NCBI RefSeq assembly: GCF_000513895.2
Contig: NZ_CP165782.1
Coordinates: forward strand, 744,001 to 808,000
Source of the DNA: Ensifer sp. WSM1721
GTDB lineage: Bacteria > Pseudomonadota > Alphaproteobacteria > Rhizobiales > Rhizobiaceae
Direction of reading: 5' to 3'
Length of the DNA stretch: 64,000 bases
Shown here: positions 1-64,000 of the stretch, one piece after another
Numbering within the stretch: position 1 is the stretch's first letter
Layout: the number at the start of each line of letters is the position of its first letter
Position numbers and translations under genes: made by a program
Notes under the pieces: generated by a model
Databases searched by the model: none
The model's input: the letters and a program-made list of their open reading frames with translations, nothing else
Told to the model about the DNA's origin: nothing

Positions 1-1
1 C

Positions 2-1003
2 CTGAATCTCGTCGCCACGACGCTTTTCCTGGTGGCGACCGGCTACCTCTATGCTGTCTTCGGCACGCTCAATATGGCCGACATCGCCCGCAAGGCCGAA
101 AGTCTGCGCGACAGCGCTCCCCTGATGACGCTGGTGGGGCTTTATGTCCTCGCTTTCGGAATGAAGGCAGCCGCTTTTCCAGTGAATTTCTGGTTGCCTG
201 CCTCCTATCACACGCCGCGCGTCGTCGTGTCGGCGCTCTTCGCCGGCCTGCTCACCAAGGTCGGCATCTATGCGCTGATCCGGGTGACGGTCATGCTTTT
301 TCCGGTGGAAAGGGAGGAAATGAGCTTCGTCGTGGCGCTTGCCGGCGCTCTGACGATGATTGTCGGCGTTCTCGGTGCGCTGGCCCAGACGGATTTTCGC
401 CGTATCCTCGGCTATCTCATTGTTTCGGGCATCGGCTCCATTCTCGCCGGCGTTGCCGTCGGCGGTCCGGGCGGCGTCGGCGGTGCGATCTTCTACGCGC
501 TGCACTCGATGCTGGTGATGACGGGCCTCTATTTCGCCTCGGGAATTGCCATGCGTCTCGGTGCAAGCGCCTCGATCATAACGCTCGCCGGTCTTTATCG
601 AAGGCATGTCGGCTTTGCCGCGCTCACTTTGATGTTGTGCTTCGCCGTCTCCGGCCTGCCGCCCTTTTCCGGCTTCTGGCCGAAGGTCATGCTGGTGAAG
701 GCGGCCCTCGACATCGGCGCTTGGTGGCTGGCGGCCGCGCTCCTTCTGACCGGCTTTCTCACCACGATCGTCACCGGCCGCCTGTTCCTCTTCGCCTATT
801 GGCGGGACGAGGCCGATCAATCGGGAGAGGCGGTGCCGGTCTCGGCGGTGAGCCTTGCGCCGCTTGCCGCCCTCACGCTGCTGGCGCTCCTGATCGGCCT
901 TTATCCCGACCCGCTGCTCGGGGCGATTCAGAGGGCGGCGGCGGGGCTTGCCGAGCCCTCGGCCTATCTGAATTCGGTCTTCCCCGCAGGAGGCTCGCAA
1001 TGA
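2..1003 (+). CDS. phaD: Cation/proton antiporter subunit D (PhaD/MrpD), 5' truncated by window edge
   Basis: This is the C-terminal 333 residues of a NuoN/MrpD-type membrane subunit; the frame is open to the first base, so the start lies outside the window. The protein is almost wholly hydrophobic with about ten membrane segments. It contains the conserved proton-channel helix region near 'GMKAAAFPVNFWLP' and the lysine-bearing helix 'SALFAGLLTKVGIY', both typical of the Proton_antipo_M (Nuo/Mrp) family. Mrp/Pha subunits form a heteromeric inner-membrane antiporter exchanging Na+ or K+ for protons; in S. meliloti pha genes were linked to K+ efflux and alkaline adaptation. The stop codon overlaps the start of phaE by ATGA-type coupling. 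A NuoN/NuoM identity is excluded by the phaE-F-G genes that follow. Confidence 0.93.
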   Translation: MNLVATTLFLVATGYLYAVFGTLNMADIARKAESLRDSAPLMTLVGLYVLAFGMKAAAFPVNFWLPASYHTPRVVVSALFAGLLTKVGIYALIRVTVMLFPVEREEMSFVVALAGALTMIVGVLGALAQTDFRRILGYLIVSGIGSILAGVAVGGPGGVGGAIFYALHSMLVMTGLYFASGIAMRLGASASIITLAGLYRRHVGFAALTLMLCFAVSGLPPFSGFWPKVMLVKAALDIGAWWLAAALLLTGFLTTIVTGRLFLFAYWRDEADQSGEAVPVSAVSLAPLAALTLLALLIGLYPDPLLGAIQRAAAGLAEPSAYLNSVFPAGGSQ

Positions 1004-1476
1004 AGTTCCTGCTGACCAATCTTGTCTTCACCCTCGTCTGGGGCGCGATCAGTGCCAGTTTCACGCCCGCGAATCTCATTCTCGGCTTTGCCGCTGGTGC
1101 CCTGTCGCTCTGGCTCATCCGGCGCGAGCTGCACCCGGTCACCTACCCGCTGAGGCCGTTGCGGATCCTGCTGCTCGCATTGCTGTTCTTTAGGGAGCTT
1201 GCCGTTTCGGCCACGAAGGTCGCCATTCTTGTCATGCGCTCGAACATGGCGCTGAAACCCGGGATCTTCGCCTATCCGCTGACGGTCAAGGGCGATTTCG
1301 AGATCACCTTGCTCGCCAATCTCATAACCCTTACGCCCGGCACGCTTTCGGTCGACGTTTCGGACGATCGAAAGGTCCTCTATGTCCACGCACTCGACTG
1401 CGCCGATCCGGGCGCATTGAGGCAAGACATTGCCCGCGGCTTCGAACGGCGCATTCGGGAGGCCTTCGAACGATGA
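1000..1476 (+). CDS. phaE: Cation/proton antiporter subunit E (PhaE/MrpE)
   Basis: A 158-residue MrpE/PhaE family protein with two N-terminal membrane helices ('[14 protein letters not shown]' and '[15 protein letters not shown]') and a third around residues 60-80. The conserved C-terminal signature '[14 protein letters not shown]' is typical of MrpE. The start at 1000 overlaps the phaD stop by 4 bases and the end overlaps phaF by 4 bases, so the genes are translationally coupled. A longer open frame running from 637 is only the shadow of phaD. MrpE is an accessory subunit needed for full antiporter activity or assembly. Confidence 0.94.
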
Positions 1477-1862
1477 TGCCCGCCATGCTTCTGAGCGCCG
1501 CCACAGGCCTGGCGCTGGTGCTCCTCTCTCTCGCATTGTTGATGACGGTATTGCGCATCATTCGCGGGCCGACCCTGCCCGATCGGGTGCTCGGCCTCGA
1601 TATGCTGGTGGCGATCGCGATCGGCCTCATTGCTGTGATCGCGATCAGGACCGGGTTCAACCTCTACATCGATATCGCTATCGCTCTCGGTCTCGTCGGC
1701 TTTCTCGCGACGGTCGCCTTCGCCCGCTTCATCCTCGTGCGCGGCCTCGCGCCGGAGCACGCGCCCCAGGGGGCATCCGCGGCGGCGCCGACAAAGCCAT
1801 CGTCGAAGCAGGTGCGCTCGGGGCAGGCCGGCCGCCGCAAACGCAAGGGGGCGCGCCGATGA
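1473..1862 (+). CDS. phaF: Cation/proton antiporter subunit F (PhaF/MrpF)
   Basis: A 129-residue small membrane subunit with three predicted helices (about residues 8-28, 42-60 and 66-88) and the MrpF/PhaF motif '[17 protein letters not shown]'. The C-terminal 35 residues are an Ala/Lys/Arg-rich tail ending in a basic cluster, longer than the roughly 90-residue Bacillus MrpF but usual for rhizobial PhaF. It overlaps both phaE and phaG by 4 bases, a fully coupled operon. Confidence 0.93.
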
Positions 1863-2218
1863 CGGGGCAAGTCAATAGCGGTGTTGCTGCCATCGTTGCG
1901 TTGATCGTCGTCATCGGCGCATGCTTCTCGCTGCTCGCAGCCCTCGGCCTCATCCGATTTCCGGACCTGTACACGCGCATGCATGCCGCCTCGAAAGCGG
2001 GAACCGTCGGCTCGGGCTTGTTGCTCTTTGCTGCCGGGCTGCATTCGCTCGATCTCGCGATCTTTGTGCGCGCGCTCGCCGGATTTGTTTTCTTCGTGCT
2101 GACGGCGCCGATCTCTGCCCATCTTCTGGCGAAAGCCGCGCATCAGGCGGGCTACAGGATGACGAAACTGTCGGTGATAGATCAGCTTCCGCAAAAGGAA
2201 GAGGCACGGCGTCACTGA
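1859..2218 (+). CDS. phaG: Cation/proton antiporter subunit G (PhaG/MrpG)
   Basis: A 119-residue MrpG/PhaG family membrane protein with three helices and the diagnostic motif '[20 protein letters not shown]' that defines PhaG_MnhG_YufB. The ATG at 1859 overlaps the phaF stop. It is the last gene of the antiporter operon and is followed by a 400-bp gap before mucR on the same strand. A longer in-frame reading from 1430 would run through phaE/phaF and is not supported. Confidence 0.94.
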
Positions 2219-2620
2219 TCGGCAGCATTTCTGATTCTGTATTTCAGGAGAATTTTCGCGCTCACGTCAATTTTAGCACTTTGGAATAAAGTTGCTGCCT
2301 TCGGGCAAAAATTATGTTTGGACTTTTCGTCGATCAGTGTTAATGCAGTAAACGCAAAGTGTCGTTGTGGAATATACTTTGAACTGAAATTCCAGCTTGA
2401 GTTGTGATGCTGTCCGTTGCTTTGAGGTGCCAGCCGCAGCGGTGCCTTGGTGACGGATTTCCCTGTTGCAATTCGAGCCTTGATGTTGCGGCGAAACCAC
2501 GGTCTCCGTCGCGCAGTTAGCGGTCAGTTCCGAGGTGGCAACCGCCGTTCGGCGGCATTTTGCACATCCTCCCCTGAAACGGGTTTCAGGGTTTTTGCTG
2601 GATTCCGATAGGAGAAAAAA
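2219..2620 (+). promoter_or_regulatory. mucR upstream region and leader (402 bp, no gene)
   Basis: This is an AT-richer gap between phaG and mucR with no supportable open frame. It should hold the mucR promoter and, from knowledge of S. meliloti, the site through which MucR represses its own gene. The last 80 bases hold two hairpins in series, described separately. A purine-rich Shine-Dalgarno (AGGAGAAAAAA) at 2610-2620 abuts the mucR ATG. Confidence 0.6.
2542..2597 (+). terminator. Two hairpins in mucR leader; second resembles an intrinsic terminator/attenuator
   Basis: Hairpin 1 is CCGCC-GTTC-GGCGG at 2542-2555, followed by CATTTT. Hairpin 2 is CCTGAAA-CGGG-TTTCAGG at 2573-2590, followed by GTTTTTG at 2591-2597. 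The second ends only 23 bases before the mucR start codon, so if it works as a terminator it would act inside the mucR transcript as an attenuator. Alternatively it ends a short separate transcript. The structure is seen directly; its function is inferred. Confidence 0.5.
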
Positions 2621-3052
2621 ATGACAGAAACTTCGCTCGGTACGAGCAATGAACTCCTGGTTGAGCTTACGGCGGAGATCGTCGCCGCCTATGTAAGCAA
2701 CCATGTGGTTCCCGTTGCCGAGCTTCCGACGCTCATAGCCGACGTTCATTCGGCTCTCAACAACACGACGGCTCCCGCGCCCGTAGTGGTTCCGGTGGAG
2801 AAACCGAAGCCCGCGGTCTCGGTGCGTAAGTCGGTTCAGGACGACCAGATCACCTGCCTCGAATGCGGCGGCACGTTCAAGTCGTTGAAGAGGCACCTGA
2901 TGACCCACCACAACCTCTCGCCGGAAGAGTATCGCGAGAAGTGGGATCTGCCCGCCGACTATCCCATGGTCGCACCGGCCTATGCGGAAGCCCGTTCGCG
3001 TCTTGCCAAGGAAATGGGCCTCGGCCAGCGTCGTAAGCGCCGCGGCAAGTGA
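2621..3052 (+). CDS. mucR: MucR/Ros-family zinc-finger transcriptional regulator
   Basis: A 143-residue protein with the Ros/MucR architecture: an N-terminal oligomerisation region (about residues 10-50), a linker rich in Pro/Val, and a C-terminal zinc finger with Cys79, Cys82, His92 and His96/97 ('[19 protein letters not shown]'), then the '[16 protein letters not shown]' signature. In S. meliloti MucR controls exopolysaccharide choice (EPS II repression, succinoglycan), motility and its own expression, and acts as a nucleoid-like protein on AT-rich promoters. Length and sequence match the S. meliloti protein as far as I can judge from memory. A Shine-Dalgarno lies directly upstream, and a clear terminator follows at 3158-3187. 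Confidence 0.95.
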
Positions 3053-3157
3053 TCCCCGCAGGCTCGACGGCATCGCGCGCGGCGAGCCACGGTCGGCAGG
3101 AATTGTCCACACTCGGATGAACAAGTCTGTGTGGCGGCGAAGCTCGTCCAAGTGAAG

Positions 3158-3187
3158 AAAGGCCGGCTGAATCAGTCCGGCCTTTTC
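3158..3187 (+). terminator. Intrinsic terminator after mucR
   Basis: AAAGGCCGG at 3158-3166 pairs with CCGGCCTTTT at 3177-3186 across a ten-base loop, followed by a T run. It is well placed to end the mucR transcript before the convergent sufE-like gene. Confidence 0.85.
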
Positions 3188-3238
3188 GTCTGCGCTAGAC
3201 GGGACGATCGCTTCATCCCGGCCCGGTTTACGCGGAAA

Positions 3239-3661
3239 TCAGGCCGGCAGGCGGACCTCGGCCTCGCTCTTGATTCGCCGGATCATTGATCTCAGACCGT
3301 TGGCGCGCTGCGACGACAGATGCTCGATCAGGCCGATCTTACCGAAGATGTCGAGAGCGTCGATTCTGGCAATCTCGGATGCACGTTTGCCTGAGAAGAT
3401 GGCAAGGGCGATCGCCACGAGGCCACGAACGATATGAGCGTCCGATTCGCCCTCGAAGGTCAGGGTCGGGTCTTCCGGGTCGCCAGCGGTATGGGTCACG
3501 AGCCAGACCTGGCTCGCGCAACCCTGAACCTTGTTCTCGCTCGTTCGCGAGGCTTCGGGCATTTCCGGTAAGCTCTTGCCTAACTCGATGACGTAGCGGT
3601 AGCGGTCCTCCCATTCGTCGAGGAAGGCGAAGTCATCGATGATCTGGTCAAGTGAAATCAT
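3239..3661 (-). CDS. sufE: SufE-family cysteine desulfurization/Fe-S assembly protein
   Basis: With the start at 3661 ('MISLDQIIDDF') the protein has 140 residues, the normal SufE/CsdE length. It shows the SufE hallmark 'NKVQGCASQVWLV', whose Cys is the sulfur acceptor, then 'GESDAHIVRGLVAIALAIFSGK' and a C-terminal 'SSQRANGLRSMIRRIK'. SufE accepts persulfide sulfur from SufS and passes it to the SufBCD scaffold. It stands alone here, outside a suf operon, as is common in Rhizobiales. A longer frame to 3742 exists, but the upstream 27 residues do not resemble the family. Confidence 0.9.
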   Translation of the reverse strand: MISLDQIIDDFAFLDEWEDRYRYVIELGKSLPEMPEASRTSENKVQGCASQVWLVTHTAGDPEDPTLTFEGESDAHIVRGLVAIALAIFSGKRASEIARIDALDIFGKIGLIEHLSSQRANGLRSMIRRIKSEAEVRLPA

Positions 3662-3928
3662 AACTGGTCCGACTGTCGGCGCCGCGAACAATCGTCGTTC
3701 GCAGGACATACCCTTTGCGATCCCACGCCAGGCCGGTCGCAAAACGGGATGCTTTCATTCCTCATATAGGGGATGCGGGCCACAAAGAGAACAGTCAATC
3801 GCGTTTTCGAGGCAAACCGCTGGGATTCCCGCCCGCTATGCCAGACAAAAAGAAGACGCCGCGGAGGAACGTGCCCCCCGCGGCGGCCGCAAGCGGCTAT
3901 AGTCAGGCAGTTGGGACTGGAAGCAAGT

Positions 3929-4366
3929 CTATTTCGCCATCGCGGCCGTGGGATCGAGGCGCCTTTCCGGGACCGGCGTGCGCTTGAAGGTCGGCACGAC
4001 TCCGCTCGCCGTTTCCTCGGCGGGGACGTTCGCTCCCGGCGTGACCGTACCAGTAGTGATCTTGGCATCCGGCGAGCCCGTATCGGTTTCGGCGAACCGC
4101 GTGTCGAGGAATTCATAGGCGATGCGGGCACCCTCGCGGGCACGATGGCCGAGGGCAACGAAGGTCTCCGCCCCCTTTTCACAGACGTCCGGCTTTTGAA
4201 TGCACATCGCGCTTATATACTGGAACGCCTCGTTGGCGGCGGAGAAGGTGTCGCCGATCTCCACCTTCGGGCCGTGCTCGAGCTTGGCGTTGCTCGAAGG
4301 ATCGAGAAACGGCAGCAGCACGAGCACCAGCGAAAACCAGAATGTCGCCTTTACGAGAAACCACAT
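3929..4366 (-). CDS. DUF5330 domain protein, membrane-anchored
   Basis: The start at 4366 gives 145 residues and has a GAGGA Shine-Dalgarno nine bases upstream. One N-terminal membrane helix ('LVKATFWFSLVLVLLPFL') is followed by a periplasmic part with two Cys ('SAMCIQKPDVCEKG'), probably a disulfide, and a Thr/Pro/Ala-rich C-terminus. This matches DUF5330, a family of unknown function restricted largely to Rhizobiales. The longer frame reaching 4528 is not needed. It is divergent from the downstream histidine kinase gene. Confidence 0.8.
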   Translation of the reverse strand: MWFLVKATFWFSLVLVLLPFLDPSSNAKLEHGPKVEIGDTFSAANEAFQYISAMCIQKPDVCEKGAETFVALGHRAREGARIAYEFLDTRFAETDTGSPDAKITTGTVTPGANVPAEETASGVVPTFKRTPVPERRLDPTAAMAK

Positions 4367-4916
4367 CTTCTGCCATCCTCTGTTTCGCCGCGGCTGTTTC
4401 CGCTCTTTCATGCGCCGCAGCTGCAGAGCGTCGATACTTCGGTTGATACCGCCCGCCCATGTCTTGCCGGCGACTGTAGAGCGGGAATCACAAGGCCGTT
4501 TTTCCAAAAACAACGGGATTTGCTTCAAATTCTAATGGAAAGCATGATCTCGGCTTTTTCACGTGGTCGGTTTTCTTCGCATTTTAGCGACCGCCGTTAA
4601 GGTTCGTGGCATGATTGTCGAGATCAGGCCCTGAGTTGTCGGCACCGATGTCGCCGCCGCTTGCCCAAATCATTAACACGAAGCGAAAAATCCACGAAAA
4701 TCCGCCGCTTACGCGGCGTTAACCACAACAGACAAAGCTCGTCCAAACTGCCTCAAAACGGGATTTTTCGACTGTCGGACGTGCCTTCCGGGGCCGCCCG
4801 CTTATTCTTTCATTAAGTCGGGAATGCGAGATTCGGATCATCACGAGGCGATCCGCCCGCGCCGTTGCGCGGGGCCCAGAACGGCCTCGCAAAAACAACA
4901 AGGCGGCAGGGCAAGC
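4367..4916. promoter_or_regulatory. Divergent intergenic region, DUF5330 / divJ-like
   Basis: About 550 bp without a convincing gene. The right half is AT-richer with TTAA-containing words (4596, 4674, 4719, 4813), among them TTAC-N6-TTAACC at 4709-4724, a near miss for a CtrA box because the spacer is 6 rather than 7. It presumably carries both divergent promoters. Confidence 0.45.
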
Positions 4917-6512
4917 GTGAGTGTATTGCGTAACATGGCTGGCAAATGGGCATCCCGCGTGGATGAAACTGCCGCACCTTGGATGCCGCGCGGCCCCGCC
5001 TATGCTGCAGTCCCGCGCCGAGATTTCAGGCGCCTGCGTGCCGTCGCGGCCATTTCGTTGACCGCCTTGCCGATCGTGCCCTTGGCTCTGACGGCGGCAT
5101 TGCCGGTGTCGGCGGCGTTGCCTGCGGGAACCGCACTGTGGGCCTCCGCTTCCCTGTTGGCAGCAGCCGCGGCGATTGCCGCCGGCCGGACATCATCCTC
5201 GGTCGAGCAGGACTCGGCGGTGTGCGCGGAATTGCCGGACCTCTCCGCCGCTTATGACCTTTTTGCCGGCGTCGTGACCGTCCATGACGCCCGCGGGCAC
5301 GTCCTGTCCGTCCATGGTCGCGATGCGGGGGAGCATCTGAAACTGATACGCGATCCCCATGGACGCGGATTCATAGAACAGATTCACGTGTCGGATCGCA
5401 TCGCCTTCCTGAGCGCGCTCGATTCGCTGCGCCAGGACAGCGATCGGGCTGCCGTCGATTTCCGGCTCGAACGGGCCTCGGTACCCGCCGAAGGGCCTCA
5501 ATTCGCTTATATGCGCTGCGAGATGACACCGCTGCGGGACGCCGAAGGGCGGCTGCTTGCGATCGTTGCCCAGTCCCGCGACATCTCCGAAGAGGCGCGC
5601 CTGAGAGCGGAGGCGGCGGCGAAGGCTCAGCATGCCGAGTCGGCAAATGACGCCAAGACCCGCTTCCTTGCCGCCGTCAGCCACGAGCTCCGCACGCCGC
5701 TCAATGCCATTCTCGGCTTTTCCGATGTTCTCGCGGCGGAATATTTCGGCAAGCTGGAGAACGATCGCCAGCGCGAATACGTGTCGTTGATCCACCGCTC
5801 GGGTACGCATCTTCTTTCCGTCGTCAACACGATGCTCGACGTGAGCAAGATCGAAGCCGGCCGTTACGAACTTCTCCGCGAACCTTTCCGTGTGGCCGAG
5901 GCGATTGCCGCCTGCGAGGCCATGCTGTCGCACCAGGCGCGCGAAAAAGGCGTGAGACTGGCAAGCCGCGTCATGCGCTCGGTAGGCGAAATAAATGCCG
6001 ATCAGCGCGCCTTCCAGCAGATACTGATCAACCTTGTCGGCAATGCCATCAAGTTCACGGATCCTGGCGGGCTTGTCACCGTCGATGCCGAACTCGACGG
6101 CGCCATGCTGAAGGTCACCGTCAGCGATACGGGAATCGGCATCGCCGAGGACAAGCTGCAGATGCTCGGCCAACCTTTCGTCCAGATTCAGAATGACTAT
6201 ACGCGCCGCTATGAAGGCACCGGGCTAGGCCTGTCGCTGGTCAAGGGACTGGCGGAACTGCACGGCGGAAATGTCTCGATCCGGAGCTCCGAAGGGGAGG
6301 GAACCGTAGTCGTGGTCTCGATTCCGCGCGAGGGTTCCGACATCGCCGATGCGAGGCATGCGGGCGCTGTCACGGTGGAGTTTCCGCCGCGGCTGAAGGG
6401 ACGCGACGAAAGAAAGAGCGACCAGGGGAAGCCGGTGCCGGTCACGGCACCCCAAGGTGAAGGAACAGGCAAGGAAAGGGCACATGGCTCCGCGCAAGCG
6501 AAAACAGCCTGA
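4917..6512 (+). CDS. divJ: DivJ-like PAS sensor histidine kinase of the DivJ/PleC/PdhS family
   Basis: GTG at 4917 gives 531 residues; alternatives are ATG 4824 (562) and ATG 4935 (525). I chose 4917 for the GGCAGGG just upstream. The N-terminus has two Ala-rich membrane helices, then a PAS-like sensor region ('YDLFAGVVTVHDARGHVLSVHG'). The HisKA box 'VSHELRTPLNAILGFSDVL' has the phospho-His at codon 5682-5684. ATPase motifs are the N box 'ILINLVGNAIKFT', G1 'DTGIGIAED' and G2 'GTGLGLSLVKGL'. The H-box form and the location next to mucR agree with S. meliloti DivJ, which phosphorylates DivK in the CtrA cell-cycle pathway. The family is certain; the DivJ identity rests on remembered synteny. 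The end overlaps the next gene. Confidence 0.8.
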   Translation: MSVLRNMAGKWASRVDETAAPWMPRGPAYAAVPRRDFRRLRAVAAISLTALPIVPLALTAALPVSAALPAGTALWASASLLAAAAAIAAGRTSSSVEQDSAVCAELPDLSAAYDLFAGVVTVHDARGHVLSVHGRDAGEHLKLIRDPHGRGFIEQIHVSDRIAFLSALDSLRQDSDRAAVDFRLERASVPAEGPQFAYMRCEMTPLRDAEGRLLAIVAQSRDISEEARLRAEAAAKAQHAESANDAKTRFLAAVSHELRTPLNAILGFSDVLAAEYFGKLENDRQREYVSLIHRSGTHLLSVVNTMLDVSKIEAGRYELLREPFRVAEAIAACEAMLSHQAREKGVRLASRVMRSVGEINADQRAFQQILINLVGNAIKFTDPGGLVTVDAELDGAMLKVTVSDTGIGIAEDKLQMLGQPFVQIQNDYTRRYEGTGLGLSLVKGLAELHGGNVSIRSSEGEGTVVVVSIPREGSDIADARHAGAVTVEFPPRLKGRDERKSDQGKPVPVTAPQGEGTGKERAHGSAQAKTA

Positions 6513-7452
6513 GCGGAAGAGGCCGACGCGCCACGGCACCGGCGTTGCTCTGCGCGGCCTGGCTCTCGCCGGTCGCGGCCTGGTGCTCGTCGGCCGCTTG
6601 ATCTCTCGCCATCCAATCAGTGCAGGCGGCTCGGCCGTCTTCGCCGTTGTTTTCAGTTTCGTCGCCGCAAATGCCATGTGGTACCAGAACGGCACCCATC
6701 CCTCGCCACTTCTGCGAACACGCGTCCCCCTCGTGAGCCCCGAAGTCGCCGCGCGGCTGGCTGCCGCCAACGGCGAGGCGGTCGAACCGCGCAACGTGAC
6801 GACCTTCGTCATAGAGCGTGAAGGCGAGGCGAAGACGGAGACCGTCGAGGACGCGATCGCTACTGCCGAGAAGCCGGCACCCGAACCGCTGGCCCCGTCA
6901 TCGACGGAGGCTGTATCCGAGACGCCTGCCGCGGCGAATTCGGCATTGGTCGCGAATATCCAACGGGAGCTGGCGAGGCTCGGCCTCTATGACGGAGCCC
7001 CCGACGGCCGTAGCGGTCCGAGAACCGTGGCCGCAATCCTTCGCTTCGAGAAACAGGCCGGCCTCATGGAGACGGGGGCGCCGAGCACCGTTCTGCTGCA
7101 AGCGCTGCGCGCTGCGAGCGGCCCACCGCCGGTTGCCACGCCCGACAGTCGCCCCTATTCCGACCCGAACACCGCACCGGCCGCTGCTGACCCCGTCGCG
7201 GCGGCGATCCGCAGTGCCGAGAAGGACAACACGCTCGCTCCGCCCGCGGAAGTTCCGGTTTCGAGCGAGATGGTCATGAACATTCAGAAGGGGCTGAGCA
7301 ATCTCGCCTATGCGGATGTCATCGTGGACGGCGTCGCAGGCGACCAGACGCGTGCTGCCATCCGCCATTTCGAGAAGCACTACCGGCTTCCACAGACCGG
7401 CAAGCCAAATGCCAAGGTTCTCAAGAAGCTCAAGGAAATCGGAGCACTCTGA
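6484..7452 (+). CDS. Peptidoglycan-binding domain protein, membrane-anchored
   Basis: ATG 6484 ('MAPRKRKQ') has AAGGAAAGGG directly upstream and starts 29 bases before the end of the kinase gene, so the two are probably coupled. The 322-residue protein has a basic N-terminus, one membrane helix ('GSAVFAVVFSFVAANAMWY'), an acidic/Pro linker, and two PG_binding_1 repeats: 'IQRELARLGLYDGAPDGRSG' near residue 160, and 'IQKGLSNLAYADVIVDGVAG' with 'IRHFEKHYRLPQTG' near the C-terminus. It should sit in the inner membrane and contact peptidoglycan. Coupling to a cell-cycle kinase suggests a link between envelope and polarity, which is inference. Confidence 0.85.
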   Translation: MAPRKRKQPERKRPTRHGTGVALRGLALAGRGLVLVGRLISRHPISAGGSAVFAVVFSFVAANAMWYQNGTHPSPLLRTRVPLVSPEVAARLAAANGEAVEPRNVTTFVIEREGEAKTETVEDAIATAEKPAPEPLAPSSTEAVSETPAAANSALVANIQRELARLGLYDGAPDGRSGPRTVAAILRFEKQAGLMETGAPSTVLLQALRAASGPPPVATPDSRPYSDPNTAPAAADPVAAAIRSAEKDNTLAPPAEVPVSSEMVMNIQKGLSNLAYADVIVDGVAGDQTRAAIRHFEKHYRLPQTGKPNAKVLKKLKEIGAL

Positions 7453-7523
7453 ACCATCGGGAAGCGTGCATCGTTTTCTCGCTCTCGTTTGCATCTCGCC
7501 GGTCCGGCGTGTATCAGCCTCGA

Positions 7524-7883
7524 ATGCGGCTCAAATCCCACATCTTCGTCTCCTCCCTCTTGCGCCATGCCTTTGCACGTGGCGGCTACGCGGCCGTATT
7601 GCGGAAGGGGGCGGAAGAGGCCGGCGCGATCTTCATCCGCCAGCGCACGCGGGTTGGAACCGAGACGCTTTATGCGCCGGCGCCGCAGAACTTCTTCGAG
7701 GAGGAAGGCGACACCACCCGCAAGTTCGAGGTCCGGCTGCGGGACGTGGAGGCGGAAATTATCGACCGCGCACTTTCGTCGGAAATCCGCTTCGATCCGG
7801 ATTGCTGGATCATCGAGATCGAACTCGATGATTGCACCGGACTGCTCAATCTTGTGGACGATACCGCCGATCCTCGCCGCTGA
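7524..7883 (+). CDS. DUF1491 family protein
   Basis: Starting at ATG 7524 ('MRLKSHIFVSSLLRHAF') this is a 119-residue soluble protein. The N-terminal pattern followed by 'GGYAAVLRKGAEEAGAIFI' and 'ALSSEIRFDPDCWIIEIE' is the DUF1491 signature, a conserved alphaproteobacterial family of unknown function. A GTG at 7509 would add five residues. It is followed by a convergent DUF2336 gene. Confidence 0.85.
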   Translation: MRLKSHIFVSSLLRHAFARGGYAAVLRKGAEEAGAIFIRQRTRVGTETLYAPAPQNFFEEEGDTTRKFEVRLRDVEAEIIDRALSSEIRFDPDCWIIEIELDDCTGLLNLVDDTADPRR

Positions 7884-7920
7884 CCCCGCGGCACGGAGCC
7901 GTGCCTGTCGGCATCTGCTT

Positions 7921-8886
7921 CTAACGCCGGCCAACACCCCGCTGCGGTTGGGCCATATTGCCGTGACCCGCCGCCGAGCGGGTCTCCTGCCGGCGTGGGT
8001 CGGAGGTTCGATTTTCCGCGAACTGGCCCTCGTGGCGGGGCGGTCTCGCTCCCTTGCGATCAGCGCGAAGCCAGGCCTCCACGCGTTCGATGCTCGCGCG
8101 TTGATCGATGTCTCTGATCAGGTTCTCGACGCGGCTGCCGCCGCCGAGCCTTTCGGAAAGATGCGGGTAGAGGGCCACGAGTAGGCGGGCCATCTCGTCG
8201 GCCGGGAAGGCGAGCGCGGAAAGCGTAGCGGCGAGCTGCTGGCCGGAGACGTCGAGCAGGATGCGCTCGGCGAGCCCGCGGCTTGCCCCGAGGGCGTCGG
8301 CCAAGGCAGCGGCGAACAGAGCCGTTTCGCCGCTGCGCGCAAATCGCATGAGGAGCGCGCAATGAAGCTCGTTGATGGGCTGAACCTGCGCAGCGTCGTT
8401 GCGTACCCTCGTTCCGGCGCGTGCCATTGCTTTGATTTCTTCGCGCAGCTTTTCTTCGCCGGCCGCCGCAGTTGCCGGGGCCGGCATCGGCGCCGCGGAT
8501 CGATCGATTTCATCGTTTGGGCGATTGGCGGAAGGCGCGGACTGGTGATGTTCGACCAAGGCGTCTACGATCGAGGGGGAGAGATCCTCCCTGCGCGCAA
8601 TCGCGCCGGCATGTGCCGGCCCCTGCTGGCGTATGATGGAAACGAGCACGCGATCGGAGATCGCCTTCGAGCGGGTGAGGAAGATCGCCGCGATAGAGAT
8701 CGGCATGCTGCCTATTAGAAGGGCCACAGCTTCCGGCACTTGGGGGCATTGCGAAAGAGCCGCCGCCGCCTGGCGACGGGCTTCGTTGCTGGAGCCGAGG
8801 AAGAGCGGCTCGAACAGTTCGGCGAACTGCTTCATGTCGGACTTGCTCGGGATGCGAAGGCTCTCGAAGCCGGTGACGGTCGCCAT
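7921..8886 (-). CDS. DUF2336 domain protein
   Basis: With start 8886 ('MATVTGFESL', AAGGA about ten bases upstream) the protein has 321 residues; a longer frame reaches 9003. The body is mostly alpha-helical with HEAT-like helices ('RQAAAALSQCPQVPEAVALLIG', 'SKAISDRVLVSIIRQQGPAHAGAIA'), as in DUF2336, an alphaproteobacterial family of unknown function. The C-terminal 45 residues are basic and low in complexity. No catalytic motif is visible. A CtrA-like box lies upstream at 9030-9045. Confidence 0.75.
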   Translation of the reverse strand: MATVTGFESLRIPSKSDMKQFAELFEPLFLGSSNEARRQAAAALSQCPQVPEAVALLIGSMPISIAAIFLTRSKAISDRVLVSIIRQQGPAHAGAIARREDLSPSIVDALVEHHQSAPSANRPNDEIDRSAAPMPAPATAAAGEEKLREEIKAMARAGTRVRNDAAQVQPINELHCALLMRFARSGETALFAAALADALGASRGLAERILLDVSGQQLAATLSALAFPADEMARLLVALYPHLSERLGGGSRVENLIRDIDQRASIERVEAWLRADRKGARPPRHEGQFAENRTSDPRRQETRSAAGHGNMAQPQRGVGRR

Positions 8887-9029
8887 CAGCACGACGTCCT
8901 TCAACCGGCCCGTCTGCGGCCGTTCCAACTCACGAAACCGGTTCGTCACGACATGTCCTAGTGCGAAAAGCATGACGCCATTGCCGATGGCTCGGAACGG
9001 CACACGTCCTTAAAAGTAGATTGAAAACG

Positions 9030-9045
9030 TTAGCGTAGCATTAAC
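9030..9045 (+). promoter_or_regulatory. CtrA-like box (TTAG-N7-TTAAC)
   Basis: TTAG at 9030-9033, seven bases, then TTAAC at 9041-9045; one base away from the TTAA-N7-TTAA consensus. It sits in the divergent gap between the DUF2336 gene and the SH3-domain gene. Confidence 0.35.
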
Positions 9046-9230
9046 TATGGACGTTGGGGCTTTATTCAGGCTTGCGTCATTCTCATGACGGGCAAGAAGG
9101 GCGACGTGAGGACGCCCGCTCAGCCATAAAAAGTCCACAAGCGCTTCCAATTGATCCCGCTGATGGTGAAGGACGACTCGCTTTCGCCGAAGAAGAGGCC
9201 GGTGCGGCCTTCCCATGGGAGATTTGATCT

Positions 9231-9872
9231 GTGAAGAAAATGTTGTTGCGGCTGGCGGCGGTAGGCGCCCTCCTTGCGATGCCCGCGCTTGCCTCGGCTG
9301 CTGAAGGCTTCGCGACTGCCAACGTCAATATGCGATCGGGCCCAAGCACCGGCTACCCGGCCGTGACCGTCATCCCCGCCGGAGAATCGGTGGAAATCCA
9401 AGGCTGCCTCGCCGACCGCCCCTGGTGTGATGTATCCTTTTACGGTGGTCGCGGCTGGGTCGCCGGACGGTACGTGCAGGCCGTCTATCGCAGCAACCGC
9501 GTCTATGTGGAACCGGAATATTATCGCCCGCTCGGCATACCGACGGTCGTTTTCGAGTTCGATCGTTATTGGGATCGTTACTACCGCGGACGCGACTTCT
9601 ATCGTCATCGCGACCGCTGGCGCGGCGACACCGATTGGATCGAGGAGCGCCGTGACCGCGACTGGGAACGCCGGCGTGAACGGAGCGAGTGGGAGCGCGC
9701 CCGCGAGCGAGAGCGGCGCGAGTGGGAGCATCGGCGCGACGATGATCAGTGGCGGCGACGCGTCGACGAAGACGATCTCAGCGAATGGGACGAGCCGCGC
9801 GGCGAGCGCCGTTACGCCCCGAGAAATGACACCGAATGTGCCCTTGGCGATTTCCGGTGTGAGGACGAATAG
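9231..9872 (+). CDS. Secreted SH3-domain protein with Arg/Glu/Trp-rich tail
   Basis: GTG at 9231 with GGGAG upstream gives 213 residues. A signal peptide ('LLRLAAVGALLAMPALASAA') leads into a bacterial SH3 domain ('ANVNMRSGPSTGYPAVTVIP', then 'CLADRPWCDVSFYGGRGWVAGRYV'). The C-terminal half is a highly charged Arg/Asp/Glu/Trp/Tyr-rich stretch, probably helical or disordered, ending in two Cys. SH3b domains of this class usually bind peptidoglycan or peptides in the periplasm. An ATG at 9240 is an alternative start. Confidence 0.85.
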   Translation: MKKMLLRLAAVGALLAMPALASAAEGFATANVNMRSGPSTGYPAVTVIPAGESVEIQGCLADRPWCDVSFYGGRGWVAGRYVQAVYRSNRVYVEPEYYRPLGIPTVVFEFDRYWDRYYRGRDFYRHRDRWRGDTDWIEERRDRDWERRRERSEWERARERERREWEHRRDDDQWRRRVDEDDLSEWDEPRGERRYAPRNDTECALGDFRCEDE

Positions 9873-10084
9873 AGCGGGAGGCGAAAACGCGGGCGGTTTT
9901 CCGCCAACGGTTCCGCCTTGACTATTCGGAAGAAAACAACCGACTTCTGCTCTGGTGCAACCCAGACGCATCGTGACTTGATGCGGGTGGCGCGCCGCTC
10001 CTTTTCCTCGACGATTGCGTCGTTCTCACCGGAACCAAATCCGATTTCGATGCGTTGAAACCGCGCAACGGAGGGAGCGAAAAC

Positions 10085-10369
10085 ATGGTAGAAAAGAAAT
10101 TGGCGACGGTTGACGTCGAAGCGGAGACCGAAAAACGGCCACCACCGACCCAAGCCGAACTGGAGATGCAGATTGCCGATCTCAGAGCCGAGATCAGCCG
10201 ACTGACGGAAACGGTCACGGCCATCGGCACCGGTGCCAAGGCGGTCGTGCAGGGGGAGGCGGAACTGATGACCGAGCGCGTGCGAGAGCGCGTTCGCGAA
10301 GATCCGATCTCGACACTGCTGACGGTCGCCGGAGTGTCTTTCCTCTTCGGGTTGCTTGCGAGACGCTAG
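10085..10369 (+). CDS. ElaB/YqjD-like (DUF883-type) membrane-anchored protein
   Basis: ATG 10085 has a strong GGAGGGAG Shine-Dalgarno. The 94-residue protein has a coiled-coil centre ('AELEMQIADLRAEISRLTETV') and a C-terminal membrane anchor ending in 'TLLTVAGVSFLFGLLARR', the layout of ElaB/YqjD proteins, which in E. coli tether ribosomes to the inner membrane in stationary phase. The resemblance is architectural, so the function is inferred. Confidence 0.75.
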   Translation: MVEKKLATVDVEAETEKRPPPTQAELEMQIADLRAEISRLTETVTAIGTGAKAVVQGEAELMTERVRERVREDPISTLLTVAGVSFLFGLLARR

Positions 10370-10695
10370 AACGGATCGATCCGACCAAAATCACCATGAT
10401 ACGGGAGTGAAGCGCACGAGGCGCGCGCTCGCGCAACTTGGATTTGCAGGAGGTTAATGCGCCGCGGTCCGGATTAAGAAAGGGTTAACCAGGCTGTGGC
10501 TCAATCGGGGCGAGCAGGCTATTATCGGCTTCGCATCTCGTGACCGAAACGAACGACATCCGGGAATCCGGAAGAAGGAGTGAGTGAGAAAGGCGCGTCT
10601 GTCCGGACGATGTCCCGGGAATGCGTCAGCCCGCAAGCGGGCAGGGTGAAATCTGTACGGTAGTTCATCCGTCTCATGGAAATATGGAGACGAGC
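10370..10695 (+). promoter_or_regulatory. Intergenic region with a perfect CtrA box
   Basis: 326 bp with no gene between the DUF883-type gene and a small conserved-looking gene. It contains TTAA-N7-TTAACC at 10474-10490, annotated separately, and an additional TTAA at 10454. Confidence 0.5.
10474..10490 (+). promoter_or_regulatory. Predicted CtrA-binding box TTAA-N7-TTAACC
   Basis: TTAA at 10474-10477, GAAAGGG (7 bases), then TTAACC at 10485-10490. This is an exact match to the full alphaproteobacterial CtrA consensus. It lies about 205 bp upstream of the small gene at 10696. Confidence 0.6.
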
Positions 10696-10866
10696 ATGGC
10701 AGACGTAATCAGAATGCAGGACCGCAAGCCCAAACGACCGCGAAGGCGTCCCGTCACGACGGGCGGCGCTAAAGTGTTGTTCTTCACCGGTATTCGTTAC
10801 GAACGCCTCGATGGCCGCGGGCCACAGCCCACCGCTCCGACGGGTAGGCAGGTCAAGAAGCAGTAA
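10696..10866 (+). CDS. Small basic protein of unknown function
   Basis: ATG 10696 gives 56 residues ('MADVIRMQDRKPKRPRRRP...'); an ATG at 10684 would add METS. It is very basic in the first half, then holds 'GGAKVLFFTGIRYERL' and a polar end. A GAGACGAG stretch just upstream can serve as Shine-Dalgarno. The composition is protein-like, and a similar short protein occurs, as far as I recall, in other rhizobia. Function unknown; a nucleic-acid-binding role is possible from charge only. Confidence 0.65.
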   Translation: MADVIRMQDRKPKRPRRRPVTTGGAKVLFFTGIRYERLDGRGPQPTAPTGRQVKKQ

Positions 10867-10948
10867 CCACTGCGCGGCCGGAGCTTGGCTGCACCTGCCG
10901 GGCTGTACCGGCGTTACCGATGCCCAACAAATCCCTCCTTCCCAGCCA

Positions 10949-11494
10949 TCATCTCTGAAAAGGCTCGCATCGCGAATCGGCGAGAAAGTTGCGGACCTGT
11001 GCGTCGAAGCTGTCGAGGGGCGCCAGTGCGCGAAGAACCGCATAGCCTTCCTCGTCCTTCATTTCAATCATGATTGATTGTGCCAGCGCCTCTGGCGGCG
11101 ATTTGCGCAGCTCGACGAGCTGGATCGGCGTGGCGACGACGAGATCGAGATTGCCGTTCACGGCCGTCTGATCGTTCATGCTGAAGACTTCGTTCGAGCC
11201 GCTGTCGAAGATCGAAAGCGACCAGAACGGCACGGCGCCGCGGGCAACGAGTCGGACCGGCGCTTCCGCCAGCGAGAAGCTGCAGGCGGCGGTGCGCAGA
11301 AAGGGATCCTTGTTGTCGAGCCCCGTCGCGCCCGGTTCCGTAGTCAAGAGGAAGAAGCTGTCCATTTCCAGCAGGCCGAGCACCCGTGTATAGGCGTCCC
11401 GGCCCGTAAACTGCGGCAGTGCGAGCACGATGACGATGTGCAGAAGCGCGGCGCCGGCCAAGCCGACGAGAATGGCGAATAGGACGCTACGCAT
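10949..11494 (-). CDS. DUF1254-like membrane protein
   Basis: Start at ATG 11494 ('MRSVLFAILVGLAG') gives 181 residues and an 8-base overlap with the upstream DUF1214 gene. One N-terminal membrane helix is followed by a periplasmic domain with the DUF1254-type pattern 'DPFLRTAACSFSLAEAPVRL' and 'PFWSLSIFDSGSNEVFSMND'. DUF1254 and DUF1214 are often fused in other bacteria; here they are two coupled genes. Function unknown, presumably in the envelope, next to a penicillin-binding protein gene. Confidence 0.8.
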   Translation of the reverse strand: MRSVLFAILVGLAGAALLHIVIVLALPQFTGRDAYTRVLGLLEMDSFFLLTTEPGATGLDNKDPFLRTAACSFSLAEAPVRLVARGAVPFWSLSIFDSGSNEVFSMNDQTAVNGNLDLVVATPIQLVELRKSPPEALAQSIMIEMKDEEGYAVLRALAPLDSFDAQVRNFLADSRCEPFQR

Positions 11495-12074
11495 CTCCGC
11501 ACCCGGTCTTGACGATATTCGGCATGGCAAGGTCGATCAGCCCGGAAGAGCCGGCCGTCGGCGTGTCGAGCAACGTTAGTACGAGCTGGAAGTTGCCCCT
11601 GTGACGGATGGCGAGCCAGTTGCCGGGCTGGGCGGCAGGGGAGGCGTGAATGACGAAGCGACTGTCCGAGCCACGAAGCACCGTCCAGGAATTGATCGCC
11701 GATGGCACCTCCGGTCCCGGCCGCAGCGTGGCCCCATCGGAGGTCGTCGCGTAAAGGGTCCAGAAGCGTGCCGGCGGCGTGATGCCCGAGATGTCGTAGG
11801 AACAGGCGGCCGAGAGGCGCGCGCCACTGTCGTCCGTTGCGGCCGTGAACATCAGCCCCTCGGCGCCGCCGTAAAGCAATTCGCCGGCGCGGGCACGGTG
11901 CGCTTTGGCGTAGGGGTCGGCCGTGACGGTCTGCGCCTCGGGGAAGGCAACCCACGGACCGATCGCGATCGACCCGAAGCCGACGGTCGCTTGCAGAGCC
12001 CATAGGGCCGAAGCAATCCCGCCGGCGAACGCGACAATGAGGGCAAGGGCGACGAGGAGGGGAACTCGGAACAA
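11487..12074 (-). CDS. DUF1214 domain membrane protein
   Basis: A 195-residue protein with one N-terminal membrane helix ('LLVALALIVAFAGGIASALWAL') and a DUF1214-type domain: 'PPARFWTLYATTSDGATL', then the C-terminal 'GNWLAIRHRGNFQLVLTLLD'. It is coupled to the DUF1254-like gene by an overlap and lies 96 bp downstream of the class A PBP gene on the same strand, so the three may be co-transcribed. No enzymatic residue is recognisable. Confidence 0.82.
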   Translation of the reverse strand: MFRVPLLVALALIVAFAGGIASALWALQATVGFGSIAIGPWVAFPEAQTVTADPYAKAHRARAGELLYGGAEGLMFTAATDDSGARLSAACSYDISGITPPARFWTLYATTSDGATLRPGPEVPSAINSWTVLRGSDSRFVIHASPAAQPGNWLAIRHRGNFQLVLTLLDTPTAGSSGLIDLAMPNIVKTGCGDA

Positions 12075-12170
12075 GAGGTGGCTCTATCGAATGAGGTGTC
12101 GTTTACCCTGCTGGCGCTCGGGCGGCGTCACTTGGTTCGGGGCTCAGAGAACGGATTTCCGGCTGTGAAG

Positions 12171-14408
12171 TCAATTGTTTGTCGTGTTTGTCCTGAAGCG
12201 AGCCGCCGTATCCTCGTCCGGCGCTTCGAGCACGGCCACCTTGCCGCCGGTCTTTTCGCGCGCCTTCAGCGGCGGGACGTTCTCGAACGTGTCTTCGATC
12301 TTTTTCAACAGCCGAGTGACCTCGGCGGACAGCGATCGCGGACGCACGAGCGGTGGCAGGGCGTTCTCGTCCGGCTTGGCCGCGACTGCCGGCTGCTCTT
12401 TCGATTTCTCGGGAGGCGGGATTTCGATGCCGGGAATCGGGCGGTGTTCGATGCCTTGCTCGGCATAGTCCATCAGCCGCTTGAAGGTCATGGCAGGCAG
12501 GGAGCCGCCGGTCATCTCGTCGGTGGAGGTGTAGTCGTCGTTGCCGAACCAGACGGCCGTCGTGTAGTCGCCCGTGAAGCCGACGAACCAGGCGTCGCGA
12601 TAGGCTTGTGTCGTCCCCGTCTTGCCGCCCGTGATGACGCCATTGTCGAGGGCTGCCCGCCGCGCGGTGCCGATAACAGGGATCTGCGTCAGGATGCGGT
12701 TCATCGAGGCGACGGCCTGCTCGCTCAACACCCGCTGTGCCGGCGGCGCGTCGCGAGAAAAGTCGTACAGGATGTCGCCGTCGTAGTTGAGAATCTGGCT
12801 GATGCCGTGGCGTCGCGACTGGAAACCGCCCGCGGGGAAGACCGCGTAGGCCGTCGCCTGATCGAGCACGGTGACTTCCGAAGTGCCGAGCGGCATGGTC
12901 TTGTCCGTGCGGATTGGCGTCTCGACACCCATCCGTTTAGCCGTTTGCGCGATGACGTCGGTGCCGAGCTTGTCCTTGGCGAGGCGGACGGGAATCGTGT
13001 TGATCGATCTTGCGAGCGCGTTCATCAGCGTCACCCGGCCCGAATAGCTGCGCCCATAGTTCTGCGGCGACCAGCCGCGCCAGGTGATCGGCGCGTCGAC
13101 GACGACCGTCTCCGGCGTCATGCCTTTTTCCATTGCGGCAGCATAGGTGTAGACCTTGAAGGACGAGCCCGGCTGGCGGAGCGCGCGGGTGGCGCGGTTG
13201 AACTGGCTTTCGCCATAGTCGCGGCCGCCGACCATGGCGCGCACGGCGCCGCCGTTCTCGATCATGACGAGGGCGCCCTGCTTCACCTTGTAGCTTTCGC
13301 CATATTGCCTGAGGCCCGACTCGACCGCTTCTTCAGCCGCCTGCTGCAGCCCCATGTCGATCGTCGTGCGTACGATCAGCGAATGCTGGGCGAAGGGGGC
13401 AGCAATGCGCTGGACCTCTTCGAAGGCCCAGTCGAGGAAGAAGTCCGGCGCCTTCACCTGGGCGCGGTCAATGACGGTCGCCGGGTTGAGGCGGGCGGCG
13501 ATCACCTGGCCCTCGGTCATCAGCCCGCCCTGGACCATGTTGGTCAGCACTTCGTTGGCCCGGGCGCGCGCCGCCGGCAGGTTGACGTGCGGAGCGTAGC
13601 GCGCCGGGGCCTTGAAGAGACCGGCGAGCATGGCGGACTCGGCAAGATTGATATCCGTGATCGCCTTGCCGAAGTAGAACTGCGCGGCGGCCGCCGCCCC
13701 GAAAGTGCCGCCGCCCATATAGGCGCGGTCGAGGTAGAGGCGGAGGGTTTCCTTCTTGGAGAGATTGGATTCGAGCCAGACGGCGAGGAAGGCTTCCTTG
13801 ATCTTGCGCTCGATCGTCCGCTCGTTGGTGAGGAACAAGTTCTTCGCAAGCTGCTGCGTCAGCGTCGAGCCGCCTTGGACCACACCGCCGGCACGAGCGT
13901 TCTCGGTCATCGCGCGCGCGAGGCCGAGGAAGTCTATGCCCCAATGGTCGAAGAACCGCCGATCCTCGGTCGCAAGAACTGCCTTGATGAGATGATCCGG
14001 CAGCTCGTCGATAGGGACCGAATCCTCGTGGATGATACCGCGGTGGCCGATCTCATTGCCGTAGCGGTCAAGGAAGGTGACGGCGAAGTCGCTCTGTGCG
14101 CGCCAGTTGCCCTTGGTCTCCTCGAAGGCCGGCAAGGCCAAGGCGAGCATCAGCACCGAGCCGGCGGTGCCCCAGGTCATGCCCTCGCCGAGCACTTCGA
14201 AAAGCGCCCTCTTCCAGCCGCGCACGCGAAAGCGGCGGAAGAAGATGGTCGTATCCTCCCACCATTCGGCAAGCCGGAACCCGGCGTTCCATACCGTCGA
14301 ATCGATCCAGGAATCGATCCGAAGAAAGATGTGTCGCCTCTTCGGCCGGTTGTCCTCTTTCTTCGGTTCCTGCACGGCTTTCACGTCCCAGAAGGTTTCT
14401 TGCACCAC
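12171..14408 (-). CDS. Class A penicillin-binding protein (bifunctional transglycosylase/transpeptidase)
   Basis: A 745-residue PBP1a-type protein. The cytoplasmic N-terminus is followed by a membrane helix (about residues 75-95). The GT51 glycosyltransferase has 'ATEDRRFFDHWGID' (catalytic Glu148) and 'GGSTLTQQLAKN'. The transpeptidase has Ser415-Ser-Phe-Lys418, Ser468-Ile-Asn470 and Lys596-Thr-Gly-Thr. All three penicillin-binding motifs and both GT motifs are intact. It polymerises lipid II and cross-links the peptides in the periplasm. It lacks the long OB/ODD insert of E. coli PBP1a, so it is nearer the shorter rhizobial homologues. An 811-codon open frame on the opposite strand is a shadow. 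Confidence 0.95.
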   Translation of the reverse strand: MVQETFWDVKAVQEPKKEDNRPKRRHIFLRIDSWIDSTVWNAGFRLAEWWEDTTIFFRRFRVRGWKRALFEVLGEGMTWGTAGSVLMLALALPAFEETKGNWRAQSDFAVTFLDRYGNEIGHRGIIHEDSVPIDELPDHLIKAVLATEDRRFFDHWGIDFLGLARAMTENARAGGVVQGGSTLTQQLAKNLFLTNERTIERKIKEAFLAVWLESNLSKKETLRLYLDRAYMGGGTFGAAAAAQFYFGKAITDINLAESAMLAGLFKAPARYAPHVNLPAARARANEVLTNMVQGGLMTEGQVIAARLNPATVIDRAQVKAPDFFLDWAFEEVQRIAAPFAQHSLIVRTTIDMGLQQAAEEAVESGLRQYGESYKVKQGALVMIENGGAVRAMVGGRDYGESQFNRATRALRQPGSSFKVYTYAAAMEKGMTPETVVVDAPITWRGWSPQNYGRSYSGRVTLMNALARSINTIPVRLAKDKLGTDVIAQTAKRMGVETPIRTDKTMPLGTSEVTVLDQATAYAVFPAGGFQSRRHGISQILNYDGDILYDFSRDAPPAQRVLSEQAVASMNRILTQIPVIGTARRAALDNGVITGGKTGTTQAYRDAWFVGFTGDYTTAVWFGNDDYTSTDEMTGGSLPAMTFKRLMDYAEQGIEHRPIPGIEIPPPEKSKEQPAVAAKPDENALPPLVRPRSLSAEVTRLLKKIEDTFENVPPLKAREKTGGKVAVLEAPDEDTAARFRTNTTNN

Positions 14409-14528
14409 GACAATATTTGCACGGCGCGAAAATCCAATCTACTTGCATATCGCGCTATCGGCCTTAAAAAACCGGCAATTTTCTGCGAATTTTCCACGTT
14501 GGCGTGGAACTGACGAAAGTGTGACGTA

Positions 14529-14996
14529 ATGGGCGAAATGCCTTTCTGGAAGACGAAGAGTCTCGAAGAGATGACGACGGCCGAGTGGGAGAGTATCTGC
14601 GACGGCTGCGGGCTCTGTTGTCTCAACAAGCTCGAGGATTGGGATACGGGCGAGATCGCCTGGACCTCGATCCGCTGCACGCTGCTGGACGGCAAAAGCT
14701 GTCGCTGCAAGGACTATGACAATCGCCGGGCGACGGTGCCGGATTGCATTCAACTGACGCCGGAGGTGGTGCACGAGATCACTTGGCTGCCGCCGACCTG
14801 CGGCTACCGCCTCCTCGCCGAGGGCAGGGACCTCTATTGGTGGCATCCGCTCGTCTCCGGCGACCCGGAGACCGTGCATGCGGCGGGCATATCGGTGCGC
14901 GGGCGCACCGTCGCCGAAGACGGCATCGATATCGAAGACTATGAGGACTATCTGGTGACTTGGCCGCTGGAGGTGGGCAGGGAGCCGGCGGAGTAA
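14529..14996 (+). CDS. YcgN/UPF0260 family cysteine-cluster protein
   Basis: A 155-residue protein beginning '[20 protein letters not shown]', matching the YcgN/UPF0260 start. It has the family Cys cluster '[11 protein letters not shown]' near residue 25 and further Cys at 'IRCTLL', 'KSCRCKDY', 'VPDCIQL' and 'PPTCGY', a putative zinc- or iron-chelating CxxCxxCC fold. The biochemical function is not established. It stands alone. Confidence 0.9.
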
Positions 14997-15017
14997 CGTT
15001 CGCGGGCGGACGGTCCG

Positions 15018-15353
15018 TCAATGACGGCCGTTCTTCTTCACGAGGCTCTTGGGGGCGACGTTGCGCCAGGCGGTTTCCATGGACTGGCGAACCAACTCCT
15101 CATCAACGCCGACAAAATAGAGAGAGGTCCAGCCGCGTGCGCCCCAGCCGCCGGGAACGGCGGCACAGGCGCCAGGCTCCATCTCGAGTAACATACGCTG
15201 CTGGTCGGGCGTGAACTTGAACACCGCCCGGCCGGCCTCGGGTAGGGTCATGAAGATGCGGTTGCCCACACGGAAGTCCCGCGTTCCGAAATGGGCATTC
15301 TCCTGAGTCCCGGGGAGGCTCAGCGCCAGCTTTTCGATCTCTTCGCTTAGCAT
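15018..15353 (-). CDS. MmcQ/YjbR family protein
   Basis: Start ATG 15353 gives 111 residues, the typical MmcQ/YjbR (DUF419) length. Characteristic segments are 'LALSLPGTQENAHFGTRDFRVGN' (given in part), 'RAVFKFTPDQQRML', 'GWGARGWTSLYF' and the C-terminal 'ESAWR'-like 'METAWRNVAPKSL'. The fold is a double-stranded DNA-binding-like domain of unknown role. The open frame extends further upstream through a RIME1 element, but that part is not coding. Confidence 0.88.
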   Translation of the reverse strand: MLSEEIEKLALSLPGTQENAHFGTRDFRVGNRIFMTLPEAGRAVFKFTPDQQRMLLEMEPGACAAVPGGWGARGWTSLYFVGVDEELVRQSMETAWRNVAPKSLVKKNGRH

Positions 15354-15433
15354 CGGAAGAGAGTAGCACGGAATTGCCGATTGGCAAAAAGCCTTGCGGC
15401 CGCCCCGGTGCCGCGGCCCGCAGGACTTGCGTT

Positions 15434-15537
15434 CTACAGCGCCGCGTGTCCTGTCAGACACGCAAAGGTCGTCGTGGCACTTTGAATTGCTGCATGTTCT
15501 CATCCTTAAATCGGCAGGATTTAAGGAAAGATGCAGT
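15434..15537 (+). repeat. RIME1 element copy 1
   Basis: 104 bp made of two imperfect palindromes. The first pairs CTACAGCG... with ...CGTCGTGG around GTGTC-CTGTCA-GACAC; the second is CTGCATGTTC...GAAAGATGCAG around an interrupted TCCTTAAAT/ATTTAAGGA. It matches the other RIME1 copies in the window, but with more substitutions. Confidence 0.85.
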
Positions 15538-15576
15538 GGCGATGGGCGCCCCTGACGGGTGCTCGTGAACGGAGAG

Positions 15577-15717
15577 TTATTCTGCAGGCGGAACGGGCTT
15601 TTGTGCAGCTTCGCCAGCCGTGCGCATTTCGCGCCACTCATTCTCGAAACGATCGAGCAGCGACTGCGGAACCCTGGATTGCGGCGATACGGGCGGCTTG
15701 TTCGCGAGTGTCTGCAT
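15577..15717 (-). CDS. 46-residue hypothetical protein with strong ribosome binding site
   Basis: ATG at 15717 is preceded by AGGAGGACCGG, a near-perfect Shine-Dalgarno at normal spacing. The peptide starts 'MQTLANKPPVSPQSRVPQSL', continues 'LDRFENEWREMRTAGEAAQK' and ends in 'PVPPAE'. The codons are GC-rich at third positions, like real genes of this genome. The amphipathic helical middle and Pro-rich ends give no family. A 17-bp perfect palindrome lies about 70 bp upstream (15787-15803). Convincing as a translated gene, unknown in function. Confidence 0.65.
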   Translation of the reverse strand: MQTLANKPPVSPQSRVPQSLLDRFENEWREMRTAGEAAQKPVPPAE

Positions 15718-16293
15718 CCGGTCCTCCTAAGCAAGACGTTGAACGTGCAGGACCGTTTCACATCACAAAGGCTTTGTAAATCAGTGGTTTAAATCATTTA
15801 AACGATTGAAGAATATTTTAATCGATTAATTTTCTGCCATCCACAGCGTACATCGGAGCAGTCGGAGGCCTCATGTCCGGCATACAACCTCGATCGCAGA
15901 GCAAAGCATCTTTGCTTGCGGCCAGAACCGCATTCCTCACTCAAGCGCCCGATTCGATTTCTGAAGCAGCGGATTCGATCTTTGAAAACGCGCGGCTAAG
16001 CGACTCGAAGGATTCGCGAATTTGCAGGTTGCTGAAACTGGGGCATTGTCCTTTTAAGGTCGAACGATCCGCCGACTGGGCCTCGAGCTTGCTGCAGCGG
16101 GGGCGAATCCATCGTCCAGTCACGTGAAGCTCCCTCCTTCACACCGCCTGCAATCTCTGGTCGCTTTTCGCCGAAATGGAGGACAATCGATTCACCTCGG
16201 CCCACGCGGTTGTGCGGGCCGACATTCATTTGCCATTCAGCCTGTATCGGTTAATGATTTTGCCATAGTGCTTCCCAAGTCGAAAGTGCGTTC
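15718..16293. promoter_or_regulatory. 576-bp gap without a supported gene
   Basis: The left part (15770-15835) is the most AT-rich stretch of this neighbourhood and holds the perfect palindrome GTTTAAATCATTTAAAC at 15787-15803, followed by a CGATT...AATCG dyad. The rest has only weak open frames of unusual composition, none with a Shine-Dalgarno. The right end presumably carries the feuN promoter. Confidence 0.5.
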
Positions 16294-16545
16294 ATGTCTT
16301 CACCATTGACCATAGCCGCGCTCGCCGCAGGCCTCGCGGGCTTCTCTCCGCCCGCCCTCAACGTGCCTCCGGTTGTCATCCGTGCGGCTGGTGACTGCAG
16401 CGCTGCCGCCGCCCAGGTCGTGGCGGAAACGGGCGGCGAGTTGCTTTCCGCCCGGCCGACGGGCGATGGTCAGTGCGTTATAACCGTGCTAATCCCGGGC
16501 AATGGCGGGCGGCCGAAGAAGGTGACGGTGAAGGTGCCGATGTAG
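16294..16545 (+). CDS. feuN: FeuN-like small periplasmic modulator of the FeuPQ system
   Basis: An 83-residue protein with a signal-like hydrophobic N-terminus ('MSSPLTIAALAAGLAGFSPP') and a small domain with two Cys ('GDCSAAAAQVV' and 'GDGQCVITVLIPG') that could form a disulfide, ending in basic 'RPKKVTVKVPM'. It sits 42 bp upstream of feuP. In S. meliloti a small periplasmic protein, FeuN, encoded at this place restrains FeuQ signalling. Size, signal peptide and position all agree, so the assignment is by synteny and character rather than alignment. Confidence 0.8.
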   Translation: MSSPLTIAALAAGLAGFSPPALNVPPVVIRAAGDCSAAAAQVVAETGGELLSARPTGDGQCVITVLIPGNGGRPKKVTVKVPM

Positions 16546-16587
16546 GCCGCTCAATGTGGCCCATCAGCGAAGGGACGTAAACGAGAG

Positions 16588-17259
16588 ATGCGCATTCTCA
16601 TAGTCGAGGACGACGCCAATCTGAACAGGCAATTGGCCGAGGCGTTGAAGGAAGCCGGTTACGTCGTCGATCAGGCCTTCGACGGCGAGGAAGGTCATTA
16701 CCTCGGCGATGCGGAGCCTTACGACGCGGTGGTGCTCGATATCGGCCTTCCCGAAATGGACGGGATTACCGTGCTCGAGAAGTGGCGTGCCGACGGCAAG
16801 ACCATGCCGGTCTTGATCCTGACGGCACGCGACCGCTGGAGCGACAAGGTGGCCGGCATCGACGCCGGTGCCGATGACTATGTGGCCAAGCCCTTCCATG
16901 TCGAGGAGGTGCTCGCCCGTATCCGGGCGCTGATCCGTCGCGCGGCGGGGCATGCAAGCTCGGAGATCGTCTGCGGACCGGTGCGGCTCGATACCAAGGG
17001 CTCCAAGGCAACCGTCGGTGGCGTAGCGCTGAAGCTCACCTCGCACGAATTCCGCCTGCTCTCCTATCTCATGCACCACATGGGGCAGGTGGTTTCGCGC
17101 ACGGAACTGGTCGAACATATGTATGATCAGGATTTCGATCGCGATTCCAACACGATTGAGGTTTTCATCGGCCGGCTCCGCAAGAAGATCGGCAACGACC
17201 TGATCGAAACGGTGCGCGGCCTCGGATATCGGATGCAAGCACCCGGCAATGGCCATTAG
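16588..17259 (+). CDS. feuP: Two-component response regulator FeuP (OmpR/PhoP family)
   Basis: 223 residues: a receiver domain with acidic pocket Asp8/Asp9, phospho-acceptor Asp51 ('VVLDIGLPEMDG'), Thr/Lys switch residues ('LTARD', 'VAKPFH'), then a winged-helix DNA-binding domain ('LTSHEFRLLSYLMHHMGQVV', 'IEVFIGRLRKKIG'). GAGAG before the ATG serves as Shine-Dalgarno. In S. meliloti FeuP activates ndvA, the cyclic beta-glucan exporter, and is needed for osmoadaptation and symbiosis. Its end overlaps feuQ by 11 bases. Confidence 0.92.
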   Translation: MRILIVEDDANLNRQLAEALKEAGYVVDQAFDGEEGHYLGDAEPYDAVVLDIGLPEMDGITVLEKWRADGKTMPVLILTARDRWSDKVAGIDAGADDYVAKPFHVEEVLARIRALIRRAAGHASSEIVCGPVRLDTKGSKATVGGVALKLTSHEFRLLSYLMHHMGQVVSRTELVEHMYDQDFDRDSNTIEVFIGRLRKKIGNDLIETVRGLGYRMQAPGNGH

Positions 17260-18634
17260 ATCCCTCACGGCACGCGTTCTGGCGGTTTCGACCGTTTGGG
17301 CCGTCGTTGCTCTCGTCGTGATAGGGGTGGTCATCTCGGCCCTTTACCGGCAAGGGTCGGAACGCGGCTTCCAGGATTTGCTGCGCGCGCAGCTCTACAA
17401 CGTTATCAACTCGATCTCGGTCGACGAAAAGGGAGCCCTGTCGGGCAGTCCCCAACTCGGGGACCTGCGTTTTTCCCAGCCGCAGACCGGCTGGTACTGG
17501 ATCGTCGAGCCGATCGGCGAATTCGATACGCCTCCGCTGATATCGACCTCGCTCGGTACCTCGAAACTGCCGATAACCAGCGTCGAGGAGGTGCCGTTCG
17601 ACATCCGCTACGAGCGCTTCTATACGACCAAGGACCCGTTCGGGAACGAGGTCGAGGTGGCCGAAACCGAGGTCGTCCTCGACATTCAGGGTCACGCCGC
17701 CCGCTTCCGCGTCGCCGGCAATCGCGACGTGCTCGAGGCGGACATCGATCGCTTCACCCGCAATCTGACGATCGCGCTTTCGATCTTCGGCCTCGGCGGG
17801 CTCGGCGTGAACGCACTGACCATCCTGTTCGGCCTGAAGCCGCTCGATCAGGTGCGCCGGTCGCTCGAAAAGATCCGCGCCGGCGAGAGCGAGCGGCTGG
17901 ATGGGGCTTTCCCGCGCGAGATACAGCCGCTTGCCAACGAGGTGAATGCGCTGATCGACAGCAATCGCCGCATCGTCGAACGCGCGCGCATGCAGGTTGG
18001 CAATCTCGCCCATTCCCTGAAGACGCCGATCGCGGTGCTGCTCAACGAGGCACGCGTCCTCGAAGTGCCGCATGGCGAACTGATCAGGGCGCAGGCGGAC
18101 GCCATGCAGACGCAGGTGCAGTCCTATCTCAGCCGCGCCAGGATTGCGGCACAGCGCGGATCGGTGCTGGCGAGGACCGAGGCTCAGCCGGCGCTCGAAA
18201 GGATCGTCCGGGTGATGCGGCGGCTCAATCCGGAAAAACAGTTCAGCCTGTCGGTCGAGCCGCCGGGGCTGGTGCTCGCGATGGAGCAGCAGGATGTCGA
18301 AGAGACCGTCGGCAACCTGCTCGAAAATGCTGCGCGCTACGCGCATGACCAGGTGTGGCTCAATGTCGAGCCGGCTCCGGAAGGCGCCCGTGGCAAGGAG
18401 CCTGGCCGCCAATGGATCGTGCTCCAGATCGACGACGATGGGCCAGGGCTCGAGCCCGACCAGATTGCGCTGGCGATGAAACGTGGCAAGCGGCTCGACG
18501 AGAGCAAGCCCGGCACCGGGCTCGGGCTCTCGATCGTAAGTGAGATCGTCGGGGAATATCAGGGCACGGTGGAACTTAGCCGCCGCGACGAGGGTGGGCT
18601 GCGAGCCAAGCTGGTCCTGCCGGCCGCTGTCTGA
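17249..18634 (+). CDS. feuQ: Sensor histidine kinase FeuQ
   Basis: 461 residues. Membrane helix 1 (about 10-32), a periplasmic sensor (33-170) and helix 2 (about 173-195) are followed by a HAMP-like region. The H box 'GNLAHSLKTPIAVLLNEA' has phospho-His255, and the ATPase N/G boxes are 'ETVGNLLENAARYA', 'IDDDGPGLEPDQ' and 'GTGLGLSIVSEIVG'. The HSLKTP H box is of the PhoQ type. It is coupled to feuP. The periplasmic domain is the expected contact site for FeuN. Confidence 0.92.
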   Translation: MAIRSLTARVLAVSTVWAVVALVVIGVVISALYRQGSERGFQDLLRAQLYNVINSISVDEKGALSGSPQLGDLRFSQPQTGWYWIVEPIGEFDTPPLISTSLGTSKLPITSVEEVPFDIRYERFYTTKDPFGNEVEVAETEVVLDIQGHAARFRVAGNRDVLEADIDRFTRNLTIALSIFGLGGLGVNALTILFGLKPLDQVRRSLEKIRAGESERLDGAFPREIQPLANEVNALIDSNRRIVERARMQVGNLAHSLKTPIAVLLNEARVLEVPHGELIRAQADAMQTQVQSYLSRARIAAQRGSVLARTEAQPALERIVRVMRRLNPEKQFSLSVEPPGLVLAMEQQDVEETVGNLLENAARYAHDQVWLNVEPAPEGARGKEPGRQWIVLQIDDDGPGLEPDQIALAMKRGKRLDESKPGTGLGLSIVSEIVGEYQGTVELSRRDEGGLRAKLVLPAAV

Positions 18635-18836
18635 CACGGAGGCGGCAAAACCCCGCGAAGTGGGATCATCGTGATCCGGCGGTCACACCCGGAGCCGAAA
18701 ATGCCGCCGCCGGTTAGCGGCGGTTGCCTCGACGGGCGGAGGGTGCAAAAAGGAAATCGAGAGGCGTTGCGGTGCTGACGGGGTCTCCCGAAGGCGCTAG
18801 CGACGACGGCCAATAAGGATTGAGTAGTCGCGTATC

Positions 18837-19304
18837 ATGAGGAATTACGCAGAGATGGCGCGGGCCTTCGCATCAGGCGGAAGGGTCGCGGTGGTGGCTT
18901 CGACCGTGGTGCTTGCCGGCTGCGGCACAACCTCAACTGGCCAGCGCGGCGTTGCGATCGCCGGTCTTGGTGCGAGCTCGACGCGCGGCGTGTCGTCGGC
19001 GGCCTATATCGAGGCATTGCAGGGCGGCATCATTGCGCGCCTCGGCGGCATCGATCTCAGCAAATCGGATCGGCAACGGGCTCTCGAGGCGGAGTATCGC
19101 GCGCTCGAGGCGGCGCCGGGCGGCCAGCCGGTCGCTTGGGAAGGGCGCAATCTCAGCGGCTCAGTGGTGGCGGCCGCCCCCTATCAGGTCGGGTCGCAGA
19201 ACTGCCGCCAATACAGCCACACTGTGATGGTGAAGGGTCAGCCGACAACCGCGCGCGGCACGGCCTGCCGCAACAGCGATGGAAGCTGGACGCCACTGAC
19301 ATGA
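18837..19304 (+). CDS. Outer-membrane surface-antigen-like lipoprotein
   Basis: 155 residues with a lipoprotein signal ending in a lipobox-like 'VVLAGCGTT'. The C-terminal domain 'PVAWEGRNLSGSVVAAAPYQ' followed by 'CRQYSHTVMVKGQPTTARGT' and 'CRNSDGSWTPLT' is the pattern of the 17-kDa rickettsial surface-antigen-like family found in many rhizobia. The predicted location is the periplasm or outer membrane. No role known. Confidence 0.82.
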   Translation: MRNYAEMARAFASGGRVAVVASTVVLAGCGTTSTGQRGVAIAGLGASSTRGVSSAAYIEALQGGIIARLGGIDLSKSDRQRALEAEYRALEAAPGGQPVAWEGRNLSGSVVAAAPYQVGSQNCRQYSHTVMVKGQPTTARGTACRNSDGSWTPLT

Positions 19305-19309
19305 ACCAC

Positions 19310-19412
19310 CTACAGCGCGGCGCGTCTTATCAGACGCGCAAAAGTCGCTGTAGCGCTTTGAATCGCTGCATGTTTCCTTAAATCGCATCCGATTTAAGGA
19401 AACATGCAGCAG
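19310..19412 (+). repeat. RIME1 element copy 2
   Basis: 103 bp directly after the lipoprotein stop codon. The first palindrome is CTACAGCG(C)...CGCTGTAG around GCGCGTC-TTATCA-GACGCGC. The second is CTGCATGTTTCC...GGAAACATGCAG enclosing TTAAAT...ATTTAA. It is a well-preserved copy in the same orientation as copies 1 and 5. Confidence 0.9.
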
Positions 19413-19577
19413 CCGGCGCCGGTCATCAGTGACGAACGGTGCAACGCCTTGAAAGCAGGCTGATTTCGCCTCGATCCGGCGACAATGCCGGCGGGGTCTT
19501 GCGGCGAAACGCCTCAAATATGCGTCATTGCCTGTTTTCGAGTTGGAATGACCTGGACCTCATAGTATTCCCGATCC

Positions 19578-20723
19578 ATGTTGTTCTGGATTCTCGTCGC
19601 CATCCTTACGGCGGCTGTCGCAGCCGTGCTCATCCTGCCGCTCATGCGCGCAGCAGCGCCGCTCCCGTCCCGCCATAGCCACGACGTCGAAGTCTATCGC
19701 GATCAGCTTGACGAGCTGAACCGGGACCGCGAGGCCGGTCTGATCGGCAGCGAGGAGGCGGAGCTCGCCAAGGCCGAGATCGCCCGCCGGCTGCTTTCCG
19801 CCAGTGCCGCCGATACGACCGCCGCCGAGGAGCCGCCGAAGCGGCTTCTTTCGAACCGGCTCGCACAGGCCTTCATCCTCCTCTGTCTTCCCGCCGTCGG
19901 GCTCCTCCTCTACCTGACGACAGGCAGTCCCGGCGTGCCGGCGCAGCCCCTGGCGGCAAGGCTTGCCAATCCCGGCGACGACATCAGTATCCTGATCGCA
20001 AAGGCTGAAAACCACCTCGCCGTCAATCCGGACGATGGCGCCGGATGGGATCTCCTGGCGCCGATCTATATGCGCAATGGCCGGGTCGACGATGCGGTTG
20101 CGGCCTACGACCGCGCGATCCGCCTGTTGGGCCCGACCGCGGCGAGGTTGGGCGGTTACGCCGAGGCCCTGGTGGTGCAGTCCGGCGGTCTGGTGACGGT
20201 GGAGGCCCAAAGCGCGCTGCAAAAGGCGCTGGCACTCGACGCCAACGATCCACGTTCGGAGTTCTACCTGGCGCTTGGCCTGAGGCAGGAGGGCAAAAAC
20301 GCGGAAGCGCTCGCGGCATTCCGCAAGCTCGCCGGCAGTTCGCCTGCCGATGCGCCGTGGCTGCCGCTGGTGAATCAGCATATCGCCGAATTAGGCGCCG
20401 CCGAGCCGAATACCGCTGCGGCCCCGCCGGCAAATCCGACATCAGAGGATATCGCCGCCGCCGAGGAGTTGGACGCGGGCGATCGCCAAGCAATGATCCG
20501 CGGCATGGTCGATGGCCTGGCGAGCAGGTTGAAGGAAGACCCCGACAATTTCGAAGGCTGGATGCGCCTCATCCGCTCCTATGTTGTGCTTGATCAACGA
20601 GACAAGGCGAGAGATGCCCTACGGGAGGGCTTGAACGCCTTTCCGGCAAATGGCGAGCAGGGCAAGCAATTGCTGGCGTTGGGCCGTGAGCTCGGAATCG
20701 ACGCGAGCGGAGAAGTAAAATGA
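19578..20723 (+). CDS. cycH: Cytochrome c maturation protein CcmI (CycH)
   Basis: 381 residues. An N-terminal membrane helix ('[20 protein letters not shown]'), the CcmI1 region '[20 protein letters not shown]', a second helix ('[16 protein letters not shown]') and a periplasmic TPR domain ('[22 protein letters not shown]' in part) give the standard CcmI layout. CcmI chaperones apocytochrome c to the CcmF/CcmH ligation complex. It is the first gene of cycHJKL and overlaps cycJ by 4 bases. Confidence 0.94.
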
Positions 20724-21172
20724 CGCGTAAGCAGAAGCGGTTGACGATCATCGGCGGCGGCGTCGCATTTCTGATGGGGGCCGTGTTGCTGGTGATGTTC
20801 GCCTTCAGCCAGGCTGTTGCCTATTTCTACGTTCCGGGCGACCTGGCGAAGGCCGGTGTCGCGCCCGGAACGCGCATCCGCCTCGGCGGCCTGGTCGAAG
20901 CCGGTTCCGTCAAGCGGGGCGAAGGGAAGACCGTCACCTTCAGCGTGACGGATACTCTGGCGACAGTGCCTGTGACCTATACCGGCATCCTGCCCGATCT
21001 TTTTCGCGAGGGCCAAGGCGTGGTCGCCGAGGGGGCGTTCGTTGCCGGCAGCCCGGTTTTCGTTGCGGACACGGTCCTCGCGAAGCATGACGAGACCTAT
21101 ATGCCCAAGGACGTCGCGGACCGTTTGAAGGCGCAGGGCGTCACGCTTGGCGGGAAGGAAAACATCCGATGA
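20720..21172 (+). CDS. cycJ: Periplasmic heme chaperone CcmE (CycJ)
   Basis: 150 residues: an N-terminal membrane anchor (about 9-33), an OB-fold domain and the covalent heme-binding motif '[12 protein letters not shown]' with His123 and Tyr127. CcmE binds heme covalently and hands it to CcmF. It overlaps cycH and cycK by 4 bases each. Confidence 0.96.
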
Positions 21173-23157
21173 TCATCGAACTCGGACACTATGCACTGGT
21201 GCTGGCGCTCGCGACCGCGCTCATCCAGGCATGGCTTCCGATCCTGGGGGCAAGGCGCGGCGATCGCGCCCTGATGGAGCTGGCGACAAGCGCGGCGCTT
21301 GCCTCGTTCCTGCTTGTCGCCTTCTCCTTCGCCGTGCTCGCCTTCGCCTACGTCACCTCCGACTTTTCGGTCAAGAACGTCTGGGAGAACTCGCATTCCC
21401 TTAAACCGCTGATTTACAAGGTCACCGGCGTATGGGGGAACCATGAAGGCTCGATGCTCCTCTGGCTGCTGATCCTCGTCTTCTTTTCCGCCCTCGTTGC
21501 GCTTTTCGGCCGGAGCCTGCCCGAGACCTTGAAAGCCACCGTGCTTGCGGTGCAGGCCTGGATAGCGGCCGCCTTCGCCCTCTTCGTCCTGCTGACCTCC
21601 AACCCCTTTGCGCGGCTCATGCCGGCGCCGGGCGAGGGCAAGGACTTGAACCCTGTCCTCCAGGACATCGGCCTCGCCATCCATCCGCCCTTGCTCTATC
21701 TCGGCTATGTCGGCTTCTCCGTCTGCTTCTCCTTTGCTGTCGCCGCGCTGATCGAGGGCCGGATCGACGCCGCCTGGGCAAGATGGGTGAGACCGTGGAC
21801 ACTTGCCGCCTGGATATTCCTGACCGCAGGCATCGCCATGGGCTCCTATTGGGCCTATTACGAGCTCGGCTGGGGCGGCTGGTGGTTCTGGGATCCGGTC
21901 GAGAACGCCTCGTTCATGCCCTGGCTTGCCGGCACGGCACTTCTGCACTCGGCGCTGGTGATGGAAAAGCGTGAGGCGCTGAAGATCTGGACCGTGCTGC
22001 TCGCGCTGATGACGTTCTCGCTGTCGCTGCTCGGCACGTTCCTGGTGCGCTCGGGCGTGCTGACGTCAGTGCATACCTTCGCCACCGATCCGACCCGCGG
22101 CATCTTCATTCTGGCGATTCTCGTCCTGTTCATCGGCGGGGCGTTTTCGCTCTTTGCCATCCGTGCCTCTCATCTGAAGGCCGGCGGCATATTCGCGCCG
22201 ATCTCGCGCGAGGGCGCGCTCGTCTTGAACAACCTGATCCTGACGACGGCGACAGCGACCGTGCTCACCGGCACGCTCTATCCGCTGGTGCTCGAAGCCC
22301 TCACCGGCGACAAGATCTCCGTCGGCGCGCCGTTCTTCAACATGACTTTCGGCCTGCTCATGCTGCCGCTCCTTGCCGCCGTTCCCTTCGGCCCGCTACT
22401 CGCCTGGAAGCGCGGCGACCTGGCCGGCGCGTCGCAGCGGCTGTTTGCGGCCGCCGCCCTCGGTCTGCTGGTCGCAGGAAGCTGTTATTATGCGGCGAAC
22501 GGCGGCCCCGTTTTGGCTCCGCTCGGCATCGGGCTCGGTGTCTATCTGATCTTCGGGGCGGTGACCGATCTCGTCCTTCGCTCAGGCCTCGGCAAAGTAG
22601 CGTTCGGCGTCGCCTGGAAGCGGCTTTCAGGTCTGCCGCGTTCGGCGTTCGGCACGGCGCTTGCCCATATCGGCGTCGGCATCACGCTCATCGGCATCGT
22701 GACGGTAACAGCCTTCGAAACGGAGACGGTCGTTGAAATGAAGCCCGGGGCGATCGTCGATGCCGGTCGCTATAGCCTGCGCTTCGACGGCATGCGCCAG
22801 GGGCGCGGGCCGAACTACACCGAGGAAACGGGGCATTTCACCGTCAGCCGCGGCGGCATCACCGTGACCGAAATCTCGTCCTCGAAGCGGCTCTACCCGG
22901 CGCGCCGGATGCCGACGACGGAGGCCGGAATTCGGACCTTCGGCCTCAGCCAGCTCTATGTCTCTCTGGGCGACGCAACGAACAGCGGCGGCATCGTCGT
23001 ACGCATCTGGTGGAAGCCTTTGATCCTCTGCATCTGGGGCGGCGCGCTCGTAATGATGGCCGGCGGCATCGTTTCCCTGAGCGATCGCCGCTTGCGCGTG
23101 GGAGCGCCATCGCGCGCCAGGAAATCGGCACGGTTTGCCGTGGGAGCGGCCGAATGA
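21169..23157 (+). CDS. cycK: Heme lyase subunit CcmF (CycK)
   Basis: 662 residues with about 14-15 membrane helices, the WWD heme-handling motif '[19 protein letters not shown]' near residue 240, and conserved flanking His residues ('[16 protein letters not shown]' at the start, '[10 protein letters not shown]'). CcmF is the core of the cytochrome c synthetase that attaches heme to apocytochromes on the periplasmic side. It is coupled to cycJ and cycL by ATGA overlaps. Confidence 0.96.
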
Positions 23158-23609
23158 TCCGGGTGGTTCTCGCAGTTTTCCTCTGCATTGCCTCGGCCAT
23201 GCCCGCCTTCGCGGTCAATCCGGACGAGGTGCTCGCCGATCCGGCGCTCGAGGCGCGGGCCCGGGCGATCTCCGCTGAGCTTCGCTGCATGGTCTGTCAG
23301 AACCAGTCGATCGACGATTCCAATGCCGACCTCGCCAGAGATCTACGGGTACTGGTGCGCGAGCGGCTGATGAATGGCGACACCGACGAGGCCGTGATCG
23401 CCTATGTCGTTTCACGCTACGGCGAATTCGTTCTCCTGAAGCCTCGTTTCGAAATCAAGACGATGGTTCTCTGGGGCATGCCGGTCATCCTGCTGATAGT
23501 CGGCGCCACCACGCTGATAGTCGCCGCGCGGCGCCGCGGTGCACGACTGGCTGGCGCACCGCTTTCGGACGAGGAAAAGGAAAAGCTGGACAAGCTACTG
23601 CGGTCGTAG
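23154..23609 (+). CDS. cycL: Cytochrome c maturation protein CcmH (CycL)
   Basis: ATG 23154 overlaps the cycK stop and gives 151 residues. A signal peptide ('[16 protein letters not shown]') leads to the thiol motif '[19 protein letters not shown]' with Cys45 and Cys48, then one C-terminal membrane helix ('[19 protein letters not shown]'). CcmH reduces apocytochrome haem-binding cysteines for ligation. The long upstream reading frame is cycK shadow. Confidence 0.95.
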
Positions 23610-23877
23610 GCCACCTCGGAAACGGAATACGCAGTGGGCGCCCGGGGGCGGCAAAGCGCGCGTGCCGCGGTTTTGCCGAACATTACGAAAAATTCATCCA
23701 CCGGACAGAACTCAGTAATCTCCTCTTCGTTACACCTAGCGTCATCGGCTGTTCCTCTACAGTGGTCAGCCAGGCGAGCGGTTCCGGCGGAAAGCCGCGG
23801 GAAGCTGGCTCGTGGGAAAGGTTTCGAAGCCGCTGCCATCCGGTGGCCGGCTTCAAGAACGAGAGAAGGCAAAACGA

Positions 23878-25437
23878 ATGTCTATGAACAAAACTCTGCG
23901 TCCCTCACTGAAAACGGTCCTGAAGACCTCGACCGTCGCAGGGCTTGCGGCCGTCCTGCTGACGACCGGTCTGCCGGCTCAGATCACGCAATCCTTTGCC
24001 GAGGCCGTCAACGTGCAGGCTCCGGCGGTTCCGAGCTTCGCGAATGTGGTCGATGCGGTCTCTCCGGCGGTCGTCTCCGTCCGGGTCCAGTCGCGCGAGC
24101 GGGCGACCGACGAAAGCAATTTCACTTTCGACTTCGGCGGCCGTGGTTTTGAAGACCTGCCCGACGACCACCCGCTGAAGCGCTTCTTCCGCGAATTCGG
24201 CGGCCCCGGCCCGGGTGACGGCGACCGCGCCGAACGCTGGCGTGATCGCCGTGGTCCGCAAGGAGAAGGTCGCCTGCGTCCGCGGGCCCAGGGATCGGGC
24301 TTCTTCATCACCGAGGACGGATACATCGTGACCAACAATCACGTCGTCTCCGATGGCTCGGCCTTCACGGTCATTCTGAATGACGGAACGGAACTCGATG
24401 CCAAGCTCGTCGGTAAGGACAACCGGACCGACCTTGCCGTGCTGAAGGTCGATTCAAACCGGAAGTTCACCTATGTCACCTTTGCGGACGATAGCAAGGT
24501 TCGCGTAGGCGACTGGGTGGTCGCCGTCGGCAACCCCTTCGGTCTCGGCGGTACGGTCACTGCCGGCATTGTCTCGGCGCGCGGCCGCGACATCGGCTCC
24601 GGCCCCTATGACGATTACCTGCAGGTGGATGCGGCGGTGAACCGCGGCAATTCCGGCGGTCCGACGTTCAATCTTTCCGGCGAGGTTGTCGGCATCAATA
24701 CGGCGATTTTCTCGCCGTCCGGCGGCAATGTCGGCATCGCCTTCGCCATCTCGTCTTCCGTCGCCAAGGACGTCGTCAATGACCTCATCAAGGATGGCAA
24801 GGTCTCGCGCGGCTGGTTGGGCGTCCAGATCCAGCCCGTAACCAAGGACATCGCCGAGTCCCTCGGTCTTTCGGAAGCGAGCGGCGCGCTCGTCGTCGAG
24901 CCGCAGGCGGGTTCGCCCGGCGAGAAGGCCGGCATCAAGAAGGGCGACATCGTGACGGCGCTCAACGGCGAGCCGGTGAAGGATCCGCGCGATCTCGCCC
25001 GCCGTGTCGCGGCGCTTCGCCCCGGCTCCCCCGCCGAAATCACGCTATGGCGCGGCGGCAAGTCGGAGACTGTCAAGTTTGAGATCGGCACGCTGCCGAG
25101 CGAGACCAGCGACGCTACGCCGGCCACCCCTGACGAGCAGCCCGAGCAGGGCCAGGCGGGTGAGGAGGCTTTGGCCGATCTCGGCCTGGCGGTGACCCCG
25201 GCCGAGGACGGCAACGGCGTCATGATCGCCTCCGTCGATCCGGACTCGGATGCTGCCGATCGCGGCCTGAAGGAAGGCGAGAAGATCGTCTCCGTCAACA
25301 ATCAGGAAGTGAAGTCGGCTGACGACATCCTCAAGGTGATCAACAATGCCAAGAAGGACGGGCGCAGCAAGGCGCTCTTCCAGATCGAGGCCTCGGAAGG
25401 CAGCCGCTTCGTCGCACTTCCGATCGGCCAGGGCTGA
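23878..25437 (+). CDS. degP: Periplasmic serine protease DegP/HtrA family
   Basis: Start at ATG 23878 with GAGAAGG upstream gives 519 residues. A signal peptide ('TVAGLAAVLLTTGLPAQ') is followed by a trypsin-like domain with catalytic His in 'IVTNNHVVSDG', Asp in 'NRTDLAVLKV' and Ser in 'NRGNSGGPTFNLSG', then two PDZ domains ('GWLGVQIQPVTKDIAESLGL' and 'LGLAVTPAEDGNGVMIASVD'). An insertion of charged and Gly residues sits between the N-terminus and the protease core. It degrades or refolds misfolded periplasmic proteins. S. meliloti has a degP gene directly after cycHJKL, as here. Confidence 0.95.
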   Translation: MSMNKTLRPSLKTVLKTSTVAGLAAVLLTTGLPAQITQSFAEAVNVQAPAVPSFANVVDAVSPAVVSVRVQSRERATDESNFTFDFGGRGFEDLPDDHPLKRFFREFGGPGPGDGDRAERWRDRRGPQGEGRLRPRAQGSGFFITEDGYIVTNNHVVSDGSAFTVILNDGTELDAKLVGKDNRTDLAVLKVDSNRKFTYVTFADDSKVRVGDWVVAVGNPFGLGGTVTAGIVSARGRDIGSGPYDDYLQVDAAVNRGNSGGPTFNLSGEVVGINTAIFSPSGGNVGIAFAISSSVAKDVVNDLIKDGKVSRGWLGVQIQPVTKDIAESLGLSEASGALVVEPQAGSPGEKAGIKKGDIVTALNGEPVKDPRDLARRVAALRPGSPAEITLWRGGKSETVKFEIGTLPSETSDATPATPDEQPEQGQAGEEALADLGLAVTPAEDGNGVMIASVDPDSDAADRGLKEGEKIVSVNNQEVKSADDILKVINNAKKDGRSKALFQIEASEGSRFVALPIGQG

Positions 25438-25462
25438 GGCCGCGGCGATACCGGGCCCGGGA

Positions 25463-25499
25463 GCGGGCGGGGATAGGCTGACACGCGATCCCCGCCCGC
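25463..25499 (+). terminator. 12-bp stem inverted repeat after degP
   Basis: GCGGGCGGGGAT at 25463-25474 pairs perfectly with ATCCCCGCCCGC at 25488-25499 over a 13-base loop. No T run follows, so it may slow polymerase or protect the mRNA end together with the next hairpin. Confidence 0.55.
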
Positions 25500-25520
25500 G
25501 TTCCGGTCTGAATTTGAGGA

Positions 25521-25556
25521 CGCCGCGACATCGTTTCGGTATCGCGGCGTTTCTAA
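25521..25556 (+). terminator. Intrinsic terminator after degP
   Basis: CGCCGCGA at 25521-25528 pairs with TCGCGGCG at 25542-25549, followed by TTTCTAATTTCT. This is the likely main terminator of the degP transcript. Confidence 0.75.
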
Positions 25557-25593
25557 TTTCTGCCGAACTCTGCGTTCGGATTTTGGTTACGAC

Positions 25594-25620
25594 GATTTTC
25601 GGCCGGAGCGACCGAAAATC
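25594..25620. promoter_or_regulatory. 9-bp dyad upstream of response-regulator gene
   Basis: GATTTTCGG at 25594-25602 and CCGAAAATC at 25612-25620 form a perfect dyad with a nine-base centre, 115 bp upstream of the two-component operon. It could be an operator or a third hairpin of the degP end. Confidence 0.4.
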
Positions 25621-25735
25621 ATAAGCGTAAACGTCCGAGAGTTAGGGCGGATCGGAGCGGAAATCGCTTAAACTTCCTTCGTTCCGCGCCCAATGCGAAC
25701 CCGAAACCGGTTGAGGCGAACAGAGGTCCGGGACT

Positions 25736-26437
25736 ATGGTCACGCGTATGAAAATACTGATTGTTGAAGACGATCTTGAAGCTGCGGCCTACCTCGCGAA
25801 GGCCTTCCGCGAGGCGGGTATCGTTTCCGACCACGCGAGCGACGGCGAGAGCGGTTTGTTCATGGCAAGCGAGAACACCTATGACGTGCTCGTGGTGGAT
25901 CGGATGCTGCCGCGCCGCGACGGCCTGTCGCTGATCACCGAGTTGCGGCGCCGGGGCGTTCATACGCCGGTGCTCATCCTCTCCGCGCTCGGCCAGGTGG
26001 ACGATCGCGTCACCGGTCTTCGCGCCGGCGGCGACGACTACTTGCCGAAGCCCTACGCCTTCAGCGAACTCCTGGCGCGCGTAGAGGTGCTGGGCCGGCG
26101 AAAAGGCGCGCCGGAACAGGATATGGTCTACCGCGTCGGCGATCTCGAGCTCGACCGCCTGTCTCACTCCGTACGGCGGCAGGGCAAGGAAATCCCCTTG
26201 CAGCCGCGCGAATTCCGGCTGCTCGAATATCTCATGAAGAATGCCGGGCAGGTGGTGACAAGGACCATGCTGCTCGAAAATGTCTGGGACTATCACTTCG
26301 ACCCGCAGACGAACGTGATCGACGTGCATGTGTCGCGCTTGCGATCGAAGATCGAGAAGGACTTTGACCCACCGCTTCTGAGAACGGTCCGCGGCGCGGG
26401 TTACATGATCAAGGATGACCGGACATCCGACACATGA
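25736..26437 (+). CDS. OmpR-family response regulator
   Basis: ATG 25736 with GAGG nine bases upstream gives 233 residues; ATG 25748 ('MKILIVEDD') is an alternative. The receiver domain has phospho-acceptor Asp55 ('VLVVDRMLPRRDGLS') and 'LPKPYAFSELLARV', followed by a winged helix ('LQPREFRLLEYLMKNAGQVV', 'IDVHVSRLRSKIEKDF'). It is coupled (ATGA overlap) to the kinase gene. The nearest relatives by pattern are the CusR/QseB-type regulators. The signal is unknown; following degP, an envelope-stress role is possible. Confidence 0.92.
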   Translation: MVTRMKILIVEDDLEAAAYLAKAFREAGIVSDHASDGESGLFMASENTYDVLVVDRMLPRRDGLSLITELRRRGVHTPVLILSALGQVDDRVTGLRAGGDDYLPKPYAFSELLARVEVLGRRKGAPEQDMVYRVGDLELDRLSHSVRRQGKEIPLQPREFRLLEYLMKNAGQVVTRTMLLENVWDYHFDPQTNVIDVHVSRLRSKIEKDFDPPLLRTVRGAGYMIKDDRTSDT

Positions 26438-27831
26438 GCAAGGTCAGCGTTCTGTTCAGGACGACCGCGGTCCGGCTCTCCGCGCTCTATCTGGTGCTCT
26501 TCTCTCTATGCGCCGCCTTCCTCGTTTTCTACGTTACGGGCATGTCCGAGCGGCTGTTGCAGCAGCAGACGCGCGAAGCGATCGCCGCCGAGGCGGCCCA
26601 GGTCGAGGGCGTCTATGAGCGCGCGGGCGTGAGCGGACTGCTTCGCTCTCTGGAGCGGCGCGCGCGCCAACCGGGCGCCAATCTCTACGTCATTGCCGGC
26701 CCGAGCGGCGAAATCCTCGCCGGCAACGTGGCAGGCCTGGAGCCCGGGCTGCTGGACGATGAAGGCTGGACGTCCGAGCCGTTCCGTTACCGTCGCTTCA
26801 CCGACGAGGGCGGCGCCGAGAGGCACGTGGCGCTTGCTCAGGTTCTGGTGCTCGACAATGGTCTGCGGATTCTCGTTGGCCGCGACCTGCAGGAACCCGA
26901 GAAGTTTCGCGCTCTCGTCCGCCAGGCGCTGATGGTGGCGCTCGGCATCATGGGCCTCGGCGCGCTGGTGATCTGGTTCGGCATCGGCCGCAATGCCTTG
27001 AAGCGCATCGACCGCATGTCGGAGGCGAGTACGAAAATCATGGCCGGAGACCTCTCGCAGCGCTTGCCGATGAGTGGCTCGGGCGACGAGTTCGACCGGC
27101 TATCGGAATCGCTCAACGCCATGCTGGGCAGGATCGAGAAGCTGAATGAAGGTCTGAAACAGGTATCCGACAACATAGCGCACGACCTCAAAACTCCGCT
27201 GACGCGACTGCGCAACAAGGCCGAGGCGGCGCTTGCCAGCACGGACGGAGGAAACCAGAGCGGCGCGCTCGAGGAGATCATCGCGGAATCCGACCAGTTG
27301 ATCCGCACCTTCAACGCGCTCTTGATGATCTCGCGCGTGGAGGCCGGCTCAGCCCCCGCCGAAGTGAGCGATGTCGATCTGTCGCAGATCGTCGCGGATT
27401 GTGTCGAGCTTTACGAACCGGTTGCCGAGGACAACGCGCTTCGGCTCGAGGCGGATGTCGCGCCGGGCGTTGTGATCTCCGGAAATCGCGAACTGATCGG
27501 CCAGGCGCTCGGCAATCTGATCGACAACGCGATCAAATACGCGGAAGGTGCCGCAAATCCGTCGATCCATATCGAGATGAAGAAGAGCGACCGCCACGTC
27601 ATGCTGACTGTTGCCGATCACGGTCCCGGCATACCCGAGGAGATGCGCGGCGAAGTGGTCAAACGCTTCGTCCGTCTGGATGAAAGCCGGTCGAAACCGG
27701 GCACCGGCCTCGGCCTCTCGCTTGTCGAGGCGGTGATGGAAATGCACCGCGGCTCGATGGAACTTTCGGCAACTGAAGGGGACGAGCGCGGATTGACGGT
27801 GCGTATGGTTTTCCCGGCGGCGGCGACCTGA
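26434..27831 (+). CDS. Sensor histidine kinase (CusS-like layout)
   Basis: 465 residues: helix 1 ('LSALYLVLFSLCAAFLVFYV'), a periplasmic sensor of about 120 residues, and helix 2 (about 165-187). HAMP 'ALKRIDRMSEASTKIMAGDL' is followed by H box 'DNIAHDLKTPLTRLRNKAE' with phospho-His250 and ATPase boxes 'GNLIDNAIKYA', 'ADHGPGIPEEM' and 'GTGLGLSLVEAVM'. It is partner of the regulator just upstream. The sensor domain has no recognisable metal-binding cluster, so a copper role is not supported. Confidence 0.92.
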   Translation: MSKVSVLFRTTAVRLSALYLVLFSLCAAFLVFYVTGMSERLLQQQTREAIAAEAAQVEGVYERAGVSGLLRSLERRARQPGANLYVIAGPSGEILAGNVAGLEPGLLDDEGWTSEPFRYRRFTDEGGAERHVALAQVLVLDNGLRILVGRDLQEPEKFRALVRQALMVALGIMGLGALVIWFGIGRNALKRIDRMSEASTKIMAGDLSQRLPMSGSGDEFDRLSESLNAMLGRIEKLNEGLKQVSDNIAHDLKTPLTRLRNKAEAALASTDGGNQSGALEEIIAESDQLIRTFNALLMISRVEAGSAPAEVSDVDLSQIVADCVELYEPVAEDNALRLEADVAPGVVISGNRELIGQALGNLIDNAIKYAEGAANPSIHIEMKKSDRHVMLTVADHGPGIPEEMRGEVVKRFVRLDESRSKPGTGLGLSLVEAVMEMHRGSMELSATEGDERGLTVRMVFPAAAT

Positions 27832-27863
27832 TAAACCGGTTGCGGAGTTGAAAGGGAGTATTC

Positions 27864-30821
27864 ATGCCGGAAGCGATCGAGCGGCGCTTGCCCGATATCG
27901 GGACGGTCCCGATCCGGGCCGCAAGCCAGGCGGACGCCAAGGCTGCGCTTTCCATCCTCAAGGATGCATCCAAGGGCCACGAACGTATCGCGGATCTCAT
28001 CGCCTCCGACGCGCCACTCAAGGATTTCCTTGTCGCCGCCTTCGCCCTCTCGCCGTTCCTGCGCGAAACCGTCGGCAGCCGTCCCGCAATCCTGGAGGCG
28101 CTGCTCAGGGAATCCCTGCCCGACTTCCTGAACCGGCGGATCGAGACAGCGCGCGCCGCCTGGCGGGCGGAGCCCTCGGGAGCCGCACTGCCCGACGCCG
28201 AGGTCATGTCGCGGCTGAGGCGCACCAAGCGTGAGCTTGCCTTCGCCGTGGCGCTCGCAGACTTGGCGCGGCTTTTCGACGGCCGGGAGACCACGCGATG
28301 GCTCAGCGACTTTGCGGAGGCGGCCGTGTCGGCCGCGATCGATCACCTGCTCATCGGCGCGCATGAGAACGGTAAATTCGCGCTGAAGGACCCGGCCGCG
28401 CCGAGCGCTGGCTCCGGCGTCGTCGTGCTCGGCATGGGCAAACTCGGCGCCGGAGAACTCAATTATTCCTCGGACATCGACCTGGTCGTTTTCTACGACC
28501 CGCAGTCCGGCATCGTCATCGACCGTGACCAAGCGTCGGAAACCTTCGCCCGGTTGCTGCGGCGGCTGATCCGCATCCTGCAGGAGCGGACCGGCGACGG
28601 TTACGTCTTCCGCACGGACCTGCGCCTGCGTCCCGATCCGGGTTCGACGCCGCTTGCCATCCCCGTCGAGGCCGCGATGCTCTATTACGAGAGCAGGGGG
28701 CAGAACTGGGAACGCGCCGCCTTCATCAAGGCACGGCCGATTGCGGGTGACCCGGAAGCCGGCGATCGCTTCCTCAAGGAGTTGACGCCCTTCGTCTTCC
28801 GCAAATATCTCGATTACGCGGCGATCGCCGACATTCACTCGATCAAGCGGCAGATCCACGCCCACAAAGGTCACGGCGAAATTGCCGTGAAGGGGCACAA
28901 TATCAAGCTTGGCCGCGGCGGCATCCGGGAGATCGAGTTCTTCGTCCAGACGCAGCAGCTGATTGCCGGCGGCCGCATGCCCGCACTCCGACGCCGCGAG
29001 ACCGAAGCGATGCTGCGCGTGCTTGCCGACACCGGCTGGATCGACCGGCCGACGGCTGACGAACTCATCGGCGCCTACTGGTTTCTGCGGGATGTCGAGC
29101 ATCGTATTCAGATGGTGCACGACGAGCAGACCCATGTCTTGCCGGAGACCGAGGGGGAACTCAAACGGATCGCCTACATGCTGGGCTTCGAGGACAGTGC
29201 CTCGTTCTCAAAAGAACTGTCGCGCGTTTTGCGGACGGTCGAGCGGCGTTACGCGCAGCTTTTCGAGCAGGAGGCGAAGCTCTCGGCCGAGACCGGAAAC
29301 CTCGTCTTCACCGGGCAGCAGGACGATCCGGACACGCTCGAGACGCTCAACAAGCTCGGTTTCCAGCGGCCGTCGGACATCGCCCGGACCATTCGCACCT
29401 GGCACTACGGGCGCTATCGGGCGACGCAGTCCGTAGAGGCGCGCGAGCGCCTGACCGAGCTGACACCGGAACTCCTGCGCGTGTTTGGCGAAAGCCGGCG
29501 CGCCGATGAGGCGCTTCTGCGCTTCGATCACTTCATCTCCGGCCTGCCAGCGGGCATTCAGCTCTTCTCGCTCCTCGGCAACAATCCCGGTCTCCTGTCG
29601 CTGATCGTCAACATCATGTCGTCGGCTCCACGGCTGGCGGAGATCATCGCCGCCAAACCGCATGTCTTCGACGGCATGCTCGATCCCGGCCTGCTTGCGG
29701 AACTGCCGACCCGGGATTACCTGGCGCCGCGAATTGCGAATTTCGTGGCGGGCGCCCGGCATTATGAGGAGGTGCTGGATCGTCTGCGCATCATCGCCGC
29801 CGAGCAGCGCTTCCTGATCGGCATCCGGCTCTTGACGGGCGCCATCACCGGCCTGCAGGCGGGGAGGGCCTTCACCGATCTTGCCGATCTGATCATTGCC
29901 GCAGCGCTCGATGCGGTTCTGGAGGAGGTCCGCTCCGCGCATGGCCGTTTTCCTGGCGGGCGTGTCGCGGTCGTCGGCATGGGCAAACTCGGCAGCCACG
30001 AACTGACCGCCGGCTCCGACGTCGACCTCATCTTGCTTTACGACTATGACGACGAGGCGTCCCAATCCGATGGCGCCAAGCCGCTCGATCCGGTGCGTTA
30101 TTTTACCCGCGTAACGCAGCGCCTGATCGCCGCGCTTTCCGCGCCGACCGCAGAAGGGATCCTCTATGACGTCGACATGCGACTGAGGCCGTCCGGCAAC
30201 AAAGGCCCCGTCGCAACGCGCATCACCGCCTTCGCCAAGTACCAGCGCAACGAAGCCTGGACTTGGGAGCATCTGGCTCTGACGCGGGCGCGATGCATCT
30301 GCGGCGACGAAAGTCTAATCGGCGAGGCGGAGACGATTTTCGCCGAAGTTCTCTCCGAGAGGAGGGACGTCGCGAAGATCCGCAGGGATGTCGAGGAAAT
30401 GCGGGCTCTGATCGACAAGGAGAAGCCGCCGAACGGCATCTGGGATTTCAAGCTCATGCCCGGCGGCCTCGTCGATATCGAGTTCATCGCCCAATATCTG
30501 GCTCTCGCTGCACCGACAAAGGGCGTGGCGCCTCCTCCCGCCGGGACGCATACGCTAGAGGCGCTGAAGACGCTTGGCGCCGCGATGATGAATGCCAACG
30601 ACCTCGATACGGCGATCGAGGCTTTGACGCTCTTCACCGAGGTATCGCAGATCGTCAGGCTTTGCATTGACGGCGATTTCAATCCGGACGAGGCTCCCGC
30701 CGGCCTTGTCGATCTCGTCTGCCAAGCCGGGGATTACCCAGACCTGACGCATCTCGAAGCCGACATTCGTCGTCTTTCGAAGGCGGTGCGCCGGATATTT
30801 CACTCCGCCATCGCGGCGTGA
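27864..30821 (+). CDS. glnE: Bifunctional glutamine synthetase adenylyltransferase/deadenylyltransferase
   Basis: 985 residues, the usual GlnE length. Two nucleotidyltransferase domains are visible: N-terminal 'GMGKLGAGELNYSSDIDLVV' (deadenylylation, near residue 190) and C-terminal 'GMGKLGSHELTAGSDVDLIL' (adenylylation, near residue 705), each followed by a GlnD/PII-UTase helical domain. GlnE adjusts glutamine synthetase activity in answer to PII and glutamine. AAAGGGAG lies ahead of the ATG. In S. meliloti it also lies beside the pleC gene, as here. Confidence 0.96.
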   Translation: MPEAIERRLPDIGTVPIRAASQADAKAALSILKDASKGHERIADLIASDAPLKDFLVAAFALSPFLRETVGSRPAILEALLRESLPDFLNRRIETARAAWRAEPSGAALPDAEVMSRLRRTKRELAFAVALADLARLFDGRETTRWLSDFAEAAVSAAIDHLLIGAHENGKFALKDPAAPSAGSGVVVLGMGKLGAGELNYSSDIDLVVFYDPQSGIVIDRDQASETFARLLRRLIRILQERTGDGYVFRTDLRLRPDPGSTPLAIPVEAAMLYYESRGQNWERAAFIKARPIAGDPEAGDRFLKELTPFVFRKYLDYAAIADIHSIKRQIHAHKGHGEIAVKGHNIKLGRGGIREIEFFVQTQQLIAGGRMPALRRRETEAMLRVLADTGWIDRPTADELIGAYWFLRDVEHRIQMVHDEQTHVLPETEGELKRIAYMLGFEDSASFSKELSRVLRTVERRYAQLFEQEAKLSAETGNLVFTGQQDDPDTLETLNKLGFQRPSDIARTIRTWHYGRYRATQSVEARERLTELTPELLRVFGESRRADEALLRFDHFISGLPAGIQLFSLLGNNPGLLSLIVNIMSSAPRLAEIIAAKPHVFDGMLDPGLLAELPTRDYLAPRIANFVAGARHYEEVLDRLRIIAAEQRFLIGIRLLTGAITGLQAGRAFTDLADLIIAAALDAVLEEVRSAHGRFPGGRVAVVGMGKLGSHELTAGSDVDLILLYDYDDEASQSDGAKPLDPVRYFTRVTQRLIAALSAPTAEGILYDVDMRLRPSGNKGPVATRITAFAKYQRNEAWTWEHLALTRARCICGDESLIGEAETIFAEVLSERRDVAKIRRDVEEMRALIDKEKPPNGIWDFKLMPGGLVDIEFIAQYLALAAPTKGVAPPPAGTHTLEALKTLGAAMMNANDLDTAIEALTLFTEVSQIVRLCIDGDFNPDEAPAGLVDLVCQAGDYPDLTHLEADIRRLSKAVRRIFHSAIAA

Positions 30822-30827
30822 GCCATC

Positions 30828-30933
30828 CTACTGCATGTTTCCTTAAATCATAGCCGATTTAAGGACAAAAACATGCAGCGATTCAAAGTGCTACAGCGTC
30901 CTTTGTGCGTCTGAAAAGACGCCCGGCGCTGTA
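30828..30933 (-). repeat. RIME1 element copy 3 (inverted)
   Basis: 106 bp starting seven bases after the glnE stop. The order is reversed against copies 1, 2 and 5: CTACTGCATGTTTCC...ACATGCAG first, then CTACAGCG...CGCTGTA around GTCTGAAAAGAC. Confidence 0.9.
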
Positions 30934-30964
30934 AAGCGCGCCGCATTCAATCATAGTCAGCAAC

Positions 30965-31032
30965 GCGCTTTAGGCTTTTGTTTTATGCATGTCTTGCCCC
31001 AAAACCGCTGCACACTTCTGGGCGACATGCAT
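30965..31032 (-). repeat. Second interspersed palindrome family, copy a
   Basis: 68 bp containing ATGCATGTC...GACATGCAT arms enclosing CCCAAAACCGCTGCACACTT. The same element, in the other orientation, occurs at 53776-53843. It belongs to a palindromic repeat common in Rhizobiaceae chromosomes, RIME2-like; I cannot verify the formal name. Confidence 0.75.
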
Positions 31033-31050
31033 TAGGATTGCTGTGACCGT

Positions 31051-33411
31051 TCAGCCGCAATCGGGAATCCTGACCGAAATGATCGTCCCGACGTTTTCCG
31101 TCGAATGGATCTTCATCGTCCCGCCGTGGAGGCGCGTGAGAGAGCGGGAGATTGCAAGCCCGAGTCCGGAGCCGCCTTTGCTTTTGGCATATTGACTCTG
31201 CACCTGCTCGAAGGGCTGGCCGATCTTTTGCAGGGCATCCTTGGGGATACCAATGCCGGAATCGGCGATCGTCAGCGTCACCGCCCCCCGCACCTTGCGC
31301 GCCCTCAAGGAGATGCGCCCGCCCTCATTGGTGAACTTGACCGCGTTCGAAAGCAGGTTGAGCAGAACCTGCTTCATTGCCCGCCGGTCGGCGAACATCG
31401 TCAGACCGGAAGATATCTGCTGAACCACGCGGATATTCTTCTGCTCCGCCGGTATCGTGGTGAAACGAAGCGTCTCCTCGATGAGCGGCGCCAGATCGAT
31501 CCTTTCGCGCGAAAGGCGCATGTGGCCGGCCTCGATCTTCGACATGTCGAGAATGTCATTGATGACGTTGAGCAGATGCTTGCCGCTTTCGAAGATGTCG
31601 CGCGAATATTCGTGATATTTCTCCGAGCCGAGCGGCCCGAACATCTGGTTCTGCAGTATCTCCGAGAAGCCGAGAATGGCGTTCAGCGGCGTGCGCAGTT
31701 CGTGCGACATGTTGGCCAGGAATTCAGATTTGGCCCGGTTCGCCGCTTCTGCGCGCTCCTTTTCTGCCTGGTAATTGGCGTTGGCGGTAGAGAGCTCCGC
31801 CTTCTGCTGCTCGAGCGTCAGACGGGAGGCCGAAAGATCGCCGATGGTCGCCATCAACCGCCGCTCGGATTCGCGCAACCGCACCTGATGGCGCTTGAGC
31901 AGCGTGATGTCCGTGCCGACCGAGACGAGGCCGCCGTCACGCGTGCGGCGCTCGTTGATCTGCAGCCAGCGCTCGTCGGCAAGCTGCACCTCGCTTGTCT
32001 GGGAGTGGTTGCTTCGGTCCGGATCGGCGACGCGCCTTTCGATCACCGGCCTGGCCGCTGCCGCATGGACCACGGCACGCTCGGTACCGGGCACGAGGAC
32101 GTGGTCCGGCAGTTGATAGGCCTGTTGGTAGTGGGTGTTGCACATCACCAGGCGGTCGTGCTTGTCCCAGAGCACAAAGGCCTCGGACGTGCATTCGATA
32201 GCATCGGCCAGACGCTGATCCGCTTCGGCGTAGCGCTGGGCAAGCCTGTGCTGCTCGGTCACGTCCATTGCGATGCCGATCAGGTGCACCCGGCCTGAAA
32301 CGGTGCGGATGACCTGGGCACGCGCGCGCAGCCACACGTAATGGCCGTCCGCATGGCGCATTCGGAACACCTGATCGATCTGTCGCTCGTTGCCCTTGGC
32401 GATTGCGCGCGCAACGCGGTAGATGCCACGGTCCTCCGGGTGCATCAGGCGGGCAGCATCGCCGAAGGACAACACGCTGCTGTCGCCTGGCATGCCGAGC
32501 ATCTCGTACATCGAGCGGGACCAGAACAGCCGCCGATTGGCGAGATCGAAGTCCCAGAGGCCGCAGCGGCCGCGGGAAAGCGCCGTTTCGACCCGCAGGT
32601 TCGACTCGGCGAACACGGAATCGGCATCGCGAGCGCGCTTCGCTTGGATATAGTAGGCGTAAAGCACGACGAGCAGGATCGCCGAGATGCCGGCGAACAG
32701 CGTGACGTTGAGCGAGACCTCGTCGCGCCAGGCGGCCTCGAAAGCCGCGATCGGCGTGGCTGCCAGAATGACGCCGGCCGAATCCGGCAACCGCAACAGG
32801 GCAACGAGATGCTCGACGCCATCGATCGTTGTTTTCGTGACGCTCGAACCTTCGCCGTAATATTGCAGCGTCGCCACGTCGGGAGCGACAGAGGCGAGGG
32901 TGCGCTCGATGAAATGAACGCCGTCCTGGGTGCCGGCAAAGATGCGACCATCCCTGCGGACCGTGAGCAGGAACATGCCGGCGTCGAGAATGTCGGCCGG
33001 CAGATACTCCGCCAACCGCTGCTCGACTTCCCACCGGCGGCCCTCGGCAAACAGTGCCGATCCGTCGGCCTGGAATGCGGCGGCAGCCGCTACGGCCGCG
33101 AGATTGACTGCGCGGCGCGAGCCGGCCTCCATCCGGGCGTGCTCGTCGATGATCCCGGACATACGCGAGATCGCCACGATGAGAAGGAAAGCGATGATGA
33201 GTGCGGGAATGGAACGTTTGAGAACGGGCTCGACCTTGGCGAGGCTCCGCGATGCCGGCTTGGCAAAGAGCTTCGCCTGCTCGATGAGCTCCCGTTCCAG
33301 ACCGGAAAGGCCCGGAAACTTGAGTCGCAACCGCCCGTCGGCTGCGCTTCCCCGTCGCGCGTCCGCCATCTTTTCCAATCTGTCATCCTCGAGAGCGTGC
33401 CTCGCATTCAT
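31051..33411 (-). CDS. pleC: PleC-like hybrid-free PAS sensor histidine kinase/phosphatase
   Basis: 786 residues. Helix 1 (about 68-88), a periplasmic domain (about 90-230) and helix 2 (about 237-257, 'NVTLFAGISAILLVVLYAYY') are followed by two PAS domains (about 285-400, 'GLWDFDLANRRLFWS', and 415-530, 'ECTSEAFVLWDKHDRLVMCN') and a coiled coil. The HisKA box 'MSHELRTPLNAILGFSEIL' has phospho-His570, and ATPase boxes are 'LLNLLSNAVKFT', 'DSGIGIPKD' and 'GSGLGLAISRSL'. The domain order and the position next to glnE match S. meliloti PleC, which opposes DivJ on DivK. The family is certain; the name rests on synteny. No receiver domain is present. Confidence 0.85.
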   Translation of the reverse strand: MNARHALEDDRLEKMADARRGSAADGRLRLKFPGLSGLERELIEQAKLFAKPASRSLAKVEPVLKRSIPALIIAFLLIVAISRMSGIIDEHARMEAGSRRAVNLAAVAAAAAFQADGSALFAEGRRWEVEQRLAEYLPADILDAGMFLLTVRRDGRIFAGTQDGVHFIERTLASVAPDVATLQYYGEGSSVTKTTIDGVEHLVALLRLPDSAGVILAATPIAAFEAAWRDEVSLNVTLFAGISAILLVVLYAYYIQAKRARDADSVFAESNLRVETALSRGRCGLWDFDLANRRLFWSRSMYEMLGMPGDSSVLSFGDAARLMHPEDRGIYRVARAIAKGNERQIDQVFRMRHADGHYVWLRARAQVIRTVSGRVHLIGIAMDVTEQHRLAQRYAEADQRLADAIECTSEAFVLWDKHDRLVMCNTHYQQAYQLPDHVLVPGTERAVVHAAAARPVIERRVADPDRSNHSQTSEVQLADERWLQINERRTRDGGLVSVGTDITLLKRHQVRLRESERRLMATIGDLSASRLTLEQQKAELSTANANYQAEKERAEAANRAKSEFLANMSHELRTPLNAILGFSEILQNQMFGPLGSEKYHEYSRDIFESGKHLLNVINDILDMSKIEAGHMRLSRERIDLAPLIEETLRFTTIPAEQKNIRVVQQISSGLTMFADRRAMKQVLLNLLSNAVKFTNEGGRISLRARKVRGAVTLTIADSGIGIPKDALQKIGQPFEQVQSQYAKSKGGSGLGLAISRSLTRLHGGTMKIHSTENVGTIISVRIPDCG

Positions 33412-33562
33412 GAATGCGCAGGGGACGCTTTGATCCTGTCAATCTGAGCAGCAGCTTCTTCAGCGGTTCCCCGGAAGCTGGGCGTCTCAGCGATTCGGCG
33501 CGCCGCCCGCCCGAATCTGACTCAATGAATCACACCGCGATTCGCCTTGTCCAGAGGCAATC

Positions 33563-33579
33563 GTAAAGATTTATTAACC
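33563..33579 (+). promoter_or_regulatory. CtrA-like box upstream of pleC (GTAA-N7-TTAACC)
   Basis: GTAA at 33563-33566, seven bases, then TTAACC at 33574-33579. The second half site is perfect and the first is off by one base. It lies 152 bp upstream of the pleC start codon. Confidence 0.4.
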
Positions 33580-33715
33580 AATTCTCATCGTTGGAAAGTA
33601 ATAGCGGACTGCTTGCGCATGCCGATCGCACGATAAGCTGGCCGCCGCGCGGCGCGAGGTCGGACTCACGCGCGGCTACCGCACGATTTTCTAAATGGGA
33701 AATCGAATCAAGGGG

Positions 33716-33780
33716 AAAGCATGCAGCAATTCAACATGCTACGGCGACTTCCTCGTGCACCCGATCGGGCACGGCGTCGC
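33716..33780 (-). repeat. Degenerate RIME1 half-element
   Basis: GCATGCAGCAATTCAACATG followed by CTACGGCGACTT...GGCGTCGC matches the middle and one palindrome of copies 3 and 4. The hairpin core is replaced by GTGC-ACCCGATCGG-GCAC and the other palindrome is missing. It ends four bases before the pepN stop codon. Confidence 0.65.
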
Positions 33781-33784
33781 AGAC

Positions 33785-36439
33785 TTATCCCTCGTCCTTC
33801 AACATGCGGTCGACGATATCGCTGACATCTGCGGAGAGGTTGGAGGCGCGCGCGATCTCCTCGAGGGCGCCTCGGGCATGATCGGCCCGCACCTTTTCGA
33901 GCGATCGCCAGGACCGCATCGAGGTCAGAATACGCGCTGCAAGTTGCGGATTGCGCGCGTCGATATCGAGAAGCTGATGGGCGAGAAAGCGGTAGCCTTC
34001 GCCATCGGCCCGGTTGAAGCCCGTCGCATTGGCGAAGGCGAAGGTGCCGACCAGCGCGCGGACGCGGTTCGGGTTGCTCGCGTTGAACAGCGGATCCGAC
34101 ATCAGTGTCCTGACGCGGTCGAGAGTGGCGGCGCCGGGGATCGTCGCCTGGATCGCGAACCATTTGTCGATGACCAGCGCATTGTCCGCGAAGCGCTTCT
34201 TGAATACGGCGAGCGCTTCCACGGTCTCGTCGGTATCTGGAAAGCGATGGGCGAGCAACGTCAGCGCGTGGCTGAGGTCGGTCATGTTATTGGCGGCGCG
34301 GAAGGCATTCACTGCCTTCTCCGGCCGGTCGTCGGCATAGACGAGATAGGAAAGCGCCGCATTGCGGAGCGCCCGCCGTCCCGCGCTCTCCGCGTCCGGC
34401 CGGAAGGGGCCGGATAGCGACATCTTGTCGACGAGTAGCGCGAACGTATCTCCACCGGCGGCGGCAATGGCCGCCAGAATCGCTTGGCGACCGGCCTGAA
34501 TCGCGTCCGGATCGTTGTCGGAACCGATTTCGCGGGCTATGTCGGATTCGCTCGGCAGAGACAGAACCTGCGACCGGAAAGCCGGCTCCAGCCCCTCCTC
34601 GGCAGCCGCGGCCAGGAGGCCGTCGATGAGCGCGCCGTCGCAGGTGACCAGCTGTGCGCTGCGCGCTTCCGCTGCCGCCTTGACGAGATTGTCGAGCGCC
34701 ATCGTGTTCAGCGCCTGCCAGCGCGCGAAAAGGTCGACCTCGTGGCGGGCGATCAGAGCCCGGTCCTCTGCACTTTGTTCGACATGCAGGTTGATCGGGG
34801 CGGAAAAGTCGCGGTTGAACGATGGAACCGGTCGCGACGGAATGCCGGAGAAGGTGACCGTCTGCTTGCGCTCGGTTAAGTGCACCACGTCCGCGGTGAC
34901 ATCGGCGCCGGAAATCGCCGTCGGTATGGCCTCGCTTCCGTCCTGGAGAAGCAGCCCCAGCCGCAGCGGTATGTGCATCGGCTTCTTGGCGCTCTGTCCG
35001 GGCGTCGGCGGTATCGTCTGCTCCAGCGACAGAGTGTAAGTCTGCTTGTCGGCGTCGTAGGAGCCGGAAGCGGTGACGAGCGGCGTTCCCGCCTGGTGAT
35101 ACCAGAGCGAAAATTGCTTCAGATCGCGGCCGCTTGCCGCTTCGAAGCAGGCGACGAAATCCTCGATCGTGACCGCCTTGCCGTCGTGGCACTCGAAATA
35201 GAGATCCATTCCCTTCTTGAAGAGGTCGCGCCCGAGAATGGTCGCGATCATCCGCGTGACCTCGGATCCCTTCTCGTAGACCGTCGTCGTGTAAAAGTTG
35301 TTGATCTCACGGTATTTGGTCGGCCGCACCGGATGGGCAAGCGGCCCGGCATCCTCGGGGAACTGCTCGGATTTCAGATGCCGCACCTCGGCGATCCGCT
35401 TAACGGTGCGCGAGCGCATGTCGGCAGAAAATTCGTGGTCGCGGTAGACCGTCAGACCTTCCTTCAGGCAGAGCTGGAACCAGTCGCGGCAGGTGATGCG
35501 GTTGCCGGTCCAGTTGTGGAAATATTCGTGCGCGATGATCGCTTCGATGTTGGCGTAGTCCGCATCGGTCGCCGTCTCCGGATCGGCGAGCACGTATTTG
35601 TCGTTGAAGATATTGAGCCCCTTGTTCTCCATGGCGCCCATGTTGAAATCGGAAACGGCGACGATCATGAAGATGTCGAGGTCGTACTCTCGGCCGAAGA
35701 CCTCCTCATCCCACTTCATCGAGCGTTTCAGCGCGTCCATGGCATAGGCCGCGCGCGGCTCCTTGCCGTGTTCCACATAGATCTTGAGTGCGACCTCGCG
35801 ACCGGAAACGGTGGTGAACGTGTCCTCGACAACGCCGAGATCACCGGCAACCAGTGCGAAGAGATAGCTCGGCTTCGGATGCGGATCGAACCAGGAAGCG
35901 AAGTGGCGGCCATCGCCCATGTCGGCGCCGCCGAGATAATTGCCGTTCGAAAGCAGAAGCGGCGCGGTAGCCTTGTCGGCGATGATATTGACCGTATAGA
36001 CCGCCAGCACGTCCGGCCGATCCGGGAAATAGGTGATGCGGCGGAAGCCTTCCGCCTCGCACTGGGTGCAATAGACGTTGCTGGTGCGGTAGAGCCCCAT
36101 CAGCTTGGTGTTGGTTTCCGGGGAGAGAACCGTCGTGACGGTGATCTCGAAAGGCGCCGTTTCCGGCAGACCGCGGATGGTCAGGGTGTCGTCCGTTGCT
36201 TCGTAAAGTGCGGCCGGTAATTCTTCCTGGTCAAGCAGCAAGCCGGTCATGGTGAGCTCGTCGCCGTCGAGGACCAGCGGCGCCGAGGGACTGACGCCTT
36301 CGCGTCGATGGAAGATCAGGCGCGCCTCGACTTTCGTTTCCTTCGGGTCGAGTTCGAAGGTCAGGTCCACCCTCTCGAGAACGAAATCGGTCGGCCGGTA
36401 GTCTTCCAGATGAACGATCTGGCCAGTATTTGTCCGCAT
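33785..36439 (-). CDS. pepN: Aminopeptidase N (M1 family)
   Basis: ATG 36439 gives 884 residues, like E. coli PepN (870). The exopeptidase motif GAMEN is at 268-272, and the zinc site is His304-Glu-x2-His308 ('HEYFHNW') with the third ligand Glu in 'LKEGLTVYRDHEF'. The four-domain M1 layout ends in an all-helical C-terminal domain. It is a cytoplasmic broad-specificity aminopeptidase. An upstream extension of 28 residues is open but unlikely. Confidence 0.96.
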   Translation of the reverse strand: MRTNTGQIVHLEDYRPTDFVLERVDLTFELDPKETKVEARLIFHRREGVSPSAPLVLDGDELTMTGLLLDQEELPAALYEATDDTLTIRGLPETAPFEITVTTVLSPETNTKLMGLYRTSNVYCTQCEAEGFRRITYFPDRPDVLAVYTVNIIADKATAPLLLSNGNYLGGADMGDGRHFASWFDPHPKPSYLFALVAGDLGVVEDTFTTVSGREVALKIYVEHGKEPRAAYAMDALKRSMKWDEEVFGREYDLDIFMIVAVSDFNMGAMENKGLNIFNDKYVLADPETATDADYANIEAIIAHEYFHNWTGNRITCRDWFQLCLKEGLTVYRDHEFSADMRSRTVKRIAEVRHLKSEQFPEDAGPLAHPVRPTKYREINNFYTTTVYEKGSEVTRMIATILGRDLFKKGMDLYFECHDGKAVTIEDFVACFEAASGRDLKQFSLWYHQAGTPLVTASGSYDADKQTYTLSLEQTIPPTPGQSAKKPMHIPLRLGLLLQDGSEAIPTAISGADVTADVVHLTERKQTVTFSGIPSRPVPSFNRDFSAPINLHVEQSAEDRALIARHEVDLFARWQALNTMALDNLVKAAAEARSAQLVTCDGALIDGLLAAAAEEGLEPAFRSQVLSLPSESDIAREIGSDNDPDAIQAGRQAILAAIAAAGGDTFALLVDKMSLSGPFRPDAESAGRRALRNAALSYLVYADDRPEKAVNAFRAANNMTDLSHALTLLAHRFPDTDETVEALAVFKKRFADNALVIDKWFAIQATIPGAATLDRVRTLMSDPLFNASNPNRVRALVGTFAFANATGFNRADGEGYRFLAHQLLDIDARNPQLAARILTSMRSWRSLEKVRADHARGALEEIARASNLSADVSDIVDRMLKDEG

Positions 36440-36837
36440 GGTCAGTCCTGCTTGCGCCTTATGCCCTTCGATTTGTAGAGGGCGCTGGTGACGGTGAAAA
36501 CCCAAGACCCGAGATTTTTGCACGATTGTGATACCGGCGACCGCACCCCGGCAGCAAAAAACGTAGAACCTCCCGCGCCCTTAATCCACCGGAGGTTTAT
36601 CGGAGCGGCACTAACAAGAGCTAAATCGGCGGTGATTTTTTCGTCCTTGCTAAAAAATCGGGGCGCCGCCGCACGGCGCCAATCATCACGAAAAAACCGC
36701 GCCCATCAACAAATTTGATCCAACATCCGGCGTTGCACAGCTAATGTAACGCCGTCTTTAGCGGTGTTGCGGCCGCGGCCTTCCCGACCTATCCCTCGCC
36801 AATCGGCGCGCCGATGGCAATTTGAAAAGTGCATGTC
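36440..36837. promoter_or_regulatory. Divergent region pepN / DMT transporter with nested inverted repeats
   Basis: 398 bp without a gene. Between 36629 and 36701 lies an unusually dense set of inverted repeats, described in the next entry. The rest should carry the two divergent promoters. Confidence 0.5.
36629..36701. other. Nested inverted repeats, possible small RNA or double terminator
   Basis: The outer arms GCGG-(TGA)-TTTTTTCGT (36629-36644) and ACGAAAAAACCGC (36688-36700) pair over 13 positions apart from the TGA bulge. Inside lie GATTTTT/AAAAATC and the perfect hairpin GGCGCCG-CCGCA-CGGCGCC (36662-36680). A-tracts and T-tracts flank the stems on both strands, so it could terminate transcription in either direction or fold as a stable short RNA. 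Confidence 0.45.
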
Positions 36838-37776
36838 ATGAATGCGGACGTTCAGAGCCCGATGAAGGGGATTGTGCTCAAGATTCTCTCCGTCGGCGTC
36901 TTCATATGCATGTCGACCTGCATCAAGGCGGCCGGCAACGATATCGCCACGGGCCAGATCACCTTCTATCGCTCCGCCTTCGCCATGGTGCCGATCCTCT
37001 TGTTTCTGGCCTGCCGCGGGGAGTTGCGCGACGCTTTCAGGACGAGCAACGTCAGCGGGCATCTTGCCCGCGGCTTTGTCGGCATCCTCTCGATGAGCTG
37101 CGGTTTTTATGGTCTCGTCCATCTGCCCTTGCCGGAGGCGATTGCGATCGGTTACGCCATGCCGCTGCTTGCAGTCGCCTTTGCGGCGATTTTCTTAGGC
37201 GAGATCGTGCGGCTTTACCGCTGGTCCGCAGTCGTTATCGGAATGGTCGGCGTGCTCATCATCACCTGGCCGCGGCTGACCTTGTTTGACGAGGGTGGGC
37301 TCGGCTCGAGTGAGGCGCTCGGCGCGATCGCTGTATTGCTTTCGGCGACGCTCGGAGCGATGGCGATGGTTCTCGTGCGCAAGCTCGTGCAGAAGGAGCC
37401 GACGCACACGATCGTCCTTTATTTCTCGCTTTCCGCCTCGGTGTTTTCTCTCGCGACGCTGCCGTTCGGCTGGACTTCGATGTCCTGGCAGGCCTTCTTT
37501 CTCCTGATGATTGCAGGCTTTTGCGGCGGAGTCGCGCAGATCCTGCTGACGGAGAGTTATCGGCATGCGGACATGTCGACGATCGCCCCCTTCGAGTACA
37601 CCTCGATCGTCCTCGGTATGGCCATCGGCTACGTCCTGTTCGGCGACATTCCGACTGGGACCATGCTCGCCGGCACCGTGATCGTCGTCGGTGCGGGCAT
37701 CTTCATCATCTACCGCGAGCACCAGTTGGGGCTGGAGCGAAAGGGTGCGCGCAAGCACGTGACGCCGCAGGGCTGA
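36838..37776 (+). CDS. DMT-superfamily (EamA) drug/metabolite transporter
   Basis: From ATG 36838, 312 residues with ten membrane helices and two EamA repeats. The first includes 'ITFYRSAFAMVPILLFL' and 'FGYGLVHLP'-type helices; the second starts near 'ALGAIAVLLSATLGAMAMVL'. Typical EamA features such as 'YRSAFA' and a C-terminal 'GIFIIYREHQLG' are present. A GTG at 36829 and an ATG at 36862 are alternative starts. The substrate cannot be told from sequence. Confidence 0.9.
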   Translation: MNADVQSPMKGIVLKILSVGVFICMSTCIKAAGNDIATGQITFYRSAFAMVPILLFLACRGELRDAFRTSNVSGHLARGFVGILSMSCGFYGLVHLPLPEAIAIGYAMPLLAVAFAAIFLGEIVRLYRWSAVVIGMVGVLIITWPRLTLFDEGGLGSSEALGAIAVLLSATLGAMAMVLVRKLVQKEPTHTIVLYFSLSASVFSLATLPFGWTSMSWQAFFLLMIAGFCGGVAQILLTESYRHADMSTIAPFEYTSIVLGMAIGYVLFGDIPTGTMLAGTVIVVGAGIFIIYREHQLGLERKGARKHVTPQG

Positions 37777-37873
37777 TCGCCCAAAACGGTGCGGCGATTG
37801 TGGTGTTAATCCGCGGACGCTGTCGATTGCGACAGTGAATGTCCAAAGGGAGAGTCGGAATAGAAGGGCCGGG

Positions 37874-38029
37874 TCAGTTCGGCAGCAACGGGCTCACCGC
37901 ACGGCGGTGAGCCCGCCGGGCGTCGTCGGTCGTGCTCAGTCGGCTATATTCTCGCGAAGCGCGGACCGCCGTACCGATGTCGGAGATCGTGTCGAGCAGG
38001 CTGCGAATGCTGTCGAGCGGCTTGGACAT
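37874..38029 (-). CDS. 51-residue small protein, unknown
   Basis: ATG 38029 is preceded by CAGGAGAATAGGATC, a strong Shine-Dalgarno. The peptide begins 'MSKPLDSIRSLLDTISDIGT', continues 'AVRASREYSRLSTTDDARRA' and ends 'HRRAVSPLLPN'. It is amphipathic and Arg-rich, broadly like the short DUF1127-type proteins of rhizobia, but without their exact motif. A 12-bp perfect inverted repeat lies inside its 3' end (37889-37915). It is followed in the same direction by no gene. Confidence 0.65.
   Translation of the reverse strand: MSKPLDSIRSLLDTISDIGTAVRASREYSRLSTTDDARRAHRRAVSPLLPN
37889..37915 (-). terminator. 12-bp perfect hairpin at the end of the 51-residue gene
   Basis: CGGGCTCACCGC at 37889-37900 and GCGGTGAGCCCG at 37904-37915 with a three-base loop. 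It lies within the coding end, 13 bases before the stop codon. No T run follows, so it may be a 3'-protective or Rho-dependent structure. Confidence 0.5.
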
Positions 38030-38059
38030 GATCCTATTCTCCTGCAATCGTCTCGTGAC

Positions 38060-38079
38060 GGGGCCGCCAAGCGGCCCCG
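38060..38079 (-). terminator. Hairpin between two small genes
   Basis: GGGGCCGC-CAAG-CGGCCCC style inverted repeat (38060-38079) in the 58-bp gap between the 58-residue and 51-residue genes. No T run; it could process or partly terminate the shared transcript. Confidence 0.45.
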
Positions 38080-38087
38080 CGCGATGA

Positions 38088-38264
38088 TCAGCGCTGAATG
38101 AATTCGGCGTAGATCTGCGCCGGGCGCGTGGTCCGGGCGAGGCCGATCGCGGTCATCTGCTCGTTGGCTGCCGTACCGAAATTGTTGAACGGCGTCCGCA
38201 GCGCTGCACCGGCATGACGGAGCGTTTCGAAGCTGCTGTGAATCGGACGATAGCGGGCAGTCAT
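38088..38264 (-). CDS. 58-residue small protein, unknown
   Basis: ATG 38264 has AAGGA eight bases upstream. The peptide begins 'MTARYRPIHSSFETLRHAGA', continues 'ALRTPFNNFGTAANEQMTAI' and ends 'GLARTTRPAQIYAEFIQR'. Codon use is GC-rich at third positions as in neighbouring genes. The 'QMTAIGLART' portion recalls the end of DUF1127 proteins, but this is weak. It is probably co-transcribed with the 51-residue gene downstream. Confidence 0.68.
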   Translation of the reverse strand: MTARYRPIHSSFETLRHAGAALRTPFNNFGTAANEQMTAIGLARTTRPAQIYAEFIQR

Positions 38265-38403
38265 GGTTCAATTCCTTATCCATTCCTCCCGCTGCTTCAT
38301 ATTGCGATGCAGCATCAATTTTGCAATGCATTAAAACGCTGCGCAGACATGCGCAAATCGCATGGCTTTCTTCATTGTTTGTTCATGAATCGGCTGTGCC
38401 GTT

Positions 38404-39291
38404 TCAGGCCATTATGCGGGCCTTGAAGGTCAACAGGTCCGCCCAGGCGAAGCGCTTGTTGACGGGGGCTGCAACGAGATCCTGCGGGTGCAACGTGGCG
38501 AGCGCGGGGACGCGGTGGCCGCTGGCGGAAAGCTCGCGCCACTCGCCGCGCAACTGGTGGATCGTCTCGCCTGCGCCGAAGAAAAAGCGAGCGGCGAAGT
38601 TGCCGAGGAGCAGTACCTGTTTCGGCTCTGCCAGCGCGATTTGCCGTTCGATGAACGGGCGGCAGATATCCGCCTCCCGGGCGCTCGGAACGCGGTTTCC
38701 CGGCGGCCGCCAGGGCACGACGTTCGAGAGCAGCACGTCCGCCCTCGATAGCCCGATGCCCGCCAACATGCGTTCGAGCATTTCGCCGTGCTTGCCGGCA
38801 AAGGGGCGGCCGTCGCGGTCGTCATCCGCATAAGGCATGGGGCCGATGATCATGATTCCAGAGGCGGCATTGCCTTCGGCGAAGACGAGGTTGCGGGCGC
38901 TGTTCTTGAGGTTGCAGCCGGCGAAGGCCTCCATCGCGGTACGCAGTTCCCCGAGCGACCGGGCTGCCTCCGCGGCAAATTGCGCCTCCTTCACCGCCTG
39001 CTCGTCGGGAATCGCGACGGTCGCCGCAACCGGTGGTGACGGCGGCGAGGCAACACGGGACCTGACGGAAGGCGCCGCCGATTGCCGTGGTTCGCCGCCT
39101 GAGATCTCCGAAGAAACCGCCTCCCTGTCGGATTGCGCAGCTCGGCTTTCGCCGCGCCTGGCCTTCATCGCTTCGAATTCGGCGAACCGGTCGACAGGTT
39201 CATCCTCAAGCAGCCACTCGACGCCGGCCTCCGCATGGAAGGCGAGCAGCGCGGCGAGTTCCTGGGGGGAGAGGTCGTTGGCCGAGATCAT
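38404..39291 (-). CDS. Uracil-DNA-glycosylase-superfamily protein (family 4-like, iron-sulfur ligands lost)
   Basis: 295 residues. Residues 1-105 are a low-complexity linker-like region; the UDG fold spans about 110-290. Family-4-like motifs are 'IMIIGPMPYADDDRDGRPFA' (150-165, motif 1), 'LLSNVVPWRPPGN' (motif 2), 'LLLGNFAARFFF' and 'ATLHPQDLVAA' (motif 3, His268). Family-4 enzymes bind a 4Fe-4S cluster with four Cys, but this protein has only two (Cys126, Cys210), so the cluster is probably absent. It should recognise or excise uracil-type lesions, but activity is uncertain. An identically placed gene in S. meliloti is annotated as a UDG-type protein, as far as I recall. Confidence 0.82.
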   Translation of the reverse strand: MISANDLSPQELAALLAFHAEAGVEWLLEDEPVDRFAEFEAMKARRGESRAAQSDREAVSSEISGGEPRQSAAPSVRSRVASPPSPPVAATVAIPDEQAVKEAQFAAEAARSLGELRTAMEAFAGCNLKNSARNLVFAEGNAASGIMIIGPMPYADDDRDGRPFAGKHGEMLERMLAGIGLSRADVLLSNVVPWRPPGNRVPSAREADICRPFIERQIALAEPKQVLLLGNFAARFFFGAGETIHQLRGEWRELSASGHRVPALATLHPQDLVAAPVNKRFAWADLLTFKARIMA

Positions 39292-39407
39292 GGGGCGAAT
39301 TTAGCAGATCGGCGGGGGCGGTCCAGCCGCAGCCGGAGCGGGATGAGGAAAAACTGTCCGGTTGTCCGTCCGCAGCCCGCGCCAGTTTGATCGCAATCCC
39401 GGGCCGA

Positions 39408-40697
39408 TCATGCGGCGGCGGTCCAGGTCGCGATGTCCTCCCGCTCGCCAATGAGCGCCAGGCCATGGGCGATCGACAGGAGCTCACCACCGCTTTCGAT
39501 GCGCTCTCGGCCGAAGCGGTTCTCGAACAGGCGGCGAACGGCAGGAACGAAGGACGTGCCGCCGGTCAGGAATATCCGGTCGATCGATTGCGGAGCCGTC
39601 TGCGTCTTTGCGAGGATTTCATCGAGCGCCCCTTCGATGCGGGCGAGGTCCGGCGCGATCCAGGCTTCGAAATCGGCACGCTTGACGGTTCGGCGGGCGC
39701 GTTCGCCGAGCGGCGGAAATGAGAATTCGGTTTCGGCCTCATCGGACAGCCGCATCTTGGTTGCTGAAATCGCCTGATAGAGCGGGTAGCCCTCGTCATG
39801 CTCGATGAGGTCCACGAAGGCTTCCAGCTTTTCCGGTTCGAGGCTCGCGCGTACGAGCTTCTTCAATTCGGTGAAATCTTTCAATGTTTTGAAGATGGAA
39901 AGCTGATTCCAACGGCCGAAATTGGCGTAGTAGCTCGACGGCACTTCGAGCAGCTTGTCGAAGCTCTTGAAGAGACTCCCCTTTCCGATGAGCGGCGAGA
40001 CGATGTTGTCGATGATGCGGAAGTCGAAGTGATCGCCCGCTATGCCGACGCCGGAATGCCCGATCGGCGTTGCCGTCAGCCGGCCGGCCTCTCTTTCGAA
40101 GCGGATGATCGAATAGTCGGTAGTACCGCCGCCGAAATCGGCGACGAGAACCGTCGCGTCGTGCTCGAGATTGCGGGCGAAATAGAAGGCGGCGGCGACC
40201 GGTTCGTAGACGTAATGCACCTCGGGAAAGCCGAAACGCGAAAGCGCGCGATTGTAGCGTTCAAGCGCCAGCTTCTCGTCGGGATTGGCGCCGGCAAATT
40301 GCACGGGACGCCCGACGATGACGCGCCGAAGGTCCCTGTCCCAGTTGCCGCCGGCATAGTCCCGTAGTCGTGCAAGGAAGCGGTGCATCAGATCCTCGAA
40401 CTCGTACCGCTTCGCAAAGACCAGCGTGCCCTGGAAGAGGGCGCTTGCCGCAAAGGTCTTGATCGACTGGAGGAAGCGGCATTCGCCCGGATTGTCGATG
40501 AAATCGCGGATCGCCGCCTGTCCGGCTTCGATCTTGAGGGGCACGTGACCGTGATTCTTCAGGAAAGAGAGTGCGGACCGCGTCGTGTCGGACTGTCCCG
40601 CCGGGCTTTCGACGAGGATGGAACGGGTGGACGCACCCTCCGCCAGCGCCAGTACGGAGTTGGTCGTGCCGAAATCGAGGCCGAGGGCCGATGCCAT
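39408..40697 (-). CDS. Hsp70-family protein (YegD-like)
   Basis: ATG 40697 ('MASALGLDFGTTNSVLALAE', GGAG just upstream) gives 429 residues. The actin/Hsp70 ATPase phosphate-1 loop is 'GLDFGTTNS', phosphate-2 'VADFGGGTTDYSI' and the adenosine motif 'FLTGGTSFVPAVRRL'. The substrate-binding domain of DnaK is missing, and the length fits E. coli YegD (450). Its chaperone partner is unknown. The open frame continues upstream into a RIME1 copy, which is not coding. Confidence 0.88.
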   Translation of the reverse strand: MASALGLDFGTTNSVLALAEGASTRSILVESPAGQSDTTRSALSFLKNHGHVPLKIEAGQAAIRDFIDNPGECRFLQSIKTFAASALFQGTLVFAKRYEFEDLMHRFLARLRDYAGGNWDRDLRRVIVGRPVQFAGANPDEKLALERYNRALSRFGFPEVHYVYEPVAAAFYFARNLEHDATVLVADFGGGTTDYSIIRFEREAGRLTATPIGHSGVGIAGDHFDFRIIDNIVSPLIGKGSLFKSFDKLLEVPSSYYANFGRWNQLSIFKTLKDFTELKKLVRASLEPEKLEAFVDLIEHDEGYPLYQAISATKMRLSDEAETEFSFPPLGERARRTVKRADFEAWIAPDLARIEGALDEILAKTQTAPQSIDRIFLTGGTSFVPAVRRLFENRFGRERIESGGELLSIAHGLALIGEREDIATWTAAA

Positions 40698-40762
40698 GGT
40701 CAACTCCATCTTGTTCGATTGGGGCGGGCCTCCTCGCATGCGGGTGCGGCAAAAGCAAGCCG

Positions 40763-40868
40763 CTACTGCATGTCTCCTTAGATCGACCTCGACTAAGGAC
40801 AAAGACATCCAGCAATTCAAAGAGCTACAGCGACCTCTGCGCGTCTGATAAGACGCGCGGCGCTGTAG
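40763..40868 (-). repeat. RIME1 element copy 4 (inverted)
   Basis: 106 bp in the same orientation as copy 3: CTACTGCATGTCTCC...GACATCCAG, then CTACAGCG...CGCTGTAG around GCGCGTC-TGATAA-GACGCGC. It lies between the Hsp70-like gene and the ETF-QO promoter region. Confidence 0.9.
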
Positions 40869-40894
40869 GCCGGGCTGATTCGTCGCAAATTTAT

Positions 40895-40914
40895 TTACGT
40901 TTACGTGCAGGTAA
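40895..40914 (+). promoter_or_regulatory. Regulator site TTACGNNTACGTNNAGGTAA upstream of ETF-QO
   Basis: A 20-base site starting TTACGTTTACGTGC. The core TTTACGTTTACGT (from 40894) resembles sites of MerR-family regulators of fatty-acid and branched-chain amino-acid breakdown (LiuR type), a fitting context for ETF-ubiquinone oxidoreductase. A second copy with the same 16 fixed positions is at 55457-55476. Confidence 0.5.
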
Positions 40915-41069
40915 TATAATGGAGCTGTAGTAAACTCATGAACTCATGCGCAAATGCAGAGACAGTCTGTCGCATCCCGGCTCGACAAGCCGTTTCGCAT
41001 TTGCCATGACGGGACGATTTGGCTGGGAACGGAGCCGGCGGAAGACCGGCGAGACTGGAGAATGGCGAA

Positions 41070-42734
41070 ATGGTCGAGGCGACGGAACTGCCCGAACGCG
41101 AGAGCATGGAATTCGACGTGGTGATCGTCGGCGCGGGTCCGGCCGGACTTGCGGCGGCGATCCGGCTGAAGCAGGTCGATCCGGAACTCTCGGTCGTGGT
41201 GCTGGAGAAAGGCGCCGAGGTCGGCGCACATATCCTCTCGGGCGCCGTCGTCGATCCGATCGGCATCGACCGACTGCTGCCCGGCTGGCGCGACGAGCCG
41301 GACCACCCGTTCAAGACGGAAGTCACCGACGACCGTTTCCTCTTCCTTGGGCCGGCCGGCTCGATCCGCCTGCCCAACTTCCTGATGCCGCCGTTGATGA
41401 ACAATCACGGCAACTATGTCGTCTCGCTCGGCAATGTCTGTCGCTGGCTCGCCACCCATGCTGAAGCGCTCGGCGTCGAAATCTATCCGGGCTTTGCCGC
41501 GACCGAAGTGCTTTACAATGACGAGGGTGCGGTGATTGGCGTTGCCACCGGCGACATGGGTATCGAGCGCAGCGGAGAGCCGGGGCCGAACTTCGCCCGC
41601 GGCATGGCGCTCCTTGGCAAGTACACGCTGATCGGCGAGGGCGTGCGCGGCTCGCTCGCCAAGCAACTGATCGCCAAATTCAAGCTCGACGACGGCCGCG
41701 ACGTGCCGAAATTCGGCATCGGTCTGAAGGAACTCTGGGAGGTGAAGCCGGAGAACCATAAGCCCGGTCTCGTGCAGCATTCCTTCGGCTGGCCGCTCGA
41801 CATGAAGACCGGCGGCGGCTCCTTCCTCTATCACCTCGAAGACAATCTCGTCGCCGTCGGCTTCGTCGTGCATCTGAACTACAAGAACCCCTATCTCCAT
41901 CCCTTCGAGGAGTTCCAGCGCTTCAAGACGCACCCGGCCATCCGCGGCACCTTCGAAGGGGGCAAGCGCCTCTCCTATGGCGCTCGTGCCATCACCGAGG
42001 GTGGCTGGCAGTCGGTGCCGAAGCTCTCCTTCCCCGGCGGCGCGCTGATCGGCTGCTCGGCCGGCTTCGTCAACGTGCCGCGCATCAAGGGCAGCCACAA
42101 TGCGGTGCTGTCGGGTATTCTCGCGGCGGAGAAGCTGGCGGCGGCGATCGCTAGCGGCCGCGCCAATGACGAGCCGATCGAGATCGAACACGGCTGGCGC
42201 GACAGCGCCATCGGCCAGGACCTGAAGAAGGTGAGAAACGTCAAGCCGCTCTGGTCGCGCTTCGGCACCGCGATCGGCGTCGCCCTCGGCGGCCTCGACA
42301 TGTGGACGAACCAGCTCTTCGGCATCTCCTTCTTCGGTACGCTGAAGCACGGCAAAACCGATGCGCAAGCACTCGAGCCGGCCGCCAAGCACCAGAAGAT
42401 CGACTATCCGAAGCCGGATGGGGTGCTTACCTTCGACCGGCTCTCCTCGGTGTTCCTGTCGAACACCAATCACGAGGAGAACCAGCCGGTGCATCTGCAG
42501 GTCAAGGACTGGGATCTACAGAAGCGCTCCGAATACGACGTCTATGCCGGCCCCTCGAGCCGCTACTGTCCGGCCGGCGTCTACGAATGGGTGGAGAAGG
42601 ACGGCCAGCCTGTCTTCGTCATCAACGCCCAGAACTGCGTCCACTGCAAGACCTGCGACATCAAGGACCCGAACCAGAACATCAACTGGGTGCCGCCGCA
42701 AGGGGGCGAAGGCCCGGTCTATCCGAACATGTAG
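41070..42734 (+). CDS. Electron transfer flavoprotein-ubiquinone oxidoreductase
   Basis: ATG 41070 ('MVEATELPERESMEFD', GGAGAA upstream) gives 554 residues. FAD-binding 'VIVGAGPAGLAAAIRLKQ' lies near the N-terminus, the ubiquinone-binding region includes 'YGARAITEGGWQSVPKL', and the C-terminal 4Fe-4S ligands are in 'YCPAGVYEW' and 'CVHCKTCDIKDP'. The enzyme passes electrons from acyl-CoA and other dehydrogenases via ETF to the quinone pool at the inner membrane. Its last 28 bases are repeated 74 bp downstream. Confidence 0.96.
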   Translation: MVEATELPERESMEFDVVIVGAGPAGLAAAIRLKQVDPELSVVVLEKGAEVGAHILSGAVVDPIGIDRLLPGWRDEPDHPFKTEVTDDRFLFLGPAGSIRLPNFLMPPLMNNHGNYVVSLGNVCRWLATHAEALGVEIYPGFAATEVLYNDEGAVIGVATGDMGIERSGEPGPNFARGMALLGKYTLIGEGVRGSLAKQLIAKFKLDDGRDVPKFGIGLKELWEVKPENHKPGLVQHSFGWPLDMKTGGGSFLYHLEDNLVAVGFVVHLNYKNPYLHPFEEFQRFKTHPAIRGTFEGGKRLSYGARAITEGGWQSVPKLSFPGGALIGCSAGFVNVPRIKGSHNAVLSGILAAEKLAAAIASGRANDEPIEIEHGWRDSAIGQDLKKVRNVKPLWSRFGTAIGVALGGLDMWTNQLFGISFFGTLKHGKTDAQALEPAAKHQKIDYPKPDGVLTFDRLSSVFLSNTNHEENQPVHLQVKDWDLQKRSEYDVYAGPSSRYCPAGVYEWVEKDGQPVFVINAQNCVHCKTCDIKDPNQNINWVPPQGGEGPVYPNM

Positions 42735-42806
42735 TGTTCGGGAGGCGCGCCGCACGGACCCCCACCAGGAGAAAGAGCGGTGAAGGCCCGGTCTATCCGA
42801 ACATGT
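42705..42806 (+). repeat. 28-bp direct repeat of the ETF-QO gene end
   Basis: Positions 42705-42732 and 42779-42806 are identical but for one C/T change and encode 'GEGPVYPNM', each followed by a stop (TAG and TGA respectively). It is a local duplication, with 46 unrelated bases between. Confidence 0.85.
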
Positions 42807-43214
42807 GATTTCGGGCGCTGAGCGCGACTGATTTCGAGGATCACTACAAGGCCGGCGAGCGATCGCCGGTCTTTTGGCATGCGCTTGCCCGCCGTCATCT
42901 CACGCTCCGCGTAATGTCGCCTCCATGCATCTTCGCCGTCGCTGCACATGAATTCGGGAGTACTAACCCCATCAAACATTTGTGTACTTTGAGAAAAAGA
43001 CAGTAAGATCAACTGCTGACGCAAATGGGAAAGTGTTTGCCGGGAAGACAGGATAGCACTGGAATGCGGCATTGGTCCCGACGGGCACCGATGCAGCGGA
43101 AGCCGTCGCCTGCCAGCCCTCGGGCTGAAGCCGATCTTGTTCCATTCGCTGCCAGCGACCGCGGTGAGGCTGGCAGGTTGCGACAGATGCACCGCCAAAC
43201 AGAGGGAACCTAAT
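42735..43214 (+). promoter_or_regulatory. 480-bp gap upstream of binding-protein gene
   Basis: It contains the duplicate gene end, a terminator at 42851-42878, and presumably the promoter of the ABC binding-protein gene. No supported gene; an open frame entering the binding-protein gene from 43137 lacks a start signal. Confidence 0.5.
42851..42878 (+). terminator. Intrinsic terminator after ETF-QO
   Basis: GCCGGCGA at 42851-42858 pairs with TCGCCGGT (one G-T pair) at 42863-42870 and is followed by CTTTTGG. Confidence 0.75.
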
Positions 43215-44213
43215 ATGAAGAAATTTCTTGCAACGACATGCTTGGCCGCCGGTCTTCTCGGGCTTGGCAGCGCCGCATCTGCGCAGGAATGCGGTGATGT
43301 GACGATCGCCAACATGAACTGGCAGAGCGCCGAAGTGCTCGCGAATGTGGACAAGTTCATCCTGACGGAAGGTTACGGCTGCAGCGCCGAACTGGTCGTC
43401 GGTGATACGGTGCCGACCATCACCTCGATGATCGAGAAGGGCGAGCCGGACGTCGCGCCGGAAGGCTGGGTCGATCTGCTGCCCGATGTCGTCAACCGCG
43501 GTCTTCAGGAAGGAAAGCTCGTTGGTGCGGCCGTTGCCTTGTCTGACGGTGGCGTTCAGGGCTGGTGGATGCCGAAATACATCGCCGACGAGCATCCGGA
43601 CATCAAGACGATCGACGACGTGCTGAAGCATAAGGAGCTCTTCCCCGATCCGGAGGATCCGAGCAAGGGTGCCATCCATAACGGCCCGCAGGGTTGGGGC
43701 GGTACGGTCGTCACGACACAGCTCTACAAGGCCTACGGTGCCGAGGCTGCGGGCTTCACGCTGGTCGATACCGGTTCTGCCGCCGGCCTCGACGGCTCGA
43801 TCGCCAAGGCCTATGAGCGCAAGCAAGGTTGGGTCGGTTACTACTGGGCTCCGACGGCGCTGCTCGGCAAATATGAGATGGTCAAGCTCGACCACGGCGT
43901 ACCCGCCGACCCGGCCGAATGGAAGCGCTGTAACACGGTTGCCGATTGCCCGGATCCGAAGAAGAACGATTGGCCGAAGGACAAGGTCCAGACGCTCGTC
44001 ACCAAGACCTTCGCCGATCGCGCCGGCCCGGTCATGGATTATCTCAAGGTCCGCGCCTGGCCGAACGACGTCGTCAACAAGCTGATGGCTTGGATGACAG
44101 ACAACCAGGCGAGCGGCGAGGAGGGAGCCAAGCACTTCCTCGAGGAGAACCCGGACATCTGGACCAAGTGGGTTTCTCCTGATGTAGCCGAGAAGATCAA
44201 GGCTGCACTCTGA
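43215..44213 (+). CDS. Glycine betaine/choline-type ABC transporter substrate-binding protein
   Basis: ATG 43215 with GAGGGA eight bases upstream gives 332 residues. A signal peptide ('CLAAGLLGLGSAASAQ') is followed by an OpuAC domain: 'VTIANMNWQSAEVLANVDKF' at the start, then 'EPDVAPEGWVDLLPD' and 'QGWVGYYWAPTALLGKYEMV'. Aromatic residues in these segments are those expected to hold a quaternary ammonium. It binds glycine betaine, proline betaine or choline in the periplasm. A strong terminator separates it from the permease gene, a common way to raise binding-protein levels. Confidence 0.9.
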   Translation: MKKFLATTCLAAGLLGLGSAASAQECGDVTIANMNWQSAEVLANVDKFILTEGYGCSAELVVGDTVPTITSMIEKGEPDVAPEGWVDLLPDVVNRGLQEGKLVGAAVALSDGGVQGWWMPKYIADEHPDIKTIDDVLKHKELFPDPEDPSKGAIHNGPQGWGGTVVTTQLYKAYGAEAAGFTLVDTGSAAGLDGSIAKAYERKQGWVGYYWAPTALLGKYEMVKLDHGVPADPAEWKRCNTVADCPDPKKNDWPKDKVQTLVTKTFADRAGPVMDYLKVRAWPNDVVNKLMAWMTDNQASGEEGAKHFLEENPDIWTKWVSPDVAEKIKAAL

Positions 44214-44232
44214 TCGGCTCTCCTTTCAACGA

Positions 44233-44260
44233 ACGGCGCGCAGAAGGCGCGCCGTTTTTC
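44233..44260 (+). terminator. Intrinsic terminator after binding-protein gene
   Basis: ACGGCGCGC at 44233-44241, loop AGAAG, GCGCGCCGT at 44247-44255, then TTTTC. A nine-base perfect stem. Confidence 0.9.
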
Positions 44261-44416
44261 GTATCAACAAGCGCACGATTTCGTTCACCGCATGTCGGTT
44301 TGAGAATAAGATTGCGCAGCTTCATTGGTTACAGCGCGTTGAGCGTTTGAACGTCGGCGGCGAAGCAAGAAAAAGAAGGATCCGCCGGCCGAAAGAGTGC
44401 AAAGGGGAACCAAGAC

Positions 44417-45304
44417 ATGGAATGGCTGACGAAATTTCCGACTATGGACGATGATCGGCTTCGAGAGCTGAAAAAGGTCATCGACGAAGGCTTCCGCGCA
44501 TTCACGCGCACCTATGGCGACGTCATTGAATCCTTCTTTGATCCGCTGCAATTCTTCCTGATCCATGCCGAGCGCTTCATGACGCGCACGCCTTGGCCGG
44601 TGATCCTAATCCTGATCGCCCTGATAGCCTGGTTTGCCAGCCGCAACTGGAAGGTCGTCGCGAGCGCCGTCGGCACGCTGCTCCTCATCGGCTATTTCGA
44701 TATGTGGGACGACACGATGAAGACGATCTCGATGATCTTCGTCTGTACCGTCCTCTCCATCGCGATCGGCATTCCCCTCGGCATTCTCATGTCACGCTCC
44801 GATCGCGTCCAGAACCTCGTCAACCCGGTGCTGGACGTGATGCAGACGATGCCGAGTTTCGTCTATCTGATCCCGGTGGTGATGCTGCTTGGCATCGGCA
44901 AGGTTCCAGGTCTAATCGCCGTCGTCATCTACGCCATTCCGCCGATGATCCGCCTCACCAACCTCGGCATCCGGCTCGTCGACAAGGATGTACTGGAGGC
45001 GGCGGACGCATTCGGCTCGTCGAACTGGCAGAAGCTGAAGAACGTGCAGATGCCGTTGGCGCTACCCACCATCATGGCCGGCATCAACCAGACGATCATG
45101 ATGGCGCTGGCAATGGTCGTCATCGCTTCGATGATCGGTGTTCAGGGCCTCGGCCAGCCGGTCTTGAAGGCGATCGCCAACCAGTACTTCACGCTCGGCA
45201 TCTTCAACGGCCTCGCCATCGTCGGCATCGCGATCATGTTCGACCGCGTCAGCCAGGCCTATGGCCGCCGCCTGCAGCGGCATCGTGAAATCGTTCACGG
45301 CTAG
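44417..45304 (+). CDS. Glycine betaine-type ABC transporter permease (ProW-like)
   Basis: 295 residues with an N-terminal cytoplasmic helix, two leading membrane helices ('WPVILILIALIAWFASR', 'VVASAVGTLLLIGYF') and a BPD_transp_1 domain. The ATPase-coupling EAA loop is 'EAADAFGSSNWQKLKNVQMP'. ProW/OpuAB-type permeases import compatible solutes with an OpuAA/ProV ATPase. None is encoded beside it here. GGGGAACCAAGAC precedes the ATG. Confidence 0.9.
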   Translation: MEWLTKFPTMDDDRLRELKKVIDEGFRAFTRTYGDVIESFFDPLQFFLIHAERFMTRTPWPVILILIALIAWFASRNWKVVASAVGTLLLIGYFDMWDDTMKTISMIFVCTVLSIAIGIPLGILMSRSDRVQNLVNPVLDVMQTMPSFVYLIPVVMLLGIGKVPGLIAVVIYAIPPMIRLTNLGIRLVDKDVLEAADAFGSSNWQKLKNVQMPLALPTIMAGINQTIMMALAMVVIASMIGVQGLGQPVLKAIANQYFTLGIFNGLAIVGIAIMFDRVSQAYGRRLQRHREIVHG

Positions 45305-45357
45305 AGCGGTCATTACAGAATTACCCCCTCCCCAGCCCCTGCGCATGAAGGGGAAGG

Positions 45358-45388
45358 GGGAGGCGGCTTGTCGCGCAAGCCGCCTCCC
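45358..45388. terminator. 13-bp perfect inverted repeat between convergent genes
   Basis: GGGAGGCGGCTTG at 45358-45370 and CAAGCCGCCTCCC at 45376-45388 with loop TCGCG, centred between the permease and the minus-strand oxidoreductase. No long T run, but a probable bidirectional stop or mRNA end. Confidence 0.6.
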
Positions 45389-45399
45389 AGACCATCCTA

Positions 45400-46413
45400 T
45401 CAAAAACCGGCAAGCACGAGCTTGCCGCGGGTGCGTCCGGTTTCGATCATCTGGTGTGCCTTCCTGAGCGTTGCCGCATTGATCGGCCCCAGCGTCTCAG
45501 TCAGCGTAGTGCGGATCTTACCGGCATCCACGAGCTCCGCGACCCTGTTCAAGAGGTTGTGCTGTTCAATCATATCCGGCGTTTTGAACAGCGGCCGGGC
45601 GAACATCATCTCCCAATGCGTCGACACGGCCTTGCGCTTGAAGGGCATGATATCGAGGACGGGGAGGTCGTCGATCAGTGCGAAGCGCCCCTGCGGCGCG
45701 ATCAGTTTGACGATTTCGGCGACGTGCTTATCCGTGTTGGTCGTCGAAAACACGAAAGCAGGCGCACCGAGGGCCAGTTGCTCTATTTCCGTCGCGAGAG
45801 GACGGCTGTGGTCGAGCACCTGATGCGCACCGAGCTTCAACGCCCAGTCGCGGGTTTCCGCGCGTGAGGCAGTGGCGATCACCGTGAGATTGGTGAGCGC
45901 CCGCAGCAACTGTATGGCGATCGAGCCGACGCCGCCGGCGCCGCCGATGATCAGTACGGCATTTGCCGCGCCCGGCACGGGATCATTGACCCTGAGGCGG
46001 TCGAAGAGCGTTTCCCAGGCGGTGATCGCCGTCAACGGCAGTGCCGCGGCGGCAGCGAAGTCGAGCGATTGCGGCTTCCGTCCAACGATCCGTTCGTCGA
46101 CGAGGTGAAACTCCGCATTGGTGCCTGGGCGATCGATCGCCCCGGCGTAGAACACTTCGTCGCCGGGCTGAAAAAGCGTGACCTTCGCGCCGACCGCCTT
46201 GACGACGCCGGCAGCATCCCAACCAAGAACCTTCAGTTGATCCGGTTCCGGTTGAACACCGGCGCGCACCTTGGTGTCGACCGGATTGACGGAAACTGCC
46301 CGGACCTCCACCAGGAGATCGCTTTCGCCGGGCGTCGGCACAGGCAGGTCGACGTCGATCAGTGCGGTTTCGTTGGCGATAGGTTGCGGTGTCTTGTAGG
46401 CGACGGCGCGCAT
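45400..46413 (-). CDS. Zinc-type alcohol dehydrogenase/NADPH-quinone-reductase-like protein (MDR)
   Basis: 337 residues of the medium-chain dehydrogenase/reductase superfamily. It has a GroES-like N-terminal part ('VSVNPVDTKVRAG', 'LGWDAAGVVKAVG') and a Rossmann fold with 'LIIGGAGGVGSIAIQLLRAL'. The structural zinc Cys cluster is missing, so it is the zinc-independent quinone-oxidoreductase type (YhfP/AdhP-like group). It is divergent from an HxlR regulator gene, which probably controls it in response to quinones, aldehydes or diamide. Confidence 0.9.
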   Translation of the reverse strand: MRAVAYKTPQPIANETALIDVDLPVPTPGESDLLVEVRAVSVNPVDTKVRAGVQPEPDQLKVLGWDAAGVVKAVGAKVTLFQPGDEVFYAGAIDRPGTNAEFHLVDERIVGRKPQSLDFAAAAALPLTAITAWETLFDRLRVNDPVPGAANAVLIIGGAGGVGSIAIQLLRALTNLTVIATASRAETRDWALKLGAHQVLDHSRPLATEIEQLALGAPAFVFSTTNTDKHVAEIVKLIAPQGRFALIDDLPVLDIMPFKRKAVSTHWEMMFARPLFKTPDMIEQHNLLNRVAELVDAGKIRTTLTETLGPINAATLRKAHQMIETGRTRGKLVLAGF

Positions 46414-46515
46414 GGAATGCTCCTTTCAAGATTGAACAGGAGCTAGATGAGCCCTATACTCGCAGAGCACAAGAATGCACAAATTTGGCCTATAGTGTCG
46501 AAAAGGATACTGTCC

Positions 46516-46917
46516 ATGTCCCGGCCGCGCGCGAAACTGACGAACACATTCCCCGGCTGCCCTGTGGAGTCGGCGCTGAGTTTCATCGACGGCAAATGGA
46601 AAGGTGTCATCCTCTATCATCTGATGACGGAAGGCATCTTGCGCTTCAACGAGCTGCGCCGAAGAGTGCCGAGCGTGACGCAGCGGATGCTGACCAAGCA
46701 ACTGCGCGAACTGGAGGAGGCGGGGCTTCTGTCGCGCACGGTCTTCCCGGTCGTCCCGCCGCGTGTCGACTACGCCTTGACGTCCAGGGGAGAAAGCCTG
46801 CGGCCGGTGATCATGGCCCTAAAGGCCTGGGGCGATGAAAATGTCCTCTGCGACGGCGAACGCATGACGCTGAAGCCGCTCAAGGCTAAGTCACAGGTCG
46901 AATCGGAGAACGCCTGA
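46516..46917 (+). CDS. HxlR-family transcriptional regulator
   Basis: ATG 46516 ('MSRPRAKLTN', AAAGGA upstream) gives 133 residues. The winged-helix HxlR core is 'CPVESALSFIDGKWKGVILY', 'LRFNELRRRVPSVTQRMLTK' and 'VVPPRVDYALTSRGESL'. The Cys before the core (Cys in 'PGCPVE') is the redox sensor in several HxlR proteins such as HypR, QorR or YodB. Divergent placement against an MDR quinone reductase suggests it senses quinones or electrophiles and controls that gene. Confidence 0.9.
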   Translation: MSRPRAKLTNTFPGCPVESALSFIDGKWKGVILYHLMTEGILRFNELRRRVPSVTQRMLTKQLRELEEAGLLSRTVFPVVPPRVDYALTSRGESLRPVIMALKAWGDENVLCDGERMTLKPLKAKSQVESENA

Positions 46918-47022
46918 TCGCTCTCGATGATGCCGGGATGCGTACAGAACACCGCTCGTACTTTTCCGCGACCGCGCCCTAGAAACCCCCGTCATCGCGC
47001 TTATCTGAGATGCTGAAACACC

Positions 47023-47129
47023 CTACAGCGCCGCGCGTCTTATCAGACGCGCAAAGGTCGCTGTAGCACTTTGAACTGCTGCATGTCTTTGTCCTTAAAT
47101 CGAGGTCGGTTTAAGGAGACATGCAGTAG
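47023..47129 (+). repeat. RIME1 element copy 5
   Basis: 107 bp, the best preserved copy: CTACAGCGCCGCGCGTC-TTATCA-GACGCGC...CGCTGTAG, then CTGCATGTCTTTG...GAGACATGCAG around TTAAAT...TTTAA. It ends 19 bases before the start of the kinase-like gene. Confidence 0.92.
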
Positions 47130-47148
47130 CTGACGGAGATCGCGATCA

Positions 47149-48051
47149 TTGAAAGTTAAGGCCATCTTCAATCGAGATGGGGGGACTTTTCGAACGACCG
47201 ATATGCCGGCCTACAGCAAGAAGGTCGAAGACGTCTTTCGTGCGGCCGGCCACGAGATAGAGATCGCCATCGTCGAGGCGAGCGCTATCCGCCACGAGTT
47301 GGAGACGACCTGCCGGCGGGGCGATCTCGACGCGATCCTCGCCGGCGGCGGCGATGGAACCATTTCGGCCGCTGCGGGCGTCGCCTGGAAAGCCGGCATG
47401 CCGCTCGGAGTCATCCCTGCCGGAACGATGAACCTCGTTGCCCGTTCGCTGAAGCTGCCGCTCGATATCTGGAAAGTGCCGGAGGTTCTTGCCTCCGGCC
47501 GGATCATCGATGCCGATATCGGCAGCGCGGATGGCCGCGCCTTCGTGCATCAGTTTTCGATGGGCCTTCACGCCCGCATGGTACGCTACCGCGAATCTTA
47601 CCGTTTCGCGTCCCGCCTTGGGAAAATACGGGCCAGCACCCGCGCCGCCATTGGCGTCATCTTCAACCCGCCGGATTTTGAGATCGAGTTCGACGCCGAT
47701 GGCCATCGCGAGCGCCGGCATGTCTCGGCAATCGCGGTGTCGAACAACCACTTCGGCTACGACACGCTCATGTATGCGGAAGACCTGACGAGTGGTCATC
47801 TGGGCTTCTACACCGCGCCGCCTTTGAGCCCGGCGGGCGTCGCGAAGCTCGCCTTCGATATCCTGCGCGGAAAGTTCCGAAGCAGCCCGCTGATCACCGA
47901 GATGAGCGCCCTTGCCGTCGAACTGCATTTCCCGAAGGTGGATCGAAAGATCAATTGCGTCATAGACGGCGAGCTCCTGCCGTTGGCGCGGCGGGATGTC
48001 GTGCTGCGTGTTCATCCTGGCGAATTGAAGCTGCTGGTCGGTTCGCAGTAG
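47149..48051 (+). CDS. Diacylglycerol kinase-like (DAGK_cat) lipid kinase family protein
   Basis: TTG at 47149 with CGGAGA eleven bases upstream gives 300 residues. The catalytic domain shows 'ILAGGGDGTISAAAGVA', the Gly-Gly-Asp-Gly-Thr nucleotide loop, and 'PLGVIPAGTMNLVARSL', both typical of DAGK/sphingosine-kinase (YegS/BmrU) proteins. The C-terminal 'INCVIDGELLPLARRDVVLR' is the expected end. It should phosphorylate a lipid such as diacylglycerol at the membrane. The RIME1 immediately upstream may supply the leader. Confidence 0.9.
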   Translation: MKVKAIFNRDGGTFRTTDMPAYSKKVEDVFRAAGHEIEIAIVEASAIRHELETTCRRGDLDAILAGGGDGTISAAAGVAWKAGMPLGVIPAGTMNLVARSLKLPLDIWKVPEVLASGRIIDADIGSADGRAFVHQFSMGLHARMVRYRESYRFASRLGKIRASTRAAIGVIFNPPDFEIEFDADGHRERRHVSAIAVSNNHFGYDTLMYAEDLTSGHLGFYTAPPLSPAGVAKLAFDILRGKFRSSPLITEMSALAVELHFPKVDRKINCVIDGELLPLARRDVVLRVHPGELKLLVGSQ

Positions 48052-48063
48052 TTTTCGCCGGCT

Positions 48064-49548
48064 CTATTCCACCCAGACATAGCTGAAGGTGTAGCGGTCC
48101 GAGCCGGACCCATAGACATAGGGCAGGGCCAGGTTGCGCGGTGTCCTCGCTCCCTCCGGTACGCCAGAAGTTTCGAGGGCGTGCCTCAGGAGGTCGGGAA
48201 GGGGCGGCTCAGAGTTCGCGTCGTCGTGCCAGACAACCAGAAGCGGCCTCTTCGACATGTCGACGGGGAGTGGATTCGACAGCCTGGGCATGGCAACCAC
48301 CGCCTCCCCGAGCTGTGTCCTGATGTTTCCTGCTATCTGCTTGTCATTGGTGAGGACGAGGGCGGGCTGTCCGCCTTCCGCGCGCGCAACCGCCTCGACG
48401 AGAGCTGAGTAGGGGATGTTCAGTCTCGAATAATTCCCAAACCACGGACGCACGATGGCCCGCGCCGACACGATGACAAGCGCTGCGACTGCGACGCAGG
48501 CGACCAACAGGAAGAATCGTCTGAGGCTGTCGGTAAGGTCGATCTCGGCCGCTTCGATCTTGAGGCAGAGATAGAGCGGAAGAAGGACAAGAAAGAGGAC
48601 GAGCCATTTCTCGCGAACGTGAGTCGCGGCGACCCCCAGCACGATCAGCAGCACCGCGAACAGGCAGATCGCAATCATACGTCCGACGATTCGGCTCCAC
48701 TGGTTTCCAGCCCGCCACACCACAGGAATCTTGCGGCCAAGGACGAGGCCGAACATGAGCAAAGGGACGAGGCTGCCGCCGATGATGGCCGAAGCCAGCG
48801 AGTAGACGCCGTGGAAGGCCTGCAGGAGGCGCCCTTCCGCCTCACGTTCCCGCATTTCGTTCAAGGTGCCGCCCGAGGCGAAATCGAGGTTCTGCAGCAC
48901 CCAGAGGCCGTGCGGCAGCGTAATGACGCAGGCGATCGCAATTGCTGCGAGGATGCGCCAATCGAAAATGCGCGCTCTGAGGTCGCGTTCCGGCAGGACG
49001 GCGATGATCGCAGCGATTGGCAGGAGAACGAAATTGTACTTCGCGATCAGGCCGATGCCGACGGCGGCACCGGTCAGGAGATAGGAGAAGAGGTTGGGGC
49101 GCGTGAGCGTCTTCAGAAAACCGTAGACAAACAGAGAAACGGCAAAAAGCGCTGCAACCGTGTGCGAGAGGTCGCGCTGCGCCAACAGGAAGACTGGCGG
49201 AAATGTGAGGACGCCGAGCATCGCCATCGCCGACAGGCGCTGATCCGAAAGAACGTGCCGCGCCGCGAGGCCGTAAAACAGACAGCAGAGAAACAGAAGG
49301 CCGTTCTTCAGGATGGTCATTGTCGCGAGCGACGGGCCCATCACTTGCGCCAGCCCGTATTGCAGCCAGTTGTAGAAGGGCGGTTGCGGCCCGTAGCCAA
49401 GCTGCAGGAACTGCGACAGGAACGCCTGTTCCGCCTCGTCGATCTCGAGCGAATTCGACACGGCGAGGCGCAGGGCGACACACAGCAGAAAATAAAAGGC
49501 GACGGCGAGGACGAACGCGCCGGACCGCCGATTGACAGCTTCAAGCAT
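48064..49548 (-). CDS. GT39/ArnT-like membrane glycosyltransferase (GT-C fold)
   Basis: 494 residues with about 11-12 membrane helices and, in the first periplasmic loop, the acidic GT-C motif 'SLEIDEAEQAFLSQFLQL' next to 'QPPFYNWLQYG', as in PMT/ArnT enzymes. A soluble C-terminal domain of about 130 residues follows the helices. ArnT-like enzymes take a sugar from polyprenyl phosphate and attach it to lipid A or a similar acceptor. Its start overlaps the GT2 gene that would make the polyprenyl-sugar. Confidence 0.88.
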   Translation of the reverse strand: MLEAVNRRSGAFVLAVAFYFLLCVALRLAVSNSLEIDEAEQAFLSQFLQLGYGPQPPFYNWLQYGLAQVMGPSLATMTILKNGLLFLCCLFYGLAARHVLSDQRLSAMAMLGVLTFPPVFLLAQRDLSHTVAALFAVSLFVYGFLKTLTRPNLFSYLLTGAAVGIGLIAKYNFVLLPIAAIIAVLPERDLRARIFDWRILAAIAIACVITLPHGLWVLQNLDFASGGTLNEMREREAEGRLLQAFHGVYSLASAIIGGSLVPLLMFGLVLGRKIPVVWRAGNQWSRIVGRMIAICLFAVLLIVLGVAATHVREKWLVLFLVLLPLYLCLKIEAAEIDLTDSLRRFFLLVACVAVAALVIVSARAIVRPWFGNYSRLNIPYSALVEAVARAEGGQPALVLTNDKQIAGNIRTQLGEAVVAMPRLSNPLPVDMSKRPLLVVWHDDANSEPPLPDLLRHALETSGVPEGARTPRNLALPYVYGSGSDRYTFSYVWVE

Positions 49549-50560
49549 TCGGCGGCTCCCGCTCGAAGACCTGGCGCACGATATAGCTCGTCGTGTCGTC
49601 GTCGCTGAAATAGGCGCGCGCCATCATCTCCGAGAGAATGCCGGTGGTGATGAGCTGGATCGAGGACAGGAACAGCATCACGCCGACGATCAGCATCGGG
49701 CGGGTGCCGATATCATTGCCGAGGATGAACTTGTCGATCGCGAGATAGAGGAGAATCAGGGCACTGACGCCGCCCGCAGCCAGCCCGATCGAGCCGAAGA
49801 AGTGCCCGGGGCGCGCCTTGTAGCGCATGAAGAACAGCACGGCGAGCAAATCCAGAATCACGCGGAAGGTCCGTGAGATGCCGTATTTCGAGGTGCCGTA
49901 GTGCCGCGCATGATGCGTGACCGGCATCTCGCCGATGCGGCTGCTCGGCACCACGCCCGCGACCCAAGCCGGAATGAAACGATGCATTTCCCCCATCAGC
50001 TTCACCTGCTTGATGATGGAGGCGCGATAGACCTTGAGGCTGCAGCCGTAGTCGTGAAGCTTCACGCCGGTGATCTTGCCGATCAGGAAATTGGCGCACC
50101 AGGAAGGAATCTTCCTGAGTAGGAGGTCATCGCGGCGATTCTTGCGCCAGCCGACGAGCAGATCGAGCCCGCGCTCCTCTATCGCCGCAACCATCAGGGG
50201 AATATCGGCCGGATCATTCTGCAAATCGCCGTCGAGCGTAGCGATCAGCCGGCCCGAGGCTGCATCGATCCCCGCCTGCATCGCGGCGGTCTGGCCGAAA
50301 TTCTTCTGGAGTTCGATAATCTTTAACTGCAGGTCAGCGCGTGCGAGCTCCTTACGTGCGTTCGGCAAGGTGCGGTCGGTGCTGCCGTCATCGACAAGGA
50401 TCAGTTCCCAGGACTTCGGAAAGTCGGCCATCGCGTCCCGGATACGGGCAACGAGCGGCCCGACACTCTCCTCCTCGTTGAACACCGGCACGACTATGGA
50501 CAGCTCGACGGCCTCCATAGCGTCGGTCGTCGCCTTCACGGGTTCTTCAATGTGATTCAA
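49541..50560 (-). CDS. Polyprenyl-phosphate glycosyltransferase (GT2, ArnC/DPM1-like)
   Basis: 339 residues: a GT-A catalytic domain with 'LSIVVPVFNEEESVGPLVAR', the DDGS motif ('LVDDGSTDRT'), the metal motif 'ATLDGDLQNDP' and 'VHDYGCSLKVYR'-type segment 'LHDYGCSLKVYRASII'. Two C-terminal membrane helices follow (around 235-260 and 275-300). It transfers a sugar to undecaprenyl/dodecaprenyl phosphate in the inner membrane. Together with the GT39 gene it forms a lipid-A-type sugar modification pair; RgtE-like galacturonate chemistry, known in Rhizobium, is a possibility. Confidence 0.9.
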   Translation of the reverse strand: MNHIEEPVKATTDAMEAVELSIVVPVFNEEESVGPLVARIRDAMADFPKSWELILVDDGSTDRTLPNARKELARADLQLKIIELQKNFGQTAAMQAGIDAASGRLIATLDGDLQNDPADIPLMVAAIEERGLDLLVGWRKNRRDDLLLRKIPSWCANFLIGKITGVKLHDYGCSLKVYRASIIKQVKLMGEMHRFIPAWVAGVVPSSRIGEMPVTHHARHYGTSKYGISRTFRVILDLLAVLFFMRYKARPGHFFGSIGLAAGGVSALILLYLAIDKFILGNDIGTRPMLIVGVMLFLSSIQLITTGILSEMMARAYFSDDDTTSYIVRQVFEREPPNA

Positions 50561-50656
50561 GGGGTGGTCTCCGATGCGCTCGCAGGTTTTCTTGCACAGT
50601 TAACGGTGATAACCAACGCGGAAATTGCATGGCTCGCTACAGGAAATCGGTCTCTC

Positions 50657-51613
50657 ATGAATTCAAACTGGCAGTCTGGCCGGCGGCCATGGCTCGCACG
50701 CAACCGCATGGCGCTGATCTCCGCGGCGGCAATAGCGGCTTATGGCATCTTCGTCGAGTGGGTCTGGGGCTGGTTGGCCTTGCTCAGGCAATGGGCTGAG
50801 ATCGGCCTTACGCCCATCCTCTCCGCCCTCGCTCTCCTCGTCGCCACCTATTTCATCCGATGCTATCGCATCCAGGACTACTTTCCGGGCGAGACCGGAG
50901 GCCGGTTCCTCACGCTTTTCCGGGTGACGCAGGTTCACAACCTGCTCAACATCATGCTGCCGTTCAGAGCCGGCGAGACGAGTTTCCCGCTGCTCATGCG
51001 CAGCGAATTCGGCGTTCCATTGATGCGCGGCACGTCGGCGCTGCTCGTCATGCGGCTCCTCGACCTGCATGCGCTGCTCATGGTCGCAGCGATAGGGCTG
51101 GTCATCGACCGGGATTATCGGGCGATCGACTGGTTGCTCTGGCTGCTTGCGTTCCTCGCACCGCTTGCATTCTTTCTGTTGAAGGAGCCGGCGGTTGCAA
51201 TGATGCGCAGATTGGCGCCGGAGAAATTCCGGTCCCTTGTCGACGAGGTCGAGGCGGGCCTGCCGGACGGCATCAGCGCCTTCCTACGCGCCTGGACGAT
51301 GACGGTGCTGAACTGGGCGGTCAAGGTCGCGGTGCTAGCCTGGGTGCTCGCCATCATGGGCGTGGCTCCGATCGCCGCCTCATTCGGCGGCGCGCTTGGC
51401 GGCGAATTGTCCTCTGTTCTGCCGGTGCATGCGCCGGCGGGTGTCGGCACCTATGCGGCGGCGATCGTCGCCGGCGCGGTCTCCTTCGGCGCGACGGCCG
51501 ACCATGCGACGCTTGAATTGCTGGGCCGCGCCAGCGTCAACGCCCATCTGCTCGTCATCGTGTCGGCTGTCGCCGGCACGTTTCTGTCGCTGGTGCTGAA
51601 ACCGAAGACGTGA
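50657..51613 (+). CDS. Lysylphosphatidylglycerol-synthase-TM-like flippase protein (UPF0104)
   Basis: ATG 50657 ('MNSNWQSGRRPW') gives 318 residues with about eight membrane helices. Features of the LPG_synthase_TM/UPF0104 family are 'LLNIMLPFRAGETSFPLLMR' and 'LPVHAPAGVGTYAAAIVAGA'. The open frame extends to 50552 across the divergent promoter, but that part is unlikely. Divergent from the two glycosyltransferase genes, it may flip or handle the lipid-linked sugar; this is inferred from context only. Confidence 0.85.
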   Translation: MNSNWQSGRRPWLARNRMALISAAAIAAYGIFVEWVWGWLALLRQWAEIGLTPILSALALLVATYFIRCYRIQDYFPGETGGRFLTLFRVTQVHNLLNIMLPFRAGETSFPLLMRSEFGVPLMRGTSALLVMRLLDLHALLMVAAIGLVIDRDYRAIDWLLWLLAFLAPLAFFLLKEPAVAMMRRLAPEKFRSLVDEVEAGLPDGISAFLRAWTMTVLNWAVKVAVLAWVLAIMGVAPIAASFGGALGGELSSVLPVHAPAGVGTYAAAIVAGAVSFGATADHATLELLGRASVNAHLLVIVSAVAGTFLSLVLKPKT

Positions 51614-51619
51614 CGATCT

Positions 51620-53122
51620 CTACTGAAACGATGTCTCGTAGAAGCTTCTGAGCTTGCGCGAATGCAGCTTCTCGGGCGGCATTGCCGCCAGCTTCTGCAG
51701 CGCCAGGATGCCGATCTTGAGATGTTGGCTCACCTGTGTGCGGTAGAAAGCGCTCGCCATGCCAGGCAGCTTCAACTCACCGTGCAGCGGCTTGTCGGAT
51801 ACGCAGAGCAGCGTCCCGTAGGGCACGCGGAAACGGAACCCATTGGCGGCAATGGTGGCCGATTCCATGTCGAGCGCGATGGCACGCGCTTGCGAGAGGC
51901 GCTTGACCGGTCCGCGCTGATCGCGCAGTTCCCAGTTGCGGTTGTCGATCGTCGCGACAGTTCCGGTGCGCATGATGCGCTTGAGATCATAGCCGTTATA
52001 GCCGGTGACCTCCGCCACGGCATCCTGGAGCGCCACCTGCACCTCGGCCAGAGCGGGCAGGGGGATCCAGACCGGCAGGTCGTCGTCAAGCACATGGTCC
52101 TCGCGCATATAGGCATGCGCAAGAACGTAGTCGCCGAGGCGCTGACTGTTGCGAAGGCCGGCGCAATGACCAAGCATCAGCCAGACATGCGGCCTGAGCA
52201 CGGCAATGTGGTCGGTGATTGTCTTTGCGTTGGAGGGGCCGACGCCGATATTGACGAGCGTGATGCCGCCGTGGCCCTTCTTCTTCAGGTGATAGGCCGG
52301 CATCTGGGGCAATCGGGCCAGCGAATAGTCGGCGTCCGGTTTGTCGGCGCCGGCGGGCGTGACGATGTTGCCCGGCTCCACGAAGGCGGTGTAGCCATTG
52401 CCGCCTTCCGCCATCTGCTGGCGCGCCCAGGCGCAGAACTCGTCGACATAGAACTGATAGTTCGTGAACAGCACGAAATTCTGAAAATGCGCGGCGCTCG
52501 TCGCCGTATAGTGGCTGAGGCGCGCAAGCGAGTAGTCGATGCGCTGCGCCGTGAAGGGAGCGAGCGGCGACGGCTCGCCGGGTCCGGGCTCATAGGAGCC
52601 GTTGGCGATCTCGTCATCGGTGGTCGTCAGGTCCGGGGCGTCGAACAGGTCGCGCAGCGGTATGTCGATGCTCTCTGCCGCCGACGCCTCCACATGGGCC
52701 CCTTCGCCGAAGGCGAAATGGAGCGGGATCGGTGTCGAGGATTCCGACACGGTGACGCCTACTCCATGGTTGCGCATCAGGTGGCCGAGCTGCTCCTTCA
52801 AATAGTGACGGAAAAGCTTGGGGCGGGTGATCGTTGTCGTGTAGACGCCCGGGGCACTGACATAGCCGAACGAGAGTCGGGAATCGACGTGCCCGAAGCT
52901 GCTCGTCTCGATGCTGACCTGTGGATAGCAGGCGCGGAAACGGGTGAGCGGTTTGCCGCTCTTGCCGAGCCCCTCGAAGGCCTGGCGAAGGAAGCGGGTG
53001 TTGCGCTCGTAGAGCGCCTCGAGGCAGTCGACGGCCTCGGCCGGGTCGTCGAAGAACTGCGGCTCAAGGGGCTCGGGAGTGGCGGTGGAGAGGACGGAGT
53101 TTGAAGAGATTCGTTTGTTCAT
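51620..53122 (-). CDS. amn: AMP nucleosidase
   Basis: 500 residues, the normal length of the E. coli Amn family (484). An N-terminal Amn-specific domain is followed by the PNP_UDP_1 fold with 'TLVNIGVGPSNAKTITDHIA', 'WLMLGHCAGLRNSQRLGDYV' and 'ALDMESATIAANGFRFRVPY', the last holding the ribose-binding Met-Glu-Ser. The enzyme hydrolyses AMP to adenine and ribose 5-phosphate in the cytoplasm. The end is only six bases from the stop of the convergent flippase-like gene. Confidence 0.95.
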   Translation of the reverse strand: MNKRISSNSVLSTATPEPLEPQFFDDPAEAVDCLEALYERNTRFLRQAFEGLGKSGKPLTRFRACYPQVSIETSSFGHVDSRLSFGYVSAPGVYTTTITRPKLFRHYLKEQLGHLMRNHGVGVTVSESSTPIPLHFAFGEGAHVEASAAESIDIPLRDLFDAPDLTTTDDEIANGSYEPGPGEPSPLAPFTAQRIDYSLARLSHYTATSAAHFQNFVLFTNYQFYVDEFCAWARQQMAEGGNGYTAFVEPGNIVTPAGADKPDADYSLARLPQMPAYHLKKKGHGGITLVNIGVGPSNAKTITDHIAVLRPHVWLMLGHCAGLRNSQRLGDYVLAHAYMREDHVLDDDLPVWIPLPALAEVQVALQDAVAEVTGYNGYDLKRIMRTGTVATIDNRNWELRDQRGPVKRLSQARAIALDMESATIAANGFRFRVPYGTLLCVSDKPLHGELKLPGMASAFYRTQVSQHLKIGILALQKLAAMPPEKLHSRKLRSFYETSFQ

Positions 53123-53195
53123 GTCGCATTATAGGCTGCAGCTTCTGACAAGCAAACGACAAGATGCTGCGGTTTCACATCTTTGCGGTTGTGCT

Positions 53196-53498
53196 TCAAC
53201 GGGGTCCGGCGAGGATGATTGCGCTGCCTGCGGCCACGTCCCACCGATCCGGCCGAACACCCTCGGCGAGCCACAGCCAGGCCAGCGACGTGGCGATATA
53301 GACGCCGCCATAAGCAGCATAGGCGCGACCCGCGGCAGCCGTGTCGATCATCGTCAGCAGCCAGGCGAAAAGGGCGAGCGAACCCATGCCGGGAAAGAGC
53401 CACAAGGCCGATTTGCCGAGTCTGAGCCATGCCCAGAAGGCGAAGCAGCCGGTGATCTCGGCAAGGGCAGCGAGGAAATAAAGGGCGAATGCGGGCAT
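53196..53498 (-). CDS. YnfA/UPF0060 family small membrane protein
   Basis: 100 residues with four membrane helices. It starts '[21 protein letters not shown]', holds the UPF0060 signature '[20 protein letters not shown]' and ends in '[11 protein letters not shown]', so it is full length though slightly shorter than the usual 108. SMR-like; some homologues are studied as efflux pumps. No regulatory gene nearby. Confidence 0.92.
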
Positions 53499-53585
53499 GA
53501 TCTTCCGGTCCTTCCGAGCGTGAAAGGACCGGAATTTCAGGCGCCGTGCAAGAGGTCGAATGCGTTTCCGCCGCGCGGGTAGCCG

Positions 53586-53759
53586 TCAGCTCATCGCCTG
53601 ACGCTGCAGCGTGACGAAGAGGACGAGGCCGGCCCCGTTCTTGCCGATACCGAGGCCGGAAGCTTTGCTGTAAGCGGCCGCTCCAATCGGCGCCATTAGC
53701 AGGCCCGCGAGAATCAGGAGGCGGAGCGAGATGATGGCGGAGGAGACGAGGGCGGCCAT
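53586..53759 (-). CDS. 57-residue membrane/secreted protein, unknown
   Basis: ATG 53759 with AAGGA nine bases upstream. One hydrophobic N-terminal helix ('LRLLILAGLLMAPIGAAAY', possibly a signal peptide) is followed by 'SKASGLGIGKNGAGLVLFVT' and 'LQRQAMS'. The open frame continues upstream into a repeat element that is not coding. No family recognised. Confidence 0.68.
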   Translation of the reverse strand: MAALVSSAIISLRLLILAGLLMAPIGAAAYSKASGLGIGKNGAGLVLFVTLQRQAMS

Positions 53760-53775
53760 TTTCGTGATTCCTTTA

Positions 53776-53843
53776 ATGCATGTCGCCCAAAAGTGTTCAG
53801 CAGTTTTGGGATAGCGACATGCGCAAAAACAAAAAGCTAAAGC
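53776..53843 (+). repeat. Second interspersed palindrome family, copy b
   Basis: 68 bp, the reverse complement of copy a at 30965-31032: TGCATGTCGCCCAAAAGTGT...AGTTTTGGG...GCGACATGCG and AAAACAAAAAGCTAAAGC. It separates two 57-residue genes and contains the stop codon (CTA on the plus strand, 53837-53839) of the upstream one. Confidence 0.75.
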
Positions 53844-54010
53844 TTGGCCTGGCAATATTGAGCCGTGTGGGCGGTGCAGTCGGTAAGCGAGCCGAGATAG
53901 GTGCTCTGGCGGCGGCGCTCCGTATCGGCGCCGACCGCTGCGGCGAGCGTCATCGCGAAGACAACCATCAGCAGACTGATGATGGTGAGGCGGCGAGCGA
54001 GAATATCCAT
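53837..54010 (-). CDS. 57-residue signal-anchored protein, unknown
   Basis: ATG 54010 gives 57 residues: hydrophobic 'LTIISLLMVVFAMTLAAAVG' after 'MDILARR', then 'ADTERRRQSTYLGSLTDCTA' and 'HTAQYCQAKL' with two Cys. The likely fate is export with a short exposed tail. CGGAC just upstream is a weak Shine-Dalgarno. The final codons and the stop lie in the repeat element. No family recognised. Confidence 0.6.
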   Translation of the reverse strand: MDILARRLTIISLLMVVFAMTLAAAVGADTERRRQSTYLGSLTDCTAHTAQYCQAKL

Positions 54011-54191
54011 GGTTTTGTCCGTTGGGCTGGAGACACGTTCAAATCGATTGATAGCCTTTTCGCACAACCAAACTGAATTCTTGCTGAGATGCCCGTTCAT
54101 CTGCCATTCATCTTCGTAAAACCTCTTGGCCTTGCCGTGGGCGGTAGGCGTTCCTACGTCAATGCTCCCGTAACTTCAGGAGAGAACGCCT

Positions 54192-54893
54192 ATGACCGCT
54201 CCCATCGAACTTTACTACTGGCCGACGCCGAACGGCTGGAAGATCACCATCATGCTGGAGGAGCTCGGCGTTCCCTACGTCGTGAAATACATCAACATCG
54301 GGCGCGGAGATCAGTTCGCACCGGACTTCCTGAAGATCTCACCCAACAACCGCATGCCGGCGATCATCGACCCTGAAGGTCCCGGCGGCGAACCTATTTC
54401 CGTGTTCGAATCAGGAGCGATCCTGCAATATCTCGGCCGCAAATACGGAAAGTTCTATCCCTCCGAGGAGCGCGCCCGCGTCGACGTCGAGCAATGGCTC
54501 TTCTGGCAGGTGGGCGGTCTTGGCCCCATGGCCGGGCAGGCCCACCATTTCCGCCAATACGCCCCGGAGAGGATTGCCTACGGCGTCGAACGCTACACCA
54601 ATGAGGTGAACCGCCTTTACGGCGTGATGAACAGGCAGCTCGTCGACCGGCCGTTCGTCGCCGGTGATTACTCCATCGCCGATATGGCCGCGATCGGCTG
54701 GGTGATTCCGCACGAGAATCAGGGCCAGGACCTGAACGAATTCCCGAACCTGAAGCGCTGGTTCGAGACGATCCTCGCGCGACCGGCGGTCAAGAAGGCG
54801 ATCGAGGTGGGCAAGGAAGAAAGGGCTCGCCAGAAGAGCCTCGCCGAAGACGAGGAAGCCAAGAAGATCCTCTTCGGCCAGAGGGCGCGCTAG
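54192..54893 (+). CDS. Glutathione S-transferase family protein (YfcG/YghU-like)
   Basis: 233 residues with a thioredoxin-like N-terminal domain ('IELYYWPTPNGWKITIMLEE', then 'PNNRMPAIIDPEG' with the conserved cis-Pro, and 'VFESGAILQYLGRKYG' with the Glu-Ser glutathione-binding pair) and a helical C-terminal domain ('YSIADMAAIGWVIPHE'). The Nu-class features (Thr/Asn in 'TPNG') suggest disulfide reductase activity with glutathione, as for YfcG/YghU. TTCAGGAGAGAACGCC forms the Shine-Dalgarno. Confidence 0.92.
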   Translation: MTAPIELYYWPTPNGWKITIMLEELGVPYVVKYINIGRGDQFAPDFLKISPNNRMPAIIDPEGPGGEPISVFESGAILQYLGRKYGKFYPSEERARVDVEQWLFWQVGGLGPMAGQAHHFRQYAPERIAYGVERYTNEVNRLYGVMNRQLVDRPFVAGDYSIADMAAIGWVIPHENQGQDLNEFPNLKRWFETILARPAVKKAIEVGKEERARQKSLAEDEEAKKILFGQRAR

Positions 54894-55015
54894 CGCGGGA
54901 TGAGGAAAGGGGTGCGCGGTTTTCCCGTCCGCGTCGCCCTCATTGATGGAAATGTCCTGATCGAAGGACGAAAGATGGGCGGCCTCGGCGGGCCGCCCCT
55001 CGCCATCCGGGGCGC

Positions 55016-55357
55016 TTACAGCCGCGTCCAGGTCTGCGACTTGCAAAGCACCTTCAGCACACAGCCTTTCATCCTCAGTGAATTGCCGCTGACGGAGCCG
55101 GAGCCGCTATAGGTCTTGTCGCTTTCGGGATCGGTTATCTCGCCGCTGTAGCTGCCGCCCATTCCGGAAAGGGAACCGATGCGCTTGCCCGCATGTTTGC
55201 CCGTCTTCAGGGTGATGCAGAACGCCCCGCCGCAGGGGGCGATCTCGGCCGTTGCGCCGCTTGCTGTCTTCCAGTCGCCGACAATCGGCTCGGCCGCGTG
55301 GACAGCACCCGTTACGGCGAAGGCGAGCGCCGCGGTGAAGAACAATGTACGAATCAT
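55016..55357 (-). CDS. DUF2147 family secreted protein
   Basis: ATG 55357 with an ideal CGGAGGAAATCGA Shine-Dalgarno gives 113 residues. A signal peptide ('LFFTAALAFAVTGAVHA') is followed by a DUF2147 domain: 'IVGDWKTASGATAEIAPCGG', 'ITDPESDKTYSGSGSVSGN' and the conserved end 'CKSQTWTRL'. DUF2147 proteins are secreted beta-barrel-like proteins of unknown function in Rhizobiales. It may be co-regulated with ETF-QO by the shared site at 55457. Confidence 0.88.
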   Translation of the reverse strand: MIRTLFFTAALAFAVTGAVHAAEPIVGDWKTASGATAEIAPCGGAFCITLKTGKHAGKRIGSLSGMGGSYSGEITDPESDKTYSGSGSVSGNSLRMKGCVLKVLCKSQTWTRL

Positions 55358-55936
55358 TCGATTTCCTCCGAAAGAAGCGGCCGTCTTGCGTCCAGGCCCA
55401 TGCTTGCGTTTCCTCATTTCTGGCGATCTCCCCGCACCAGAGCGCCGCACATTATCTTACGCGTACGTAAAGGTAAATATCCGTGCGGGCGCCCCGTTTG
55501 TCGGAGGGGAACAGCCATTGGGGATCCGCGAAATCGCATCCTCCTCGAAAGCGCTGCTGTTTATGTGGTTAGCGTTTGGTTGAAATCCGCGGCTGAATTT
55601 TTCGTAAATTTTGAGGCGAATGCCCGCTGTCACAGGCGGTCCGATGCTTAAGGAAAACCCAAGTTTACCAAGCGTTTGAACTTTGTTTGCGCCAAATTAA
55701 GCATGGATTTTAAGCGGGCATTGAAGCCCGTCGGGCATATTCGAACCATAAGACGAGCGGAGAAAACAACCCGCCGAAAACGCTGGAAGCGATGCCGCAC
55801 AAGACGGTGTGCTTCCGGAAAGCCCGCCAAGAGGCATGACTGAACAGGGACAAGAAACTGCCGAACTGAAGCTAGGCGCGTCCGAGCCGGACCTGCCGCT
55901 TCGGTTGGACGACAAAAGAATACAGGGACAACTCAA
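55358..55936. promoter_or_regulatory. 579-bp gap, promoter region for DUF2147 and Sel1 genes
   Basis: No supported gene. It carries the regulator-like site TTACGCGTACGTAAAGGTAA at 55457-55476. A short Arg/Lys-rich open frame (ATG at 55703) lacks a good Shine-Dalgarno and is not annotated. Confidence 0.5.
55457..55476 (-). promoter_or_regulatory. Second TTACGNNTACGTNNAGGTAA regulator site
   Basis: TTACGCGTACGTAAAGGTAA, 100 bp upstream of the DUF2147 gene (minus) and 460 bp from the Sel1 gene (plus). It shares 16 fixed positions with the site upstream of ETF-QO at 40895-40914. Confidence 0.5.
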
Positions 55937-56203
55937 ATGGCAGGTTTTGACATTAATATTGTTTCGCATGATGCGATGGCGGGCGAGAATCGCGCCGAAG
56001 TTCTTTGCGAAATGGGTCTCGCCTATGCGACGGGTCGCGGCCGGCCCATAGATCTCGTGGCCGCACACAAATGGCTGAACATCGCCGCCATCAAGGGCTC
56101 GGACCGCGCGGCCGGCCTTCGCGCCGACCTTGCTGCGAGTATGAGCAAGACCGATCTTGCCGCCGCGCTGCGAGCTGCACGCGAATGGATGACGATGCAC
56201 TGA
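55937..56203 (+). CDS. Sel1-repeat small protein
   Basis: 88 residues with one and a half Sel1/TPR-like helical repeats: 'AEVLCEMGLAYATGRGRPID', 'LVAAHKWLNIAAIKGSDRAA', then a final helix. The Sel1 pattern (A.aq..LG.mYa.GrG...d...A..W...AA..G...A) is clear. A single repeat protein of this size is likely to be a small adaptor or to dimerise. No clear Shine-Dalgarno. Confidence 0.75.
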   Translation: MAGFDINIVSHDAMAGENRAEVLCEMGLAYATGRGRPIDLVAAHKWLNIAAIKGSDRAAGLRADLAASMSKTDLAAALRAAREWMTMH

Positions 56204-56279
56204 GGTTCGCTCGCGAGTTGAACGGGCGGCCACCATGCCGTAACCGCGACAATCGAACGAGACAACAAGGCCGGTTGCC

Positions 56280-57404
56280 TCAATAGGCTGCCGCCAAACT
56301 CTTGAGCACATCAGGTAGCGCGTGAGCAAACAGGTCCATCTCGGTATCGGGGCCGGTGCTCACCCGGATGCAGCGGTTGAGAGGCGCGACGCCGGGCATG
56401 CGGATGAAGATCCCGTGGTCGCTCATCAGCCGGTCGACGATTGCACGCGCATAGGCCGCATCCCGCCCGCAATCGACAGCCACGAAATTCGTCGCCGAGG
56501 CAAGCGGCTCAAGCCCGTTATCGCGGGCGATGGAGGCGATTCTTTCCCGTGCCTGGGAGATCTTGAGCATCACCTCATTGAGATAGTCCTGATCGGCGAG
56601 CGCGGCGATCGCGGCCGCGACACTGATACGGTTCATTCCGAAATGATTGCGGATCTTGTCGAACGCCTGGGCTGTTCCGGCTGTGGTCAATGCGTAACCG
56701 ACGCGCGCGCCCGCGAGGCCATAGGCTTTCGAAAAGGTGCGCGTGCGTATGACGTTGGGCTTGTCGATAAGGCTCGCGATCGACGGCAGCGCCTCCGGCT
56801 GTGCCGTTTCACAATAGGCCTCGTCGAGAACGAGGAGCGTCGTTTCGGGCAGGGCGTTCGCAAAGTCGATCACATGGTCGGCCGGCCACCAGCTTCCCAT
56901 CGGATTGTCGGGATTGGCGAAATAGACGAGCGGGGCGTTCTCGCGCTTCGCGGCGGCGAGTAGCCCCTCGAGATCTTCGCGGTCTTCGACATAGGGTGTC
57001 GTCACCAGCCGTCCGCCGTGGCCCGCGACATGATAGTTGAAGGTCGGATAGGCCCCGAGCGAAGTCACCACCGGCGTGCCCGGCTCGACGACAAGACGCA
57101 CGATCTGCCCGAGCAGACTGTCGATTCCTTCACCGACCGCAATATTGGCGGCATCGGTGCCGAGCTGTGCGGCAAGCGCCTGCTTCAGATCGTGATTCTC
57201 GGGGTCGGCATATTTCCAGGTTTCCCCGGCCGCCTGCTCGATGGCGAGCAATACCGACCTGGCCGGCCCGAATCCGCTCTCATTGGCGCCGATGCGCGCG
57301 GCGATCTTGCGGCCGCGCTGGCGCTCGATGGCCTCGGGCCCGACGAAGGGAATGGTGGCCGGCAGGGATTGGATGAGCGGCGTGAAGCGTGAGAATGCGG
57401 ACAT
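56280..57404 (-). CDS. Histidinol-phosphate aminotransferase-like PLP enzyme
   Basis: 374 residues of the class I/II (HisC-like) fold-type I aminotransferases: 'IGANESGFGPARSVLLAIEQ' at the substrate loop, 'PDNPMGSWWPADHVIDFA', PLP-binding Asp/Tyr in 'LLVLDEAYCETA', and Schiff-base Lys in 'TRTFSKAYGLAGARVGYALT'. The C-terminal Arg motif 'NRCIRVSTGPDTEMDLF' binds the substrate carboxylate. A second HisC-like enzyme is common in rhizobia, so an aromatic or imidazole amino-acid role is likely rather than the only histidine step. Confidence 0.88.
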   Translation of the reverse strand: MSAFSRFTPLIQSLPATIPFVGPEAIERQRGRKIAARIGANESGFGPARSVLLAIEQAAGETWKYADPENHDLKQALAAQLGTDAANIAVGEGIDSLLGQIVRLVVEPGTPVVTSLGAYPTFNYHVAGHGGRLVTTPYVEDREDLEGLLAAAKRENAPLVYFANPDNPMGSWWPADHVIDFANALPETTLLVLDEAYCETAQPEALPSIASLIDKPNVIRTRTFSKAYGLAGARVGYALTTAGTAQAFDKIRNHFGMNRISVAAAIAALADQDYLNEVMLKISQARERIASIARDNGLEPLASATNFVAVDCGRDAAYARAIVDRLMSDHGIFIRMPGVAPLNRCIRVSTGPDTEMDLFAHALPDVLKSLAAAY

Positions 57405-57550
57405 CTTGGAAAAACTGAACTCCGTTCCGAAAAGGCGCCGCGGAACTTATCGCATAAGGACGCGAATCGGAAACGGCTCGCGCAAAGAAAGATGGACGGC
57501 TGAGTGCCTCAGGGGACTGCCGCATCTGCCACAGGCGCGCTCGAGGGCTT

Positions 57551-57955
57551 TCAAGCGCCGCTGGAAAACTGCATACGGATCAGCCGGCGAAGGAAATCCT
57601 GCGCCAACAGCATGTTGAAGCGTACCCCGAGTTCGGTGCCGTTGCGGTGCACCGCGGCGCAGCCGATCTCCTCCTTGAACCCGTCGATCTCCAGAAAGAA
57701 GTGCTTCGGCAGCATGATCGCGGCGTTGAAGTCGAGCATCGCGCCGCCGATCGAGATGTGGCGCAGCAGGCAATGATATTTGGTTTTCGCCTTCAACTGC
57801 TGACCGATGACGAGGATGCGGCAAGGGCGCTCGATGAAATAATGCGGGTACTTACCGGCCGGTTGGCCGGAACTTGCTTGCGCGCGATGCATGATCATCG
57901 ACATGGCCGGTTCCCCGGAAAACGATCCTTCCATCCAGCCGGCAGATCGCTTCAT
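57551..57955 (-). CDS. PilZ-domain protein with degenerate c-di-GMP motif
   Basis: 134 residues with a PilZ-like beta-barrel: 'FIERPCRILVIGQQLKAKTK', then 'LLRHISIGGAMLDFNAAIML' and 'LEIDGFKEEIGCAAVHRNGT' with 'ELGVRFNMLL'. The canonical RxxxR and (D/N)xSxxG are replaced by RPCR and HISIGG, so cyclic di-GMP binding is uncertain. Likely a cytoplasmic effector or a PilZ protein that binds another ligand. Confidence 0.75.
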   Translation of the reverse strand: MKRSAGWMEGSFSGEPAMSMIMHRAQASSGQPAGKYPHYFIERPCRILVIGQQLKAKTKYHCLLRHISIGGAMLDFNAAIMLPKHFFLEIDGFKEEIGCAAVHRNGTELGVRFNMLLAQDFLRRLIRMQFSSGA

Positions 57956-58168
57956 GAGAGAATCAAGCGCGGCAAAGACATGCCAACACGCTCTGTCGCG
58001 GCGCTTGCTTCAGCCTTGCGAGCGCTTTGCCGCCAGCTCCGGAACGATGGGTGCCGGACCTCTCGATTCGTTTTTACGATCGCTCCGGCCGCTTCCGCAT
58101 ATGGTCACGCCGGCAGGAACAAAAGCGCTGCAGCGTAGTTTCAGGGCCTCAATCGAAGGGAGAGAACA

Positions 58169-58450
58169 ATGAGGTTCAAACACGCAAGTACTCTTGCTCT
58201 GGCGCTCGCGCTCGGCATCTCGCCACTCGTCCTCAGCGAGGTTGCAAACGCCCAGCAAGGCACGTCGGGCGGCACCCAATCCCAACAGGGAACATCGGGC
58301 AACCAGACCGAGAACAATCGAACAGATGAGACAAGCCAAAGCGGCTCGCGGGAAGATCGCTGCGCACAGGCGGATGCACCTGCCGATTGCCCTGACGACA
58401 GCGTCATGAGGCCGCCGAAGACGGAGGGAGGAAGCGGCGATAACAAATAA
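58169..58450 (+). CDS. Small secreted Gln/Ser/Gly-rich protein
   Basis: ATG 58169 with AGGGAGAGAACA upstream gives 93 residues. A signal peptide ('STLALALALGISPLVLSEV') is followed by a low-complexity repeat-like part ('QQGTSGGTQSQQGTSGNQTE') and two Cys ('CAQADAPADC') before a Pro/Lys end. No family recognised; a periplasmic or secreted polar protein. Confidence 0.72.
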   Translation: MRFKHASTLALALALGISPLVLSEVANAQQGTSGGTQSQQGTSGNQTENNRTDETSQSGSREDRCAQADAPADCPDDSVMRPPKTEGGSGDNK

Positions 58451-58858
58451 GCGCGAGGGCACGCGAAGTGCTTGCAATTCCTGCCATCCGGCGGCGGTGA
58501 AGGAGCCAGATCCATGGCTGGGGGCGGCTATGGGCCGGCCACATCAACTTCTGACAGTTTGAAGAATCGCAAGACACATCATCATCACGCCGTGGCAATC
58601 GTTGGTGGATAGGCGCTCCTCGCGGGGGAACCGATTGGCTTCTGGGAATCGTGCAGGGATTTGCCTCGGGCCCTATCACGCGATAGGAGCACCCGAGCCG
58701 AAAACAAAGCCCTGTGCGCTTTCGGAAACGCGCTGCAAATGGCTGAAATATCCGCGTCTGGCCCCATCGCGGCGGCTTTGTTGAAAAAATCGCCGTTTGT
58801 CGATTTTTCGCAAAAAACCCTTGCAATCACTGGCCTCTGGCAATAGCTAGGCCGTAAC
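58451..58858 (+). promoter_or_regulatory. Gap upstream of tRNA-Ser (408 bp)
   Basis: No gene supported. It contains a terminator-like dyad AAAAAATCG (58784-58792) / CGATTTTT (58801-58808) and the tRNA promoter. Confidence 0.5.
58821..58849 (+). promoter_or_regulatory. Promoter of tRNA-Ser
   Basis: -35-like TTGCAA at 58821-58826, a 17-base spacer, and -10-like TAGCTA at 58844-58849, nine bases before the tRNA. Spacing is ideal. Confidence 0.55.
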
Positions 58859-58948
58859 GGAGAGGTGGCCGAGTGGTCGAAGGCGCTCCCCTGCTAAGGG
58901 AGTATACCGGAAACGGTATCGAGGGTTCGAATCCCTTCTTCTCCGCCA
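58859..58948 (+). tRNA. tRNA-Ser (anticodon GCT)
   Basis: 90 bases including the encoded CCA. The acceptor stem is GGAGAGG/CTTCTCC with one G-T pair, followed by D arm, anticodon stem CTCCC-CTGCTAA-GGGAG (anticodon GCT, reads AGC/AGU), a long variable arm TATACCGG-AAAC-GGTATC typical of tRNA-Ser, and T arm GAGGG-TTCGAAT-CCCTT. A head module of a mobile element starts 51 bp downstream, so the 3' end is a candidate attachment site. Confidence 0.96.
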
Positions 58949-58999
58949 TAGACCTTGATTTTATTGCATTTTTTGACGTTTTTCGCCGTTTGCCATAAC

Positions 59000-59206
59000 T
59001 CAGGCCGCCGCTTGCCTCCGAAGCCATGCAGCCTCATTGCGTCGCGCTCGCGGCCCGGAAGGCGTGGCTGCCACTACCTGCCGTACAACGCGGCTCCCGA
59101 ATCGGAAATCGATCACGAGATGTTTGTTTGCGCGGACCAGTTCCCAACTGTCCGCACCGGCTTCTTCGGCAATGGATTTGATTTCGCGCGCAACTGCGGG
59201 CTTCAT
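59000..59206 (-). CDS. HicA-like small protein, last gene of the head module
   Basis: ATG 59206 with GGGAGG six bases upstream gives 68 residues. The core 'SWELVRANKHLVIDFRFGSR' then 'VVRQVVAATPSGPRARRNEA' and 'AWLRRQAAA' follows the pattern of the double-stranded-RNA-binding-fold HicA-like proteins seen in many phages, with one conserved His ('NKHLV'). Whether it is a toxin is unknown; no HicB-like partner is visible. It is the gene nearest the tRNA. Confidence 0.65.
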   Translation of the reverse strand: MKPAVAREIKSIAEEAGADSWELVRANKHLVIDFRFGSRVVRQVVAATPSGPRARRNEAAWLRRQAAA

Positions 59207-59290
59207 AGCGGGCCTCCCTTTTTTGTTTTTGTTATTGGGGCGGCGTCCTATTGCACGAAAATTATCGATCAGTCAAGCCAAGGTTGCAGG

Positions 59291-59307
59291 CCGCACTAGG
59301 CGGCCCG
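59291..59307 (-). terminator. Hairpin between adaptor and HicA-like genes
   Basis: GGCCGC at 59291-59296 region pairing with GCGGCC at 59302-59307 around CTAGT-type loop in the 104-bp gap. No T run; possible processing site or partial terminator. Confidence 0.35.
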
Positions 59308-59310
59308 CAG

Positions 59311-59655
59311 TTATGTCGCAACGCCAGCCTCGACCAGCACGTTGACGAACGCTCGCCGCTCGTCGGGCTCGACCGATCGAATGTTGTAGACCACGCCGGA
59401 ACGGGCATTCACGGCCCGCCAGGTGGTGTCGACGGTGGCGAAGTCCGGTTGCCATCGCATGATGAGCGCGAGCGTCTGCTTGCCTGCCAGACGGCCCGCC
59501 ATGACGGTTTCCGTACCTCTCAGGATTTGCACGCGGGCCGCAGCGGCGAAGACAGTCTGGAATGGGCCGATATACCCACCATTACCGTACCCGTCATCTT
59601 GCCACTCTCGTTGCTGCATCTCGATTACTTCCCGAAGGTCGCCGCCGCCCGTCAT
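59311..59655 (-). CDS. Phage head-tail adaptor/joining protein
   Basis: 114 residues resembling the Phage_H_T_join (head closure) family: 'GGYIGPFQTVFAAAARVQIL', 'GTETVMAGRLAGKQTLALIM', 'TTWRAVNARSGVVYNIRSVE' and 'PDERRAFVNVLVEAGVA', the last two being the family hallmark. Its ATG overlaps the stop of the portal gene (ATGA), so translation is coupled. Confidence 0.9.
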   Translation of the reverse strand: MTGGGDLREVIEMQQREWQDDGYGNGGYIGPFQTVFAAAARVQILRGTETVMAGRLAGKQTLALIMRWQPDFATVDTTWRAVNARSGVVYNIRSVEPDERRAFVNVLVEAGVAT

Positions 59656-60860
59656 GCTGCATCCTCGATCTTGCTGCGATTGTCGTTCGCGCCGCCTAGC
59701 TGGCCGTAGTTCAACGGCTGGACGTACGTGTCACCTTCCGGCCCGATGCTGCCGAGATTCTCGAATGCACGGATGGTGTTTACATTAAGCCATCCGCCCT
59801 CGCGGCCTACCCTGTAGGCGTTGTATCGCGTCACGAGGTCGCCTCGAAGCAATCCTGACATGTCATGCTCAATCATGAATGTCTTGCGTGCCTCCGGCGA
59901 CAGCAGCGCCGAGTTAAGCGATTGCTCGATGCGACGGGCCATCGGTGCCAGGCAGCGAATAACCAACGCGCGACTCTCCGCCTCAGCGTTGCTGTACGTG
60001 CTGTTGTCGGTAATCCCGACGATTGAGGGCGGCACGCCGAAGACGCGGGCAATGTCGAGATTGCTCAGCTTGCGGCTTTCCAAGAATTCCGAGTCCTTCG
60101 CGGAAAATTGGAACGTCTCAAACTTCGCGCCGCCGTCAAGGATCATCACTTCATTCGCCTTCAGCGAGCCGATAAACCGCTCCTTGAACTTGGCGATGAC
60201 GTTTTCCTTACCAGTAGCGGCAAGCTTGTCAGGGAACACGAGCGCGCCAGCGGGCCGGAAGGCGTTCTCCGCCGCGGCGCCGGCTTGATCCTGTTGAGCA
60301 ACCGCAAGGCCGAACGTTGACGCTGCGATTTGAATTGGGCTCATGCCAAGGATGCCGTCAGCGGTCCTGTAGCGCAGGTGGAGCACTTCATCCTGAAGCA
60401 GCGTTTCCGTACTGCCATCAGGCAAGGCATGCTTATAGCGCAGGCGTCCAGACTTCAGGACTTCGACCGTAACCGAGCCAGCCACGAGCGGGTGAAGCGC
60501 CGTGACCTGGCCGCGGCCGTTCCGTTCGATCTTGGCGTAGCCGTTGCCATGGATCAGCAAGCTTGCGGCCAACCATTCGCGACCTTCGAAAGCCGTAAGC
60601 CGATCGTTGAAGTTGTCGTGCAGAACGGCGTACAGCGGATGGTCCTTGGCAGCTTGCCGGTCGTCGTTCGCGGCTTCGCGATAGACCTTCAGCGGCATGG
60701 CGGCTAGGTTCTCGGCAATGGTCTGCACGGCTCGGTGCGCAACAGCTAGGCCGCTTGCCTTCTCTACGTCCGCTCGAGCCGTCCACCGTGCACCAAGGAA
60801 CTCTCCCAGGTACGGGTCGGACGTGGCAATGCGCTTCTCTGTCTTAGGAAAGGGCCACAT
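59652..60860 (-). CDS. HK97-family phage portal protein
   Basis: 402 residues. Family features are 'SGLAVAHRAVQTIAENLAAM', 'PLYAVLHDNFNDRLTAFEGR', 'LLIHGNGYAKIERNGRGQV', 'DEVLHLRYRTADGILGMSPI' and 'RVFGVPPSIVGITDNSTYSN'. Portals form the dodecameric DNA gate of the capsid. It overlaps the protease gene by 17 bases and the adaptor by 4. Confidence 0.97.
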   Translation of the reverse strand: MWPFPKTEKRIATSDPYLGEFLGARWTARADVEKASGLAVAHRAVQTIAENLAAMPLKVYREAANDDRQAAKDHPLYAVLHDNFNDRLTAFEGREWLAASLLIHGNGYAKIERNGRGQVTALHPLVAGSVTVEVLKSGRLRYKHALPDGSTETLLQDEVLHLRYRTADGILGMSPIQIAASTFGLAVAQQDQAGAAAENAFRPAGALVFPDKLAATGKENVIAKFKERFIGSLKANEVMILDGGAKFETFQFSAKDSEFLESRKLSNLDIARVFGVPPSIVGITDNSTYSNAEAESRALVIRCLAPMARRIEQSLNSALLSPEARKTFMIEHDMSGLLRGDLVTRYNAYRVGREGGWLNVNTIRAFENLGSIGPEGDTYVQPLNYGQLGGANDNRSKIEDAA

Positions 60861-61380
60861 GGGCAGCCTCCAATTCTAGAACAGCGAGCCGTCGGTCGGC
60901 GTCTGTGCGCTGCTGGCGAGCTCGTGCCTGAATGGACGTGCCGCCATAAGCCGGGAAGGACTGCACGACGCTGATTTCGTGAAGAACAACGTTCCGCAGC
61001 GTGCGCTTGTCGCCTCGCCACTCGTCTCCACCTTCCGGCACGGTGAAGCCAAAGGACATTCCGCCAAGGTCGGAACGTGTCGCCATCGCGAGGATATCGT
61101 TACCAAGGGTGGTCGGCGGAACGTCGATTTCGAACGCGAGACCGCGGGCGTCTTCCGAAAGGCGGAGCGTGCCGCTTTTCGTCCTTGCCAGTACCTTGCC
61201 GTTGTCGTGGTCGACCAATGCAAGAATGTCGCCGTTGGAGCGCAGGCTGGCCGCGAACGCGCCGGGGGCGATCGTCTCGTTAAAGTCGAGGATCCGCGTT
61301 TCATTGTGGAAGGTCGCAGCATACCCCGACAGCTTGCGGCCTTCGGCGCGAACTTCCGTCGCGATGCGAGTTTCGATCAT
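60844..61380 (-). CDS. HK97-family prohead protease
   Basis: 178 residues beginning 'MIETRIATEVRAEGRKLSGY' then 'AATFHNETRILDFNETIAPG', with the catalytic His in 'LALVDHDNGKVLARTKSGTL' and Ser in 'SDLGGMSFGFTVPEGGDEW'. The triad is completed by a Glu/Asp in the second half. It matures the HK97-type capsid. Its ATG overlaps the connector stop. Confidence 0.95.
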   Translation of the reverse strand: MIETRIATEVRAEGRKLSGYAATFHNETRILDFNETIAPGAFAASLRSNGDILALVDHDNGKVLARTKSGTLRLSEDARGLAFEIDVPPTTLGNDILAMATRSDLGGMSFGFTVPEGGDEWRGDKRTLRNVVLHEISVVQSFPAYGGTSIQARARQQRTDADRRLAVLELEAAHVALS

Positions 61381-61655
61381 AGAGATTGCGTCCTGTAAGG
61401 CTGGAGGAGGGCGTCGACGCCAAATGCAATGGCGCGCGGCGGCTCGGTCGCGGCGGCTTCGCGAGCGCCGTACCAGTGGCTGACGAGGAGAAGGACGGCG
61501 TGCTTAATGGGCGCGGGAACCGGGGCGGCAAGCGCCACCCCGATCTCCGACACATACCCTTCGGCCGCCTCAATGAGCGAAGTCACATAAGCGTCGTCAG
61601 CCGTGAAACTGATTCGCAAATGCGCCTTCGCCTCAGCGAGACTAACCTCAGACAA
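61377..61655 (-). CDS. Phage gp6-like head-tail connector
   Basis: TTG at 61655, directly after the capsid-gene stop (TAATTG), gives 92 residues: 'SEVSLAEAKAHLRISFTADD', 'AYVTSLIEAAEGYVSEIGVA' and 'IKHAVLLLVSHWYGAREAA'. This is the standard Phage_connect_1/gp6 signature (four-helix connector). In ordinary phages it follows the capsid gene, as it does here. Confidence 0.92.
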   Translation of the reverse strand: MSEVSLAEAKAHLRISFTADDAYVTSLIEAAEGYVSEIGVALAAPVPAPIKHAVLLLVSHWYGAREAAATEPPRAIAFGVDALLQPYRTQSL

Positions 61656-62819
61656 TTAGATAGCCTTCCAGGCGAAGGCTTCGTTGTGGCGGATCGCGAT
61701 GTCCGCGTCGAGGAACGCGTGAAGCTTCACGCCGCCCTTGCTGGCAACGTCCGAGTGGTACGGGTTGAGCAGGACATCGACGCCGGACCAGTAGCCAATG
61801 ATCAGGTCCGACCAGTGACCGTAGATAAGCGGGTGCTCGCCAGCGATGGCTGCAACCTGATTGGTTACCGTGACCGGCTTGCCGTGGAAGACTTCAGAGG
61901 CCGGAATGTTGCGGCCTTCCAGGTCCTTCAGCTTGCGAACAACGCCCATGAGCGTGGCGTTCGTAAGGAAGGCGCCGGTGCCCATGACGTCATCGACTTC
62001 CAGATCGGCAATCAGATCAGCGGCAATGTCGGAGACGGCCGTCGAGACGGTTGCGCTTTCCGTAATGGCCGTGAGGATGCCAGTCGGCTGGTTAGATGTG
62101 CCGGTGCCTGCGATAGCGGCCTTGTCGAGGGCCTGTGCAAGCACGAAGCCGAGGTCGGCGCGAAGCACGCTTTCAAGCGCAACAGCGTTCTGCAGCATAA
62201 GGCGGCGGGAAAGCTGCATTTCGCCGGAAACCGTCTTCGGACCCATCGAAATCTTGCCGAAGGTCGAAGCCGATTCCGTGGTGTTGCCGTCTTCAGCAAC
62301 CCAGTAAGCGGTCGGTCCACCCGTCAGCTTCGGCAGGTCGAGGAAGCCAGTCAGGCCAGAGAGCACGGTTGCGCCCATGCCCTGCACGGCGAGCGTCGGG
62401 CGAAGCCGATCAATCAAGCCGCCAAGCTGGGTTGCGACCGCGTAGCCGCCTGCCGTATTGGTGCCTACCGTCTGATCGCGGGTTTCAAGCAGAACCGAAG
62501 TCGGGATCATGACGCCGCGGGATTCGCGACCCTTGCTCAGTTCGTCGTGCTGTTCCCGTTCAAGGCCGGTCAGCGAACCGTTGAGAGCTTCCGTGAAGGC
62601 CTTGGCGATCGAGTAGCTGCGAAGCTCTTTGTTGAGCGAAGCATCCGGTGCGGCGTCGGCCTGGCGCTCGAATTCGGCCAGCGTAACGGCGCGCTTGATG
62701 TCTTTGTCGAGCGCGCGGACTTCAGCTTCGAGCTTGTCGAACTGTTCCGGGTTGCCGGTTGCGGCGCGCATTTCGGTAATCTTTGCGGCGCGGGTTTCCT
62801 GAAGGTGTGCAAGATTCAT
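61656..62819 (-). CDS. HK97-family phage major capsid protein
   Basis: ATG 62819 ('MNLAHLQETRAAKITEMRA', AAAGG seven bases upstream) gives 387 residues; ATG 62837 is an alternative. A Delta/scaffold-like coiled coil (about 1-95, 'EVRALDKDIKRAVTLAEFER') is followed by the mature capsid part with 'FLDLPKLTGGPTAYWVAEDG' and 'SASTFGKISMGPKTVSGEMQ', 'GTGTSNQPTGILT', and the C-terminal 'GYWSGVDVLLNPYHSDVAS'. All are HK97-fold capsid hallmarks. A terminator hairpin lies only 20-odd bases before its start codon. Confidence 0.97.
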   Translation of the reverse strand: MNLAHLQETRAAKITEMRAATGNPEQFDKLEAEVRALDKDIKRAVTLAEFERQADAAPDASLNKELRSYSIAKAFTEALNGSLTGLEREQHDELSKGRESRGVMIPTSVLLETRDQTVGTNTAGGYAVATQLGGLIDRLRPTLAVQGMGATVLSGLTGFLDLPKLTGGPTAYWVAEDGNTTESASTFGKISMGPKTVSGEMQLSRRLMLQNAVALESVLRADLGFVLAQALDKAAIAGTGTSNQPTGILTAITESATVSTAVSDIAADLIADLEVDDVMGTGAFLTNATLMGVVRKLKDLEGRNIPASEVFHGKPVTVTNQVAAIAGEHPLIYGHWSDLIIGYWSGVDVLLNPYHSDVASKGGVKLHAFLDADIAIRHNEAFAWKAI

Positions 62820-62838
62820 TTTATGCCTTTCATGCATG

Positions 62839-62860
62839 AAAAAGGCCGCTCTCGGCGGCC
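62839..62860 (-). terminator. Intrinsic terminator directly before the capsid gene
   Basis: On the minus strand GGCCGC-CGAGA-GCGGCC is followed by TTTTT (plus-strand positions 62839-62860). The T run ends two bases before the alternative capsid start (62837) and about 20 before the chosen one, so no room remains for an independent promoter. Capsid expression through it would require read-through. Confidence 0.75.
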
Positions 62861-62869
62861 GGTGGTAGT

Positions 62870-62886
62870 GCGGGCCATGGTCCCGC
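62870..62886 (-). other. Second hairpin between HTH gene and capsid gene
   Basis: GCGGG at 62870-62874 and CCCGC at 62882-62886 around CCATGGT. It lies just upstream of the terminator and could form an alternative fold or be an antiterminator or binding element. Confidence 0.5.
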
Positions 62887-62890
62887 TTGC

Positions 62891-63322
62891 TTATGCGGCG
62901 CGCTGCCGAAGCTCTGCGCAGGCCGCGTTTATCCCGGCGACCAACTGGCCGATGGGAATTAGAATGAGTGACTTATCGACTTGAAGCCGCGGTACGTCTC
63001 GGTCGGAGATGAACCGGCCTGCCTTGGGACTGATACGGCCCGCCTCGATGACGAAGATTGCGTCTGCGGCTGGTGGCTCCTGTAGATGCTCAAAGGCGCA
63101 GGCTATAGCCGTCAGCAACGGCATGCCGCCGCGCTCCAATTCGTGGGCCAGCCGCAGCACGGCAATGTCACGCGGCGAGAACCATCGCCTATGTCCGCGC
63201 TTTTCCGAGAACAATTCGGCAGGTTGACGGATGCACCACATATCCAGTGTGGAACGGCGTGTGCCGGCAAGGGTTGCGGCCTCGCCAACGGAATAGGCGC
63301 GCTCGCGCCAAGGGTCGGCCAT
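62891..63322 (-). CDS. MerR-like helix-turn-helix protein of phage type
   Basis: ATG 63322 with AAAGGAG seven bases upstream gives 143 residues. A MerR/excisionase-like N-terminal HTH ('YSVGEAATLAGTRRSTLDMW' followed by 'GHRRWFSPRDIAVLRLAHEL') is followed by a helical region ('MPLLTAIACAFEHLQEPPAA') and a C-terminal 'DRDVPRLQVDKSLILIPIGQ' part. It resembles the HTH proteins preceding phage or satellite capsid genes. It may control the downstream head operon, or act as AlpA-type activator; this is inference. Confidence 0.82.
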   Translation of the reverse strand: MADPWRERAYSVGEAATLAGTRRSTLDMWCIRQPAELFSEKRGHRRWFSPRDIAVLRLAHELERGGMPLLTAIACAFEHLQEPPAADAIFVIEAGRISPKAGRFISDRDVPRLQVDKSLILIPIGQLVAGINAACAELRQRAA

Positions 63323-63363
63323 GGCCGGTCTCCTTTCGTCAGTTGTTAGATTTTCGAATGGGT

Positions 63364-63403
63364 AAAAAAGGGGGAGGCGGCCAGGATCACCCTGCCGCCT
63401 CCC
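63364..63403 (-). terminator. Intrinsic terminator upstream of the MerR-like gene
   Basis: On the minus strand GGGAGGCGGC (63394-63403) pairs perfectly with GCCGCCTCCC (63372-63381) across a 12-base loop and is followed by CC and TTTTTT (63364-63369). It ends 42 bases before the MerR-like start codon. It may close an upstream gene outside the window or serve as an attenuator. Confidence 0.85.
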
Positions 63404-63566
63404 GATTTGCTCGTCGGGAACCACCCCGACTAAGACTCTCATCGCCAGGTCCCACCCAGGCAATTGCCGTGCGCTAATCGCCATGTCCTTTGACGGATGG
63501 GCGGCAACGATTCGCGCTTTAGGATTGGCCAGGCCCCGAATGGAGTGCCGCCCGAACCGGAACTGT

Positions 63567-63609
63567 CTTCCCACTTCTTACAAACTTGGAGCGGTTTGAG
63601 TATATACTC
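63567..63609 (+). repeat. Repeat A1 with palindrome GAGTATATACTC
   Basis: The 34 bases from 63567 match 63830-63863 with one mismatch; the final part is the perfect 12-base palindrome at 63598-63609. Confidence 0.85.
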
Positions 63610-63688
63610 ACCCCTCGGGGACTTGAGTGCGCGTGGGAGACGGTCGCAATCGACTGTATCTCTCACTTATACCCATCCGCAGCGCAAT

Positions 63689-63702
63689 CAGGTTATAACC
63701 TG
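63689..63702. promoter_or_regulatory. Perfect 14-base palindrome CAGGTTATAACCTG
   Basis: It lies between repeats A1 and B1; a likely binding site for a dimeric repressor or similar protein of the element. Confidence 0.5.
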
Positions 63703-63709
63703 CCCGTCA

Positions 63710-63735
63710 CTGTACTCTCTCCGAGACTGCGAAAA
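63710..63735 (+). repeat. Repeat B1 (B2 at 63890-63915)
   Basis: CTGTACTCTCTCCGAGA followed by GCG and AAA; the two copies differ at three of 26 positions. Confidence 0.75.
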
Positions 63736-63829
63736 GTGCCACGTAGACCTCTACACAATAGTACGCACCCACGCGGCACGAAAAGGCACACTCCCCACTT
63801 ATAGCAAACTTCGGGCCGATCGAAGCATG

Positions 63830-63872
63830 CTTCCCACTTCCTACAAACTTGGAGCGGTTTGAGTGTACACTC
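63830..63872 (+). repeat. Repeat A2 with palindrome GAGTGTACACTC
   Basis: Second copy of repeat A. Its palindrome (63861-63872) differs from that of A1 at two symmetric positions, keeping perfect dyad symmetry. A partial third copy starts at 63793 (CCCCACTTATAGCAAACTT). Confidence 0.85.
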
Positions 63873-64000
63873 GCGCATGCACCCCTTCGCTGTACTCTCT
63901 CCGAGAACGCGGAAAGGGACGCTTCACTGATACACACCATGGGGAAGGGCAAAAGTGACACCCCTCTACTTATAAGGGGAGCGAACCTGCGTTTAGGTCA

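Follow-up and report, generated by a model that had tools for sequence, protein, structure and literature searches.

Near the right end of a 64,000-nucleotide stretch of the genome of Ensifer sp. WSM1721 (the window), a cluster of phage head genes ends beside a tRNA-Ser(GCT) gene, which raises the question of whether these genes are the remains of a prophage or belong to a satellite that would depend on other phages for its tails. The cluster is part of an integrated island of about 11.1 kb (labelled L002 in the comparisons below) that is cut by the window, about 6.1 kb more lying right of position 64000. As argued here, the island is very probably a head-forming phage satellite. There is also a good probability for the whole account, in which an intact-looking satellite of about 11.1 kb, with its own HK97-type head and packaging functions, would rely on a helper phage for tails and lysis and carry late-control sites of the helper.

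Borders and integration site

The tRNA-Ser(GCT) gene remains intact because its 3′ end has been duplicated in the island. The second copy of this end, looked for right of position 64000 at the suggestion of an earlier sequence-only reading, is a 15-bp duplicate that forms the far edge of the island, 11.1 kb from the first (Table 1). The same reading had proposed a search for an empty site in related genomes, and a clean one is present in a sister species, with flanks 86% and 90% identical that overlap by exactly 15 bp. This anatomy and the empty site show insertion at the 3′ end of tRNA-Ser(GCT), by the predicted tyrosine integrase of the island together with its putative AlpA-type excision factor.

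Table 1. Features of the island and its integration site (window positions unless otherwise indicated).
Feature	Position	Strand	Remarks
tRNA-Ser(GCT), intact, integration target	58859..58948	+	ARAGORN
attL core CTTCTTCTCCGCCAT	58935..58949	+	15-bp repeat of tRNA 3′ end; empty site in sister species
68-aa protein	59000..59206	-	weak phrog_2053
Head completion/closure protein	59311..59655	-	PF05521
Portal protein	59652..60860	-	PF04860, E 8e-95
Prohead protease	60844..61380	-	PF04586
gp6-like head-tail connector	61377..61655	-	PF05135, TIGR01560
HK97-type major capsid protein	61656..62837	-	PF05065, E 1e-38
MerR-like HTH protein, 143 aa	62891..63322	-	ATG start with ribosome-binding site; precedes capsid gene
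43-nt direct repeat D1, copy 1	63567..63609	-	holds GAGTATATACTC
Putative site B	63607..63637	-	matches late-operon leader of Sinorhizobium phage AP-16-3
Putative site A, copy 2	63703..63736	-	matches late-operon leader of NV1.1.1 and RHph_TM3_3_14B
43-nt direct repeat D1, copy 2	63830..63872	-	palindrome GAGTGTACACTC
Putative site A, copy 1	63881..63916	-	matches late-operon leader of NV1.1.1 and RHph_TM3_3_14B
Terminator-like stem-loop with T tail	63961..63979	-	start of control region
attR copy of 15-bp core	L002:14077-14091 (extended coordinate 70077-70091)		beyond window

Gene content

The HK97-type head set that had been read on the minus strand is complete, with all its genes intact in that place and 0 internal stops in the head region; the last open reading frame (68 aa) does end 51 bp from the tRNA, with no tail, lysis or terminase gene in the interval. 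A homologue of the 68-aa protein is found in the satellites L089 and L122 (72-77%), where it is placed between TerL and the capsid. The closure protein has 36-39% identity to the head-closure proteins of phages RHph_TM3_3_14B, NV1.1.1 and 16-3, and the capsid is the only PF05065 protein in the whole genome. The MerR-like HTH gene, absent from the gene list of the sequence-only reading, encodes a protein 86-87% identical in the satellites L149 and L151.

Beyond position 64000 the island encodes an integrase, an adjoining AlpA-type regulator (PF05930, E 1.8e-8), an AAA helicase/primase-like protein, an HNH nuclease and a large terminase. Of the genes predicted for this part, the integrase, AlpA-type regulator and large terminase were thus recovered, the putative replication gene encodes an AAA_25 protein that matches a DNA polymerase/primase PHROG (1.4e-19) and is not a standard primase, and the small terminase was not found. 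Domain and PHROG searches among the open reading frames of the whole element gave none of the tail, tape-measure and lysis genes by which an ordinary prophage would have been recognised further right.

As for the small terminase, no convincing one was found in the island. The TerS of NV1.1.1, used as a query, matched phage loci only (32 loci searched), and those of 16-3 and RHph had no match among the satellite proteins. The only label of this kind, phrog_4581 ("terminase small subunit"), falls on the HNH protein, within the HNH region. A diverged TerS may be present in the island, and the absence of a small terminase raises the question of how the satellite terminase recognises its DNA.

Control region of the head operon

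The region before the head operon was compared by blastn with 50,697 phage records, and the best matches were NV1.1.1 (E 7e-5), RHph_TM3_3_14B (3e-3) and AP-16-3 (1e-2), all three to the first bases after the gene preceding the late operon. In rhizobial phages, site A follows immediately on a conserved gene where the late operon starts, and a 24-mer site-A pattern was found in three stretches among 2.9 million viral contigs, each time immediately behind an NV1.1.1 gene homologue. Site B has the equivalent position in the AP-16-3 lineage, but there the upstream gene is unrelated to the site-A gene. When 24 phage leaders were compared with the gaps of 17 satellites, 27/408 pairs exceeded the maximum of 2448 shuffles, against 0/408 in antisense and 0/408 in the remaining 155 kb of the islands; random 48-mers from the same phage loci gave 2/2040 above the null, both from one draw overlapping a leader. 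At the stronger scores, the Ensifer island has two A sites and one B, and two metagenomic relatives with both site types have three A and three B (L149) and two A and two B (L151), the B sites of these two being ascertained, since both loci were found by the site-B search. A leader match above the null is absent in 11 of the 17 satellites, and therefore the A/B array is not general.

Other sequences of the region did not hold as helper sites. An 18-mer of repeat D1 occurs in 17 viral contigs, of which L139 alone is a satellite, the rest mostly with one common, coding-looking flanking sequence; motif m2, a terminator-like stem, has three viral-contig matches, namely two satellites and the unrelated L154; and a third site type, like the L171 leader, scores 17 in the Ensifer island, equal to the null maximum.

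Sites A and B are probably functional late-control sites of helper phages. A search of L002:7300-8100 for sigma-70 consensus promoters gave 0 (0.4 expected), and the promoter reading is therefore based on position and conservation. Alternatively, past recombination with phage leaders might have left these sites behind, or they might serve a host factor that phage and satellite both use. This is unlikely, even though no consensus promoter was found and satellites do take helper DNA, as in the relatives L106 and L092, each with one major tail protein (tail-tube) gene (62% and 59% identity to the RHph_TM3_3_14B counterpart). Against it, the sites in L002, L149 and L151 are repeated, all in coding orientation and all inside the gap, and the matches stop short of the second arm of the hairpin found in phages. 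In the phages, moreover, the site type tracks the adjoining gene: A occurs beside the NV1.1.1-type gene and B beside one unrelated to it. Two site types that each go with a different, unrelated phage gene would not be accounted for by a host factor.

Possible packaging start

Alignment of the satellites revealed a conserved cos-like block upstream of the terminase gene in 17/18 of them; the pattern was defined after viewing the sequences, and outside this set it is present in one of three loci (L180, not L178 or L179). The mapped cohesive end of phage 16-3 lies just before terS, downstream of the A/B-type region. Since this end adjoins terS and the satellites have at least two A/B sites, A and B were rejected as cos. 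A matrix of five phage cos cores matched 64-97 bp upstream of TerL in 5/18 satellites (scores 10.8-15.3), not upstream of TerL in the Ensifer island, and its top score (18.1) fell elsewhere and antisense, in L149. As this matrix is not decisive, the cos-like claim rests on the aligned block. The 16-3 cos region, when aligned with the satellites, has similarity only in the HNH gene or scattered. Block conservation and the mapped 16-3 cos suggest that packaging could start at the cos-like block just upstream of the large terminase gene.

A family of satellites in Rhizobiaceae

Capsid relatives at E<=1e-30 are found in 18 of 394 Rhizobiaceae genomes, WSM1721 included. These relatives bear on the possibility of a deleted, decaying HK97-like prophage that has lost its tail, lysis and regulatory regions, for which it can be said that the head genes are of ordinary HK97 type and that tRNA-Ser(GCU) is described as a prophage site in S. 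meliloti (PMC12429752). Nine other Rhizobiaceae genomes, however, have islands of 10.1-11.2 kb with the same tail-less gene set, each between end repeats at different tRNA or tmRNA genes. There is no sign of random loss, with 0 internal stops and, over 24 pairwise gene comparisons, dN/dS values that all fall within 0.06-0.24; the satellite genes so compared are under purifying selection. The capsid has 47-79% identity to its relatives in other Rhizobiaceae islands, while no phage record exceeds 60% (233/233 below; 27-37% among the matches listed). The family largely refutes a deleted prophage, which we consider very improbable; with nine related islands of nearly the same size, and purifying selection on the genes compared, the islands make up a satellite family resembling cf-PICIs (capsid-forming phage-inducible chromosomal islands). 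The complete head set with terminase might suggest a gene transfer agent or a small autonomous phage, but both are hardly credible for an element without tail, lysis or adsorption genes that has the integrase, AlpA and att repeats that a gene transfer agent does not need, in a genome with one PF05065 capsid only.

Seventeen capsid relatives, among 120 listed of 713 found, are on contigs of 10,991-11,576 bp. Free circular molecules, which these lengths suggested, were rejected, as 0/9 contigs (the family and one outgroup) have a terminal direct repeat. Given this and the L149 contig (11,226 bp), which begins or ends with the complete tRNA and has attR close to its opposite end, these lengths more likely reflect assemblies broken at the island ends.

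Relation to known satellites

A small terminase belongs to the cf-PICI gene set, and the island differs from cf-PICIs in that none was found in it and in its control region with putative helper-type late sites. It is like cf-PICIs such as EcCIEDL933, as these are described, in the following: a discrete integrated island with attachment repeats, an AlpA-type regulator by the integrase, a candidate replication gene, its own HNH and large terminase, and its own capsid, portal, protease and connector/closure proteins, without tail or lysis genes. In the relevant passages of PMC13230959, PMC10803314 and PMC11389934, cf-PICIs have head genes and no tails, the satellite taking tails only; their average size is there given as 14 kb (PMC10803314), against 11.1 kb here. 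The cf-PICI-like classification first proposed from the sequence is thus supported, and "cf-PICI-like" is a good description of the resemblance to cf-PICIs as published.

The late genes of P4 respond to the late activator of its helper P2 through P2-like late promoters. A similar response is proposed here, although P4 itself lacks a capsid gene and the island combines two unrelated site types. The capsid-forming satellite-plasmids of Vibrio (cf-PISP) have head genes without tails, HNH and terminases (PMC13230959), but they are episomal with parA/repA, whereas this island is integrated; no plasmid record matches the island capsid at E<=1e-40.

Candidate helpers and proposed mechanism

Sequences common to the control region and the starts of phage late operons suggest as helpers the temperate siphophages 16-3, AP-16-3, NV1.1.1 and RHph_TM3_3_14B. 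This group and the island have in common an A or B site, the cos core, the HNH-terminase order and homologous head-closure proteins; on the other hand, the phages measure 59-64 kb and have tails, lysis functions and a small terminase, and their capsids are only about 27% identical to that of the island. The presumed late-regulator gene of A type was found in 2/33 genomes of the genus (41-44%) and not in WSM1721, and the B-type gene in 0/33 and likewise not in WSM1721, by a search that had no positive control. Since neither gene is present in the host genome, a resident helper was not identified there. For the presumed late regulator, a predicted structure of low confidence (mean pLDDT 56.6, with values near 85 in the C-terminal helices only) gave no identification.

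The island would build its own HK97-type head and package its own DNA, replicated perhaps by the AAA helicase/primase-like protein, and would obtain tails and lysis from the helper. Its operon (MerR-capsid-connector-protease-portal-closure) is preceded by sites matching the late-operon control region of the 16-3/NV1.1.1/RHph_TM3_3_14B phages. Once such a helper is in its late phase, the regulator that it uses there may also switch on the satellite head operon, and site types for two unrelated regulators could allow one satellite to answer more than one helper lineage, any of several helpers in late phase being enough to turn on the operon. There is about an even chance that, more broadly, a TerS-less head-forming family reads its helpers through tandem arrays of late-control sites, which would derive from several phage lineages with unrelated late regulators or have evolved towards the sites of these lineages, such that one satellite is released by any of these helpers on entering the cell and the array composition (A, B or mixed) is a record of helper range.

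Significance

To our knowledge, the helper is unknown for most satellites found in genomes. What appears to be new here is the presence of helper-type late-control sites in the gap before a satellite capsid operon. If this account is true, satellites that form heads and steal tails are established in Rhizobiaceae, both nitrogen-fixing and others, and sequence alone has named a candidate helper group, to which the classical S. meliloti phage 16-3 belongs. Late-control sites common to satellites and phages would allow the prediction of helper-satellite pairs, and the presumed regulators beside these sites could account for the late control of a phage group that has been studied for decades.

Boundaries and gene content of the island

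The 15 bases at the 3' end of tRNA-Ser(GCT), CTTCTTCTCCGCCAT, have a single second copy in the 36 kb scanned. It lies at L002:14077-14091, 86 bp past the integrase start, and is the duplicate of the tRNA end (attR) that the sequence-only reading proposed to look for. The expected empty site was found in a sister species (G300, locus L035), the one locus read as such base by base. In this genome, the right-hand flank follows directly after the tRNA: bases 1-1500 of L035 align with the left flank of the element (86%) and bases 1486-3329 with its right flank (90%), and the two alignments overlap by exactly the 15 bp of CTTCTTCTCCGCCAT. The porin-side flanking DNA is present in 32 of 33 genus genomes, and among the relatives' loci examined 22 of 29 include tRNA-Ser(GCT) in the retrieved sequence. 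Three genus relatives (L056, L059, L062) carry the tRNA-end core before the porin gene, and the 1.5 kb retrieved there contains no tRNA, a pattern suggestive of further islands at tRNA-Ser(GCT). Inside the integrase gene, near its 5' end (L002, about 13930-13950), 14 bp match the tRNA T-loop (GAGGGTTCGAATCC).

Starting at the end distal to the tRNA, the minus strand carries genes for integrase, AlpA, a 101-aa protein (hp101), AAA_25, HNH, large terminase and a 127-aa protein (hp127), then the control region, then genes for a MerR-like protein, capsid, connector, protease, portal, closure and a 68-aa protein (hp68). Of the genes sought to the right of position 64000, those for integrase, AlpA and large terminase are in place, and the element ORFs submitted gave no Pfam or PHROGs match to tail or lysis families. 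The same comparison gave no function for hp101, hp127 or hp68; hp68 (window 59000-59206) is 72-77% identical in the islands L089 and L122, at a different position. The large terminase is related to HK97 TerL (PDB 6z6d, E 1e-119).

Features of the element on L002, the next stretch taken (window, G000:C1:744001-808000 of a 6.33-Mb genome; window coordinate = L002 + 56000)
Feature	Position	Strand	Remarks
Tyrosine integrase	12822-13991	-	
AlpA	12470-12745	-	
101-aa protein	12201-12506	-	
AAA_25 helicase/primase-like protein	10469-12238	-	589 aa, TTG start; best PHROG, DNA polymerase/primase
HNH	10074-10469	-	
Candidate cos block	10104-10133	coding	core CCGGCGCGGG
Large terminase	8458-10083	-	PF20441 + PF03354
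127-aa protein	8068-8451	-	
MerR-like protein	6891-7322	-	

No predicted gene of the element contains an internal stop. Comparing genes pairwise among L002, L089, L090 and L149 (24 comparisons) gave Nei-Gojobori dN/dS values of 0.06-0.24; the set was without the AAA and closure proteins and the three small ones, and dS was near or above saturation in several comparisons. Capsid identity is below 60% in all 233 matching phage records (of 50,697 searched), and 27-37% in the best 20 of these.

A family of related satellites

Counting the element's own genome, 18 of the 394 Rhizobiaceae genomes searched encode a capsid relative (E<=1e-30). The loci compared were the 17 others, three further genus TerL loci and L111 of Rhizobium wenxiniae. 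Five were left out of the satellite count, since L103-L105 have the capsid alone in common (30-33%), and L107 and L108 TerL and portal alone. In 11 loci having a tRNA or tmRNA (own included), a second copy of the tRNA end is present on the opposite side. Ten of these span 10.1-11.2 kb; the eleventh, L102, measures 4.3 kb and is a remnant whose capsid is truncated. At the tmRNA locus L100 the end match is just 13 bp. L093-L098, with no tRNA nearby, stand outside this count, and L099 has head genes and no TerL match. The integrase lies at the end far from the tRNA in L002, L106 and L111, and adjoins the tRNA in L089-L091 and L099-L102 (integrases read by eye). Class-wide, TerL (E<=1e-120) was detected in 4 of 385 genomes, own included, adding three further families, and two of the three loci outside the own genome have satellite-type gene order. 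The closest relative seen is L149 (integrase 92%, portal 92% and MerR 87% identical).

A second family satellite of the same genus, L106 (G321:C1), is located at tRNA-Ser(TGA), with an integrase 73% identical. Oddly for otherwise tail-less satellites, L106 (11037-11489) and L092 (8624-9070) each have just one tail-tube gene (PF06199), located between TerL and capsid; its product shares 62% and 59% identity, respectively, with the phage RHph_TM3_3_14B major tail protein.

Capsid-forming phage-inducible chromosomal islands (cf-PICIs) are described in PMC11389934, PMC13230959, PMC10803314 and PMC12846349, and rhizobial prophages in PMC10460002, PMC11476347 and PMC12429752, the accessible parts of which make no mention of such satellites. 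A literature search reaching few subscription papers found no paper on head-forming satellites in rhizobia, which does not imply their absence from print.

Sites shared with phage late operons

The gap between the 127-aa and MerR genes contains repeats. At its start lie a strong hairpin and a stem resembling a terminator; the hairpin is common to L002, L089 and L090, as is the fixed distance of 84 bp that separates it from the next motif. By blastn of the gap against phage records, the best matches were Sinorhizobium phage NV1.1.1 and Rhizobium phage RHph_TM3_3_14B (site A, two copies in the element) and AP-16-3 (site B), the remaining 8 of 11 records having E 5. In both A phages, site A opens with the first base past the stop codon of a 308-aa gene (phrog_36072, a PHROG of unannotated function). 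Next come the genes for HNH, small terminase, large terminase, portal, protease, capsid and tail. In AP-16-3, site B lies between a 326-aa gene, with no detectable similarity over its length to the 308-aa gene, and an HNH gene. A search of 2.9 million viral contigs with each pattern placed site A in three stretches, all directly after a 308-aa gene homologue, and site B in three, corresponding to two satellites (L149, L151) and one phage, where a gene sharing 99% identity with its AP-16-3 counterpart precedes HNH, TerS and TerL. Between the late sites, 43-nt repeats (window 63567-63609 and 63830-63872) with the palindromic GAGTRTAYACTC represent a possible operator; a search linked them to no phage.

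The link between the 308-aa-type gene and the site is general. Among 20 prophage loci with a homologue (from 18 of 394 family and 2 of 33 genus genomes), 16 have TGA[AG]GGG in the 50 bp that follow the stop, 13 of them at offset 32-35, against 1.2% of 4000 random 50-mers from the same loci. The bases upstream of it differ between loci, and in 7 of the 20 the locus-wide top site-A score lies at positions +5 to +7 relative to the stop. One genome, G071, holds both a satellite (L090) and a distant (30%) A-type gene homologue (L173), and the site after the latter does not match the satellite.

Twenty satellites were scanned with a site A matrix built from four phage sites and with the single AP-16-3 site B. 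Scores of at least 18 (A: L149, 3; L002 and L151, 2 each; L122 and L094, 1 each) or 20 (B: L149, 3; L151, 2; L002, 1) were confined to the gap and the coding strand, weaker matches outside reaching 13.2 (A) and 18.9 (B). L149 and L151 came to light through site B and are not independent for it; L002, L122, L124 and L090 were identified in other ways. A matrix-free test compared 24 phage leaders of 48 bp with 17 gaps, the cut-off being the maximum of 2448 shuffled comparisons (17). Of the 408 pairs, 27 scored higher (L002 and L149, 8 each; L151, 5; L124, L090 and L122, 2 each), and 11 of the 17 gaps had none. The antisense control reached 16 among 408 pairs, the rest of the islands (155 kb) gave 0 of 408, and random 48-mers from the same phage loci gave 2 of 2040, both from one draw overlapping the L119 leader.

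Packaging site or promoter

Sites A and B were ruled out as cos because in related phages they precede the HNH gene, while the recorded 16-3 cohesive end (60186-60195, CCGGCGTCGG) lies just before terS. A candidate cos is CCG-N-YG followed by TTAGTT. It is present once each in 17 of 18 satellites (all except L111), in coding orientation and 50-89 bp upstream of TerL, and 6 times in 6.47 Mb of shuffled DNA; the pattern was formed after inspection of the sequences, and some controls went against it. Its CCGGCG core is common to satellites and the candidate helper group (16-3, AP-16-3, NV1.1.1 and RHph_TM3_3_14B), the TTAGTT part is not. No consensus promoter was found in the control region, which is compatible with, rather than proof of, an activator-dependent or alternative-sigma promoter. 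RHph_TM3_3_14B encodes a sigma factor and 16-3 has a sigma-like gene, p107, another candidate late regulator. The predicted structure of the 326-aa homologue is poor except for C-terminal helices.

Proposed functioning

In phage lambda, Q and its promoter are the model for a late regulator and its target. By analogy, the phage gene-plus-site unit may be a late regulator with its target. The analysis establishes the anatomy, the shared sites and the selection, and the mode of action is inferred: the satellite head operon would fire together with the helper late genes, and its heads would be filled from the element's own candidate cos by its own HNH and TerL. Identity to helper-group proteins is closest for protease (44-51%), with 36-39% for closure and 27% for capsid. 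Helper tails would then join the satellite heads via the closure protein.
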